Shown: piece by piece, positions 1-53,610 of the stretch
How the letters are laid out: every line of letters starts with the position of its first letter
Numbering within the stretch: the first letter of the stretch is position 1
Source of the DNA: Bacteroidota bacterium
GTDB taxonomy: Bacteria > Bacteroidota > Ignavibacteria > UBA10030 > UBA8401
Direction of reading: 5' to 3'
Length of the DNA: 53,610 nucleotides
Assembly: GCA_020052095.1 (NCBI GenBank)
Contig: JAGVPT010000159.1
Location: forward strand, 1-53,610
Position numbers and translations under genes: made by a program
The notes under the pieces: generated by a model
Databases searched by the model: none
What the model was told of the DNA's origin: nothing
Seen by the model: only the letters and a program-made list of their open reading frames with translations

Positions 1-96
1 AGTCTGCTCTAAAAAGGCATTTTTGAGAAAATAATTGTCCAATTTAAACTGGATTCGATATCTAAAAATTGAAATTAGACCTTTTTAGATTCGACT
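1..96. repeat. inverted repeat beginning exactly at window base 1
   Basis: AGTCTGCTCTAAAAAGG (1-17)/CCTTTTTAGATTCGACT (80-96), 14/17 complementary. Confidence 0.55.
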
Positions 97-116
97 CAAT
101 CTTGTAATCCTGTAAT

Positions 117-929
117 TCAAACGGCTACCTCAAACCGGATCGGCTCATCACATTCATAGCCGAGTAACGTCAAGTCTTCGAATTGCAGCTGGTCGAGCGG
201 TTTTTTTGCGATGAGAAGTTTCGGGCGGGACTTCGGCGAACGCTTCAGTTGTTCTTTCAATCCGTCAATATGGTTCACATAAATATGAGCATCGACAATC
301 GTATGGCTGAAGTAACCGACCTCGAGTCCGACTTCCTGCGCAATCGCTTGAGTCAGGAGAGAGTATGCCGCGATGTTGAATGGAATGCCAAGCGCGATAT
401 CTCCTGAACGCTGCGTAAGATGGCAATTCAATTTGTTCTCCATTACGTTGAACACAAACGAGTAGTGGCACGGCGGCAGTTTGCTGTGCAACGCGTTTCC
501 CGGCTCCCACGCACTTACCACCATGCGGCGGGAATTCGGAGTCGTTTTCAAGAGATGAATCACTTCGGCTATTTGGTCTACTTCTTTCACTTCGTACTTT
601 CCGGTAGCCGGATTCAATTGCGCACTGGGGAATCGGCGCCAATAGCGGCCGTACGCTGTTTCGAGATTTCCGTTCTCGTCTGCCCAGGCGTCCCAGATCT
701 TTGTGTGTGTGCGAAGATTTCTGATGTGATCGTCACCTGAGATATACCAAAGCATTTCGTAGAAGAGAGACTTTGTCTGCATTTTCTTCGTCGTCAACAA
801 CGGATAACCTTCACTCAGATCGATCGTGTAATGCTCGGCAAAACATGTGAGCGTGTCTACTCCCGTCCGATTTTTCTTCAACACACCTTTGGACAGAACG
901 CGGTCGACAAGGTCAAGATATTCTCTCAT
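117..929 (-). CDS. thyA: thymidylate synthase (start taken at internal Met MREYLDL)
   Basis: ORF with GYPLLTTKK, PPCHYSFVF, QRSGDIALGIPFNIA and HIYVNHIDGLKEQL motifs typical of ThyA. Confidence 0.96.
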   Translation of the reverse strand: MREYLDLVDRVLSKGVLKKNRTGVDTLTCFAEHYTIDLSEGYPLLTTKKMQTKSLFYEMLWYISGDDHIRNLRTHTKIWDAWADENGNLETAYGRYWRRFPSAQLNPATGKYEVKEVDQIAEVIHLLKTTPNSRRMVVSAWEPGNALHSKLPPCHYSFVFNVMENKLNCHLTQRSGDIALGIPFNIAAYSLLTQAIAQEVGLEVGYFSHTIVDAHIYVNHIDGLKEQLKRSPKSRPKLLIAKKPLDQLQFEDLTLLGYECDEPIRFEVAV

Positions 930-994
930 TACTTCTCCGAGTTGTAACAACACGCTGTAATTGCACAATCATAGATACTTTCCCCTTGAAAATC

Positions 995-1020
995 AAGCTC
1001 CGCCCGTCGACGGAGCTTTT
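995..1020. terminator. hairpin AAGCTCCG/CGGAGCTT followed by T-run, downstream of the 1042-1464 minus-strand gene
   Basis: 8-bp perfect stem in the spacer between two minus-strand genes. Confidence 0.45.
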
Positions 1021-1041
1021 GTCAGCATCGTCACCGTAGGA

Positions 1042-1464
1042 TCAGTCGGGAAGAAAATTCATCAATCTCTCATAGAGATCGTGGACGGCGAGGTACGATT
1101 TCTTGAGCTCTGCATCCGTGCCGCTTTTCGCATCGCCCTTGTACTTCACAAGTGCATCTGAGAAGCTCTGCAATGTTCTCTCATACTCGGCCGTTTTCTC
1201 GATGTCTTTCGGAATTCCAAGATTCACGATCGCCTCCCCCTTCTCAACAAGCAATTTTGACTTCTCGCGGATCTTCTTAAAATCCTTAGCCGGAAGAGCT
1301 TTGTGCTGCAACGGCCGAAGCACACTATGGAAGGCTTCAAATTCCGCCTTGCCGAATTCCATTTTTATTTCCTTTTTTTCCATCTTTTGTTCTTCCTGAG
1401 CAGTAAGGATAAATGAATAGCTGAACAGCAATACGAGACCAAACATCCAGGCCATCTTTTTCAT
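1042..1464 (-). CDS. small exported protein of unknown function
   Basis: 140-aa ORF with N-terminal signal peptide (MKKMAWMFGLVLLFSYSFILTAQ) and helical Lys/Glu-rich body. Confidence 0.7.
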   Translation of the reverse strand: MKKMAWMFGLVLLFSYSFILTAQEEQKMEKKEIKMEFGKAEFEAFHSVLRPLQHKALPAKDFKKIREKSKLLVEKGEAIVNLGIPKDIEKTAEYERTLQSFSDALVKYKGDAKSGTDAELKKSYLAVHDLYERLMNFLPD

Positions 1465-1952
1465 AGACTTCTCCTTTTTCCGATTGATGATTGATGATTG
1501 TTTATTGTTAGTGCGTTACAGCCACTCCCGCTGCAAAAATTCCCAACTTCCAGTTCCCGAATTACAGGGTTCGTTGAGATATCAATAATTGCGACAGTCC
1601 CAGTTCTGTTCCCCCCAGCAGTCGGATGGTGCGGCTTGTCGGATCCATCCAGATTTTCGCAAGATACAGAGGCGTACATCCCGTCCCGCGAAATAGCCAC
1701 TCCGTGCGGCTCCACACCGACGTTCAGTATCGTCGTCACCACCGCGTGGTCGGATGTTCGAATCACTGAGACCGAATTTGAATTCCGATTTGCAACGTAG
1801 ATGAAGTTTCTATCCGGCGTCATATCAAGGATGAGGGGCCGCTGTCCGACTTTGATTGAATCTAGAACCTTCAACGAAGTCGGATTAATCACTCGCACTT
1901 CATTCGAAGCCGCGCAAGTCACAAACGCGAATCTGCTATCCAAAGAAACCAC
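1461..1952 (-). pseudogene. truncated YVTN-type beta-propeller protein remnant
   Basis: VINPTSLKVLDSIKVGQRPLILDMTPDRNFIYVANRNSNSVSVI is YVTN-like, but there is no signal peptide, too few blades, and the C-terminus runs into a heptad tract. Confidence 0.55.
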
Positions 1953-2047
1953 AGATTGATATGGCTGGAATTTCGGTGCGGAATTCGGAAATGATTGAAA
2001 TTAATATACATAAAGAGGTCTTTGTGCGCAAATTGACCCGCGATGGT

Positions 2048-2097
2048 AGTGATGCCATCACTCTGTGCGGCTTAGACAAGAAAGTCATGGCATCACA
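2048..2097. repeat. short copy of the GTGATGCCATNAC dyad pair
   Basis: gtgatgccatcac (2049-2061) and gtcatggcatcac (2084-2096) in inverted arrangement. Confidence 0.8.
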
Positions 2098-2261
2098 GCC
2101 CCTACAGAGTGCACTTCCATTTGTTTGGATTGTTTGCCCTTTCGAGCTTTTTGCCGTATCTTTTTCGGAGACACAAGAATTCTGTCGAGCTTCACTGCGA
2201 AATCCCGTGCCATGGGATTCTGAAAAGAACAAACCGAATTATCTGCAAGAAAGTGACCATC

Positions 2262-3404
2262 ATGGCTGACAACGAAAACCTTATCCAATCATTGCAGACG
2301 AGCTGGAAAAAAGAAAAAGCCGGCGCGGAAACGTATCGCGCGCTCGCATCGCGAGAGACGGACGAGAAACAGAGATCAATTCTCCTGAAACTCGCCGAGG
2401 CTGAAGATCTCCATGCCAAAAAATGGGAAGCACGGCTGAAAGATCTCGGCGCTGCGGCACCAGCAAGAATCGAGTCTTCATTTGAGAAAATGCGCCGTTG
2501 GCTCCTAGTGCGCAGCGGAACGGCGAATGCGGTGCAACGCCTGGAGGAACAGGAAGATCGTGACACGGATCGGTACGAGGCGGAAGCAACGCTCGCAACG
2601 AGTCCGGACGACAAGGCAGCGATGAACGAAATCAAAAAGGAAGAAAAGGTTCACGCAAAGGTCCTGCAATCGATGAATAGCAACGAGCACCCGCAGGCAA
2701 GACTGGATTCGATCTTCAAACGCGAAAAGTGGCACGCCGGACATTCGGGAGGATGGATTGGCCAGGCCGTCTACGGGGCAAACGACGGACTCGGCGCAGT
2801 CTTCGGAATTGTTACCGGGATGGCGGGCTACTCCGGCGGAAGCCATGTTGTCTGGGTCGCGGGAGTCGCCGGTACACTTGCGAGTGCACTTTCGATGGGA
2901 TCGGGCGCATATCTTTCGAGGAAATCTGAACGGGAAGTCTACGAAGCAGAGTTAGAACGAGAGCGAAAAGAAATCGAAGAAAATCCCGAAGAAGAAAAGC
3001 AGGAATTGGAATTGTTTTATCAGTTGAAAGGGTTTACCGCGACCGAAGCATCCATGATGGCGCAACGATTAACCGAAAACCCGGATCAGTTCTTGAAAAC
3101 GCTCGCCCACGAAGAATTGGGACTCTCATCATCTTCATTCCCCAATCCCGTGAAGGAAGCATTCTCCGCCACAGCCGCAACAGCCGTCGGAGGAATCATC
3201 CCCGTGATCCCCTTCATCTTCTATTCCGGTACATTGGCAATCGTACTCAGTCTTGTCATTAGCACGATTGCGCATTTTTTGGTCGGCGTGTTGAAGACAA
3301 TCGTCACCGGGCGAAGTTGGTGGCGCAGCGGGATGGAAATGACGTTGGTGGGATTGCTCACGGCAGCTATCGCATACGCCGTCGGCATGTTTCTGAGTCC
3401 TTAG
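2262..3404 (+). CDS. ferritin-like/rubrerythrin domain fused to VIT1/CCC1 transporter domain (MbfA-like)
   Basis: N-terminal KAGAETYRALASRETDEKQRSILLKLAEAEDLHAKKW plus VIT1 segment GQAVYGANDGLGAVFGIVTGMAGYSGG and C-terminal TM helices. Confidence 0.88.
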   Translation: MADNENLIQSLQTSWKKEKAGAETYRALASRETDEKQRSILLKLAEAEDLHAKKWEARLKDLGAAAPARIESSFEKMRRWLLVRSGTANAVQRLEEQEDRDTDRYEAEATLATSPDDKAAMNEIKKEEKVHAKVLQSMNSNEHPQARLDSIFKREKWHAGHSGGWIGQAVYGANDGLGAVFGIVTGMAGYSGGSHVVWVAGVAGTLASALSMGSGAYLSRKSEREVYEAELERERKEIEENPEEEKQELELFYQLKGFTATEASMMAQRLTENPDQFLKTLAHEELGLSSSSFPNPVKEAFSATAATAVGGIIPVIPFIFYSGTLAIVLSLVISTIAHFLVGVLKTIVTGRSWWRSGMEMTLVGLLTAAIAYAVGMFLSP

Positions 3405-3492
3405 TCCTTGGTCCTTGGTCCTTGGTCCTGGGTCCTGGGTCCTGAGTCCTGAGTTCCTAATTCTTAATTCATAATTCTTAATTCATAATTCA
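3395..3492. repeat. heptad-register tract T1 (14 x 7 bp), between and overlapping the stop of the VIT1 gene
   Basis: gagtcct tagtcct tggtcct x3 gggtcct x2 gagtcct gagttcc taattct taattca taattct taattca taattca. Confidence 0.95.
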
Positions 3493-3494
3493 AC

Positions 3495-4697
3495 ATGCCT
3501 CGTCAGCACAACGCAGTCATCGTCGACGCTCTCCGCACTCCCGTCGGAAAATACGGCGGAGCTCTCAAAGACGTTCGCGTCGATGACATGAGCGCACTCA
3601 TCCTTCGCACTTTGGTTGAGCGAACGAAACTTGACCCGGCACTTATCGAAGATGTTTTTTGGGGATGCGCCAATCAAGCGGGTGAAGACAACCGCAACCT
3701 CGCACGTATGGCTGCCTTACTCGCGGGATTTCCGCAGTCGGTCCCCGGCACAACAATCAATCGGTTGTGCGGCTCTTCTCTCGAAGCTATCATCCAGGGC
3801 GCACGAGCGATCTGGTCCGGAGAGAACCAGGTTGTCATCGCCGGCGGTGCCGAAAGTATGACCCGGGCGCCGTACGTATTTTCAAAGAACGTCTCCGGCA
3901 GTGCGTTGCACGGAAATCTCACGGCATACGACACCTCACTCGGCTGGCGATTTCCTAATCCGAAAATGGAGAAGATCATTCCCCTCGAGAGCATGGGCGA
4001 AACAGCGGAAAATGTTGCAGAAAAATATTTGGTGAAGAGGAGCGATCAGGATGAATTCGCTCTGAATAGTCATCGAAAGGCTGTTGCCGCACGGAGTAGA
4101 CTCGCTGAAGAAATAGTCACCGTGGAAGTCCCAACGAAAAACGGCTCCATAAAAATCTCTGCCGATGAAGGGCCGCGTGAAGACACTTCTATAGAAAGAC
4201 TCTCCAAGCTCAAGCCCGCATTCAGAGAAAACGGATCGGTTACGGCTGGTAATTCGTCGTCGTTGAACGATGGCGCTGCGGGACTCATCATGATGTCGGA
4301 AGAAAAGGCGAATGCTTTCGGATTGAAACCGCTCGCGAGAATAATTTCGAGCGGAGTCGCCGGAGTTGACCCGCGATGTATGGGCATCGGTCCGGTCCCG
4401 GCCACTCAAAAGGCGCTTCAGAAAGCGAATATCAAGACAAGCGATATCGGATTGATTGAACTGAACGAAGCATTCGCCGCCCAGTCGATCGCTGTCATTC
4501 GAGAATTGAAATTGGATGGCTCACTTGTCAACGTGAACGGAGGCGCAATCGCACTCGGGCATCCCCTCGGATGCAGCGGCGCGCGGATCATGACAACGCT
4601 CGTTCACGAAATGCGCCGCCGCGACGTTCGCTTCGGACTTGCAACGATGTGCATCGGAGTGGGACAAGGAATTGCGGTTGTCGTGGAGAAGGGGTGA
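3495..4697 (+). CDS. thiolase (acetyl-CoA acyltransferase family)
   Basis: NRLCGSSLEA, GGAESMTRAPY, NVNGGAIALGHPLGCSGAR, MCIGVGQG motifs. Confidence 0.95.
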   Translation: MPRQHNAVIVDALRTPVGKYGGALKDVRVDDMSALILRTLVERTKLDPALIEDVFWGCANQAGEDNRNLARMAALLAGFPQSVPGTTINRLCGSSLEAIIQGARAIWSGENQVVIAGGAESMTRAPYVFSKNVSGSALHGNLTAYDTSLGWRFPNPKMEKIIPLESMGETAENVAEKYLVKRSDQDEFALNSHRKAVAARSRLAEEIVTVEVPTKNGSIKISADEGPREDTSIERLSKLKPAFRENGSVTAGNSSSLNDGAAGLIMMSEEKANAFGLKPLARIISSGVAGVDPRCMGIGPVPATQKALQKANIKTSDIGLIELNEAFAAQSIAVIRELKLDGSLVNVNGGAIALGHPLGCSGARIMTTLVHEMRRRDVRFGLATMCIGVGQGIAVVVEKG

Positions 4698-4742
4698 GGT
4701 TGGAAGGATGAATTAGGAATTAAGAATTATGAAGGGGGAAGC

Positions 4743-5103
4743 ATGAGGGGGGGGAAGTGGAAAATCTGGTATCGCGAACGAAGAAATTTGCGCTACGGGT
4801 AATTCGATTATACAGTTCGTTGCCAAAACAGACTCTTGCACAAGTTCTTGGCAAGCAGGTATTGAGATCGGGAACCTCGGTTGGCGCGAACTACGAGAAG
4901 CATTCCGGGCGCATTCGTCAGCAAAATTTGTAGCCAAGATGGGAGATTGCGTGAAGGAATTGGAGGAGACTTCTTATTGGTTTGAGCTTCTCCTTGACAC
5001 AAATCTAATAACGACCGAGAGGCTGCATCCATTGCAGGATGAATGCAATCAATTGCTCTCAATCTTCGTGTCCATCATCAAACGCAAGAAAAGAAATTCA
5101 TAA
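4743..5103 (+). pseudogene. four-helix-bundle protein (23S rRNA IVP-like family), frameshifted
   Basis: VENLVSRTKKFALRVIRLYSSLPKQTLAQVLGKQVLRSGTSVGANY in one frame continues as REAFRAHSSAKFVAKMGDCVKELEETSYWFELLLDTNLI in another; break at ~4894. Confidence 0.75.
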
Positions 5104-5126
5104 TTCCTAATTCATGATTCTTCCTT

Positions 5127-6629
5127 ATGAAAGAATACGCCCTTTACATCAACGGCTCCTTCGTCGACTCCGACACGCTCCAGTCCTTCGCCTCCCTCAA
5201 CCCGTACAACCAGGAGACAGTCGCGCGAATAGCGCGCGCCGGCGTCGCCGATACGCAAAACGCGATTCGCGCGGCACGCAAAGCATTCGACGATGGTCCG
5301 TGGCCGCGAATGCCCCTCACCGAACGAGCCGCGTTCCTGAAAGCCATTTCAGACAAGATCAACGAACGGGCGAAGGAGTTGATTGCGCTGGAGGTGGACG
5401 ATTCCGGCTCGACACTCCGCAAAGCGAAGGAAGATATTTTCCTGAGTGCGCGGTGCATGAATTATTTTTCAAAGCTGGCAGCGAACGAGCTGACCGAGAA
5501 TATCGAGGGACTGTCTAAGCCCGGCTTCTCCCAGAATTTGATTGTGCACGAGCCGATCGGAGTGGTTGCCGCGATTATTCCCTGGAATTTCCCGCTGAAG
5601 ATGGCGGTGTGGAAACTCGGTCCTGCACTCGCTGCGGGGAACACGATTGTGCTGAAACCATCCGAACTGACGCCGTGCACCGCAATGGAACTGGCAAAGA
5701 TCTGCCACGAAGTTGGAATTCCGAAGGGAGTCGTGAATATCATCCCCGGATTTGGGGAAGATGTCGGGGAAGAGCTGGCGAAAAATCCGATGGTGGATAA
5801 AGTTTCTTTCACGGGTTCGACAGTCGTTGGCCGGCGGGTTATGTCGCTTGCTTCCTCTTCGCTCAAGAAATGCACTCTTGAATGTGGTGGCAAATCGGCT
5901 AACATTGTCCTGGACGACGCCGATTTGAATCTCGCGATAGACGGCGCGATGTACGCGATCTTTTATCATGCGGGACAATGCTGTGAAGCCGGAAGCCGGC
6001 TTCTCCTACCGGAAACAATTCACGACGATTTTGTCGGGAAGCTTGTTGCGAAAACTGCAAAAATAAAACTCGGCGATCCTAAACTAGAAACCACCGATAT
6101 GGGACCGGTGATTTCGAAGAAACAACAGGATAGGATTCTCGGATATATAGCTAAAGGAAAATCAGAAAACGGAACGCTGTCGTCGGGCGGCGGGATCCCC
6201 TCCTCCCTTGAATTGAAAAACGGATTCTTCGTAGAGCCGACGATCTTCACAAACGTTGAGAACAAATCGACGATCGCGCAGGAGGAAATTTTCGGTCCCG
6301 TCCTCTCTGTGATCAAATATAAAACGACAGTCGACGCTGTCCGGATTGCAAACGATTCAACGTACGGACTCGGCGCCGGCGTTTGGTCATCGGACAAAGT
6401 AAAAGCACTGAGCATCGCCAGACGGTTACGAGCAGGAACGGTTTGGATCAACGAATGGCACTTGATTTCCGAAAAAGCGCCGTTCGGCGGATATAAACAG
6501 AGCGGCGTCGGCCGCGAGTTTGGTGTGGATGGACTGAAGGAGTACACCGAGACAAAGCACCTCCACATCGACGAAGTCGGCTCGCGCGAAAAGAAATTCT
6601 GGTACGACACGGTTGTGCCGAAAGAGTGA
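5127..6629 (+). CDS. NAD(P)-dependent aldehyde dehydrogenase
   Basis: IPWNFPLKMAVWKLGPALAAGNTIVLKPSE, VSFTGSTVVGRRV, LECGGKSANIV, GQCCEAGSR motifs. Confidence 0.96.
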   Translation: MKEYALYINGSFVDSDTLQSFASLNPYNQETVARIARAGVADTQNAIRAARKAFDDGPWPRMPLTERAAFLKAISDKINERAKELIALEVDDSGSTLRKAKEDIFLSARCMNYFSKLAANELTENIEGLSKPGFSQNLIVHEPIGVVAAIIPWNFPLKMAVWKLGPALAAGNTIVLKPSELTPCTAMELAKICHEVGIPKGVVNIIPGFGEDVGEELAKNPMVDKVSFTGSTVVGRRVMSLASSSLKKCTLECGGKSANIVLDDADLNLAIDGAMYAIFYHAGQCCEAGSRLLLPETIHDDFVGKLVAKTAKIKLGDPKLETTDMGPVISKKQQDRILGYIAKGKSENGTLSSGGGIPSSLELKNGFFVEPTIFTNVENKSTIAQEEIFGPVLSVIKYKTTVDAVRIANDSTYGLGAGVWSSDKVKALSIARRLRAGTVWINEWHLISEKAPFGGYKQSGVGREFGVDGLKEYTETKHLHIDEVGSREKKFWYDTVVPKE

Positions 6630-6644
6630 CGCTGCGGGGGAATC

Positions 6645-6784
6645 ATGGAGTATGCAGTATGGAGTAGGAAGTAAGCTGTGAGACAAAAGAAATAAATTCG
6701 TAATCACGTTTCACGTCTCAATGCTAGATCTCGACTTAAAACTCAAAACTTTTCACTTTTAACTTTCAACTCTCACCACTTACG
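6645..6784. repeat. heptad-register tract (20 x 7 bp) upstream of YbjQ-like gene
   Basis: atggagt atgcagt atggagt aggaagt ... ttaaaac tcaaaac ttttcac ttttaac tttcaac tctcacc acttacg. Confidence 0.8.
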
Positions 6785-6794
6785 CGGAGCAACC

Positions 6795-7124
6795 ATGGAC
6801 CACACACTTGTCACAACAAACTTCCAACTCGACGGATACAAGATCACAAAAAACCTCGGCGTCGTTCGGGGGATCGTCGTTCGTTCGCGATCGTTGATCG
6901 GCAATATCGGAGCTGGATTTCAAATCCTCTTCGGTGGAAATATCACCCTCTATACGAATTTGTGCGAGCAAACACGTCGCGATGCGTTCGAGGTGATGAT
7001 CCAACATGCCGCGCAACTCGGCGCAAATTCCGTCATAGGCTTCCGTTACGACGCTACAGAGATTATGGCCGGCGTAAGTGAAGTGCTCGCCTATGGAACG
7101 GCGTGTGTAGTGGAAAAAGTGTAA
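6795..7124 (+). CDS. YbjQ/UPF0145-like protein
   Basis: 109 aa; GVVRGIVVRSRS...ARRDAFEVM-type and GANSVIGFRYD motifs. Confidence 0.88.
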   Translation: MDHTLVTTNFQLDGYKITKNLGVVRGIVVRSRSLIGNIGAGFQILFGGNITLYTNLCEQTRRDAFEVMIQHAAQLGANSVIGFRYDATEIMAGVSEVLAYGTACVVEKV

Positions 7125-7199
7125 TAAAGTTGTTATTTTAGATGTAGTTTTTCACTTTCAGAATAAGCTGCTTTTTCTCTTCCGCTGAAAGGGGGCTGT

Positions 7200-9503
7200 A
7201 TGATCGCGAACTTGTGTTTCTCCGTTATAGTTACATTCTCTTTCGTTGCTCTTCCCTCCCTCATTGCTCAACAGCGTGTCCTTCTCCGCATAAACAAAGA
7301 TGGGCAACAAGAGGCGATTTCCATTCGCAAAGGCGAACGTACGGAAGATGTTCTTTCGCGCTTGGATAAAATGGCTCCTGATACTCGTGCTTCTGGTCCC
7401 AGAGACTCCATTTTCAATTTCGGTCCAAACGGCGCGACGAATTTTATCGCCAGCCATCAGGACGTGATGTTCCAGTGGTTTGATCCACAGGCAAGCGGAC
7501 TAGTCCTTGAGTTCGGTTGGAGAAACGGCGCTGACCTCGGGACCATCAAAAAGTCTACTATCCGGGCATGGCAAGGAGACAAACGACTTACGTCCCTACC
7601 CTCGAATGCAATGTCTACAAGTGGGACGGGCTTACCGGGAAATATGGGTTACTATAAAAAATCTGACGATGGCGATGGTCTGAAGACGCCCTTCAGGGAT
7701 GATGCAACGGATACGAATTTTGTCGGCGGCAAAGGTGACTCCCTTACGACTCGCTTCGATCCACTCGGGAAAGAAGCCAAATGGTTACTAGGCGGGCGAC
7801 AATTTTCCCTCGTGCCGGACGCGTGGCAGTCCTTCAAGCTCCTTGACTTCGGTGATTCAATGGTGTTTGCCGCCCATCAACCGTTCGGCTTCACGAAGCA
7901 AAACGACACTAAATTTAGTGACCTCGGCGGATCAATAGACGACGTGAACCAGTTGATCGCTGCAAACGGAGTCGATGCATATCCTTTTCATTCCATCAAA
8001 TTCTATGAAGGAAAACCGGCCAGCAATTATGGGTGGCAAATCCGTGACTATGAATGGAATATGTATGTAATTGTCACGTACACTACGTGTCGCCCCCCGA
8101 AGATCACATACACCCAATTGCGCACAACATTGAAGACGACGCCAAGAAAAGTAAGCGCGACCATTTACGGTTATGACTGTGACGGGCTGACTGAGATAAG
8201 CTCTGTCGACCTATTCAATAAAATGAACAGCGGTGCGTATATCCAGTCTCCAATGACGGGGACTGCACCGAACTACACAGGAACCGTCCCCGGCGCAAAT
8301 CCTGGTGACACGGTAACGTATTACATTACCGCAACCTTCTCAAGTAATTCAACTTTAAGAACAGTTAACACAATGTATACTATTTTCAAACCGACGAAAA
8401 ATGTTCTGTATCTCTGGAACGGCCGGAGTGTTCCAGCGGGCTTTGCTTCACCTACCGTCCTGGCAAGATATGGTATGATGTTGGATAGCACAAATGAAAA
8501 AGTGTACTATGATGTTTGGGATGTTAAAAAGTATGGTACCGATGATATCCCAACCTTGCTGCCATATTATGATCACGTCGTCGAATCGACGGGAGATGGT
8601 GGGTATGCCGACTTAACAATGTTCGCCGGTGGATGGCTGGCTAAAGGTACACTGGTAAAGCCGAAATCATGGTTCTGGTCCGATCAGGACCACGGATTCA
8701 TCAGCAACTTTGATGATACAACATTTTCTGATACTGACCCTCATGCAAAATACTTTGGCGTAAAATCGCTCATTAATCAGGATTATCCGTACTCAGCAAA
8801 CGGGAACGCTAGTCTGACGAAGCCGTGGCAGTTGGATCTCGTTGCCAAAACCGATGATGCGTTCGGCTATATCGATACAAAGATGGCAAAGGACACAGTA
8901 ACCTATTGGTACGATCCGAATTATGAAATGCCGCCGTTCCTGAACTGGATGGATCAATTTGTCCCAACAGCCGGTGCTGTCACGCTTTTCAAGGACAAGA
9001 AAACCAACACCATCATCAACGGAGTACGGAACACCGCAGCAGACAGGTCGTGGTATACCGTGTGGCTTGCGTTCGATTACCTCTCCACAGATTTCCGCAG
9101 TGATACTTCAAGGGCAAAATACGCTACGCCTCGCGCCGACCCCAAGTATAAGTGGATTCTTGACGTTGGGAATCCAATTCGGGAATTCGTTCTACCGAAA
9201 TTGATAGTGGGTAATTCTAAGATGGATGTGGCGGTGTCAAGTAAGTTCTCATTGCAGCAAAACTTCCCAAACCCGTTTAACCCCGTTACAGTGATCAGTT
9301 ATCAGTTAGCAGTAAACAGTTTTGCCACGGTGAGGGTGTATGATCTCCTCGGCCGGGAAGTTGTGACGCTGATGAACGAGGAGAAGTCCGCTGGGAGTTA
9401 CACGGTACAATGGGACGCGACACATATTGCCAGTGGCGTCTATTTCTACAGATTGCAGGCCGGCGCATTCTCCGACACAAAAAAACTCTTGCTCTTGAGG
9501 TGA
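7200..9503 (+). CDS. secreted protein with T9SS type A C-terminal sorting domain
   Basis: Signal peptide; C-terminus FSLQQNFPNPFNP...VRVYDLLGREVVTL...SGVYFYRLQAGAFSDTKKLLLLR. Confidence 0.88.
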   Translation: MIANLCFSVIVTFSFVALPSLIAQQRVLLRINKDGQQEAISIRKGERTEDVLSRLDKMAPDTRASGPRDSIFNFGPNGATNFIASHQDVMFQWFDPQASGLVLEFGWRNGADLGTIKKSTIRAWQGDKRLTSLPSNAMSTSGTGLPGNMGYYKKSDDGDGLKTPFRDDATDTNFVGGKGDSLTTRFDPLGKEAKWLLGGRQFSLVPDAWQSFKLLDFGDSMVFAAHQPFGFTKQNDTKFSDLGGSIDDVNQLIAANGVDAYPFHSIKFYEGKPASNYGWQIRDYEWNMYVIVTYTTCRPPKITYTQLRTTLKTTPRKVSATIYGYDCDGLTEISSVDLFNKMNSGAYIQSPMTGTAPNYTGTVPGANPGDTVTYYITATFSSNSTLRTVNTMYTIFKPTKNVLYLWNGRSVPAGFASPTVLARYGMMLDSTNEKVYYDVWDVKKYGTDDIPTLLPYYDHVVESTGDGGYADLTMFAGGWLAKGTLVKPKSWFWSDQDHGFISNFDDTTFSDTDPHAKYFGVKSLINQDYPYSANGNASLTKPWQLDLVAKTDDAFGYIDTKMAKDTVTYWYDPNYEMPPFLNWMDQFVPTAGAVTLFKDKKTNTIINGVRNTAADRSWYTVWLAFDYLSTDFRSDTSRAKYATPRADPKYKWILDVGNPIREFVLPKLIVGNSKMDVAVSSKFSLQQNFPNPFNPVTVISYQLAVNSFATVRVYDLLGREVVTLMNEEKSAGSYTVQWDATHIASGVYFYRLQAGAFSDTKKLLLLR

Positions 9504-9523
9504 AATCTACTAGTTTTTTAGTG

Positions 9524-9627
9524 CAAGGATGAATTAGGAATGAGGAATTGTCAGAAATCAAAATGCTTTCTGACCAGCAGCTATAAATATCTGTTCTTCA
9601 TAATTCTTAATTCCTAATTCATCCTTC
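9524..9627. repeat. inverted heptad-type arms flanking a small hairpin
   Basis: aaggatgaattaggaat and attcctaattcatcctt in inverted orientation; internal GTCAGAAA/TTTCTGAC stem. Confidence 0.65.
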
Positions 9628-9677
9628 CTCCTTCAACTTTTTCGTTCATCTACTACTCATATAACCAGGAAACTCGC

Positions 9678-11387
9678 ATGGACATTCAAAATAGAACTGT
9701 TTTAGTCCTCGGCGGCTGGGGACTTGTTGGATCCGCTGTCTGCCGCTCGCTGATGGATGAGCATCCGAAAAGCATCATTATCACATCGCTGAAGGAATCC
9801 GAGGCCAAGGAAGCGGTCGCGCAGATGAAAAGCGAGTATCCGAAAGCCGGTAAGAATTTTTTCCTCCCCTGGTGGGGAAACATCTTTACGCGGCACGAGA
9901 TGAAAGACATCAACCGCGAAGACATCCTGAACAATTCGAAATTTCGCGCAATGTACATCGACGATATCGTTGACGAGCTCACGGAACCGGTCCTTCATCG
10001 CTCGGCGCTGTTTCAGCTTCTCAACCACTACAAGCCGGAAATCGTTATCGATTGCATCAACTCGGCGACGGCAATTGCGTACCAGGATCTTTTCCAGAGC
10101 GCACGCGATGTGATGAAACAGTTGAAGAATGCGAAACCATCCAATCAGGACGCCCTGCACGAAACCATCGAGCGGCTCCTCTGCACTCTCTACGTTCCGC
10201 AACTGATCCGACACGTGCAAATTTTCTACAAATCGATGAAGCAGGCCGGAACAACTATTTATGTCAAGATCGGAACCAGCGGCACCGGCGGTATGGGATT
10301 GAATATTCCGTACACCCACAGTGAAGAAAAGCCCTCGCGCGTTCTGTTGAGCAAGTCCGCAGTCGCCGGGGCGCATACGCTTCTCCTCTTCCTGATGGGA
10401 CGGACGCCCGATGCACCGATCACGAAAGAAATTAAACCGACCGGCGCGATTGCCTGGAAAAAAATCGGCTTCGGACAGATTGCCAAGCGCGGGAAGCCGA
10501 TCGAACTGTACGATTGTCCCCCCGAAAAGGGAATTACATTGCACGATACATTCACCATTAGAGCAAACGAGGGTGTTGCTTCGCCGACACATCAATTGCT
10601 GCAATCGGTTTTCATCGATACCGGAGAGAACGGGATTTTTTCTCGTGGAGAATTCGAAGCGATCTCCACTCCAGGACAAATGGAGTATGTGACGCCCGAA
10701 GAGATCGCGCAGGATGTCATCTACGAGATCAAGGGAGGCAACACCGGGCACGATATTATCAACGCCCTGGACAATGCGACGCTTGAACCGACCTATCGCG
10801 CCGGCTTCATGTTCAACAGCGCGTTGGAAAAAATGAAGGCGCTGGAGAAGGAGCATAACGTCGACAGCGTTGCATTTGAAATACTTGGGCCGCCTCGGCT
10901 TTCAAAGCTCCTTTACGAAGCGTATCTCCTCAAAGTGGGATTTCTCACGATGCGAACGGTGATCCAATCCGCTGCCAAGGAACTCTCGAGCGCCCTGACT
11001 GAGCTCATCCGGGAAAATCAGACGCTACGATCGCACATCATTTCCATCGGGATTCCCATCCTCCTTCCGGATGGAAAAACGCTGCTGCGGGGAAAAGATA
11101 TTAAGATCCCGCAATACCGTGGAGAGAATGTATTGAAGGTGACAAACAAATCGATCGACGACTGGGCGATGAACGGCTGGGTCGACCTCCGCGTCAGCAA
11201 TATGGAACGATGGAAAAACCGGTTCAAGGATGCGATGTCGGCTGTCGAAAAACTTTCGGAGAGCGAGACAAGCTCCCGCTATTTACGGAACAATGAATAT
11301 TGGAAGAATTTCACCGATATCGATCCGGGAAAGATCGTTGGTTGGATTTTTACCGAGGAAGAAAAAGGCAAGAGGATGAAGGCGTGA
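9678..11387 (+). CDS. large Rossmann-fold NAD(P)-binding protein, function unknown
   Basis: N-terminal VLVLGGWGLVGSAVCRSL (GGxGxxG); 569-aa intact ORF. Confidence 0.8.
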   Translation: MDIQNRTVLVLGGWGLVGSAVCRSLMDEHPKSIIITSLKESEAKEAVAQMKSEYPKAGKNFFLPWWGNIFTRHEMKDINREDILNNSKFRAMYIDDIVDELTEPVLHRSALFQLLNHYKPEIVIDCINSATAIAYQDLFQSARDVMKQLKNAKPSNQDALHETIERLLCTLYVPQLIRHVQIFYKSMKQAGTTIYVKIGTSGTGGMGLNIPYTHSEEKPSRVLLSKSAVAGAHTLLLFLMGRTPDAPITKEIKPTGAIAWKKIGFGQIAKRGKPIELYDCPPEKGITLHDTFTIRANEGVASPTHQLLQSVFIDTGENGIFSRGEFEAISTPGQMEYVTPEEIAQDVIYEIKGGNTGHDIINALDNATLEPTYRAGFMFNSALEKMKALEKEHNVDSVAFEILGPPRLSKLLYEAYLLKVGFLTMRTVIQSAAKELSSALTELIRENQTLRSHIISIGIPILLPDGKTLLRGKDIKIPQYRGENVLKVTNKSIDDWAMNGWVDLRVSNMERWKNRFKDAMSAVEKLSESETSSRYLRNNEYWKNFTDIDPGKIVGWIFTEEEKGKRMKA

Positions 11388-11570
11388 GGCAATGAACAAT
11401 GAGTAATGAGTAATAAGTAGCAGCTAGGTGAGATTATTCCTCAAGCCAATGCACTCCGTCTCTCGCTCCCACGCCCTCCGCCACAGGCGGACAAGTGCGT
11501 GGGAACAACCCGACTCCGCCTCTGGCTCCAACGCTCCGCGTGGGAGCTTTGCTCTATCCGGCGAGCTACC

Positions 11571-11776
11571 TTCTCGTTCCCACGCAGACAGACTGTGTAA
11601 AAAGTAATTATTTCCGATGCACGATTTGGAAAATGTAATCGCTGTGGGGAAAACGTTGCACCCATATCAACAATTCGTGATCGGAGACAATTGAATAGAT
11701 GAATCTGTGAAAAATAATCCCCACTGAAAATTCTTGAGATTACTTTTTACACAAGCTCAGAGCGTGGGAACGAGAA
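11571..11776. repeat. nested inverted repeats: GCGTGGGAACGAGAA palindrome arms enclosing a 160-bp TIR element
   Basis: TTCTCGTTCCCACGC (11571-11585)/GCGTGGGAACGAGAA (11762-11776), 15 bp perfect; TGTGTAAAAAGTAAT (11594-11608)/ATTACTTTTTACACA (11739-11753), 15 bp perfect. Confidence 0.85.
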
Positions 11777-11848
11777 ACAGGCATCTTTGACAATTGAACA
11801 GAAAAAAGACACATTCATGTAGTCCTGCACATTACTTCCTAATCAAAA

Positions 11849-12949
11849 ATGCGATTTCTCACTGTTGCATCTCTTATCCCGCTTCTCCTCCACTCACAGT
11901 CCAACCCGAATTTCAACGTCTCTCTTCAGGTTGACTATGCCTCTGCCGAGCAGATCATAGAACTGTGCGAAGGACGAATGTACAATGTAAAGAACGTGAC
12001 GGATCTGAGAGGCACTCAACTCGCCGCGGCGACAAGCATGGTGCTTGCACGGAAAGAGCTTCCCCCGGAAACATTCCAGAGAGAGCTCGAAGGGCTGCGG
12101 GACAAATTCAAAAGCTCCGATGATGTTTTCGGTTTTGCTCCCACGCGCGCGCATCTTGCGGAGATCAAAGCGCTGCTTGAAGAGTATAAGAAGCGGCAAC
12201 TCGATCGCCGCGTGCTCGCGACGATTGAGCAGTTCTTCCCGAATGACGCCAGGATATCGGCAACTCTTTCTGTCTACATAGTTGCGTTTGGAAATGAAAA
12301 CGCCTCGGCGTTTGTCCGGCGGGTCGTGTGGCGGGGAAATACGCCGATATTTGTCGGCGAGGGTCAGGGCGAGCCGATTATTGTTGTCAACCTGCAGCGC
12401 CTTGTCGAAGCCAATCCTGCAACGGAAATTCAGTTCATCGAGACCCTCAGCACTCTTGCCCACGAGACATTCCATGCCGTCTTCGAAGTCTATCAGTCGA
12501 CCTCGCCTGTCTGGAGAGCCATCAACACGCGAAGAGAACCGCCATGGGCGCTTGCAGAACTTGTGCAGAACGAGGGCATCGCCTATCGGATCTCTTTTCA
12601 ACAGCGAGCAGGCGGTTCGCTCCCTCCGAATATTTTCAACGGAGCGAGAAATGCAATCCCTGTGCTCAACAGTGCGATGCTCGAACTTATCTCTCCAGGG
12701 GTCTCTTCGTCGCGGGCCCGCGAATTATTGATGAACGCAAACCTCTCCGGCTCTTTTGAAAAGAACTACGGCGCCACTGCCGGCTTGCTGATGGCATTCG
12801 CCATCGATACAAAATTGGGGAGAAATGCACTTACGGAGACTATCACTAACGGGGTCGGAGATTTTTTCCAGAAGTATGACGCGCTAACGAAGCAGTACGA
12901 TGAATTGCCGAGACTGTCAGAAGAGATTAAGAGGGAATTAGTGAGGTGA
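11849..12949 (+). CDS. exported protein with HExxH motif, putative zinc-dependent peptidase
   Basis: Signal-like N-terminus; LAHETFHAVFEVY (HETFH) with downstream ELVQNEGIAYRIS. Confidence 0.7.
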   Translation: MRFLTVASLIPLLLHSQSNPNFNVSLQVDYASAEQIIELCEGRMYNVKNVTDLRGTQLAAATSMVLARKELPPETFQRELEGLRDKFKSSDDVFGFAPTRAHLAEIKALLEEYKKRQLDRRVLATIEQFFPNDARISATLSVYIVAFGNENASAFVRRVVWRGNTPIFVGEGQGEPIIVVNLQRLVEANPATEIQFIETLSTLAHETFHAVFEVYQSTSPVWRAINTRREPPWALAELVQNEGIAYRISFQQRAGGSLPPNIFNGARNAIPVLNSAMLELISPGVSSSRARELLMNANLSGSFEKNYGATAGLLMAFAIDTKLGRNALTETITNGVGDFFQKYDALTKQYDELPRLSEEIKRELVR

Positions 12950-13046
12950 TTTTCAATTTACGAATTGCGATTTCCGATTTGTCAATGGCATCAGAATGCT
13001 GAAGATCAACAAAATCGAAAATTGGCACTCGTAAATCGTAAATATC

Positions 13047-14321
13047 TTACTCGTACCTCAGCGATTCAATCGGGTCGAGATTTGCCGCCTTCCATGCCGG
13101 ATACACTCCAAAGACAATTCCAATAAACGAACAGAAAATAATCGCCACGATATTCAGTCCGAGGGCGGAAAGGCTCACGAACGGCGTCGAAAGGATAGCG
13201 ACGCTGCTGTTCCATGGGAGTATCGGAGGCGCGCTCGTAATTAGAGCGACGACATTCCCGAGAATCGACCCTGCGATAATCCCTATCACACCGCCGATCT
13301 GACTGAAGACGACCGATTCGCTGAGGAATTGCATCAACACGTTGATTTTCGTCGCGCCGAGTGCCTTACGGATTCCAATTTCCTTCGTCCGCTCTGTCAC
13401 CGAGACGAGCATGATATTCATGATACCGACGCCCGCAGCGAGCAGTGCGATGCACGCGATTCCGAGCGTACCGATTTTCACCATAAACGTCAGATCGTTG
13501 AACTGCTTAATGAGTGTATCGTTTGAGAAAATTGCGAAATCGTCTTCCGCCCCGGGCGGAACGTGGCGAATCGTCCGGAGGATCGCCGTCGAAAGCTCGA
13601 TGATATCGTTATAGCTTTCCTGATCCCGCGTTTGGACCATGATGTTGATCGATCGTTGCTTGCCGTAGAGCGACATCGCCGTGGTCAGGGGGATCGCGAG
13701 ATAATTGTCCTGATTTCCGCCAAGAAATCCCCCCTTCGGTTCGACCGTCCCGATAACTCTGAATTTGTTCCCGTCAATTTTTACTATTTCGCCGATCGGA
13801 CTCCCGCGCTCAAATAACTTTTCTACGACGCCATTTCCGAGAACGCAGACCGAAGCTGCGTTATCGACTTCCTGATTTGTAAATGCGCGACCTTGTTTGA
13901 TTGTCCAATTGTTTGTCGGAAATCCTTGTACCGTCTCTCCCACTAAGCTTATGTTAGGATTTGTTTTATCGTTGTTGTGGAAGATCTGCTTGATCCCAAA
14001 CCACGATTCAAGCCCGATGTACTTTGCCTCATTCATGCGCTCGATGAACATTTCGCCCTGCTCGAGCGTGATGTCCTTCCTGTTTCGGGATCGTGAACGC
14101 CCGTCGTGGAAAAAGGTAACGGGGAATTTCTGGATCTGAAACGTATTGGTGCCGAGGCCGCTGAGACCATTCTCGATTGCGTTTTGCAAGACCCCCATCG
14201 CCGTCATGACTCCGATAATGGAAAAGACCCCCACACCGATTCCAAGCAATGTGAGACTTGACCGAAGTTTGTTCACACGGATGGCGATGATCGCCATTTT
14301 AAAGCTTTCCTGTATCTGCAT
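13047..14321 (-). CDS. ABC transporter permease, MacB/FtsX type
   Basis: NKLRSSLTLLGIGVGVFSIIGVM N-terminus and VSVTERTKEIGIRKALGA motif. Confidence 0.94.
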   Translation of the reverse strand: MQIQESFKMAIIAIRVNKLRSSLTLLGIGVGVFSIIGVMTAMGVLQNAIENGLSGLGTNTFQIQKFPVTFFHDGRSRSRNRKDITLEQGEMFIERMNEAKYIGLESWFGIKQIFHNNDKTNPNISLVGETVQGFPTNNWTIKQGRAFTNQEVDNAASVCVLGNGVVEKLFERGSPIGEIVKIDGNKFRVIGTVEPKGGFLGGNQDNYLAIPLTTAMSLYGKQRSINIMVQTRDQESYNDIIELSTAILRTIRHVPPGAEDDFAIFSNDTLIKQFNDLTFMVKIGTLGIACIALLAAGVGIMNIMLVSVTERTKEIGIRKALGATKINVLMQFLSESVVFSQIGGVIGIIAGSILGNVVALITSAPPILPWNSSVAILSTPFVSLSALGLNIVAIIFCSFIGIVFGVYPAWKAANLDPIESLRYE

Positions 14322-14443
14322 GGCCTTTTCTAAGGATGAAGGACGAATTATGAATTATGAAGAGGAGGTGATGGTACTGCTTTATTAGTCACCCTCTACT
14401 TCTACTCCACAATTCCTATTTCATAATTCCTAATTCATAATTG

Positions 14444-15685
14444 CTACTCATACCGCAACGCTTCCACCGGATCAAGCTTCGACGCCCGGTTCGCCGGAAG
14501 AAAACCGGAGACGACGCCGACGATGATCGAGATGAGGATAGCTATTCCAACAACGCTCAGCGGCATCGATGTCGGCAAAATCTGATTCACAAGCAAACTC
14601 AACGGATACGAAATGATGATACCGATGATCCCGCCAATGAGAGAGAGAGACGCTGATTCGACCAAAAACTGGAGCAAGATCGTGCTACGTTTCGCACCGA
14701 TCGCCTTCCTGATCCCGATCTCCTTAGTCCGTTCCGTGACCGATACGAACATAATATTCATGATCCCGATGGCTCCGACGAATAACGAAAGAGCGGTGAT
14801 GAATAATCCGATTCCAGCAACGACGGCACCGATAGCGTTGAACGTCTGGATGAACATCTCCTGCTGATTGATGGCAAAATCATCTTCTCCGGTTGGCGGA
14901 ACATGACGGGCCTTCCGAAGAATGCCGCGCAGCTCTTCTTTGGTATCGTCCAGATTCTTGATGTCGGCGGCTTTGACATTGATCTGAATTCCTCGATTAG
15001 CACCGAACCTCCGGATGAACCCTTCGATGGGGACAACAATTCGGTTATCGAGGCTTTCGATTCCAAGAAGACTCCCTTGCTTCTCCATTACTCCTATAAC
15101 GCGGAAGGTTGATGTCCCAATTCTTATCGTCTTTCCGAGAGGAGTCTCATTGGGGAAGAGGTTTTCCGCGACTTCCGATCCTAAAACGCATATCGGCCTT
15201 CCGCCGTCGGACTCCGCTTGATTGAAAAACCGGCCGAAGTCCATTGAAACCCCGCCTGTCTCCAGGTACTGATCGTTCGCGCCGAGAGTAAGTACACCTT
15301 CGGAGCTTTGGCCCTTATACTTCACGGGGGCTCGCGTCCCGGCCATCGGGGTGGCGGATTTGATCAGCGTGGCGTGGCGTTCAATGGCGTCGAATTGCGG
15401 CATCTTTATGTCCTTCCTGTTCCGGTACTTCCACCACTCCCCTTCACCGCCAAACCAGGGCCACTTCTGAACATACAACACATCCGCGCCGATTTTGGAA
15501 ATGCTATCGTTGAAACCGCGGCTGAGCCCCTCGATCGCGGTCCCCATCAGCGTCACCGAAACGATTCCGATCACGATTCCGAGCGTGGTCAACACCGAGC
15601 GCATCTTATTCGCACGGATCGCCTGAAAGGAAATCGCCAAGCCCTCTTTCAACTCGTATGCAAAATCTGCAATTCTCATTCCCAT
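14444..15685 (-). CDS. ABC transporter permease, MacB/FtsX type
   Basis: RANKMRSVLTTLGIVIGIVSV and VSVTERTKEIGIRKAIGAKR motifs. Confidence 0.94.
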   Translation of the reverse strand: MGMRIADFAYELKEGLAISFQAIRANKMRSVLTTLGIVIGIVSVTLMGTAIEGLSRGFNDSISKIGADVLYVQKWPWFGGEGEWWKYRNRKDIKMPQFDAIERHATLIKSATPMAGTRAPVKYKGQSSEGVLTLGANDQYLETGGVSMDFGRFFNQAESDGGRPICVLGSEVAENLFPNETPLGKTIRIGTSTFRVIGVMEKQGSLLGIESLDNRIVVPIEGFIRRFGANRGIQINVKAADIKNLDDTKEELRGILRKARHVPPTGEDDFAINQQEMFIQTFNAIGAVVAGIGLFITALSLFVGAIGIMNIMFVSVTERTKEIGIRKAIGAKRSTILLQFLVESASLSLIGGIIGIIISYPLSLLVNQILPTSMPLSVVGIAILISIIVGVVSGFLPANRASKLDPVEALRYE

Positions 15686-15725
15686 TTTTTCCCTCGCGTC
15701 AGGAGTTTTCCGAAGAACGACTGCG

Positions 15726-16433
15726 TCACGCTACCGTTGGTATAACACGTTTTTGGACATTCTCATCTTTTTCAATCACGCCGTCACGAAGGCGAATGAT
15801 ACGGTGCGCATGTTCGGCGATATACTCCTCGTGCGTCACCAGAATTATCGTGTTCCCTTGATGATGAAGTTCTTCGAACAATGTCATAATTTCATCGCCG
15901 GTCTTTGTATCCAAATTTCCCGTCGGCTCGTCTGCCAGGATAATCGACGGCTTCGTGACGAGTGCCCGGGCGATGGCAACGCGCTGCCGCTGTCCACCCG
16001 AAAGCTCGTTGGGCCGATGATGCATGCGATCGCCGAGGTTGACGTGATTCAATGCCTCGGCGGCGAGTCGTTTGCGCTCGTGCGCATTCACTCCTCCATA
16101 AATCAGCGGCAGTTCGACATTATGCAATGCGTCGGACCGTGGAATAAGGTTGAATGTCTGGAAGACAAAACCGATCTCCTTGTTGCGAATTCTCGCAAGA
16201 TCGTTGTCATTCATTTCGCTGACGTTGGCGCCGTTGAATTCGTACAGTCCGGATGTCGGCGTGTCGAGACAACCAAGCATATTCATGAGCGTCGATTTGC
16301 CGGAGCCCGATGGCCCCATGATCGCAACATACTCGCCGCGGTCAATTTGCACGGTAACATCGTGAAGCGCATGCACTTCTTCCACCCCCATGACGTACGT
16401 TTTGCTGATGTTCCTGATGTTGATGACGTTCAT
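15726..16433 (-). CDS. ABC transporter ATP-binding protein, MacB/LolD type
   Basis: Walker [10 protein letters not shown], signature [15 protein letters not shown], Walker [13 protein letters not shown]. Confidence 0.97.
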
Positions 16434-16455
16434 ATGGAAATCCTTGAGGGTGATG

Positions 16456-17436
16456 TTAGGACAGTTCTTTGATTTTCTTTCGGGCCGAATCGGCGTTTCT
16501 GCCCGATGGGTCCACAGTCAAATACCATTGATACGTCTCTATCGCCTTTGTTTTCATTCCCTTTTTCTCGTAGCACGCGCCCAGTTGATAGATTGATGAT
16601 GAAAAGTTCTTGTCGAGAGAAAGAGCGAAATTATACTTCTCGATCGCGTCGTCGAATTTCTCCTGGGCGAAAAGCGCGTCGCCGTAGCTGTCATACGCAT
16701 CGGGATTCTTCGGATCAAGCTCGCCGTATTTCTTGAATTGTGCGACTGCCTGGTCGAACTTTTTTTGTTTGATGTAGAAATATCCCAGCTCCTTGTAGCC
16801 GTCGATTTTTTTCGGGTCGGCGTCGATTACTTTCTTGTATTCGGCCTCTGCCTGCGTAAAATCCTTCTTCCTCTGGTAGAAATTTGCCAGTAGAATGTGC
16901 CCACGGACGAAGTTGAGCTTTACGACTTCGTTCGCTTGCTTCAGCGCTTCTTCCTCGCTCCCGCCCATGATCCCCGGTGCCATAATGTAATAATTATAGA
17001 GGCCAATCCGCGCCGCCACCAGTGACGGGTCGAGTTCGACGGCACGGAGGAATGCATTTTTCACTTTCGGGGCAAGAATCGCTTGTTTGAATATATTCGC
17101 TTTTCGTGCCCTGTCACCGAGAATATTTCCACGCAAAAAATGATAGCGCGCGTTCGATTCGTTTAATTCCAGTGCTTCGTCGATCTGATCTTCCGCATCG
17201 TCCGAATTTCCTTGAAAGAGGAGCACGCGTGCAAGGTGATAATGTGCTTCGGCATCCTTCTGGTCAGTTCCAATCGCGGCTTCGAAGAACGACTTTGCTT
17301 CGGCATACTTGCGCTGCGCGACAAGTTTAATGCCCGTGCTGTCAATTTGAGCTTCAGCGGCGGACAGAAATGCCGTCGCACCCATGAGCAGGAGAACTGC
17401 CTGAACACGCATCGTTCGCATAGGATTAATTTGCAC
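16456..17436 (-). CDS. TPR repeat protein, exported
   Basis: Signal peptide and tandem TPRs ([48 protein letters not shown]). Confidence 0.9.
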
Positions 17437-18754
17437 CTTCTTTTTTCACCATGCCCATGCGTTTCTGGCTGTTGTCGACCTTGACCGATACGCCGTCTTC
17501 CAATTCACGGTTGATCGCTTTGTAACTTCCGGAGACGATTTCAACGCTCTCCGAAATACCATCCATGATTTCCACCGTCGTTTCATCGCTGATGCCCCGC
17601 TTCACGGAAACCTGCTTCACTTTGCCATTTTCGACGACGAAAACAACTTCTATCGGCTTTTCCTGCATCATCATTGAACTTCCTTTAGTATCGACGGCGG
17701 CCGCATCTTTTTGGTCTTTTGCAGCCGAATCCGTTTTCGCCCCTTCTTTCATTTTCGGCGTTCGCGTTGTGACGCTTTGAATCGGCACGGCGAGCACATT
17801 GAGTCTGGTTTCCGTTTCGATATCGGCGGACATAGACATGCCGGGGCGAAGGGAGACGTCTTTGTCGAGTACGCGAATCCTGACTTCAAAATTTGTCACC
17901 TCGTCCTGTGAACCCAGTCCTTTGGTCTTCGCGGTGTTGGCGATTTCGGACACAATTCCTTTCAGCTTTCGATCTGGATATGCGTCGACTTGAATGCGCG
18001 CCGTATCACCGATAGAAATCAACACAACATCGTTCTCTCCTATGTCCACGCGCGCTTCCATCATTGCAAGGTCGGCCACAGTCATGATCTCGGTCCCCTG
18101 CATGAAGCTGCTGCCGCTCACCCGTTCGCCGAGCTCGGAAATCAACTGCGAGACGATGCCGATCATCGGAGAATAGACGGAAGTCTTGGCAAGGCTCTCT
18201 TTTGAGTCTTTCAATGAGGCTTGCGCCTGTGCGACGCCTGCTTTCGCAGATTCATATTGGGACTTGGCAACTTGGTATGATGTTTTCGCGGCGATGAATT
18301 CCTGATCTGACATCAATTTCTTCTGAAACAATTCTTCCGCGCGCTTGAATTCGCTCTTCGATTTTTCGAGGTTTGCGGAGTTGAGCGCCAGACCCGCTTT
18401 GGCCGATGCCAGTACAGCCTCCGACCGATCTACGCCCGCCTGGTACTGATCCGGTTTGATACGCACGAGTAATTCACCGCGTCGCACGGGCTGACCTTCT
18501 TTCACCGGCAATTCGATGATCTCGCCGCTGACTTCCGCATTGATTTTCACTTTCGTCTCGGGCTGGATCTTACCGGAAGCCGTCACAATCTGGGTAATCG
18601 ATTTGCGCTGCGCCTTCTCTGTCTGCACAGTAACGACATTTTCTCTTTTGCTCCCCAGTAACACAATCAACACCAACGCAATAATGATAACGCCGATGCC
18701 CGAGAAGATGAAGAGCTTCTTTCTCGATTTCATTCCTTTTCCGTTCTTAGCCAT
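17426..18754 (-). CDS. periplasmic adaptor subunit, MacA/HlyD-like
   Basis: N-terminal TM, TASGKIQPETKVKINAEVSGEIIELPVKEGQPVRRGELL lipoyl-type motif, coiled coil. Confidence 0.93.
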   Translation of the reverse strand: MAKNGKGMKSRKKLFIFSGIGVIIIALVLIVLLGSKRENVVTVQTEKAQRKSITQIVTASGKIQPETKVKINAEVSGEIIELPVKEGQPVRRGELLVRIKPDQYQAGVDRSEAVLASAKAGLALNSANLEKSKSEFKRAEELFQKKLMSDQEFIAAKTSYQVAKSQYESAKAGVAQAQASLKDSKESLAKTSVYSPMIGIVSQLISELGERVSGSSFMQGTEIMTVADLAMMEARVDIGENDVVLISIGDTARIQVDAYPDRKLKGIVSEIANTAKTKGLGSQDEVTNFEVRIRVLDKDVSLRPGMSMSADIETETRLNVLAVPIQSVTTRTPKMKEGAKTDSAAKDQKDAAAVDTKGSSMMMQEKPIEVVFVVENGKVKQVSVKRGISDETTVEIMDGISESVEIVSGSYKAINRELEDGVSVKVDNSQKRMGMVKKEGAN

Positions 18755-18787
18755 GGTATTCCACTCCTGGATGATATAAATACGCAA

Positions 18788-20194
18788 TCAGTATTTTTCA
18801 GCGCCGACGACGTACTTCAGTTGCTGTTTTGCGAGGACAAGATTGTACTGCGCAGTCACCTTGTTGCTCAAGGCCTGTGTATAATTTGCATTCGCGGTCA
18901 ATAGATCAAGCAGAATGCCTGCGCCGAGATTGTATCGTTCTTCGGCAATGCGCCGGTCTTCTACAGCCGAGATAACCGTCTTCAGACTTACTTCAAGTTG
19001 TTTTTGTGCAGATTCGAAATTCAACTTCGCTTTTCTCACATCAACCTGGACTTGGCGCTCAGTCTGCGCAACCTCTTGTTCGGAATTCCTAAGAGCAAGC
19101 TTCGCCGCTTGCACTCTTGCGTTGGTCTGGAAACCGTTGAAAAGGGGGAGGCTAAAAGAAATACCCCAATTGAGCGTTTTATTATCCGAGAGACCTGAAA
19201 GCTGATCGTTGTCGAATGAGTATCCGACATTGGCGGAGATAGCAGGAAAATATGCGCTCCGAGCAATAGTAACGTCCGACTCCGCACTTTCCATTCCGTA
19301 TTTTGCGGCCTGATAGTCCGGCCGCGACGCGACCGCCTTTGAAACGAGTTGGCCGTAATCTGAATATGCAACTTTCTCGTCTGCCGGAATGACCTGCTCA
19401 GCTTCCACGATCAGCCCCGGGTCAGAGATATCATACTCTTGGGAAACGTCGAGCGACAGCAAGAATAGCAAGTCGGCCTTTGAATTATCATAAGTGTTTT
19501 GGGCGCGGATAAGAGCGAGCTCATCATTCGCCGTCGTAACTTGCTGGCGGTACACGTCGGCGGCAGCAACCGATCCGACTTTGTTCGATTCGATGATGCG
19601 CTGCAATTGTTGCTGACTCCGCTTAAGATTGTCTTCACTGACTTTGAGTAATGATTTATTGAGGAGGACTTGCAGATACGAGGTCTGTGTTTGGAATATG
19701 ATCATCTGCTTCGTGCGATAGAGCGAGTACTCGTTCGCAACTGCAATGGACGACGCTTTATTGAGACTCGACGTATTATTGAGCCCGTCGAATAGCGTAA
19801 GACTTGCTTTCATTCCGGCGGAGTAGCTGGTTTTTGTCAGTTGCCCGGAGGACCCAGGCGAATAAGCAGAAATCGTTCCGGTCTGTTGGCTCCCCCCAGT
19901 TGGAGTATAAAGGATTGGAGAAGGAAATGAAAAACCGGCAGATGATCCGGGAGACCGCGAGTCTGAATTGGAGTACCCCCCGGTGGCAGAAATGCTCGGC
20001 AAGAAACTTCCGTAGGCCGACAACACGGCACTCTGTTGTGCCTCAAGTGTGTTCTGAGCTCGCAAAATGTCAATATTCTTTTCCAGCGCGGCATCAACCG
20101 CCTGTTTAAGTGTGAGCTGTTTTCCGGGGGTCGTTTGGGCAATTAGGTTTGCTGCTAAGAAGAGCGGGAGCAGCAGGAAAGGCATGCGTTTCAT
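18788..20194 (-). CDS. TolC family outer membrane protein
   Basis: Signal peptide; LTLKQAVDAALEKNIDILRAQNTLEAQQSAVLSAYGSFLPSISATGGYS. Confidence 0.94.
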   Translation of the reverse strand: MKRMPFLLLPLFLAANLIAQTTPGKQLTLKQAVDAALEKNIDILRAQNTLEAQQSAVLSAYGSFLPSISATGGYSNSDSRSPGSSAGFSFPSPILYTPTGGSQQTGTISAYSPGSSGQLTKTSYSAGMKASLTLFDGLNNTSSLNKASSIAVANEYSLYRTKQMIIFQTQTSYLQVLLNKSLLKVSEDNLKRSQQQLQRIIESNKVGSVAAADVYRQQVTTANDELALIRAQNTYDNSKADLLFLLSLDVSQEYDISDPGLIVEAEQVIPADEKVAYSDYGQLVSKAVASRPDYQAAKYGMESAESDVTIARSAYFPAISANVGYSFDNDQLSGLSDNKTLNWGISFSLPLFNGFQTNARVQAAKLALRNSEQEVAQTERQVQVDVRKAKLNFESAQKQLEVSLKTVISAVEDRRIAEERYNLGAGILLDLLTANANYTQALSNKVTAQYNLVLAKQQLKYVVGAEKY

Positions 20195-20359
20195 ACATCG
20201 TCTCCAAAATGATCTGTTAACCTCAGCTTATGGCTTATTTGTAAACGAAGAGGTTTAATGAAAGTTTCAAATACTTATTGATTTCCTGCCATTAATATAA
20301 CGGTTTGGCACGAGAGAAGCATAGAACCGGACATTCTCATCCGATTTTGGGTGGTACTC

Positions 20360-21784
20360 TTATGGTGTGCGCTGGAATTCTTGTATCACAGCTTCTTTAA
20401 TAGAGAGAAGATACTGCAGTGCAGATTCATGTTCATTGGGTATGGTGCCGGCGAGAATTGCTTCCTCAATTTTTGATTTCAGTGCCCCTACCAATTTCCC
20501 CGGACCCAAATTGCACACCTGCATGATTTCGTCTCCCCGAACAGGAGGCTGAAACGCGCGCAGTCGATCCTTCTCCTCCACCTCTTTCATTTTCGAGTGC
20601 ACACGGTCGTAGTTCGCTGTGTACTGCTTGACAAGTTTAGAATTCTTGGACGTGATATCCGCGCGGCATAACGTCATGAGGTCATCGGTCAGATCGCCCG
20701 CCTCGAAAAGCAATCGGCGCACCGCAGAGTCGGTCACTTCTTCATCCGCAAGAGCCATCGGCCGGAGATGAAGGTGCACAAGACCCTCGACGTATGGAAT
20801 CTTATCGAATGGAAGTTTCATGCGTTTGAAAATGTGTTTCACCATCCGCGCGCCGAGCTCTTCATGACCATAAAACGTCCATCCAATGCCTTCGCGAAAT
20901 TGTTTCGTCTTTGGCTTGGCGATATCGTGTACGAGCGCCGCGAACCTGAGATAGACATCGTCCGTCATCGTCGTTATGTTATCCACAACCATGCAGGTGT
21001 GGAGAAACACATCTTTATGGTGATGGTCCCCTCGCTGATCGACGCCGGAAAGTTCAGCAACTTCCGGAAAGACAATTGACATGACGCCGGTGTCGAACAT
21101 CAACCGCAACCCGATCGACGGTGCCGGACTGGCGAGAATTTTCATGAACTCATCGGTGATGCGCTCCTGCGCAATAATGGCAAGCCGATCTCTCATTTTT
21201 GGGATAGCCTCAAGCGTCTCCTTTCCAAGGGAAAAACCAAGCTGGGAGGCGAATCGGATCGCGCGCATAGTGCGCAACGGGTCGTCATCGAATGTTCTCA
21301 ATGGATTGAGCGGGGTTCGAATTATTTTAGCCTGAAGGTCACTCTGTCCATGGAACGGATCCAGCACTTCGCCCCACGTCTCTGAGTTGAGCGACGCCGC
21401 AAGCGTGTTGATGGTAAAATCGCGTCTGGAAAGGTCGTCATGGAGCGATCCCGGTTCAACTTTCGGATTGCGCGAGTCCTTTGAGTAACTCTCTTTTCGT
21501 GCACCGACAAATTCGAGCTTCAGTTGGTTGACGTGCAACATTGCGGTGCCGAACTTCTTGTACGTCGTCAGCGCGTCAATCTTGAATTTCGCTGCCGCGT
21601 GTTTGGCAAAATCAATCCCATCACCGACGACAAGCACGTCGATGTCTTGAACTTCTTTCCCGAGCAATTTGTCCCGCACGTAGCCTCCGACGACGTACAC
21701 ATCAATGCGCAGCTCATCCGCACACTCACCGATCGTGTGTAGCTCCGGTTGTTGAATATCGATGCGTCGTTTTTGAGCGGTCAT
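20360..21784 (-). CDS. CCA tRNA nucleotidyltransferase / polyA polymerase-like with HD domain
   Basis: VYVVGGYVRDKLLGKEVQDIDVLVVGDG; RRDFTINTLA; RFAALVHDIAKP. Confidence 0.94.
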   Translation of the reverse strand: MTAQKRRIDIQQPELHTIGECADELRIDVYVVGGYVRDKLLGKEVQDIDVLVVGDGIDFAKHAAAKFKIDALTTYKKFGTAMLHVNQLKLEFVGARKESYSKDSRNPKVEPGSLHDDLSRRDFTINTLAASLNSETWGEVLDPFHGQSDLQAKIIRTPLNPLRTFDDDPLRTMRAIRFASQLGFSLGKETLEAIPKMRDRLAIIAQERITDEFMKILASPAPSIGLRLMFDTGVMSIVFPEVAELSGVDQRGDHHHKDVFLHTCMVVDNITTMTDDVYLRFAALVHDIAKPKTKQFREGIGWTFYGHEELGARMVKHIFKRMKLPFDKIPYVEGLVHLHLRPMALADEEVTDSAVRRLLFEAGDLTDDLMTLCRADITSKNSKLVKQYTANYDRVHSKMKEVEEKDRLRAFQPPVRGDEIMQVCNLGPGKLVGALKSKIEEAILAGTIPNEHESALQYLLSIKEAVIQEFQRTP

Positions 21785-21951
21785 ACACGCATGGACGAAA
21801 CTTAAGAATAGCGTACGCTGGCTCTTATCCTAATGATCTCAGATTCCAGCGGGAAAAATCCGCAACGAAAATCTTGACCTAGTTCTCAGATTGCTGGTTC
21901 CCTTGCAGGGATTCCTTGGGCATTTCTCTTTCGATAATTTCCCCGATGTGC

Positions 21952-23004
21952 CTAGACACCGAACTTTTGCACCTGAATTGTATTTAGGATTTGCTGTGCA
22001 ACCTCGAGAGCTCGTCGACCGTCGACGCCGGAGACGACCGGTTCTTTCTTCTCACGGATGGCATTGACAAACGATTCCAATTCATACTTGAGGGCGTTCA
22101 CTTCTTTTACTTCAGGCTGCTCGTAGACGATATTGCGCTTCTTCTTCCCTTCACCGATTTGTCCGAGAAGCATGGTCGTCCCCGCCGTGCTCTCGCCGTC
22201 GTTGACAAGACGAAAAACTTCCGCAAGCCCCTGCGAAAAATCGATTGAAATATATCCATTGTGTTGGAACATCCTCATCTTGCGCATTTTGTTTTGTGAT
22301 ATTCTGCTTGCCGTAACGTTTGCAACGCATCCGTTTTCAAATTGGAGGCGCGCGTTGGCGATATCAACCGATTCAGATACGACGGCAACGCCGTTCGCGT
22401 CGATTCTCGAAACGGGAGATTGCACAAGGCTCAGGATGACGTCGATATCATGGATCATCAGGTCGAGCACGACGGCAACATCTGTTCCCCGTGGATTGAA
22501 CTGTGCAAGCCGGTGCGATTCGATGAACATCGGCCGGAGATCATAGGATTCAAGCGCGAGGATCGCCGGGTTGAAACGTTCTATGTGCCCCACTTGAATG
22601 ATACGCCCTTTCGCCTTCGCGAGGGCAATCAACTCGTCGGCCTCAAGAACTGATTGCGTTATCGGTTTTTCGATCAAGACGTCAATGCCGGCGTTGAGCG
22701 CTTCTCGGGCAACTTCGAAGTGGCGCGATGTTACCGTCGCAACGCTTACTGCGTCCACATGTTCCAAAAGTTCCTTGAGCGTTGAATAGGACTTCACCCC
22801 GGGATAATGTGAAGCCACGGCATTCCGTTTGGATTCGTCGATATCATAAACTCCGACCAACGCCGCAGACGCAATCTCGGAATACATTTTTGTGTGTAGC
22901 GAACCAAGATGCCCGACGCCGATAACGCCTATGCGTGTCGGTTGCGATGCGGAGTGCGCGGTGCGTGGTGCGTGGTGCGTTATGCCTGCGCTATTATTCA
23001 TCAT
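21952..23004 (-). CDS. Gfo/Idh/MocA family oxidoreductase
   Basis: RIGVIGVGHLGSLHTKMY, EKPITQSVLEADELI motifs; N-terminal ~24 aa encoded by a heptad tract. Confidence 0.9.
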   Translation of the reverse strand: MMNNSAGITHHAPRTAHSASQPTRIGVIGVGHLGSLHTKMYSEIASAALVGVYDIDESKRNAVASHYPGVKSYSTLKELLEHVDAVSVATVTSRHFEVAREALNAGIDVLIEKPITQSVLEADELIALAKAKGRIIQVGHIERFNPAILALESYDLRPMFIESHRLAQFNPRGTDVAVVLDLMIHDIDVILSLVQSPVSRIDANGVAVVSESVDIANARLQFENGCVANVTASRISQNKMRKMRMFQHNGYISIDFSQGLAEVFRLVNDGESTAGTTMLLGQIGEGKKKRNIVYEQPEVKEVNALKYELESFVNAIREKKEPVVSGVDGRRALEVAQQILNTIQVQKFGV

Positions 23005-23064
23005 TCATGATCCATTCGTCAAAAATCATTACTCATTGATCATTGTTCATTGTTCATTGAGCGT
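22946..23064. repeat. heptad-register tract (17 x 7 bp) spanning 3' end of DUF5103 gene, spacer and 5' end of Gfo/Idh gene
   Basis: gatgcgg agtgcgc ggtgcgt x3 tatgcct gcgctat tattcat cattcat gatccat ... tactcat tgatcat tgttcat x2 tgagcgt. Confidence 0.88.
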
Positions 23065-24333
23065 TGCCTTCGTTTCATCCGTCCCTCCTGGGCTCTTCGC
23101 AATCGCACTGCCGACAACCCGGTCGAATCCACCGAATCGTTCGTCATGATAATAGACGAGAGCGGTGTAGCGGTTGATTGTGCGCCAGTCGTTCCCTTCC
23201 AACGCCAGCCAATCTTGATCCGCAACGTCCCCCATTGCAGGGTCAACACTGCCGACGACATATTGATAATCGTAAACTCCCCGGCGAATCCATTTGTGAA
23301 GTGTATACAATTTTCCCAGAGAGTCGAGCTCCATTCTATGCCCGGTCGTCGGCTGCCATTGATTGAATGCGCCAACAAGAAAAATACTCTTCTCGTTCGG
23401 AGCCGGAAGTTCCAGACGGAGCGTGACATCGAGATAATCGGAATTTACACCGATGAAAGGAGCGAGTTTAGCCGCGCCGTTCGCATCGATTTTTCCCTGC
23501 CATTGATACCGCGAGAGATCGGCCCCCTCCTTCAACCGTACGGGTAGGCCATTCGGATAGAAGCGTACCGAGCCGATGTCCAGGCGGCGGTACTCATTAC
23601 CGGGCGGTACATTGCGAATCTTAAATCGTTTGTTCGGGCGGTAGAATTCCTCCACGAACGTGTCGGGATTTTTGTCTTCGACATCAATGCGATACGGGTT
23701 GTAGAGTTCCCAATTTCTAATGATGTCCACGGTTTTCACATTGGGATGAAAAATTCGTCCCTCGACGGGCTGACTCTCCTCCGCGGGGACATTGACGTTG
23801 ATCGTGATGTAATGCATTTGATTAAGCGGCGACGGCTGCTCGGAATAAAACTTGTTATCAACGCGCAATGATGCTTCGACCGAATTTTCCACGACAATAA
23901 ACCGCCCTTCGGCGAGAACGACACCGCTTGACTCCTTCTCGACGATCGTGAAGAGGTAATTTCCGGAAAACGGAAAACGGATAGCACCTCGGTCGTCCGG
24001 GAAAAAATTTTTGTAATGATATGAGTACTGATGGACTCCGACCGGCGCTAGGCCGAACTGAATCTGTTGACTCTTGTTATGGGACTGGTCGTTCACAAAG
24101 GGGCTGTCGTCGGGGACCCAGTCTTTCGATGCGTGGACGAAAAGTATCTGAAGATCCGGCGGGTGCACGGCGGCGACGTCGAACTCTATCGTGATTTTCT
24201 GACCCATCGCAACAATCGGCGGAAGATACTCATCGTTGAACGCGTACACGCGCAGGCCCAGAATTTCAAATGCATTGTTTTGGGCTGCGCAGAAGCTGCA
24301 TCCCGCAAGAAGGAGAATGAGTAGGCGTTTCAT
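23047..24333 (-). CDS. exported DUF5103-like protein
   Basis: Signal peptide MKRLLILLLAGCSFCAAQ; IRFPFSGNYLFTIVE, YHYKNFFPDDRG, AFNQWQ pattern. Confidence 0.8.
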   Translation of the reverse strand: MKRLLILLLAGCSFCAAQNNAFEILGLRVYAFNDEYLPPIVAMGQKITIEFDVAAVHPPDLQILFVHASKDWVPDDSPFVNDQSHNKSQQIQFGLAPVGVHQYSYHYKNFFPDDRGAIRFPFSGNYLFTIVEKESSGVVLAEGRFIVVENSVEASLRVDNKFYSEQPSPLNQMHYITINVNVPAEESQPVEGRIFHPNVKTVDIIRNWELYNPYRIDVEDKNPDTFVEEFYRPNKRFKIRNVPPGNEYRRLDIGSVRFYPNGLPVRLKEGADLSRYQWQGKIDANGAAKLAPFIGVNSDYLDVTLRLELPAPNEKSIFLVGAFNQWQPTTGHRMELDSLGKLYTLHKWIRRGVYDYQYVVGSVDPAMGDVADQDWLALEGNDWRTINRYTALVYYHDERFGGFDRVVGSAIAKSPGGTDETKATLNEQ

Positions 24334-25016
24334 GACATCCCCGTTGTCCTGTGAAGCATTTGTTCCAGCCACGAATGAAATTCCTGAACGCTGTGAAAAA
24401 GATAATCCGTCGCCGCCTCCATAACGGTCTCTTTGCTGTACGAATCCCACACAACCGCCGCAATGCGCACTCCGCACTCGCGCGAGGCTTTGATATCGGC
24501 GACCGCATCGCCGACCATTATTACCTCATCGGGCTGCAACGAGAATTGTGCCATGATTTTTCTAATGCCGTCGCCGGAAGGCTTGAAATGATCGACGTCA
24601 TCGCCAGTCATAACGATGTCGAAATAGCGCTCGATGCCGAATTCGTGCAGGGTGATCTCCGTCGTACGTCTCCCTTTTCCCGTAAATAGTCCAATCAGTA
24701 TTCCATTGCTCTTTACAAAATCGAGTAATTCCTTGATTCCTGGATACAACGAGGCCAGATCATTATGCCGTTCCTGATAAAAATGATAATATTCTTTCAT
24801 CGCCTCATCAATATGACGAGTGCCGATCATGTTCTCAACAGCTTCTTGTTCCGGCGGACCAAAATACGCGACAATCTCTTTCGGTGTCAACCGTTTGTTG
24901 ATATATTTCTCTGCTACATGGTTGAACGAGTCACAGATGAGTTGATTCGTCTGCGTCAACGTGCCGTCCATATCGAAGATAATGCAACGCAATTTTTGTG
25001 GGGCGGCGGCGGTCAT
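24330..25016 (-). CDS. HAD family hydrolase (phosphoglycolate phosphatase-like)
   Basis: IIFDMDGTLTQTNQ, LFTGKGRRT, VIMVGDAVADIKASRECG; 4-bp overlap with next gene. Confidence 0.93.
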   Translation of the reverse strand: MTAAAPQKLRCIIFDMDGTLTQTNQLICDSFNHVAEKYINKRLTPKEIVAYFGPPEQEAVENMIGTRHIDEAMKEYYHFYQERHNDLASLYPGIKELLDFVKSNGILIGLFTGKGRRTTEITLHEFGIERYFDIVMTGDDVDHFKPSGDGIRKIMAQFSLQPDEVIMVGDAVADIKASRECGVRIAAVVWDSYSKETVMEAATDYLFHSVQEFHSWLEQMLHRTTGMS

Positions 25017-25030
25017 GAGTTCGTGGCGTG

Positions 25031-25121
25031 TAGTCCTTGGTCCTGAGTCCTGGGTCCAAAGTCCTAGGTCCTAATTCTTAATTCCTAATTCTTAATTTCT
25101 AACTCCTGTTTACTGCTAACT
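25031..25121. repeat. heptad-register tract T4 (13 x 7 bp), contains stop codon of CDF gene
   Basis: tagtcct tggtcct gagtcct gggtcca aagtcct aggtcct aattctt aattcct aattctt aatttct aactcct gtttact gctaact. Confidence 0.92.
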
Positions 25122-26510
25122 GCCTGATGGTTCTACATGAATATTCACTTCTCGTATACGCGGGAACTCCACCATGATTTTATTCTCCAGAGCGGTTGAG
25201 ATTGCATGGACCTCTTCAAGCGATAGTTGCTTGTCCACAATGGAGTTCATCGATACGCGGTATTTGCCCTTCACTTCAAGAACCGAAAGAATAGTGCATT
25301 CCTTGATGCCGGGGTGTCTGTACGCAAGTTGCAGAATTTCTTCGATCAGTTCCTGCGAGGTTTGGGTAACATCCACGGAGGCGACGACACTTTCCCGGGA
25401 ATCCTCGATGTGCACGATCACCGCGGCAACGTTCGGAATTTCATTCTTAATGCGCGATTCAATCTCGTCGACCATCGTGTGCACATGGACAAATTCCTGC
25501 TGTTGCTCGAACTCAAGCTGAAACTCCACCTGATATTTTCCATCCACCTGAAATGCCTGCACGTCGTGCGCGCGTAATCCGCTCTTCGACATCATGAGTT
25601 TCACTTTATCTACAACAGTTTCGTCAGAGGTCTCCGTCGGCTCAGGATGAATCATGATGTCGGCATTCGGAAGAATCTTGTGAATCGTGTCTTCAACGTT
25701 ATGCACAACCGTGTCCGCCTTTTCAAAAGAGAGTGTCCGCTTGAGATCCAGGGTCAAATCGACGAACGTTTTGGATCCGGAATTCCTAACACGAACATGT
25801 TCGACATTCTGGACTCCCTCCATCGCCACGGCAGCCCGCTTCACTTGTTCTTCGACGCCAAGGGGCGCGCGATCGAGCAGTTCGTTAATCGTTCGTTTGC
25901 CGAGGGAGAGAGACACGAAGATCACGATGATTGCCACAATCAACGCTGCGATGGAATCCGCCACGGGTATTTTCAGCAGGGTCAATACCAATCCGAACAA
26001 CACGACACCGGAACTCCACACGTCGGTGCTGAAGTGAAGCGCATCAGCTTCCAGCGCCTGGCTTCTATACTTGTGGGCGACACGATACAATGCGCGCGAT
26101 CGGGAAACATCGACCACGATCGAGAGAATGATCACAAAGAAACTCCAGAAGTTTACCTCAATCTCGACCGTGTGGTACAGCAGGCGCTTGATAGCTTCGT
26201 TAATGATCCAGAAGCATGTAATAAGAAGAAGAAGCGTTTCGATCAGTGCAGAGAAGCTCTCTATTTTGCCGTGACCATAGAGATGCGTTTTATCCGCGGG
26301 CCTTGCCGAAAATTTGACCGCGAGCAATGTGATGATGGCAGCCAGGAAGTCCAATCCGGAATGTGCTGCTTCCGACAAAATTCCCAAGCTCCCTGTCCAC
26401 ACTCCGACCCAAATTTTTAAACCGGTGATGACAAACGCGGCTGCAACTGAAGAAAGAGCGACCGTCGATTTTTCGTTATCTTGTATTGATGAATAATCCA
26501 TGAGAATCAA
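25116..26510 (-). CDS. cation diffusion facilitator transporter with extended C-terminus
   Basis: SLGILSEAAHSGLDFLAAIITL, HLYGHGKIES, EADALHFSTDVWSS; three tandem dimerisation-like C-terminal segments. Confidence 0.93.
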   Translation of the reverse strand: MILMDYSSIQDNEKSTVALSSVAAAFVITGLKIWVGVWTGSLGILSEAAHSGLDFLAAIITLLAVKFSARPADKTHLYGHGKIESFSALIETLLLLITCFWIINEAIKRLLYHTVEIEVNFWSFFVIILSIVVDVSRSRALYRVAHKYRSQALEADALHFSTDVWSSGVVLFGLVLTLLKIPVADSIAALIVAIIVIFVSLSLGKRTINELLDRAPLGVEEQVKRAAVAMEGVQNVEHVRVRNSGSKTFVDLTLDLKRTLSFEKADTVVHNVEDTIHKILPNADIMIHPEPTETSDETVVDKVKLMMSKSGLRAHDVQAFQVDGKYQVEFQLEFEQQQEFVHVHTMVDEIESRIKNEIPNVAAVIVHIEDSRESVVASVDVTQTSQELIEEILQLAYRHPGIKECTILSVLEVKGKYRVSMNSIVDKQLSLEEVHAISTALENKIMVEFPRIREVNIHVEPSGS

Positions 26511-26654
26511 AATAAAGAAGGCGCCCCGCCACGGCGGGACGCCCGTTCAGATCAAAATACGATTTGTTTTCACTTGTCGTTGTACGCTGATGCCAAAAAC
26601 TAAAAACGTAGGGGATGCACATCTCCAACAAATCATCCGCTAACAATATTCTCT

Positions 26655-27710
26655 TTAAGCAACAGTCACGTCTTTCGAAAGGTACACATCCTGAATTGCA
26701 TTGAGAATTTGGACGCCTTCGTTCATTGACCGTTGGAACGCTTTGCGCCCGGAGATGAGGCCCATCCCGCCCGCACGCTTATTGATGACGGCTGTGCGAA
26801 CGGCTTCCGCGAGATCGCTCGCACCGGAAGAGGCGCCGCCGGAATTTATCAATCCTGCACGCCCCATGTAGCAATTCGCTACCTGGTAACGCGTTAGGTC
26901 GATGGGATTATCGGTGGTGAGTTTCTCGTAGACCAACTTGTGTGTCTTACCGAAATTGAGCGCGGTGTAGCCGCCGTTATTCTCCGGCAATTTCTGCTTG
27001 ATAATGTCCGCCTCGATCGTGACGCCTAAGTGGTTCGCCTGTCCGGTCAAGTCGGCGGAGACGTGGTAGTCTTTTTCCTTCGTCTTAAATGCATTGTTGC
27101 GCGTGTAACACCACAAAATTGTTCCCATACCAAGCTCGTGCGCGTGCTGGAATGCCTGACTCACTTCCCAGATTTGCCTGCGCGATTCTGCAGAGCCAAA
27201 ATAAATCGTCGCGCCGACTGCAACGGCTCCCATCCAATATGCCTGCTTCACGGTGGCAAAGAGTGTCTGATCGTACGTATTTGGATACGAGAGAATTTCG
27301 TTGTGGTTGATTTTCAGAATGAATGGAATCTTGTGCGCATATTTTCTCGACACGGCTCCCAACACACCGAGGGTTGACGCCACTGCATTTGCGCCCCCTT
27401 CGATGGCGAGTTTCACGATATTTTCGGGGTCGAAGTACGCCGGATTTGGAGCAAAGGATGCACCCGCGGAGTGTTCGATTCCCTGGTCGACGGGAAGAAT
27501 AGAGAGATAGCCTGTCCCCGCCAATCTTCCGTTGTCAAACAACGCCTGCAGACTTTTCAAAACCGGCGTCGGCCGGTCGGATAATGCATAGTTGTTGTCA
27601 ACGTAGTCGGGACCGGGCAGATGAAGCGATTCCTTTGGAATAGTGCTGCATTTGTGGCTGAGAAGCGTCTTTGCATCAGCTCCCAAAAGTTTTTCGAAAT
27701 CTAACGACAT
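26655..27710 (-). CDS. class I fructose-bisphosphate aldolase (DhnA/FbaB-like)
   Basis: [31 protein letters not shown]-like [17 protein letters not shown]; start taken at MSLDFEK. Confidence 0.92.
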
Positions 27711-27872
27711 AATAATCTCCAATAAAAATGAAGTTTCAGGTTGAGTGTTCACAAAAATATACGAAAGAGTCGTTTGTGTTGCAAGCCCATTTTGGCGGCG
27801 GAGTTGCCGCACACGCACCATCATCGTTCCTCCTCCGGTAGTGTTGTGTTTTGCAGGAGTTGCAACGGTGAA

Positions 27873-27909
27873 CAAGCTATCCGATTGCCGCGAACAATCG
27901 GATAGCTTG
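27873..27909. promoter_or_regulatory. perfect 15-bp inverted repeat with 7-nt loop in divergent spacer
   Basis: CAAGCTATCCGATTG-CCGCGAA-CAATCGGATAGCTTG. Confidence 0.7.
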
Positions 27910-27925
27910 AAACTGTACCGCTGTT

Positions 27926-27954
27926 CCTCCTCCTCCTGTTCCTCCTCCTCCTCC
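27926..27954. repeat. CCT trinucleotide microsatellite
   Basis: cctcctcctcctgttcctcctcctcctcc. Confidence 0.85.
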
Positions 27955-28165
27955 GCATTCCTTGACATTCCCTTTCTTTCTTGATACTTTGCACGCAGAA
28001 GAATTAGAAGCAATACCAAAAATGGGGAGTGCACCTTGAGCGTAACTAGGACGGTCGCGGCAGAGTCGAAGAGCGACCATCAATAGTATTTTTGGGTTAG
28101 CCCCCAGTCAATTCTGTTAAGGTTTGTAATTTTGAAAAGCCTACTCTGTTGCATCGAGTACAATC

Positions 28166-29344
28166 ATGCCGATCCGCAAGAAAAATATTGTCTTAAAGAA
28201 GAACGAGGAACGGAGGATCCATTCGGGTCATCAATGGGTTTTCAGTAATGAAATCCACGCGGTGAACGGCGCCCCGAAGAGCGGCGATATCGTGGAGATT
28301 TTCCGCCATGATATGAAACGGCTCGGTATCGGCTTCTACAATCCCCACTCACTCATCGCAGTCCGATTTCTTTCCCCCGACGACGAAGAGATCGATTTCA
28401 AATTCTTCGAACGGCGTGTTGAATCAGCCCTCGCTCTCCGAAAGAAATTATATCCAAAATGTGCGGCGTTCCGCATTGTTCACAGCGAAAGTGATTTCCT
28501 CCCCGGCCTTATAATAGACAAATATAACGAGTACCTTTCTGTCCAGACCTTTTCCGCGGGTATGGATTCGAGGCTCACGCTCATCTGCGACGTGCTCGTC
28601 TCCATTTTTTCACCGCGCGGGATCGTTGAACGGAACGAATCCCCCCTGCGATCCCTGGAAGAAATCCCGGCCCGGAAAGGAATCCTTCGTGGAACCGTAG
28701 AGCCGACGATTATTGAGCTTCACGATTTGAAATTCCGGATCGATTTGCTGGAAGGTCAGAAAACGGGATTTTTCCTCGACCAGAGAGAGAACCGGACTTC
28801 TCTTCGTCCGTTTGCCAAGGACGCAACCGTTCTCGATTGTTTCTGCAATGAAGGGGGCTTTGGGCTCTACGCCGCCCACTACGGATCGAAAAGTGTCTCG
28901 GGGGTGGACAGTTCGGAATTCGCCATTGAGAAATCGAAAGTAAACGCCACGCTCAATAACCTGCGCAACATTTCATTCCAGTGCGCCGATGTATTTGAAA
29001 CTCTTTCATCCGAGATTAAGCAGAATAGGAAGTACGACATTGTCGTCCTCGATCCCCCCTCATTTACCAAAAACAAGAAAACAGTGGCAACCGCCACGAA
29101 AGGATACAAGGAACTGAACACCAATGCGTTGAAAATTATGAATAGCGGCGGCGTCCTTGCCACCGCCTCCTGCTCGCATCACATATCGGAAGAGACTTTT
29201 TTAAGCATTATTAACGACAGTGCTGTCAAAGCAGAACGAAAAATCAGGTTGTTGGATTTCGGGGGCGCTGCGCCTGACCACCCGGTGTTATCATCAATGC
29301 CGGAAACAAAATATTTAAAGTTTGCCCTGATTGGGGTTGAATAG
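28166..29344 (+). CDS. class I SAM-dependent rRNA methyltransferase, RlmI/YccW-like with PUA domain
   Basis: HSGHQWVFSNEI, GQKTGFFLDQRENR, VLDCFCNEGGF, VVLDPPSFTKNKK motifs. Confidence 0.94.
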   Translation: MPIRKKNIVLKKNEERRIHSGHQWVFSNEIHAVNGAPKSGDIVEIFRHDMKRLGIGFYNPHSLIAVRFLSPDDEEIDFKFFERRVESALALRKKLYPKCAAFRIVHSESDFLPGLIIDKYNEYLSVQTFSAGMDSRLTLICDVLVSIFSPRGIVERNESPLRSLEEIPARKGILRGTVEPTIIELHDLKFRIDLLEGQKTGFFLDQRENRTSLRPFAKDATVLDCFCNEGGFGLYAAHYGSKSVSGVDSSEFAIEKSKVNATLNNLRNISFQCADVFETLSSEIKQNRKYDIVVLDPPSFTKNKKTVATATKGYKELNTNALKIMNSGGVLATASCSHHISEETFLSIINDSAVKAERKIRLLDFGGAAPDHPVLSSMPETKYLKFALIGVE

Positions 29345-29390
29345 TAGGTAGTTACAATAGTCTTTCACTATTTCACGAAAGAAGCAATAG

Positions 29391-31544
29391 ATGAAATACA
29401 TTTTCCGACCTGTCCGCTGGGGCGGATTTCTTTTTGTCGTGTTCTGCCTATTCACCACTACGAGTTCATTGCATGCTCAATGGATCCAAACCAACGGCCC
29501 CTACGGCGGCTACGTTCGTGCTTTTGCCGTCTCCACCAACGGGGCAAGCGGCACGAATACCTTTGCCGGGGCTACTTTCAACGGCGGCGTCTTTCTTTCC
29601 ACCAACAACGGTCTAAGCTGGACTGAGGTCGATACCGGCATGACGAACACTAATGTCAATGCTCTTGCCGTCTCCGGCACAAATCTCGTCGCAGGGACTT
29701 CAGACGGCGTCCTTTTTTCCTCCAACAACGGCACAAGCTGGCGTGCAATCGATACCGGCTTGGTGAACACTGTTGTGTTTTCTCTTACTGTCTCCGGCAC
29801 AAATCTCTTTGCCGGGACTTCTGACGGCGTCTTTCTCTCCACCAACAACGGCGTAAGCTGGAGTGCAGCGAGTACCGGTTTGACGAACACTAATGCCATT
29901 GCCCTTGCTGTCAAGGGCACGAATCTTTTTGCAGGGACTTATGATGGCGTCTTTCTTTCTGTCAACAACGGCACAAGCTGGAGTGCAGTCAATACAGGCT
30001 TGACGAACACCAATGTCGATGCTTTTGCAGTCTCCGGCACGAATCTCTTCGCCGGAAGTGATGGTGGCGGTGTCTTTCTTTCCACCAACAACGGCACAAG
30101 CTGGAGTGCAGCGAGTAGCGGCTTGACGAGCACTAACGTCTACGCTCTTGCTGTCTCCCCCAACGGGGCAGGCGGCACGAATCTCTTTGCCGGGACCTAC
30201 GGCGGCGTCTTTCTTTCCACCAACAACGGCACGAGCTGGACACAAACCGACTTGACGACAATTGTCCGTGCTCTTGCCTTCTCCGGCATGAATTTGTTAA
30301 GTGGGATGCATGGCGGTGGAGTCTTTCTTTCCACCAACAACGGCACAAGCTGGACACAAACCGGCTTAACGAAGACTGATGTCACGGCTCTTGCCGTATC
30401 CGGCACGAATCTCTTTGCGGGGACTTTAACCGGCGGCGTCTCTCTTTCCACCAACAACGGCATAAGCTGGAGACAAACCGGTGTGATGAACGGTAATGTC
30501 TACGCTCTTGCCGTCTCCAGCACGAACCTTTTTGCCGGAACTTTTGGCGGAGCCTATCGTTCAAGCGACAACGGTACAAACTGGACTTGGGTTAGTACCG
30601 GCTTGACGAACACTCATGTCCGTGCTTTTGCCGTCTCCCCCGACGGGGCAGGCGGCACGAATCTCTTTGCCGGGACTTTTGACAATGTCTTTCTTTCCAA
30701 CAACGACGGCACAAGCTGGACTGCAACCAACTTGCAGGGCGCATATGTTAATGCTCTTGCCATCTCCAGTACGAATCTCTTTGCGGGGATCACCTTTGGC
30801 GTCTATCTTTCCACTGACAACGGCACAAGCTGGAATGCGATGAGTACCGGCTTGACAAACACTTATGTGACGGCTCTTGCCGTCTCCGGCACGAATCTCT
30901 TTGCCGGGACTTTTGGCGGTGGCGTCTTTCGTTCCACCAACAAAGGCTCAAGCTGGACTGCAGTCAATACCGGCTTGACGGACAAAACTGTCCAAACCCT
31001 TGCTGTCTCCGGCACGAATCTTTTTGCCGGAACTTATGACGGCGTTTTTCTTTCCACCAACGACGGCAGCAACTGGACTGCGGTCAATACCGGCTTGACG
31101 GACAAAACTGTCCAGACCCTTGCCGTCTCCGGCACGAATCTCTTTGCCGGGACTTATGAAAGCGGTGTCTGGAGACGACCGTTGTCGGAAATATTAACCT
31201 CAGTGCCCGCGGAAGGCGGGTCGACCGACTTGCCGACCCATTTCAGTCTTGAGCAGAATTATCCGAACCCGTTTAATCCGACAACACATTTACGATTTAC
31301 GATTGCAGATTTACGATTTGTTACGCTGGCGGTCTTCGATCTGGTCGGGCGGCAAGTGGCAACGCTGGTGAAGGAAGAGATGAATCCGGGAAGTTATGAA
31401 GTAACTTTTGATGGGACCGGTTTGGCGAGCGGCATCTATTTCTACCGTTTTGTGGCGAATGCATCTTCCAAGGGAATCCCTTTGGGACATTCAGGACAGG
31501 CTGGCTCATTCACCGAGAGTAAGAAGCTTCTTTTGCTCAGATGA
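29391..31544 (+). CDS. exported repeat protein (about 14 WxxxxTGLTNTNVxALAVSGTNLFAGTxxGVFLSTNNGTSW units) with T9SS sorting domain
   Basis: Signal peptide; tandem ~39-42-aa BNR/propeller-like repeats; FSLEQNYPNPFNPTT...SKKLLLLR. Confidence 0.92.
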   Translation: MKYIFRPVRWGGFLFVVFCLFTTTSSLHAQWIQTNGPYGGYVRAFAVSTNGASGTNTFAGATFNGGVFLSTNNGLSWTEVDTGMTNTNVNALAVSGTNLVAGTSDGVLFSSNNGTSWRAIDTGLVNTVVFSLTVSGTNLFAGTSDGVFLSTNNGVSWSAASTGLTNTNAIALAVKGTNLFAGTYDGVFLSVNNGTSWSAVNTGLTNTNVDAFAVSGTNLFAGSDGGGVFLSTNNGTSWSAASSGLTSTNVYALAVSPNGAGGTNLFAGTYGGVFLSTNNGTSWTQTDLTTIVRALAFSGMNLLSGMHGGGVFLSTNNGTSWTQTGLTKTDVTALAVSGTNLFAGTLTGGVSLSTNNGISWRQTGVMNGNVYALAVSSTNLFAGTFGGAYRSSDNGTNWTWVSTGLTNTHVRAFAVSPDGAGGTNLFAGTFDNVFLSNNDGTSWTATNLQGAYVNALAISSTNLFAGITFGVYLSTDNGTSWNAMSTGLTNTYVTALAVSGTNLFAGTFGGGVFRSTNKGSSWTAVNTGLTDKTVQTLAVSGTNLFAGTYDGVFLSTNDGSNWTAVNTGLTDKTVQTLAVSGTNLFAGTYESGVWRRPLSEILTSVPAEGGSTDLPTHFSLEQNYPNPFNPTTHLRFTIADLRFVTLAVFDLVGRQVATLVKEEMNPGSYEVTFDGTGLASGIYFYRFVANASSKGIPLGHSGQAGSFTESKKLLLLR

Positions 31545-31563
31545 CAGGCAATTGCAACTATCA

Positions 31564-31705
31564 CGGCAAACAACGACGCTCCTTCTTTTTGATAAGGATT
31601 TGCGCCAGAGGCGCATCCGCCTTCGGCGGATTGTAGTCGCACAACACTTTTGATCGCGATAAAATGAGTCATTAATAGCTCGCAAAAGTGCTGCGTTGTT
31701 TGCCG
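31564..31705. repeat. TIR-bounded multi-hairpin element
   Basis: CGGCAAACAACG (31564-31575)/CGTTGTTTGCCG (31694-31705); TGCGCCagaGGCGCA; ATCCGCCttcGGCGGAT; CACTTTTG/CAAAAGTG. Confidence 0.8.
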
Positions 31706-31771
31706 AGACAGTAGATGAAACTATTCTATTTTGATTTTGTTTTAAGAGAAGGATCAACTGCAGGAGTGAGC

Positions 31772-32509
31772 ATGAAAATCAATATCTTCCCGTCGATGCG
31801 CTGGTCATTAGCTTCGCTTTTTCTCGTGTCTACGGTCTCTTTATCGCAGGACTTTTTTGCCGGAAAGCCGGCATTTTCCCCCGCGCAAAACGATACAAAT
31901 ATTGTCTTTGAATCTCCTAACAAGAATTTTGCGAGCTCTGCAAAGACATCGTCGCTGCTCGACGCATGGGGTCTGGACATCCTGATTTCCAACAATGGTT
32001 TTGGCCTTGGTGGTTTTTATCGTCATCAGTACACGAACGAATTATTCGGTACGGTAACGTTCGCTATTTCCGACGCGAAAGATGACAACGAGGTTGAATA
32101 TGTTACCTATTATGGACAGACAATTGTTCCCGGCAAGATAAACAGGTTTCTCCTGATTCCGCTTGACTTCGGCATGCAGTACCGTCTCTTCGCCGACGAC
32201 ATCCTCGATAATTTCCGTCCCTATATCAATGGCGCCATCGGGCCAACGCTGGTGTTCGCTTCGCCATACGAGCGGGAATTCTTCAACAGTCTCGGATACG
32301 GGCAGGCGCACTATACCGTTGGCGGGTATATCGGATTCGGGGCATTCTTCGGTTCCGATAAGGAGAGTCTCTCCGGAATCAATATCCGCTACTACTTCGT
32401 GCCGTTTAAGAAAGGGATCGACAGCATGGTGAACGGTTACGGCGGAATTGATACGAAAAAGGATTTTGGAGGATTTTTTATTACACTGAATTTCGGTTCG
32501 GTGTTTTAA
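31772..32509 (+). CDS. exported protein, probable outer-membrane beta-barrel
   Basis: Signal peptide MKINIFPSMRWSLASLFLVSTVSLSQ; alternating aromatic/glycine strands, C-terminal FITLNFGSVF. Confidence 0.75.
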   Translation: MKINIFPSMRWSLASLFLVSTVSLSQDFFAGKPAFSPAQNDTNIVFESPNKNFASSAKTSSLLDAWGLDILISNNGFGLGGFYRHQYTNELFGTVTFAISDAKDDNEVEYVTYYGQTIVPGKINRFLLIPLDFGMQYRLFADDILDNFRPYINGAIGPTLVFASPYEREFFNSLGYGQAHYTVGGYIGFGAFFGSDKESLSGINIRYYFVPFKKGIDSMVNGYGGIDTKKDFGGFFITLNFGSVF

Positions 32510-32516
32510 GAAGTGC

Positions 32517-32549
32517 AGGAGCAGGATGATTATGAAATATCCTGCTCCT
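32517..32549. terminator. hairpin AGGAGCAGGAT/ATCCTGCTCCT between convergent genes, no T-run
   Basis: 11-bp perfect stem directly after a stop codon. Confidence 0.45.
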
Positions 32550-32601
32550 CATTGTACGGAGGCAACGTTGACCGGCATTTCAGAGGCTTCGGACACCTTT
32601 T

Positions 32602-35442
32602 TTATTTGGACGAAAGAATTTTTTTCAGGAAGTGTCCCGTGTACGATTGAGCGTTGGCGGCGATTTCCTCCGGACTCCCCTTTGCGACGATCTTCCCCCC
32701 ATTCACTCCTCCCCCCGGCCCCAGATCAATAATGTAATCGGCGCATTTGATAACATCGAGGTTATGTTCTATGATCAGGACCGACTGGCCGCCATTCAAC
32801 AACGCCTCGAAGCATTTCAGCAGTTTTGCGATGTCGTCGAAGTGAAGTCCTGTCGTTGGTTCATCAAAAATAAAGAGCGTGTGACCTTCCGGCTGCGTGT
32901 TGAGGTGTGCAGCTAGTTTCACGCGTTGTGCCTCGCCGCCGGAGAGAGTCGTCGCAGGCTGGCCGAGACGCAAATAGCCAAGGCCGACATCGTCCAAGAT
33001 TTTCAGCTTCTGCACGACCCGCTTACCGTCGGCACGGGCTTTGAAGAACTCGATCGATTCGTTCACCGTCGTCGAGAGAATATCGTCCACATTTTTTCCA
33101 TTGTAGCGAACGTCGAGCGCCTCCTTCTTGTAGCGCTTCCCTTTGCAGCTCTCGCAGGTAAGGTACAGGTCGGCCATAAACTGCATTTCAATCTTCTGAA
33201 CGCCATCCCCTTCACATGTTTCGCAGCGCCCCCCCGGAACGTTGAAAGAGAAGTATCCTGGCGCATAGCCATGAATCTTCGCGGCCTGCGTGTTCGCCAG
33301 CAAATCCCGGATGAGTTCAAACGCCTTAATGTACGTGATCGGATTGGATCGCGGCGACCGCCCGATCGGTGACTGATCGACCAGTTCAACGGCGCTAAGA
33401 TGATGCATACCTTCAAGAGCACCGGCACCGACGATCCTGTCAATATCGGACACCAATTTCTTTTTCAGTCCTTCGTACAGCACCTCATGGACCAGTGTAC
33501 TCTTTCCCGATCCGCTGACGCCGGTGATGCAGACAAACATGTTGAGCGGAATCTCGACGTCGATGTTCCGCAAATTGTGTTCGAATGCGTTAACGACTTT
33601 TATCGACTTCGCGTTTCTTTTTCTCCTCGTTTTCGGAATTGGGATCGATAGCTTTCCGCTCAGATATTTTCCGGTAAGAGACGAGGGGGCATTCATCGCA
33701 TCCATGGTCGTCCCGAAGAAGGTAATCTCGCCGCCGTGTTCGCCCGCACGTGGCCCCATATCAACAAGCACATCTGCCTCACGCATCATATCTCCATCGT
33801 GTTCGACGACCAACACTGTGTTACCGATATCGCGCAGGGATTTCAAAATGCGAATAAGGCGGTCGTTGTCAAGGGGATGGAGTCCTATGCTCGGCTCATC
33901 AAGCACATAAATCGAACCGACGAGAGAAGATCCGATCGATGTCGCGAGATTGATCCGTTGAGATTCTCCGCCGGATAATGTCGGCGAAAGACGGTCGAGC
34001 GTAAGATACCCCAATCCGACATCGACCAAATACTGTAGACGCTTCCGTAGCTCTTCGAGAATTCTCTTGGCGACGCTCAGCTCGAAGTCCGAGAAATCGA
34101 CCGTTCTGAAAAATTCGTCCGCCGCTTCGATTGTCATCTGAACGATATCGGCGATGGTTTTAGCGGATATTTTGATGTTGAGCGCTTCGCGGCGCAGGCG
34201 TGCGCCGCCGCACTCGTCGCACCGTGTGTAACCTCGATACTTGCTCAAGAGAACGCGGTACTGGATCTTGTACGCCTTTCGTTCCACCATCTTGAAAAAT
34301 CCGTTGATGCCATCGAACTGGCGGCCGAAGCCGTTCATCACGATATTCAATTGTTCCGGCGTGAGCTTGCTGAATGGGACATTCACCGGGATCTCCGCTT
34401 CGGATGAAATCGTCAATAAATCTCTAAGATTTTCGCGGAACTTCGGCGTCGTCCATGGCTGTATCGCGCCATCGCGGAGAGATTTTTCCTTGTTCGGGAC
34501 GATCAAATCCATATCGAGCCCGACGGCGCGGCCGAATCCCTGACACTTCGGGCAGGCGCCAATCGGATTATTGAACGAAAACAGGTGCGGTTCCGGCTCT
34601 TCGTAACGGATGTGGTCGACCGGACATTCAAAATGCTGATTGAATGAGAGTTGCTCTTTCGTTTCAAGGTTAAATGTCGCGGCGTAACCGTCCCCCTCAA
34701 CGAACGCGGTCTGGATTGAATCTGCCAACCGTGCTACGCTTGCCCGATCATTTTTCCGGAGAACATATCGGTCAACAAGAACGAAGGTCCCCTTTTTTGA
34801 TGATGACGTGTACGCCCGTTCGTTGAGGTCAATCAATGCGCCGTTAACGATCAATCGGAAAAATCCGCGCATCTTCAGGGCCGAGAGTTCTTCTTTCAGG
34901 GTATGCCCTTCGTGCTCGCGCATCGGGAACACGAGGTAGAATTTTGCGCCGTCTGCCTCTTGCGTGACGCGATCGACGACGGTATGCACCGAATCGCGCG
35001 TAATGAGGCGGCCGCACATGTGGCAGTACGTTTTTCCGACACGGGCAAAAAGAAGGCGGAGGTAATCATAGATCTCGGTGGTCGTGGCGACAGTGGAGCG
35101 GGGGTTGCGCGTGTTCGTCTTCTGCTCAATGGCAATTGCCGGACTCATTCCTTGAATTGAGTCCACGTCCGGCTTGTCCATTCGTTCCAAAAACTGTCGG
35201 GCGTATGCAGAAAGGCTTTCCACATATCGGCGCTGGCCTTCGGCGTAGATCGTATCGAACGCGAGGCTCGATTTTCCCGATCCGCTCACGCCGGTAATGA
35301 CCACGAGTTTATTCCGTGGAATATCGATGCTGATGTTCTTGAGGTTGTGAACACGCGCTCCTCGGATGCTGAGGAAATGTTTTGCTGCAGGAGTGCTTGA
35401 TGTTTCCTTTAGAACAGGTGCGATCTGCTTTGCCTTTGCCAT
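32602..35442 (-). CDS. uvrA: excinuclease ABC subunit A
   Basis: Two ABC cassettes ([51 protein letters not shown]), zinc-finger cysteines. Confidence 0.98.
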
Positions 35443-35531
35443 GCGGGCTTTAGTCGTGGGTCCGATATTTTCTCTGACTAGAGAATAGCGATATAAAGAT
35501 CTATTTGCAAGAATCGGATTTGACGAGACCG

Positions 35532-35613
35532 AGTGATGCCATGACTTTCTGATTTAAATCGGCGAAAATTGTGTGATGAACGCATGCAAAATGACAGAAG
35601 TCATGGCATCACT
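35532..35613. repeat. 82-bp dyad-pair element in uvrA/rlmN divergent spacer
   Basis: agtgatgccatgactttct ... agaagtcatggcatcact. Confidence 0.9.
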
Positions 35614-35697
35614 ATTTAATGGCGACCTCCGCACTTCTCGAACGATCTTGCATCCCTTCCCAAAAATGCCTACATTGATTGGAATTTTTCCAAAGAA

Positions 35698-36804
35698 ATG
35701 ACGAAGACAAATCTCAAAGGGCTTCCTTTGCAACAGTTGGAAGCTTTTGTTGCTTCAATAGGCGAGCCCAAATACCGCGGGAAGCAAATTTTCACATGGC
35801 TCTACAAGCACCGCGCAGCCTCGTTCGATGCGATGACCAGCCTTTCACAGTCGTTGCGCGACCGGCTCAACAACGAAGCAAGCATCGGCCATCTCGGCCT
35901 TGTAACCAAACAGAGTTCGGCATCGGACAGTACGATTAAATTTCTCTTCGCCCTTCCGGACGGACTGAGAATCGAAAGCGTTCTCATTCCCCCGCGGAAG
36001 GAATCAGTCGACGCGGAAAAGCGCCTCACGCTCTGCATCTCAACTCAAGTCGGCTGTCCGCTCGATTGCAGGTTCTGCGCTACCGCGACGATGGGCTTCG
36101 CCAGAAATTTGACCGCGGGCGAAATTCTCGATCAGGTCCTTGCGGTGCAGTCGATCAGCGAACGGCCGATTACAAATATTGTCTACATGGGAATGGGCGA
36201 GCCGATGCTGAATTATGACAATGTCATGACGTCGGTGGATATTCTCTCATCGGAAATCGGAATGGGCATAAGTCCGCGGCGGATTACCATCTCGACAGCC
36301 GGCTACGCGCACCACATCCGGCGGATGGCCGACGAAGGGAGAAAGCCGAAGCTCGCGCTCTCACTCCACTCGCTCAACAACGAGACACGCACATCCCTGA
36401 TGCCGATTACAAAGAAGTTCCCCGTGGAAGAGCTGATGGACGCGCTCGAGTATTATTGCCACAAGACCAGGAAAAATGTAATGTTCGAATATATTCTTTT
36501 TGAAGGCATCAACGACGGTGATGATGATGTGAGAAAAATTATAAAAGCATCGAAACGATTTCCGTGCAGAGTGAATTTGATCCCGTTCCATTCCATCGAA
36601 TTCACTCATCCGCACGGATTTTCTGCCTCACTTAAGGGGGCATCGCCGGAAAGAATCGCCCGGTTCTCCAAAAAGCTCCGCGATGCGGACATTCCGGTTT
36701 TCGTTCGCAACAGCGCCGGTGAAGATATCGACGCCGCATGCGGCCAACTCGCCGTAAACAACGAAGCCGCGCAGCCTGCACATGAACTGAGCGTTATCCT
36801 TTAA
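35698..36804 (+). CDS. rlmN: 23S rRNA (adenine-2503-C2)-methyltransferase
   Basis: Radical SAM CRFCATATMGFARNL-type motif, GEPMLNYDNV, LIPFHSIEF. Confidence 0.97.
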   Translation: MTKTNLKGLPLQQLEAFVASIGEPKYRGKQIFTWLYKHRAASFDAMTSLSQSLRDRLNNEASIGHLGLVTKQSSASDSTIKFLFALPDGLRIESVLIPPRKESVDAEKRLTLCISTQVGCPLDCRFCATATMGFARNLTAGEILDQVLAVQSISERPITNIVYMGMGEPMLNYDNVMTSVDILSSEIGMGISPRRITISTAGYAHHIRRMADEGRKPKLALSLHSLNNETRTSLMPITKKFPVEELMDALEYYCHKTRKNVMFEYILFEGINDGDDDVRKIIKASKRFPCRVNLIPFHSIEFTHPHGFSASLKGASPERIARFSKKLRDADIPVFVRNSAGEDIDAACGQLAVNNEAAQPAHELSVIL

Positions 36805-36841
36805 TTCCTGATCCATTCTTCTTCATTCTCGAATCCACATC

Positions 36842-37486
36842 ATGAATATCATTTTGTTCGGTGCGCCAGGCGTCGGCAAAGGAACGCAGGCCAAGATCCT
36901 CTCGCACATTTATCATATTCCTCACATATCCACCGGCGACATCCTCCGCGAAGCGATCAAGGAACAAACGCCACTGGGCATAAAAGCGAAGCAATTCATG
37001 GACCGCGGTAATCTCGTACCGGACGACGTCATGATCGGGATGATTAAAGATATTCTCCAAACCGACCGGTGTAAGAACGGTTTTATTTTTGACGGCTTCC
37101 CGCGGACGGTGGAACAGGCGCAATCGCTCCACCCGATCTTCAAAGAGCTTCATATCCATGTTAAGAAGGTAATTAATATCGAGGTAGACGAGAAAGAGAT
37201 CGTTGACCGGCTTGGCCAGCGTCTGGTATGCAAAGGCTGCGGAAAAATCTACAATTCTGAAATGGACCATTTCAATATCGGCGATAAATGTTTCAAGTGC
37301 GGGGGCGAACTGTACCAGCGGAATGATGATAGAGCGGAAACAGTCAAGAAAAGGCTGCAAGTGTACCGAAAAGAAACAGAACCGGTCAAGAAATATTATG
37401 AAGATTTGGGATTGCTCCACAACGTGAACGGAGTCGGCGAGATAGAAGAAATCACGCAACGTCTCTTTACGGCGTTGAAGGATTAG
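36842..37486 (+). CDS. adk: adenylate kinase
   Basis: LFGAPGVGKGTQAK, GFPRTVEQA, zinc-lid CKGCGKIYN...CFKCGGELYQRNDD. Confidence 0.98.
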   Translation: MNIILFGAPGVGKGTQAKILSHIYHIPHISTGDILREAIKEQTPLGIKAKQFMDRGNLVPDDVMIGMIKDILQTDRCKNGFIFDGFPRTVEQAQSLHPIFKELHIHVKKVINIEVDEKEIVDRLGQRLVCKGCGKIYNSEMDHFNIGDKCFKCGGELYQRNDDRAETVKKRLQVYRKETEPVKKYYEDLGLLHNVNGVGEIEEITQRLFTALKD

Positions 37487-37557
37487 GAAGCGGAAGTTAG
37501 GAGAGTGGAAGCAGTTGTAAGTTGTAAGTTTAGAGTTGCAGGTTTTAAGTTGTAAGT
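37481..37557. repeat. heptad-register tract (11 x 7 bp) starting at adk stop
   Basis: gattagg aagcgga agttagg agagtgg aagcagt tgtaagt tgtaagt ttagagt tgcaggt tttaagt tgtaagt. Confidence 0.85.
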
Positions 37558-37689
37558 TGAGACATCTGAAAAATTCTTGAGTTAGTCATGGTGAGCGAAG
37601 GCGAACCATGATTTCACTCTAAATTTCACACTTCGACTACGCTCACTGTGAATTTTGTCGGCTTAAAACCAATTTTTCAGATGTCTCAA
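37557..37689. repeat. 133-bp TIR-bounded element (MITE-like) embedded in heptad tract
   Basis: 19-bp perfect TIR TTGAGACATCTGAAAAATT/AATTTTTCAGATGTCTCAA; inner GTGAGCG/CGCTCAC stem. Confidence 0.85.
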
Positions 37690-37853
37690 GTTATAAGTGG
37701 TAAGAATACAGAATTCAGGAGACAGCATATAGAATAAAAGTGCGAGGCTTGATTCGTAGGAAGGTTCCTGAGTGAACACCTCCTGTATCCTGAATCCTGT
37801 ATACTCGTATCTGTATTCTTTCTCGACTCACAACATCGGAGTGACGAACAACC

Positions 37854-38642
37854 GTGCCTCCTTCCAAAAAATTGCTCCATTCTCTCGGCTCCAGTGAATC
37901 GCCGGTGGTGATTGCTCACCGCGGATCTTCCGAGGAGGCGCCGGAGAACTCCATCGCTGCATTTCATAAAGCGATCGAGGCAAAAGCCGACATGATCGAA
38001 CTCGATGTGCGGCTCTCTTCCGACAATGAATTTGTCGTGTTCCACGACAAGAAATTGAATCGAACCTCCGATGGCCGCGGACTTCTGAATAGTTTCCCAG
38101 CGGGTGAGTTGACGGAGCTTGACAACGGGTCATGGTTCTCTCGGAAATTCTCACGCGAGCGAATCCCGCTCCTCCGCGATGTTCTTCCACTCACAAAACA
38201 CGGTGTCATGATCAACATCGAAATCAAGCCCGATGTCACGAGCTTGAGCGAACTCTCGGTGGAGGAAGAAATTGTCAGAGTCGTGTCTAAATTCAAAGCG
38301 ACCCATCGCGTCATGTTTTCGTCGTTCAATCATTTCATGATGAAAGCGATCAAGCGTATCGACGACGGTATCGTGACCGGAATTCTATACAATCCGATCG
38401 CCGATTTTCGTCATTCTCCCTCCCAACTCGCGGCTCGAGCGCACGCCGACATCTTTATTTGCAGCAAGTATCAACTCAACAGCGACGTCATGCACGATGC
38501 CCACAAGAACGATTGCCGCGTCTATGTCTATGGAGTCAAATCGGAGCGCGATGTGGAACGGATGGTCCGCCTCGGAGTCGACGGCATCATCGCCGACAAT
38601 CCGGCGATGGTGAAGAGAATGTTTAAATCTCTTTTTTCTTAG
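37854..38642 (+). CDS. glycerophosphodiester phosphodiesterase family protein (GTG start)
   Basis: VIAHRGSSEEAPENSIAAFHKAIEAKADMIELDVRLSSDNEFVVFHD. Confidence 0.95.
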   Translation: MPPSKKLLHSLGSSESPVVIAHRGSSEEAPENSIAAFHKAIEAKADMIELDVRLSSDNEFVVFHDKKLNRTSDGRGLLNSFPAGELTELDNGSWFSRKFSRERIPLLRDVLPLTKHGVMINIEIKPDVTSLSELSVEEEIVRVVSKFKATHRVMFSSFNHFMMKAIKRIDDGIVTGILYNPIADFRHSPSQLAARAHADIFICSKYQLNSDVMHDAHKNDCRVYVYGVKSERDVERMVRLGVDGIIADNPAMVKRMFKSLFS

Positions 38643-38696
38643 AAGAGGATGAAGCTAGTGCCGTGTCCAATAAATAACATTGTGTGGTTGAACCGC

Positions 38697-38720
38697 TCCC
38701 AAAGGGATCCCTTTGGGACA
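38697..38720. repeat. dispersed perfect palindrome TCCCAAAGGGATCCCTTTGGGA
   Basis: 22-bp palindrome; related sequences at 31467-31487, 41403-41427 and 41495-41515. Confidence 0.8.
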
Positions 38721-38833
38721 AGACGCTAAGAACGCCAAGAAGGTTCAGTAAAATTGATAATAATATTCTTTGCGATCTTGGCGCCTTGGCGGTAAAATAC
38801 AATATAATTATTGGGGATAACACTAATTGGTGG

Positions 38834-38860
38834 AAGCCGTCTTTCATAGACGGCTTTTTT
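38834..38860 (+). terminator. Rho-independent terminator
   Basis: AAGCCGTCT-ttcat-AGACGGCTT followed by TTTT. Confidence 0.85.
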
Positions 38861-38885
38861 ATTGGGGAGAATTTATTCGTTGGAG

Positions 38886-39266
38886 TTATTTTGATTCAGC
38901 GACTTCGATAACGGCGAACGCCACGACGGAGGCGTCGGAATGGGAGAGTGAAAGATACACGGTGCTCTTCTCCAATGCTTGCGCTGTGATGCCGTGGAGG
39001 ATCACGCTCGGCTTTCCCGACAGCTCGTTCATCACCTCGACATTTTTCCATTCAAACTCGCCGCTCCATCCGGTCGCCAACGCTTTGCTCACCGCTTCCT
39101 TTGCGGCGAATCGCGCCGCGAAATGCTGGGTAGGATTTTTTCGCGATCGACAGTACGCAATTTCCGCGTCGGTAAAAATTTTCCGCAGAAAGGTGTCGCC
39201 GAACTTTTCTATCGACGATTGGATCCTTTGTATCTCTATAATGTCAACGCCGATTCCTTGAATCAC
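38886..39266 (-). CDS. acpS: holo-[acyl-carrier-protein] synthase
   Basis: GIGVDIIEIQRI, RFAAKEAVSKAL, VYLSLSHSDASVVAF. Confidence 0.96.
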   Translation of the reverse strand: MIQGIGVDIIEIQRIQSSIEKFGDTFLRKIFTDAEIAYCRSRKNPTQHFAARFAAKEAVSKALATGWSGEFEWKNVEVMNELSGKPSVILHGITAQALEKSTVYLSLSHSDASVVAFAVIEVAESK

Positions 39267-39312
39267 TCTTCTCTTCCCTTTGTGCCGTTTCGTGCTTGTG
39301 GTCCGTGAATCG

Positions 39313-40002
39313 TTATATTCTCACTTTATTTTCATCTCTCACAATATCGATCAGCTCCGCAATGTCATCCACTTCGAAGTCCGCATTCGATTCGACGGTG
39401 CCGAATGTATCGCCGTACCGTGCGAAGACGGTTTTCATCCCCACTTTCGCCGCCCCGACGACGTCTCGTTCAGCCCAATCGCCGACCATGAGCGCCTCAC
39501 TTGCATCGACGCGGAGCAGTTCGAGTGCGCGACGGAACGGCGCTTCGTGAGGCTTGCGTTGTCCGGTGTCTTCAAACGTGACTACATTGTTAAAAATGTG
39601 GTGAAAGTTGAGGTACGAGAGCCGCAGCCACGCCTCGCGCGCGGGCGCATCGGACACGACGGCCAGACGGATCCCCATTTTCAATAACTCCATGAGTGTC
39701 ATATAGACGTGAGGATACGGTACAAGCGCCGCTTCACGAGCGCGCCGGTAGGCAATGACTCCGGCAGACAGAATCTTGTAATCGACTTTTTGAAATTCGT
39801 CGTACAACAGCTGGTCGAAGACGTTCTGGAATTCCATCCCGCGTTCTTTGTAGATGGCGTTGATACGCGATTGAATATCGTCCCGGCTTAATTGCAGACC
39901 TGCGTCCATCATGGCGTCAATGGCTGCATCGATCGCCTTGCGCTTCATCAGCATGAAATCGACAAGCGTGTTATCCAAATCGAAGATGACCGCTTTGATC
40001 AT
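39313..40002 (-). CDS. HAD family hydrolase
   Basis: KAVIFDLDNTLVDF, AVVSDAP, ALMVGDWAERDVVGAAKVGM. Confidence 0.93.
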   Translation of the reverse strand: MIKAVIFDLDNTLVDFMLMKRKAIDAAIDAMMDAGLQLSRDDIQSRINAIYKERGMEFQNVFDQLLYDEFQKVDYKILSAGVIAYRRAREAALVPYPHVYMTLMELLKMGIRLAVVSDAPAREAWLRLSYLNFHHIFNNVVTFEDTGQRKPHEAPFRRALELLRVDASEALMVGDWAERDVVGAAKVGMKTVFARYGDTFGTVESNADFEVDDIAELIDIVRDENKVRI

Positions 40003-40433
40003 GATTTCGGAGAGTGTTGGAGAAGCGTCTCGACCGCAATGCGGTACCCCGCAGAACCGAATCCGGAAATCTGTGCCTTGCATACGGGCGCGATAACCGA
40101 GTGTTTTCGGAACTCTTCGCGTAAATGAATATTCGAAAGGTGAACTTCAATAACCGGAACCGTCAAGGCTGAAATGGCGTCGCGAATCGCGTACGAGTAG
40201 TGTGTGAATGCCGCCGGATTGATCACAACGGCATCTACCTTTTTCGAAAGTGTCGATTGCAGTTTGTCGATTATCACACCCTCGTGATTCGACTGGAAGA
40301 ACGTGAAGCGAATCTTCGGAAATGCTCGCCGGAGTTCATCCTGAATATCTTTCAGGGTCTGAGTGCCGTAGATTTCCGGCTCCCGCCTGCCGAGAAGATT
40401 GAGATTGGGTCCGTTGATGACGAGTACGTTCAT
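39999..40433 (-). CDS. aroQ: type II 3-dehydroquinate dehydratase
   Basis: VINGPNLNLLGRREPEIYG, QSNHEGVIIDKL, NPAAFTHYSYAIRDA, EVHLSNIHLREEFR. Confidence 0.97.
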   Translation of the reverse strand: MNVLVINGPNLNLLGRREPEIYGTQTLKDIQDELRRAFPKIRFTFFQSNHEGVIIDKLQSTLSKKVDAVVINPAAFTHYSYAIRDAISALTVPVIEVHLSNIHLREEFRKHSVIAPVCKAQISGFGSAGYRIAVETLLQHSPKS

Positions 40434-40559
40434 GAGTGTGGAGTCCGTAGTCCGCAGTCCTGAGTCCGAGGTCCAAAGTCCAAGGTTCGGAAAACTGGGG
40501 TTTGATCTTCAATTCCTAATTCATCCCTCATCTCTTCTCTCTTTTCTCTTATCTCTATT
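40434..40559. repeat. heptad-register tract T3 (18 x 7 bp) filling spacer upstream of aroQ
   Basis: gagtgtg gagtccg tagtccg cagtcct gagtccg aggtcca aagtcca aggttcg ... aattcct aattcat ccctcat ctcttct ctctttt ctcttat ctctatt. Confidence 0.9.
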
Positions 40560-40569
40560 CAATCACGCG

Positions 40570-40842
40570 CTACCGTGCCCGTACAAGCTCGTCTTCGATA
40601 AACACTCGGATCGCCGGTTTGATGAACACGTTATCGATCCCAAGCTCTCCGAACGCCTGCGAAATAACCGATGCTTTTCGGTTCGGATTGAGCTTTTTAT
40701 TCACGACAATAATGCGCTCGTCGCGCAACAGGCAATACCCGCCGTCGAAATCGCCCTTTTCAAACCGGATGCGAACTCCCAGATCACGGGCAACAATATC
40801 GAGCTCGGACAATATCTCCTCAGCAGTCATATCGTGATCCAT
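40570..40842 (-). CDS. conserved-looking small protein of unknown function
   Basis: 90-aa ORF in operon-like arrangement. Confidence 0.65.
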   Translation of the reverse strand: MDHDMTAEEILSELDIVARDLGVRIRFEKGDFDGGYCLLRDERIIVVNKKLNPNRKASVISQAFGELGIDNVFIKPAIRVFIEDELVRAR

Positions 40843-40859
40843 CCATAAAGTTCGAGATT

Positions 40860-41363
40860 CTACTTCTTCATCGGCTGCCAGACTACCAGCCCGACGATCG
40901 TGTAATACGACAACAATGCAATCATCGGGACGCCCGCTAATGCGGCAAGCCGATGGATAAACAGAACGCGGAAGTCCGTCAACGACGGGTTAAAAAAGAA
41001 ATCAAGCGAAATCATTTTCCAATCAAGGTAGAGCGTATAGAACTCTACGGGGGAAAACATGAAAAATAGGATTGCGCTCATCATGAGCCATCCGTTTTGC
41101 TTGAACGGAAGTGTTGTGGTACTCACGAAGAAAATCGCGCTGGCAAATGTTCCAAGATATCCGCCGATCACGATCACAGAACTGAGACTGATCAGCCGAA
41201 ACACCTCCCCCTCAAGTTCCGCATCCAGGTTTGTCTTGAACTGCAGCGTTCCAAAATTCAGGAGCTCGTTGCCGATCACGGCGCGGACATTAACGGCGCC
41301 CAGCCAAATAATTGAACTGACCATGAGCGCAAAGAGGGAAATCCTGGCAATCTGATTTCGCAT
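40860..41363 (-). CDS. membrane protein of unknown function
   Basis: 167 aa with about four hydrophobic helices. Confidence 0.75.
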   Translation of the reverse strand: MRNQIARISLFALMVSSIIWLGAVNVRAVIGNELLNFGTLQFKTNLDAELEGEVFRLISLSSVIVIGGYLGTFASAIFFVSTTTLPFKQNGWLMMSAILFFMFSPVEFYTLYLDWKMISLDFFFNPSLTDFRVLFIHRLAALAGVPMIALLSYYTIVGLVVWQPMKK

Positions 41364-41402
41364 AAAGTAAAATTAGAACAATTCCCTCTGAGTTGCAACC
41401 TA

Positions 41403-41888
41403 CCCAAAGAGTTTCATTCTCTTTGGGACAAATAGAGTCTCGTTGGTGGGCCCGTCGAGTCCTTACTAATGATGTTACTTTCTTTCCGAGAAAGTCCCAA
41501 AGGGATCACTTCGGGAAAAGTAACCAAAGAAATCTTATCGAAATCGTAACGCACGGATTCAATCCCATCCGCACTTGCTGACAATTTCGGTGCGCCAAGA
41601 GGGATGAGGCCTTGTCCATTGAACCGAAGCACCGAAATTGAAACCCTCCGATTGAATCCTTCCCCCCCCCGCGCACCCAACGATTTCGACGCGACCGGAA
41701 CGATGCTGCGTTGATGAACTCGGAATCGGCGGCATGTGCGAGGGGGCGATGCGTGCGTTAAGAAAACGGCTGGCCTGAGAGGTGGCGTGTGTGAGTCGTT
41801 TTCTTCGGCAAGTGCGCGGCGAAGCATCGCAAGGGTTTCGATTCCGAAAAGCTCTCATTGCTTCTTTCTCTGGCATCAGAGAAAGAAG
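41403..41888. other. densely structured noncoding block, candidate structured RNA or palindromic element
   Basis: At least eight perfect stems of 7-12 bp, three of them nested (41538-41547/41680-41689; 41555-41563/41651-41659; 41582-41593/41629-41640). Confidence 0.6.
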
Positions 41889-41926
41889 GGAGTGGATAAG
41901 TTGTACCAAAATTAAAGACTACCAGC

Positions 41927-41940
41927 AGTGATGCCATGAC
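41927..41940. repeat. solo arm of the dyad-pair element
   Basis: agtgatgccatgac. Confidence 0.75.
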
Positions 41941-41962
41941 TGGCCAAGACATCGCTTTTCAG

Positions 41963-43024
41963 TTACCGAACAATCAGTACCCGTACTTTGCTCCGCACTT
42001 TGATCGCGCCTTTGCCTTTGAGAATTGTTGCCATGGAGAGGTGCGTGCCGCGGACTTCTATGATCTGAACCTCTCCGACTCGGGCATCCTTCGTTCCAAG
42101 CGCCTCTTTTGTGGTGGGATCAAGGATAGGCTCTCCCTCCACGAACACCGTTAGGACATCACCCACCTGCACGCTTTCGTCCGAGCCGATGTTGAGAAAC
42201 ACCTGGTCAGAGTCGACGAGGACTATTTCTCCCCGCACAATCCGCCGAGTCAAACGAGTTGCGGTGTCTGCACCGGTCGAATCGATTTGGAGGGTTGATG
42301 ATACGACAGCGGCCTTTGTCTTCAATGCCGGTATAGCCTTTTCAAGTTTTCCAGCGAAGTCTTCCGCGCACTTCAGCATTGCCTCGCCGATAATTGTCTT
42401 ATTGAATTGATCGCCTCCAAAGTAGAGGTCATCGAGAGAAAAAAATTGATTCGTCCTTTCCGTTTGCTTGCCAAACAACGTGATGCCAAGCCCCTTATCT
42501 TTGACCACGCCTGACGCATCGCCTTCGTAGAGAGGAGAGATCTCCTTATTAGCGCGGAGTTCTGCGGCGTCGTAGATTGAAAACTGCAACTGGACTTCGC
42601 CGGCGAATGCCTCGTACCCCGCGAGTGTCTGTTCTGCCACGAGAAATCGTGAGACAGAGAATGTTTCCACCGAGCCAAGAATGATGTACCGTAAGTGGAA
42701 TTCTTCTGAATACAACTGAAGCGACTGTGCTGATCTCCGGTTTCTCCCATTAATGTGCTCTGCTGTATCAAAATATGCGACGGTAATCGGGCTGACAACG
42801 CCCGTCTGAAATCTAAGTCTGCAGTACGACGCCATGTAGCGCGGGATATCGTATCCCAACTTCCATTTGCCGCCAAATCCTGAATTATCTTCAATGGGTG
42901 TGAAGAGGAGCAGCGTGTCGGAACCAGCGAAATAGATTGATCTATTAGGTTCCTGCGCGAACGCGACGGGAGGGAAAAATCGAATAATGCACACAAAGAG
43001 GACAGCACACTTCAGTCTACTCAT
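41963..43024 (-). CDS. exported protein of unknown function
   Basis: Signal peptide; C-terminal QVGDVLTVFVEGEPILDPTTKEALG segment resembling FlgT/CsgG-associated folds. Confidence 0.7.
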   Translation of the reverse strand: MSRLKCAVLFVCIIRFFPPVAFAQEPNRSIYFAGSDTLLLFTPIEDNSGFGGKWKLGYDIPRYMASYCRLRFQTGVVSPITVAYFDTAEHINGRNRRSAQSLQLYSEEFHLRYIILGSVETFSVSRFLVAEQTLAGYEAFAGEVQLQFSIYDAAELRANKEISPLYEGDASGVVKDKGLGITLFGKQTERTNQFFSLDDLYFGGDQFNKTIIGEAMLKCAEDFAGKLEKAIPALKTKAAVVSSTLQIDSTGADTATRLTRRIVRGEIVLVDSDQVFLNIGSDESVQVGDVLTVFVEGEPILDPTTKEALGTKDARVGEVQIIEVRGTHLSMATILKGKGAIKVRSKVRVLIVR

Positions 43025-44270
43025 ACAGCAGATACTTCTTTCGGACCAATCTAAATGATTCGATATCTTTATTCCAATGTGAAACAATTTCTTCGACCGG
43101 AGCCTTCTTTTCGAGAGCCAAACGGACTGCGTTTGTGCCCATTACCTTATCGAACATTTGAATTCGTGACGAATCGGATAATGCGAAAATGCTTTTCGCG
43201 GGGTACAACTCGTTTATCACCTCAATGATGTGGAGTTGGAGATTGACAAGATTTACCTTCTCGCGGTCGAGAATGTAAATCTGCACTCCGTTCACTTGTT
43301 TCCCCTGCATCGCCGCATAGAAGGGTTTGTAGATGATCGGACGGAAGTAGACGCCCGCAATTTTCTTGGCGTTCAGTGATTGGGCAAAACGCGAAGCATC
43401 GATCCATGGAGTGCCGACAAGTTGAAACGGCAATGTGTATCCGACGCCAATACTCACAGCATCAAGCTCACCGAGAATTCCCGTTCCAGCATAAAACAAC
43501 GCCGTCGCAGCGTTCGGGATATGAGGCGACGGGGGAACCCACTCCAATCCGGTCTCTTCCCACCACATCGAACGATTCCATCCTATTATCTTGATAACAG
43601 TGAGCCTGCATGCCACGCCGCCTTTGAGCCACCCTTCGACGTTCAACAACGTCGCCAGCTCGCCGCACGTCATTCCGTAGACATATGGGATCGGGAACAT
43701 GCCGACAAATGATTTGTATTTTACGTCGAGAATATTCCCCTCGATCTTGTTTCCAGTGAGAGGATTCGGCCTGTCGAGCACGACAAAATCGATATTGTTC
43801 TCGGCGGCGGCTTCCATGGCAACCGCCATTGTGTTGATGTAGGTATACGATCGCGAGCCGATATCCTGGATGTCGTATACCAGAACATCAACCCCTTTGA
43901 GCATTTCGGGAGTCGGCTTGGTAGTTTTTCCGTAGAGCGAGTACACCGGAATCCCCGTTGCCGAATCGGTGTACGAATCAACCCGTTCTCCGGCTGCCAC
44001 ATCCCCACGGACACCGTGTTCCGGGCCATAGAGGGCAACGAGCTTGAGCTCCTTCGCTCGCGCAAAGATATCGACTGTGGAAACGAGAGTGTTAGAAACT
44101 CCGGTCGGATTGGTGATCAGGCCAACGCGTCTGCCGATGAGCGGAGAGAAGTTGTTTTCGACGAGAACATCAATGCCGGTTTTAATGACGGGCTTAGGCC
44201 GCGGTTGAGGTTGTGCGTGGAGAGTGACAGCTAATGCAAAAGTCAAAATTAGAAATGATAAATTCTTCAC
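43017..44270 (-). CDS. DUF1343 protein (NamZ-like exo-beta-N-acetylmuramidase)
   Basis: GRRVGLITNPTGVSN, ALYGPEHGVRGD, VYDIQDIGSRSYTYI, FVVLDRPNPL. Confidence 0.93.
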   Translation of the reverse strand: MKNLSFLILTFALAVTLHAQPQPRPKPVIKTGIDVLVENNFSPLIGRRVGLITNPTGVSNTLVSTVDIFARAKELKLVALYGPEHGVRGDVAAGERVDSYTDSATGIPVYSLYGKTTKPTPEMLKGVDVLVYDIQDIGSRSYTYINTMAVAMEAAAENNIDFVVLDRPNPLTGNKIEGNILDVKYKSFVGMFPIPYVYGMTCGELATLLNVEGWLKGGVACRLTVIKIIGWNRSMWWEETGLEWVPPSPHIPNAATALFYAGTGILGELDAVSIGVGYTLPFQLVGTPWIDASRFAQSLNAKKIAGVYFRPIIYKPFYAAMQGKQVNGVQIYILDREKVNLVNLQLHIIEVINELYPAKSIFALSDSSRIQMFDKVMGTNAVRLALEKKAPVEEIVSHWNKDIESFRLVRKKYLLYE

Positions 44271-44313
44271 AGTCTTCTTCGGTTTGGTCTAACAATAAGG
44301 TTGTCTCTCTTTT

Positions 44314-44369
44314 CATAATTCTTATTTCATAATTCCTAATTCATCCCTCATCCCTTATCCCTCTTCCCT
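44314..44369. repeat. heptad-register tract (8 x 7 bp)
   Basis: cataatt cttattt cataatt cctaatt catccct catccct tatccct cttccct. Confidence 0.9.
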
Positions 44370-44374
44370 TCGAT

Positions 44375-45826
44375 CTAGATCCCCCGCAGTTTCGTCGCCT
44401 TGGCCACGCGGTCGACAGCGAGGATGAATGCGCCGATCCGTATCGAGACATTATATTTCTCGGTAGTCTTCATAACTTCAGCGTAACTCGTCGTCATTAT
44501 TTTTTCAAGTTCGGCGACGACGCGCTGGTAATCCCACCGGAATTGTTGAAGATTCTGCGCCCATTCGAAGTAGCTTACGGTGACGCCGCCGGCATTCGCG
44601 TAAATATCGGGGATGACTGGAATTTTCCTCGCTGCGAAGATATCGTCCGCTTCGTAGGTGGTGGGTCCGTTGGCGGCCTCCACGATGAGTTTCGCCTTCA
44701 CGCGGTCGGCGTTGCGAGCGTGCAATTGACCCCCCATCGCGGCAGGAATAAGGACGTCGCACTTCAATTCCAACAATTCTGCATTTGTGATTTTCGCAGC
44801 CCCCTTTAGTCCAACAACGGAACCGGTCTCGAGAACATGTTCCATTGCATCTTTATAGCGGATGCCGCGCGGATTGTACACTCCCCCTTTTACATCGCTG
44901 ACACCGACAACCTTCACACCAAATTCATCTTCCAGAATTCTTGCAGCATGGGCGCCGACATTTCCGAATCCCTGAATTGCCACCGCGGTTTTCCTCAGAT
45001 CAAACTTGAATGATTTCGACGCTTCGCGCAAGGCAATGCACACTCCTCGTCCGGTCGCCTCCTCCCGCCCAGCAGAGCCTCCCAGCTCGAGAGGCTTACC
45101 CGTGACAACCGCGGGCGTATGACCATGACGCCTGCTGTATTGATCCATCATCCACGACATCACTTGTGCATTGGTGTTGACATCGGGTGCGGGAATATCT
45201 TCGGACGGTCCGATCACGCAATCAATCTTTTGCGTGAAAATGCGTGTGAGGCGTTCAAGCTCTCCGAGCGACAATTGTTTCGGGTCGACAGCGATGCCCC
45301 CTTTTGCACCGCCGAACGGGATATCGACGATCGCCGTCTTCCACGTCATCAACGACGCGAGGGCTCTCACTTCATCGAGGTCGACATCCGGATGATACCG
45401 AATGCCACCTTTAGTCGGACCGCGAGCATTATTATGCTGTACGCGATACCCGATGAACGTGTTAAGTTTCCCGTCGTCCATGATGATCGGAAGCTCTACG
45501 CGCAATTCACGGTCGGGAGTCTTGATAAGCTGCTTTATTTCTTCGCTCAATTGGAGCTTTGCCGCTGCGATGTCAAAATTGTGCAGCACAACATCATACG
45601 AACTGATATTTTTCGCGGGCTGACTGGGCTGGCGGACAGGCAGTGCAACGGATTGCGGGGTGCCGCCTCGCCGGTTCTTTTTTGGTGAGGATTTCTTGCG
45701 CACGTTTTTCTTGTGTGCCGGTTTCTTGTGCACCAGTTTCTTGCGAATTGGCCTTGATTTTTTCCGAAGGGCTGTGCGCTTCTTTTTATGAACGCTCTTC
45801 TTATTTTTCTTCTTGCGTGCCATCAT
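44375..45826 (-). CDS. Glu/Leu/Phe/Val dehydrogenase (glutamate dehydrogenase) with Lys/Arg-rich N-terminal extension
   Basis: GGIRYHPDVDLDEVRALASLMTWKTAIVDIPFGGAKGGI; N-term MARKKKNKKSVHKKKRTALRKKSRPIRKKLVHKK; AAAGGAG upstream of ATGATG. Confidence 0.95.
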   Translation of the reverse strand: MMARKKKNKKSVHKKKRTALRKKSRPIRKKLVHKKPAHKKNVRKKSSPKKNRRGGTPQSVALPVRQPSQPAKNISSYDVVLHNFDIAAAKLQLSEEIKQLIKTPDRELRVELPIIMDDGKLNTFIGYRVQHNNARGPTKGGIRYHPDVDLDEVRALASLMTWKTAIVDIPFGGAKGGIAVDPKQLSLGELERLTRIFTQKIDCVIGPSEDIPAPDVNTNAQVMSWMMDQYSRRHGHTPAVVTGKPLELGGSAGREEATGRGVCIALREASKSFKFDLRKTAVAIQGFGNVGAHAARILEDEFGVKVVGVSDVKGGVYNPRGIRYKDAMEHVLETGSVVGLKGAAKITNAELLELKCDVLIPAAMGGQLHARNADRVKAKLIVEAANGPTTYEADDIFAARKIPVIPDIYANAGGVTVSYFEWAQNLQQFRWDYQRVVAELEKIMTTSYAEVMKTTEKYNVSIRIGAFILAVDRVAKATKLRGI

Positions 45827-45932
45827 GAACTCCTTTCACATCCTCGTACGCGATTTCCTTTGATCATGTTCGTACATTGCCCGTGCAATGAATTCATTTT
45901 CTATCCTCTACGGGTTTGTTGTAGGGGGCGTT

Positions 45933-45960
45933 GTGGGGGCGTTCAATTGAACGCCCCCAC
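45933..45960. promoter_or_regulatory. 28-bp perfect loopless palindrome upstream of the dehydrogenase
   Basis: GTGGGGGCGTTCAATTGAACGCCCCCAC. Confidence 0.75.
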
Positions 45961-45968
45961 GGTTGTCA

Positions 45969-46394
45969 TCATTGAGCCGTCGAACGATGGTCAATGTTCC
46001 AGTTTTTCAGCCAGCTGATATCGTGTAACAATTGCATGAGACGGTCCATAGCTTCAGGCGTCATTCTGAAATACCCTGTTGTAAACCGTCGCTTTACATC
46101 GTCGGGTGCTTCTTTAACGAGCAGGCGGACAAAGGTCAACGCTTTCTCCAGGTTCTCTGCGAACTCGTGATCAAGTTTCTCATATCCCTCTCCGTTCTTG
46201 CCGATGCGCTTCATGACTGCGGAGGTATTGACAAGGAACTTGGCGATGAATGTCAAATCGTCGAGCACTAGGTCGTGGCGATGAAGTCTTGAGAGTTCAA
46301 TCAGCGAGGCAAGGTCATCGGGGTGATGAAGTTTCTCCCGGGAAAAATTCTGAAGCGAGGAGACGAGCAACGTGGTTTCCTGACTGATAACCAT
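45969..46394 (-). CDS. hypothetical protein
   Basis: 141-aa helical ORF in a coherent strand context. Confidence 0.65.
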   Translation of the reverse strand: MVISQETTLLVSSLQNFSREKLHHPDDLASLIELSRLHRHDLVLDDLTFIAKFLVNTSAVMKRIGKNGEGYEKLDHEFAENLEKALTFVRLLVKEAPDDVKRRFTTGYFRMTPEAMDRLMQLLHDISWLKNWNIDHRSTAQ

Positions 46395-46462
46395 CTACAA
46401 TTTGCGAAAGTGATTTTTGGTCGGATTCAATATAGAGCATCTTCAAAAGAGAATCAATAAGA

Positions 46463-46588
46463 AATGAGCAATGATCAATCACCAATGATCAATGATGAAT
46501 GATCGATGGAAAACACTGGTATTTGTATCATAAATCATGGTTTTTCATTACTCATTGCTCATTGGTGATTGATCATTGCGCATCATTT
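46463..46588. repeat. heptad-register tract (18 x 7 bp) with internal inverted symmetry, overlaps stop codon of GT9 gene
   Basis: aatgagc aatgatc aatcacc aatgatc aatgatg aatgatc ... attactc attgctc attggtg attgatc attgcgc; 21-bp perfect inverted repeat 46468-46488/46559-46579. Confidence 0.88.
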
Positions 46589-47645
46589 ATTTCCCGATCA
46601 GGCGCAACGACGCAGTGTACACTTCATCAATACCGATATCGTTCATGCATTTGAAATGGCCTTTCGGGCATTCCGCCCGGCCGATGTGCGAACAGGGGCG
46701 GCACGTGAGGGAATTATTCTCGATAAGTACGGATTCCGTCCCGTACGGGGCGAATCCAAATTCTTTAACCGTCGATCCAAAGATGGCGACCACCTTCCGC
46801 TGTCGGGCGCAGGCCACGTGCATCAGGCCGCTGTCATTAGTGAGGACAATATCGCAGAACTCCATTGCGGCGGCCACTTCCAGCAACGAAAACTCTCCGG
46901 AGAGATCTGTCACTGCATTTTCAGAAACTCGCATTTCTATCTCGGACGCGATCGCGGAGCAGTCGCTTTTATCGGCCGCGCCGCCAAACAGCAGCACTTT
47001 CGCATGCATTTCTTTCGCGAAACGCGCACTCACAGCGGAAAATTTTTCTTTCTGCCAGCGCTTCGTAAAATGTTTTGCCCCGGGACAAACGCCGATCACT
47101 TTATTGAATTCGCTGAGCCGCAGCTTCGCGATTTTTCCCGAAACAGCAAACTGAATTTCATCGGGGATGAAGAGTTCCAGCCCTTTGCCATCGTCCGTAA
47201 TCCCGAATTCGCCAAGCGTCTCGATGTAGCGATCTGCGATGGGGACGTTTCCGGCATAAATGTTGCGTTTCAAATGCACAAGCTGCCATCGCTCATAGAG
47301 CCGCTTGTTGACAGTGACGACCTCCTTCGTGTTGCAGAAATTGCGCAAGTAAATCGTCCTCAGATTGTTGTGGATATCAACAACAAGGTCGTACTCCTCC
47401 GCGCGAAGAGTGTCCCGGAGCTCCTGAAGGCCGCGAAACCCGCGCGCATCATCGAACTCGTGAATGACCGAGAGATGATGGTTGAATTTCACGAGGTCCG
47501 CGTATTCCTGCTTCACTACGAAATCGATCCTGGCTTTGGGACCCGCAGAGGCGCGCATCGCTCGAAGAAGCGGCGATGAAAGAACGATGTCGCCGATGGA
47601 ACTTAATCGAAAGACAACTGTTTTAGTAGGTAATGATCGTTTCAT
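46587..47645 (-). CDS. glycosyltransferase family 9 (heptosyltransferase-like)
   Basis: VFRLSSIGDIVLSSPLLRAM, GVCPGAKHFTKRW, DIVLTNDSGLMHVA. Confidence 0.93.
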   Translation of the reverse strand: MKRSLPTKTVVFRLSSIGDIVLSSPLLRAMRASAGPKARIDFVVKQEYADLVKFNHHLSVIHEFDDARGFRGLQELRDTLRAEEYDLVVDIHNNLRTIYLRNFCNTKEVVTVNKRLYERWQLVHLKRNIYAGNVPIADRYIETLGEFGITDDGKGLELFIPDEIQFAVSGKIAKLRLSEFNKVIGVCPGAKHFTKRWQKEKFSAVSARFAKEMHAKVLLFGGAADKSDCSAIASEIEMRVSENAVTDLSGEFSLLEVAAAMEFCDIVLTNDSGLMHVACARQRKVVAIFGSTVKEFGFAPYGTESVLIENNSLTCRPCSHIGRAECPKGHFKCMNDIGIDEVYTASLRLIGK

Positions 47646-47747
47646 ACCAAAGTTCTTGTGAGCGTGGTTCAAAATAGCGTTTTGATTTTCTACTTGCAAC
47701 GTAAATTGGTAGTCGGGTCTTCTGATTCTTATGTCATTGATTAGCCA

Positions 47748-47829
47748 AGTGATGCCATGACTTTCTCAATTTGATACGCGAGAATTCAGAGAATGGCACA
47801 ACCAAAACAGTAGAAGTCATGGCATCACT
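47748..47829. repeat. 82-bp dyad-pair element in divergent spacer
   Basis: agtgatgccatgactttct ... agaagtcatggcatcact, same length as 35532-35613. Confidence 0.9.
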
Positions 47830-48105
47830 ATACATCTCATGGTAGCGACTCGTTGGCGGCTTCCGTATGCTCCTTAAGCACCACCCCTTAATCCCCTCCT
47901 CATCGAGGAGGGGAATGCCCGGCCTGTCCGCTCGACGAGTCGAGTCTTCGACCGTTTTTTTGGCGGAAGGGCCAGGGGTGGTCGCAAACATTTCCGGGAG
48001 TGTTTCACTTTTCTTGGCAGACCAACCCACTACTCTTAAATTGATTTTCCCGCATCCACACACTATATTGTTCTGCCATCAATCCAATAAGGAGTTGTAA
48101 AGAAT

Positions 48106-49617
48106 ATGTCCCGTCCCTCGACGCTCGGCGAGTTGAGAAATAGTGGCTATAAGGTTCTTCCTGTCAAAGAAGAGATCAGAAACAATCTGATAAATAAAAT
48201 ACAAAACGGCGAGCAGCTCTTTCCGGGAATCATCGGTTACGAAAAAACCGTTGTCCCGGCCCTGATCAATGCTATCCTGGCAAAACACGATATTATCTTG
48301 CTTGGACTTCGCGGACAGGCAAAATCGCGCCTCGTGCGCCAGATCCCATCCCTTCTCGATGAATATATACCGATCATCAAGGGAAGCGAGATCAACGACA
48401 ATCCATTTGCTCCCGTCAGCAAATTCGGGGCCGATCTGATCAAGCAATATGGCGATGCGACCGAGATCGAGTGGATTCAGCGCGACTCGCGTTTCAGCGA
48501 AAAACTCGCGACGCCTGATGTCACGATCGCCGACCTCATCGGAGACATCGACCCGATCAAAGCGGCAACACAACGGCTCCACTACTCGCACGAGGGGGCG
48601 ATCCATTTCGGATTGATACCCAGGAGCAACCGTGGAATTTTCGCGATCAACGAATTGCCCGACCTCCAGCCGCGCATCCAGGTCGGCCTCTTCAATATTT
48701 TGGAAGAGAAGGATATTCAGATACGCGGATTTAACATTCGCATCCCGCTCGACGTCATGATCATCTTCACGGCAAACCCGGAAGACTACACAAACCGCGG
48801 GAACATCATCACTCCATTAAAGGACAGAATCGATTCGCAAATTCTGACACACTATCCGCGGTCGCTTGAAGATGCCATTGCGATTACGGAACAAGAAGCG
48901 TGGGTCCGGCGCAATGGATTGGATGCACACGTGCCTTACTATTTCAAAGAAATAATCGAGCACATTGCATTCGAGGCGCGCAAGAGCGAATTTGTCGATC
49001 AGAAATCGGGCGTGAGCGCACGACTCACGATCGCCGCGATGGAAAATCTCGTGAGTAATGCCGAAAGGCGCTCGATCATATTGAATGAGAAGTGCGTGGT
49101 ACCTCGAATTTGCGATCTGCCGCATGTCCTTCCCGGATTAACGGGAAAACTCGAGCTCGTTTTCGAAGGCGAACAGGAAGGATCGATCAAAGTAAGCCGC
49201 GCGCTTATTGGTAAGGCAGTGCGCACTGTATTCAAGAAATATTTCCCGGATCCCCTGCAAAAGCGGCAGAGAACCCAGCAGCAAACCCACGACGACCCGG
49301 AGTACGGAAAAATTCTCAGCTGGTTCGAATCGGGAAACACGCTGGAAGTGGCCGACGATATGCCCCTCGCTGCATACTTGACTGAGCTCGAACGTGTGAA
49401 AGGATTACGTGACCTGACGAAACGCCACTTGAAAATTGACGAAAACAGCAAGTACGAGCTGGCCTCCGCTATGGAGTTTGTACTGGATGGACTGCATCAG
49501 AATTCCAAAATTGCTAAAGACGAAGTTGAACACGTCACGACGTACAAAGATATGGTAGGAAGCATCTTTACCGGACGAGGCGCTGCGGAGGACTATGAGT
49601 TGGAGAGTGATAGGTAG
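48106..49617 (+). CDS. AAA+ ATPase, magnesium chelatase subunit I / MoxR-like
   Basis: LLGLRGQAKSRLVRQIP, GIFAINELPDLQPRIQVGLFNILEEKDIQIRG, IIFTANPEDYTNRG. Confidence 0.93.
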   Translation: MSRPSTLGELRNSGYKVLPVKEEIRNNLINKIQNGEQLFPGIIGYEKTVVPALINAILAKHDIILLGLRGQAKSRLVRQIPSLLDEYIPIIKGSEINDNPFAPVSKFGADLIKQYGDATEIEWIQRDSRFSEKLATPDVTIADLIGDIDPIKAATQRLHYSHEGAIHFGLIPRSNRGIFAINELPDLQPRIQVGLFNILEEKDIQIRGFNIRIPLDVMIIFTANPEDYTNRGNIITPLKDRIDSQILTHYPRSLEDAIAITEQEAWVRRNGLDAHVPYYFKEIIEHIAFEARKSEFVDQKSGVSARLTIAAMENLVSNAERRSIILNEKCVVPRICDLPHVLPGLTGKLELVFEGEQEGSIKVSRALIGKAVRTVFKKYFPDPLQKRQRTQQQTHDDPEYGKILSWFESGNTLEVADDMPLAAYLTELERVKGLRDLTKRHLKIDENSKYELASAMEFVLDGLHQNSKIAKDEVEHVTTYKDMVGSIFTGRGAAEDYELESDR

Positions 49618-49622
49618 CGCCG

Positions 49623-49783
49623 GAGTCCGGGGTCCTGAGTCCGTAGTCCGAGGTCCTGAGTCCGTAGTCCAAAGTCCAAGGTCCGTAGTCCGGGGTCGGC
49701 AGATCAGAGTATTGAATCCTGTCTCCCGAATCCTGAATTCTGTATTCAGAATTCCTAATTCTTAATTCCTATTTCATAATTTC
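49623..49783. repeat. heptad-register tract T2 (23 x 7 bp, no indel)
   Basis: gagtccg gggtcct gagtccg tagtccg aggtcct gagtccg tagtcca aagtcca aggtccg tagtccg gggtcgg cagatca gagtatt gaatcct gtctccc gaatcct gaattct gtattca gaattcc taattct taattcc tatttca taatttc. Confidence 0.96.
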
Positions 49784-49788
49784 AAAGA

Positions 49789-50886
49789 ATGCGCTTCCTC
49801 TACACAAAGTGGACTCCTCAATCGCAGACTGACGAGCAGCGGCTGCAAAACCTTATGCAGCTCTTTAGTCATTTGCTCATCCAAACGAGCGGCGATGTCG
49901 AAGAAGCGATGGAATGGCTGCGCCAGCTCGCGGAAGAATACGGCATCTTCGACGAAAATCTCTCCATGGAAGATCTGATCGCGAAGTTGAAAGAGATGGG
50001 CATCATCGAAGAAGTGAACAACACGCCTGTGCTAACGACGAAGGGCGTACAGAAAATCAGGCAGGACGCACTCAAGGAGATTTTTTCATCCCTCAAAAAA
50101 ACACCGATGGGCTCGCATGAAACGCCGCACACCGGCGCGGGCGTTGAACGCCTGAGCGAGACGAAGAAATGGGTCTTCGGCGATATGCCGACGAATATCG
50201 ACCTTACGTCGACCATGACGAATGTATTCAAGCGGGATGGAATCGAGAATTTTAATTTGACGGAAGACGATCTCGAAGTCTACGATACCGAGAACCTCTC
50301 GACGTGTGCGACTGTGCTCATGCTCGATATCAGCCACAGCATGATACTGTATGGAGAGGACCGCATCACGCCGGCAAAGCAGGTAGGATTGGCGCTCAGC
50401 GAGCTGATCATGACGAAATTCCCGCGCGACTACATCGCGCTGGTCGTTTTCGGGGACGATGCGAAGCTCGTCAGCATCAATGAGCTCCCATTTCTTAACG
50501 TCGGGCCGTATCACACCAATACGAGGGCCGGATTACAGCTTGCCCGGAATCTCCTTCGGCGCTGCGGCAATGTGAATAAGCAAATTTTCATGATTACGGA
50601 CGGCAAGCCATCTGCGATGTTCGACGACGCCGGAAGACTCTACAAGAACTCGTTCGGACTCGACCCGAAGATCGTGAACAAGACTCTCGATGAGGCCGTT
50701 GCATGCAGGCGCGAGAAAATTACCATCAGCACGTTCATGGTTGCGCGCGATCCGTATCTCATTAATTTTGTGGAAGAATTGACGAAGGCAAATCATGGGC
50801 GGGCATACTATTCTTCCCTTAATAACCTTGGACAATTTATTTTCGTCGACTATATCCGGAACAGACGCAAACTTTTTTCTTCATGA
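49789..50886 (+). CDS. VWA domain protein paired with the AAA+ ATPase
   Basis: VLMLDISHSMILYGEDRITPAK (MIDAS DxSxS), FMITDGKPSAMFD. Confidence 0.92.
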   Translation: MRFLYTKWTPQSQTDEQRLQNLMQLFSHLLIQTSGDVEEAMEWLRQLAEEYGIFDENLSMEDLIAKLKEMGIIEEVNNTPVLTTKGVQKIRQDALKEIFSSLKKTPMGSHETPHTGAGVERLSETKKWVFGDMPTNIDLTSTMTNVFKRDGIENFNLTEDDLEVYDTENLSTCATVLMLDISHSMILYGEDRITPAKQVGLALSELIMTKFPRDYIALVVFGDDAKLVSINELPFLNVGPYHTNTRAGLQLARNLLRRCGNVNKQIFMITDGKPSAMFDDAGRLYKNSFGLDPKIVNKTLDEAVACRREKITISTFMVARDPYLINFVEELTKANHGRAYYSSLNNLGQFIFVDYIRNRRKLFSS

Positions 50887-50994
50887 CCTTCATTCATGGG
50901 CATCTCGCAATATTCCCGTTGATAAAATATCAAGAAATGGTTACATTGACACACTGAATTTTCTGCTCCCACTCAACAACAGAGAGGAATTCTT

Positions 50995-52182
50995 ATGAAG
51001 TCATCCGTCGTACTGTTCATTCTTGCTTGCGTGTTCTTTGCGAGCGTCCCGCAGGCGTCAGCGCTGCCGAAATTTGCAAGCAGGGTTGGTGCGAAGTGCC
51101 AGGCGTGCCATGTGAATCCGACCGGTAAAGGGATGAGAAACACGTTTGGCTCAACGTATGGCCGCGAGGAACTGCCGATGCGGACATACAAAACCGTCCA
51201 GGACACGAGCGAAGATGGCAAAGTGACGGTTACGAAAGAGGACGTTACGAACCTCGAAGATTTCTCGACAAACCTTACTCCGTTTTTTTCTTACGGTGCG
51301 GACTTCCGCAGTCTCTATTTCTACGACGGCAAAAGTAAGGGGACGAGCTTTTTCCAGATGCAGGGCGATCTCTATTTTGACCTGCGCATAAACAAGACGT
51401 TCAGAGTGTATCTGGACAAAGGATTATACAGCGGTTTTGAAGTCTTCGGGCTTGCGAAGGTGCTGCCGCTCGACGGCTACATCAAGCTCGGGCAGTTCAT
51501 CCCAGCCTACGGAACAAAGACCGACGATCATAATGCGTTCATCCGCGGCGGACCCTATTCAACCCTTAATCCTGCCCTCGCAGGTTATCGGCAGGGACTC
51601 ATATTCGGACAGCGCTCCGAGCAAACGGGGGTTGAAGTCGGAATAGCCCCCGGCATATTCTCATTGCAAGTCGGATTGTTCAATGGTGCGCCGAATGCCG
51701 GAGTGGGTGGAACGTCCGCGACAAAATTCAAGGCGGTCGCTGTCCGCGGCGACGCGACAATACAGACTGATGGAATGAATGCGAACATCGGTTTGTCGTG
51801 GTACAACGATCCAAATCCCAGTCCGCTCGAAAAAGGAACGTTCTACGGCGCGTTTGGCTCCGTGACTGTCTTGAAGAACCTTACATTTATCGGTGAATTC
51901 GATTACATCAAGACGCCGGTCGGGGGAAGCGATACAACCGGTTATATGTTGTATACCGAAATTAATTACATGGTAGCGAACGGCGTCGATCTAAAAGTGG
52001 GATATGATTTCTACGATCCAAACAGAGATTTGAAGACCGGCAGCAGCGGCAGGATCACGGTCGGCGGAGAATTCTTCCCAATGAGCGGCGTTGAAGTGCG
52101 TCCGTTGTATCATATCAATCAGGAAAAGCCGACGGACATTTCTAATAACGATTTTCAGTTAATGTTCCATTTCTTTTTATAG
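50995..52182 (+). CDS. exported monoheme c-type cytochrome domain fused to predicted outer-membrane beta-barrel
   Basis: Signal peptide; PKFASRVGAKCQACHVNPTGKGMRNTFG (CxxCH at 51097-51111); then alternating amphipathic strands ending in QLMFHFFL. Confidence 0.82.
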   Translation: MKSSVVLFILACVFFASVPQASALPKFASRVGAKCQACHVNPTGKGMRNTFGSTYGREELPMRTYKTVQDTSEDGKVTVTKEDVTNLEDFSTNLTPFFSYGADFRSLYFYDGKSKGTSFFQMQGDLYFDLRINKTFRVYLDKGLYSGFEVFGLAKVLPLDGYIKLGQFIPAYGTKTDDHNAFIRGGPYSTLNPALAGYRQGLIFGQRSEQTGVEVGIAPGIFSLQVGLFNGAPNAGVGGTSATKFKAVAVRGDATIQTDGMNANIGLSWYNDPNPSPLEKGTFYGAFGSVTVLKNLTFIGEFDYIKTPVGGSDTTGYMLYTEINYMVANGVDLKVGYDFYDPNRDLKTGSSGRITVGGEFFPMSGVEVRPLYHINQEKPTDISNNDFQLMFHFFL

Positions 52183-52194
52183 AAGGCGGATTGA

Positions 52195-52848
52195 ATGATA
52201 CGAACGTATTTTTTTCTGGCATTTGTCTCGGCGACATTCCTTGCGGTGATTGGAGGATGTAGCGATATGGGATCGAATCCGCCGAAGCCCGCCGGCCCGC
52301 CCCATATTACATCCTTCCAGCCCGACTCGGCTTTTGCAGGCGACACGCTCAAGATCGTTGGGACAGATTTCGGAGCGAGCAAGGGATCGAGCACAGTTAC
52401 AGTCGGGGGCAAAAACGCCGACACGATCTACCTCTGGAGCGCGAATGAGATTCGCCTGAAGATCCCTGCTGCAGCCGTGACAGGAAATGTCACCGTTACC
52501 GTGGGCGGAACAGCCAGTAACGCGGTGACCTTCAAAGTGCGCGGAACTGTCGTCGCGGATGTGTCATTTGTGCTTGATGTCGCTCCCGTCTTTGCGAACA
52601 ACGGTTGCGTTGGCTGCCATGGGGGTACCAACAACTTGAGAGTAGACACGTACGCTCGGTTAATGTTGGGCACGAGCCTCAACGGACCTGTCATCACACC
52701 CGGAAACGGGGAAGGAAGCGTCATCATCAAGAAGCTGCGAGGCACGGCGTCATTCGGCGACCGGATGCCGCAAGGGGGACCGTTTCTCAGCAATTCGGTT
52801 ATCGACAAGATCTCTCTCTGGATTACCCAAGGCGCAAAAAATAATTAA
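52195..52848 (+). CDS. lipoprotein-like IPT/TIG domain protein with C-terminal CxxCH cytochrome domain
   Basis: FLAVIGGCSDMG lipobox; ITSFQPDSAFAGDTLKIVGTDFG; CVGCH at 52606-52620. Confidence 0.87.
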   Translation: MIRTYFFLAFVSATFLAVIGGCSDMGSNPPKPAGPPHITSFQPDSAFAGDTLKIVGTDFGASKGSSTVTVGGKNADTIYLWSANEIRLKIPAAAVTGNVTVTVGGTASNAVTFKVRGTVVADVSFVLDVAPVFANNGCVGCHGGTNNLRVDTYARLMLGTSLNGPVITPGNGEGSVIIKKLRGTASFGDRMPQGGPFLSNSVIDKISLWITQGAKNN

Positions 52849-52880
52849 CATCGTAGCGCAATAATAGGAGTACACAATTG

Positions 52881-53270
52881 ATGAAGTCTCTCTTTTCCGT
52901 CGTTTTCATTGCGGCAATCGTATTCGCATCCGGCGCTACATCACAGGAGAAGAAAAGCACAAAGAAGCCGACAGTTTCATTTTCAAACGATGTCTTCCCC
53001 ATCATCAAGAAGCGGTGCCTCCCGTGCCACGCAGCGGACAGCGAGAACCCGAGCGAATTAATTGTGGAGACGCTCTCTGATCTTGTCAAAGGAGGCAAGC
53101 ACGGAAAACCGATCATCCCGAAGAACGGCGATGTGAGTATCCTCGTTCAAAAAATAAAGCCGAATCCCCCTTTCGGCGAGCAGATGCCCCTGATGACGAA
53201 AAAGAAATTAACCGACGAAGAGGTCGAACTGTTCAAAACGTGGATTGACCAGGGGGCGAAGAAGAACTAG
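52881..53270 (+). CDS. monoheme c-type cytochrome (PSCyt1-like)
   Basis: Signal peptide; FSNDVFPIIKKRCLPCH (53016-53030); MPLMTKKKLTDEEVELFKTWIDQGAKKN. Confidence 0.9.
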   Translation: MKSLFSVVFIAAIVFASGATSQEKKSTKKPTVSFSNDVFPIIKKRCLPCHAADSENPSELIVETLSDLVKGGKHGKPIIPKNGDVSILVQKIKPNPPFGEQMPLMTKKKLTDEEVELFKTWIDQGAKKN

Positions 53271-53293
53271 GGTGGTAGGGATGAGGGAAGAAT

Positions 53294-53349
53294 GATGAAT
53301 TAGGAATTAGGAATTGGGTATTAGGGATTGGGAATAAGGAATCGGGAGT
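53294..53349. repeat. heptad-register tract (8 x 7 bp)
   Basis: gatgaat taggaat taggaat tgggtat tagggat tgggaat aaggaat cgggagt. Confidence 0.9.
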
Positions 53350-53500
53350 TCTGGAATATTGACTATCGATTGTCATTCTGCTCGGAACGAAGAATCTTAA
53401 AGCTAGAATGAAAGAAGAATTCGAAGATTCGTCGTCGTCCCGGCAAGCCGCCACTCTTCAGCATGACATTTACGGGGTTTTTTCAGAAATCTCACCTAGT

Positions 53501-53610
53501 GTGCCGTCTCTGAAATACCTTGAATAAGTCCCGATCAGTGAAAAGGCGAATTTGAATGATTTTCAAGCAAAACCACAAGAAAAATATTCGACGTACTTGC
53601 GAGACGGCAC
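53501..53610. repeat. TIR-bounded 110-bp sequence ending exactly at the window edge
   Basis: GTGCCGTCTC (53501-53510)/GAGACGGCAC (53601-53610). Confidence 0.65.

Follow-up and report, generated by a model that had tools for sequence, protein, structure and literature searches.

Degenerate heptamer tracts in the spacers of an Ignavibacteria genome: register, inverted pairing, and orientation to genes

Repeats with a 7-bp unit have been described from several bacterial lineages. In Xanthomonas (GGGAATC) and Nostoc (GGGGA(C/T)T) they are intergenic tandem units with two or three variable positions, mostly between codirectional genes and avoiding divergent spacers, with the G-rich strand being the coding strand downstream of ORFs and the non-coding strand upstream (Rehm et al., 2015; PMC4692102). 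Inverted pairs are frequent (one genome has 70 such cases among its 186 repeats), and prominent lengths are not conserved between related species (Rehm et al., 2015). TAACTGA direct repeats are found in Beggiatoaceae, Cyanobacteria, and some Bacteroidetes (MacGregor, 2015; PMC4679880). Their units are nearly homogeneous, and in the Beggiatoaceae they lie mostly a few nucleotides upstream of starts; Cyanothece strains differ in 7-nt steps, and the arrays of Microcystis and Elizabethkingia are mixed with other heptamers (MacGregor, 2015). Among long simple sequence repeats (SSRs) of 5–11 nt, heptamers are the commonest (Mrazek, 2007, as cited by MacGregor, 2015 and Rehm et al., 2015). Heptamer over-representation in bacteria was noted in that year; contact of polymerase with 7 nt and the formation of G-quadruplexes have been proposed as causes, and no tested explanation was found in the literature covered.

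The DNA analyzed here (the window) is the 53,610-nt contig JAGVPT010000159.1 of a Bacteroidota bacterium of the class Ignavibacteria (GenBank assembly GCA_020052095.1). A preliminary description had singled out the spacer between an ORF with VIT1/rubrerythrin domains (2109–3404) and a thiolase gene (ATG at 3495), dividing positions 3395–3492 into 14 heptads without an indel. Parse and sequence are exact, and the tract does cover the TAG of the upstream ORF (3402–3404) and end 2 bp ahead of the thiolase ATG, as had been stated; Tandem Repeats Finder (TRF) returns periods of 7, 14, and 21 for it. Similar tracts recur at 6645, 11390, 22948, 25033, 40434, 44312, 46456, 49620, and 53277, but the one previously placed at 37481 is better located at 37513–37559 (Table 1). 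Freedom from indels holds for the reported tract, but not for those at 37513 and 9285, where TRF finds them. The overall interpretation first given, including an apt comparison to the heptamer repeats of cyanobacteria (STRRs), is partly supported; inverted pairing, purine/pyrimidine polarity, 14-bp alternation, patchiness, and an 8-bp register in sister genera were not part of it.

Table 1. Heptad tracts and tract units in the window. Positions are counted from its first base.
Positions	Strand	Feature	Evidence
3393–3492	+	Reported tract: NNGTCCT heptads that give way to TAATTCN heptads; fills VIT1-thiolase spacer	lag-7 score 69
4703–4733	+	Purine-rich GAATTAN heptads directly 3' of thiolase stop; left arm of pair	15-nt inverted match with 5095–5120
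5095–5120	+	Pyrimidine-rich AATTCNT partner arm, 5' of aldehyde dehydrogenase start	
6645–6682	+	Purine-rich ATGGAGT heptads 3' of a stop	TRF, lag-7 scan
6734–6783	+	Pyrimidine-rich AACTTTN heptads 5' of a start	TRF, lag-7 scan
9525–9541	+	Left arm AAGGATGAATTAGGAAT of perfect 17-bp inverted pair	
9597–9634	+	AATTCNT/CATCC heptads; right arm of AAGGATGAATTAGGAAT pair at 9610–9626	
11390–11419	+	AATGANY heptads immediately 3' of a stop	
14332–14361	-	Heptad arm 5' of minus-strand start; partner 14413–14442	
14413–14442	-	Heptad arm 3' of minus-strand stop, purine-rich in gene sense	
22948–23066	-	Mixed heptads GTGCGTG, TCATTGN	TRF, lag-7 scan
25033–25123	+	GTCCNNN heptads passing into TTCNTAA heptads in one-base steps	TRF, lag-7 scan
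37513–37559	+	AGTTGTA heptads with indels	TRF, lag-7 scan
40434–40556	+	GTCCNNN (40434–40486), then AATTCNT/ATCTCTT (40511–40556)	TRF, lag-7 scan
44312–44369	-	AATTCNT passing into TCATCCC heptads	TRF, lag-7 scan
46453–46564	-	Tract-loop-tract unit, 112 bp, with a copy on contig C133	
46456–46508	-	Pyrimidine arm in gene sense, with GCAATGATCAATCACCAATGA at 46468–46488 (plus strand)	
46545–46583	-	Purine arm (gene sense), matching GCAATGATCAATCACCAATGA perfectly in inverted orientation over 21 bp (46559–46579)	
49620–49781	+	Spacer-filling: GTCCNNN, AATCCTG/AATTCTG, then AATTCNT	TRF, lag-7 scan
53277–53374	+	Purine-rich AGGGATG and GAATTAG heptads 3' of a stop	TRF, lag-7 scan

The proposed lag-7 excess in spacers is borne out. 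Over the 6.0 kb of window spacers the match fraction at lag 7 is 0.335, against 0.265 in shuffled sequence. Counting match runs with a score of at least 14, there are 15 at lag 7, 10 at lag 14, and 7 at lag 21, with none at any other lag from 2 to 24 (that is, none at 2–6 or 8–13); shuffles that preserve dinucleotides give none. In the coding sequence of the window there are five lag-7 runs, for 10.5 per 100 kb compared to 250 per 100 kb of spacer. Since neither neighboring lag (6 or 8) is as strong as 7 and the excess over shuffled controls is present, the observation of lag-7 spacer tracts stands. The register is also long: RGTCC pairs less than 35 bp apart number 1044 at multiples of seven vs. 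19–24 in each other phase, pairs at 35–69 bp number 500 vs. 17–37, and in-phase distances are still dominant out to about 104 bp. Within tracts, the match fraction is 0.71 at lag 7, 0.72 at lag 14, and 0.49 at lag 70, with off-register values of 0.16–0.29.

Of the 3.9 Mb host genome 1.08 Mb was covered, one set of 20 stretches having been chosen mostly for repeat matches. Three successive GTCCNNN units occur 213 times (16 for the reversed control), three AATGANN units 145 times (31), and three AATTCNN units 28 times (1). With a 6-bp spacing AATGA is not found; with an 8-bp spacing it occurs 13 times, all in one pure satellite of AATGATGG. This 8-mer satellite, on host genome (G000) contigs C20, C6, C193, and C261, is distinct from the degenerate tracts. 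Density is uneven: the window has 20 tracts, or 37 per 100 kb, and unselected contigs 39 in 735 kb, or 5.3 per 100 kb, an enrichment of about sevenfold (Poisson P about 3e-11). Counts per contig are overdispersed; the period extends across the genome, though unevenly. The window's richness is unlikely to come from a foreign contig, because the window is syntenic with a same-genus genome and has an ordinary tetranucleotide profile; a second species of the genus within the bin is a possible source.

Each heptad family has four or five nearly fixed positions and two or three variable ones with restricted letters, giving grammars such as GTCC-D-D-R, AATGA-N-Y, and AATTC-H-T. The preliminary description held that the period is kept while the sequence drifts; the period-7 register and some drift are there, but with most positions nearly fixed the drift is not free. 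It also placed two “unrelated” families in one register. A common register is usual but not invariable, since genome-wide the mutual phase of the GTCC and AATTC families peaks at 0 and again at 6 mod 7. Nor are the families unrelated: at 25033 they are linked via GTCCTAA, TTCTTAA, and TTCCTAA, the first and last of which differ by one base, so that small steps connect the two. The near-identity of units typical of bacterial heptamer SSRs and STRRs is not seen in the tracts here, the variable triplet being identical in 6% of random GTCC unit pairs and 8% of neighbors. Neighbors are in fact less alike than units two apart: variable-letter identity in the GTCC family is 0.079 at one unit and 0.204 at two (0.11–0.12 in permutations), and in the AATTC family 0.122 and 0.409 (0.23 in permutations), with both the deficit and the excess at P of about 0.02 or less. 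The effective step in these two families is therefore often 14 bp; by the same permutation test, AATGA tracts have no such step. Restricted letters at variable positions, together with strict polarity (below), are not what neutral repeat growth would be expected to yield. Selection for stop codons in all frames was considered and rejected, as by inspection it would suit AATGANY and GAATTAN but not GTCC/GGAC units.

Tracts sharing a spacer are commonly inverted copies of one another. In 49% of 39 same-spacer pairs at least 8 nt are shared in inverted orientation, a figure that falls to 4.8% when the two tracts come from different loci, and the inverted arms of one spacer have idiosyncratic units in common. 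None of the 39 shares at least 8 nt directly, a zero that is partly due to method, as segmentation merges adjacent tracts of the same orientation; the between-locus contrast is independent of segmentation. Orientation to genes is also strict, as judged by gene ends from a simple longest-ORF caller, for which starts are approximate. In all 16 codirectional pairs the arm that follows the stop is purine-rich when read in gene sense, and so are 35 of the 36 tracts in the stop-proximal third of a spacer, as against 3 of the 15 that lie in its start-proximal third; tract-free spacers stand at 50% on this measure. Whole-spacer tracts, including the reported one, have no preference (12 of 20 purine-rich). 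Because the polarity tracks gene direction on both strands, its link is with transcription or the ends of genes and not with one strand of the chromosome. Most tracts sit 3' of stops. Tract spacers are divergent in 2 cases vs. 62 codirectional, against a background of 61 vs. 298 (Fisher P 0.002), and convergent spacers show no tract enrichment.

Position next to stops and the shunning of divergent spacers would suit paired tracts that act as RNA stem-loops at transcript ends, either terminators or 3'-end stabilizers, whose arms merely happen to be heptads, and some tract spacers do fold into hairpins of high stability (z to -7). As a group, however, tract and tract-free spacers do not differ in folding z-score (P 0.53), the genome's short-loop terminator-like hairpins are not purine-first (11 of 31), and tract-pair loops are 26–93 nt long with no consistent T run 3' of the stem; at 46300–46650, around the 112-bp unit, no terminator-like site (short-loop stem plus T run) was found. 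Many tracts have no partner, and the lack of enrichment in convergent spacers is a further point against this function, as are the mismatches between arms, where G.U is not favored over A.C: 11 vs. 7 in the host and 3 vs. 8 in other phyla, a comparison of modest power. Without a G.U excess, copying at the DNA rather than the RNA level is indicated, and a stem-loop function in RNA appears unlikely. The tracts are best read as repeat DNA made at the DNA level, and not as an RNA or protein signal. Promoters within the loops were also looked for and discounted, TAnnTTTG being found in only 1 of 17 spacers.

Named relatives of the host are Ignavibacteria/Bacteroidota metagenome assemblies. The window is syntenic with same-genus genome G001, with most proteins 62–97% identical, yet where a gene pair is conserved and its spacer has a tract here, the spacer in G001 and in the next genus is mostly shorter and without one. 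The VIT1-thiolase spacer is 90 bp here, 79 bp in G001, and 40–41 bp in the next genus, and the reported tract is missing from the orthologous spacer in three relatives. The spacer at 14321–14444 (122 bp) is 41–42 bp and tract-free in relatives, and that at 44270–44375 (104 bp) is 60 bp in G001 and has no tract. At 49617–49789 both the host and G001 have tracts, but only the right end, AATTCCTAATTCNTAATTC, aligns, the left part having been replaced. Variation in heptad number between orthologous spacers, which the preliminary description had proposed to compare, could be compared with this one same-genus genome, the nearest one but of a different species, in which most tracts are absent. That absence makes the tracts lineage-specific, and the spacer comparisons indicate that they are gained and replaced within a genus.

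At least one unit has also been copied elsewhere. The 112-bp tract-loop-tract unit (46453–46564) has a gapless copy of 88% identity on C133, between non-homologous genes, which shows dispersal as a unit and a stable heptad number thereafter; with no heptad gained or lost over about 12% divergence, rapid ongoing slippage is not seen. Small dispersed repeats in Nostoc punctiforme are reportedly embedded in heptameric repeats (Elhai et al., 2008), and would be similar in having a dispersed non-heptad core within heptads, but here there is just one unit with a conserved loop. Phase-variation repeats, which are long homogeneous tracts in or upstream of surface-protein genes, are a poor match and were rejected: the units are heterogeneous, and the flanking genes include those for thiolase, aldehyde dehydrogenase, and glutamate dehydrogenase.

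These properties could be accounted for by lineage-specific heptamer arrays in dispensable intergenic DNA, produced by stepwise and inverted copying at the DNA level and mainly non-adaptive, a proposal given about an even chance of being correct. As inferred from tract anatomy, strand misalignment during DNA synthesis would add units in steps of 7 bp or, more commonly, of 14. Some tracts might gain an inverted arm when the nascent strand folds back on a complementary heptad and copies it, and arms plus loop could now and then be copied to a new site. Point mutations would build up later, and tract growth would halt at coding sequence. The gene-oriented polarity suggests that transcription may bias where, and in which orientation, arrays form or survive. 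Counting against stepwise copying, it does not account for a unit length of 7, or of 8 in sister genera, nor for the sevenfold enrichment in the window.

Dispersal of the 112-bp unit could also point to small mobile stem-loops, moved like REP elements by Y1 (IS200/RAYT-type) transposases, with the heptad arms as their ends. Across 41 genomes, heptad counts correlate with counts of Y1_Tnp (rho 0.54, with no phylogenetic correction), and remain at 0.54 when the host's own and incomplete genomes are left out; correlations with DDE_Tnp_1 (0.27) and RVT_1 (0.10) are weaker and not clear. But loops of tract pairs are mostly unrelated to one another, the exception being the one unit with two copies, where REP elements would form a single palindromic family in many dispersed copies. 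No heptad tract was found in the covered parts of C265 and C190, two of the nine contigs with Y1 genes, and genomes G031 and G038 have 11–13 Y1 genes yet few heptads. Mobility of this kind is improbable as the general explanation, and a transposase contribution to tract spread is a lead only.

Fixed cores with variable letters, and strict polarity relative to genes, are features that arrays of binding sites for a regulatory DNA- or RNA-binding protein might have, as has been suggested for TAACTGA upstream of starts in the Beggiatoaceae. One genome, however, holds many families that differ in core, at no fixed distance from starts; orthologous spacers of conserved gene pairs lack tracts; and sister genera differ in unit length, so that a binding function seems quite improbable. 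Unlike TAACTGA repeats, the tracts here belong to many families and are mostly downstream of stops; they are like them in being intergenic heptamers, mixed in some hosts (MacGregor, 2015). TAACTGA-like units do occur (window 9289–9320 and locus L193, 7537–7562), but are rare, and with most tracts after stops, a TAACTGA unit within a few nucleotides upstream of a start is not the arrangement here. The TAACTGA-type heptads at 9289–9320 (CAGTTATCAGTTA) fall within the reading frame of a type IX-secreted protein, overlapping the part that encodes its sorting domain.

The closest match in layout is to the Xanthomonas and Nostoc repeats, with which the tracts share heterogeneous intergenic 7-bp units, inverted pairs, orientation to ORFs, and avoidance of divergent spacers (Rehm et al., 2015). 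Placement, inverted pairing, and strand bias being as described there, the tracts could conceivably act via G-quadruplexes, as proposed for those heptamers. The canonical motif of four G3 runs is present in only 3 of 117 tracts, however, making this very hard to credit. Further differences are that one genome here has many families, almost none of them G-quadruplex-capable, that families merge in one register and neighbors alternate, that arms share idiosyncratic units, and that sister genera use 8 bp. As in the SSRs surveyed by Mrazek (2007) and in cyanobacterial STRRs, a unit length of 7 is preferred in phylogenetically scattered genomes; compared to those SSRs, tandem simple repeats as cited, the units here are degenerate, and it is chiefly the register that reveals the repeat. 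Given the layout match to Xanthomonas GGGAATC and the mixed arrays of Microcystis and Elizabethkingia, the kind is already known. What is new is that this lineage has a form with many families and without G-quadruplexes, that its units follow a grammar with a 14-bp step, that arms are copies, that one unit is dispersed, and that sister genera have an 8-bp register. No published description of the repeats in this lineage was found in the open-licence subset of the literature, which is weak evidence. The same layout without G-runs, the 8-bp sisters, the 14-bp steps, and the inverted-copy arms each narrow the range of mechanisms, and in uncultured genomes such tracts can mislead promoter, terminator, and small-RNA calls.

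In sister genera of the same family, 8-bp tracts of AATGANYC are found with nearly the same core, some as inverted pairs, at loci that were selected by the AATGANYC-type pattern itself (L271–L300, in genomes G012, G017, G018, and G020); they stand beside 7-bp tracts in the same genomes. Tracts of this unit length speak against a polymerase footprint fixed at 7 nt. For unrelated phyla, 80 named loci were selected by thiolase similarity only, from Anaerolineales and other Chloroflexota, Deltaproteobacteria, Acidobacteria, Bacteroidota, Actinomycetota, and others. Their spacers have 51 lag-7 runs, vs. at most 7 at any other lag up to 13 and none at lag 7 in shuffles, and 27 of the 80 loci carry one. 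Same-spacer pairs are inverted in 10 of 15 cases vs. 1.7% between loci, with a weaker polarity (17 of 23 stop-proximal tracts purine-rich). With lag-7 tracts in many phyla and 8-bp tracts in sister genera, the phenomenon is broad and its period not universally 7. On a more speculative reading, which is doubtful at present, degenerate register repeats (mostly 7 bp, some 8) arranged as purine arm, loop, and pyrimidine arm at gene 3' ends would form a single, widespread class of stem-loop DNA shared by many bacterial phyla and spread by specific machinery such as a hairpin-handling Y1 transposase or fold-back copying, with the G-rich Xanthomonas heptamers and TAACTGA repeats as special cases.

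The window holds other repeats as well. Positions 37557–37689 are a dispersed repeat of ~130 bp with 19-bp inverted ends (TTGAGACATCTGAAAAATT) that looks like a miniature transposon, with copies at L235 16596–16723 (94%) and L195 9529–9614 (partial). Another dispersed intergenic repeat, at 11571–11776, has inverted ends (TTCTCGTTCCCACGC) and relatives in L235, L197, L228, and L240. The contig encodes C-terminal type IX secretion system (T9SS) sorting domains; the ORF at 29391–31544 combines a type IX secretion C-terminal domain with coding repeats of ~120/240 bp (BNR/sortilin-like propeller).
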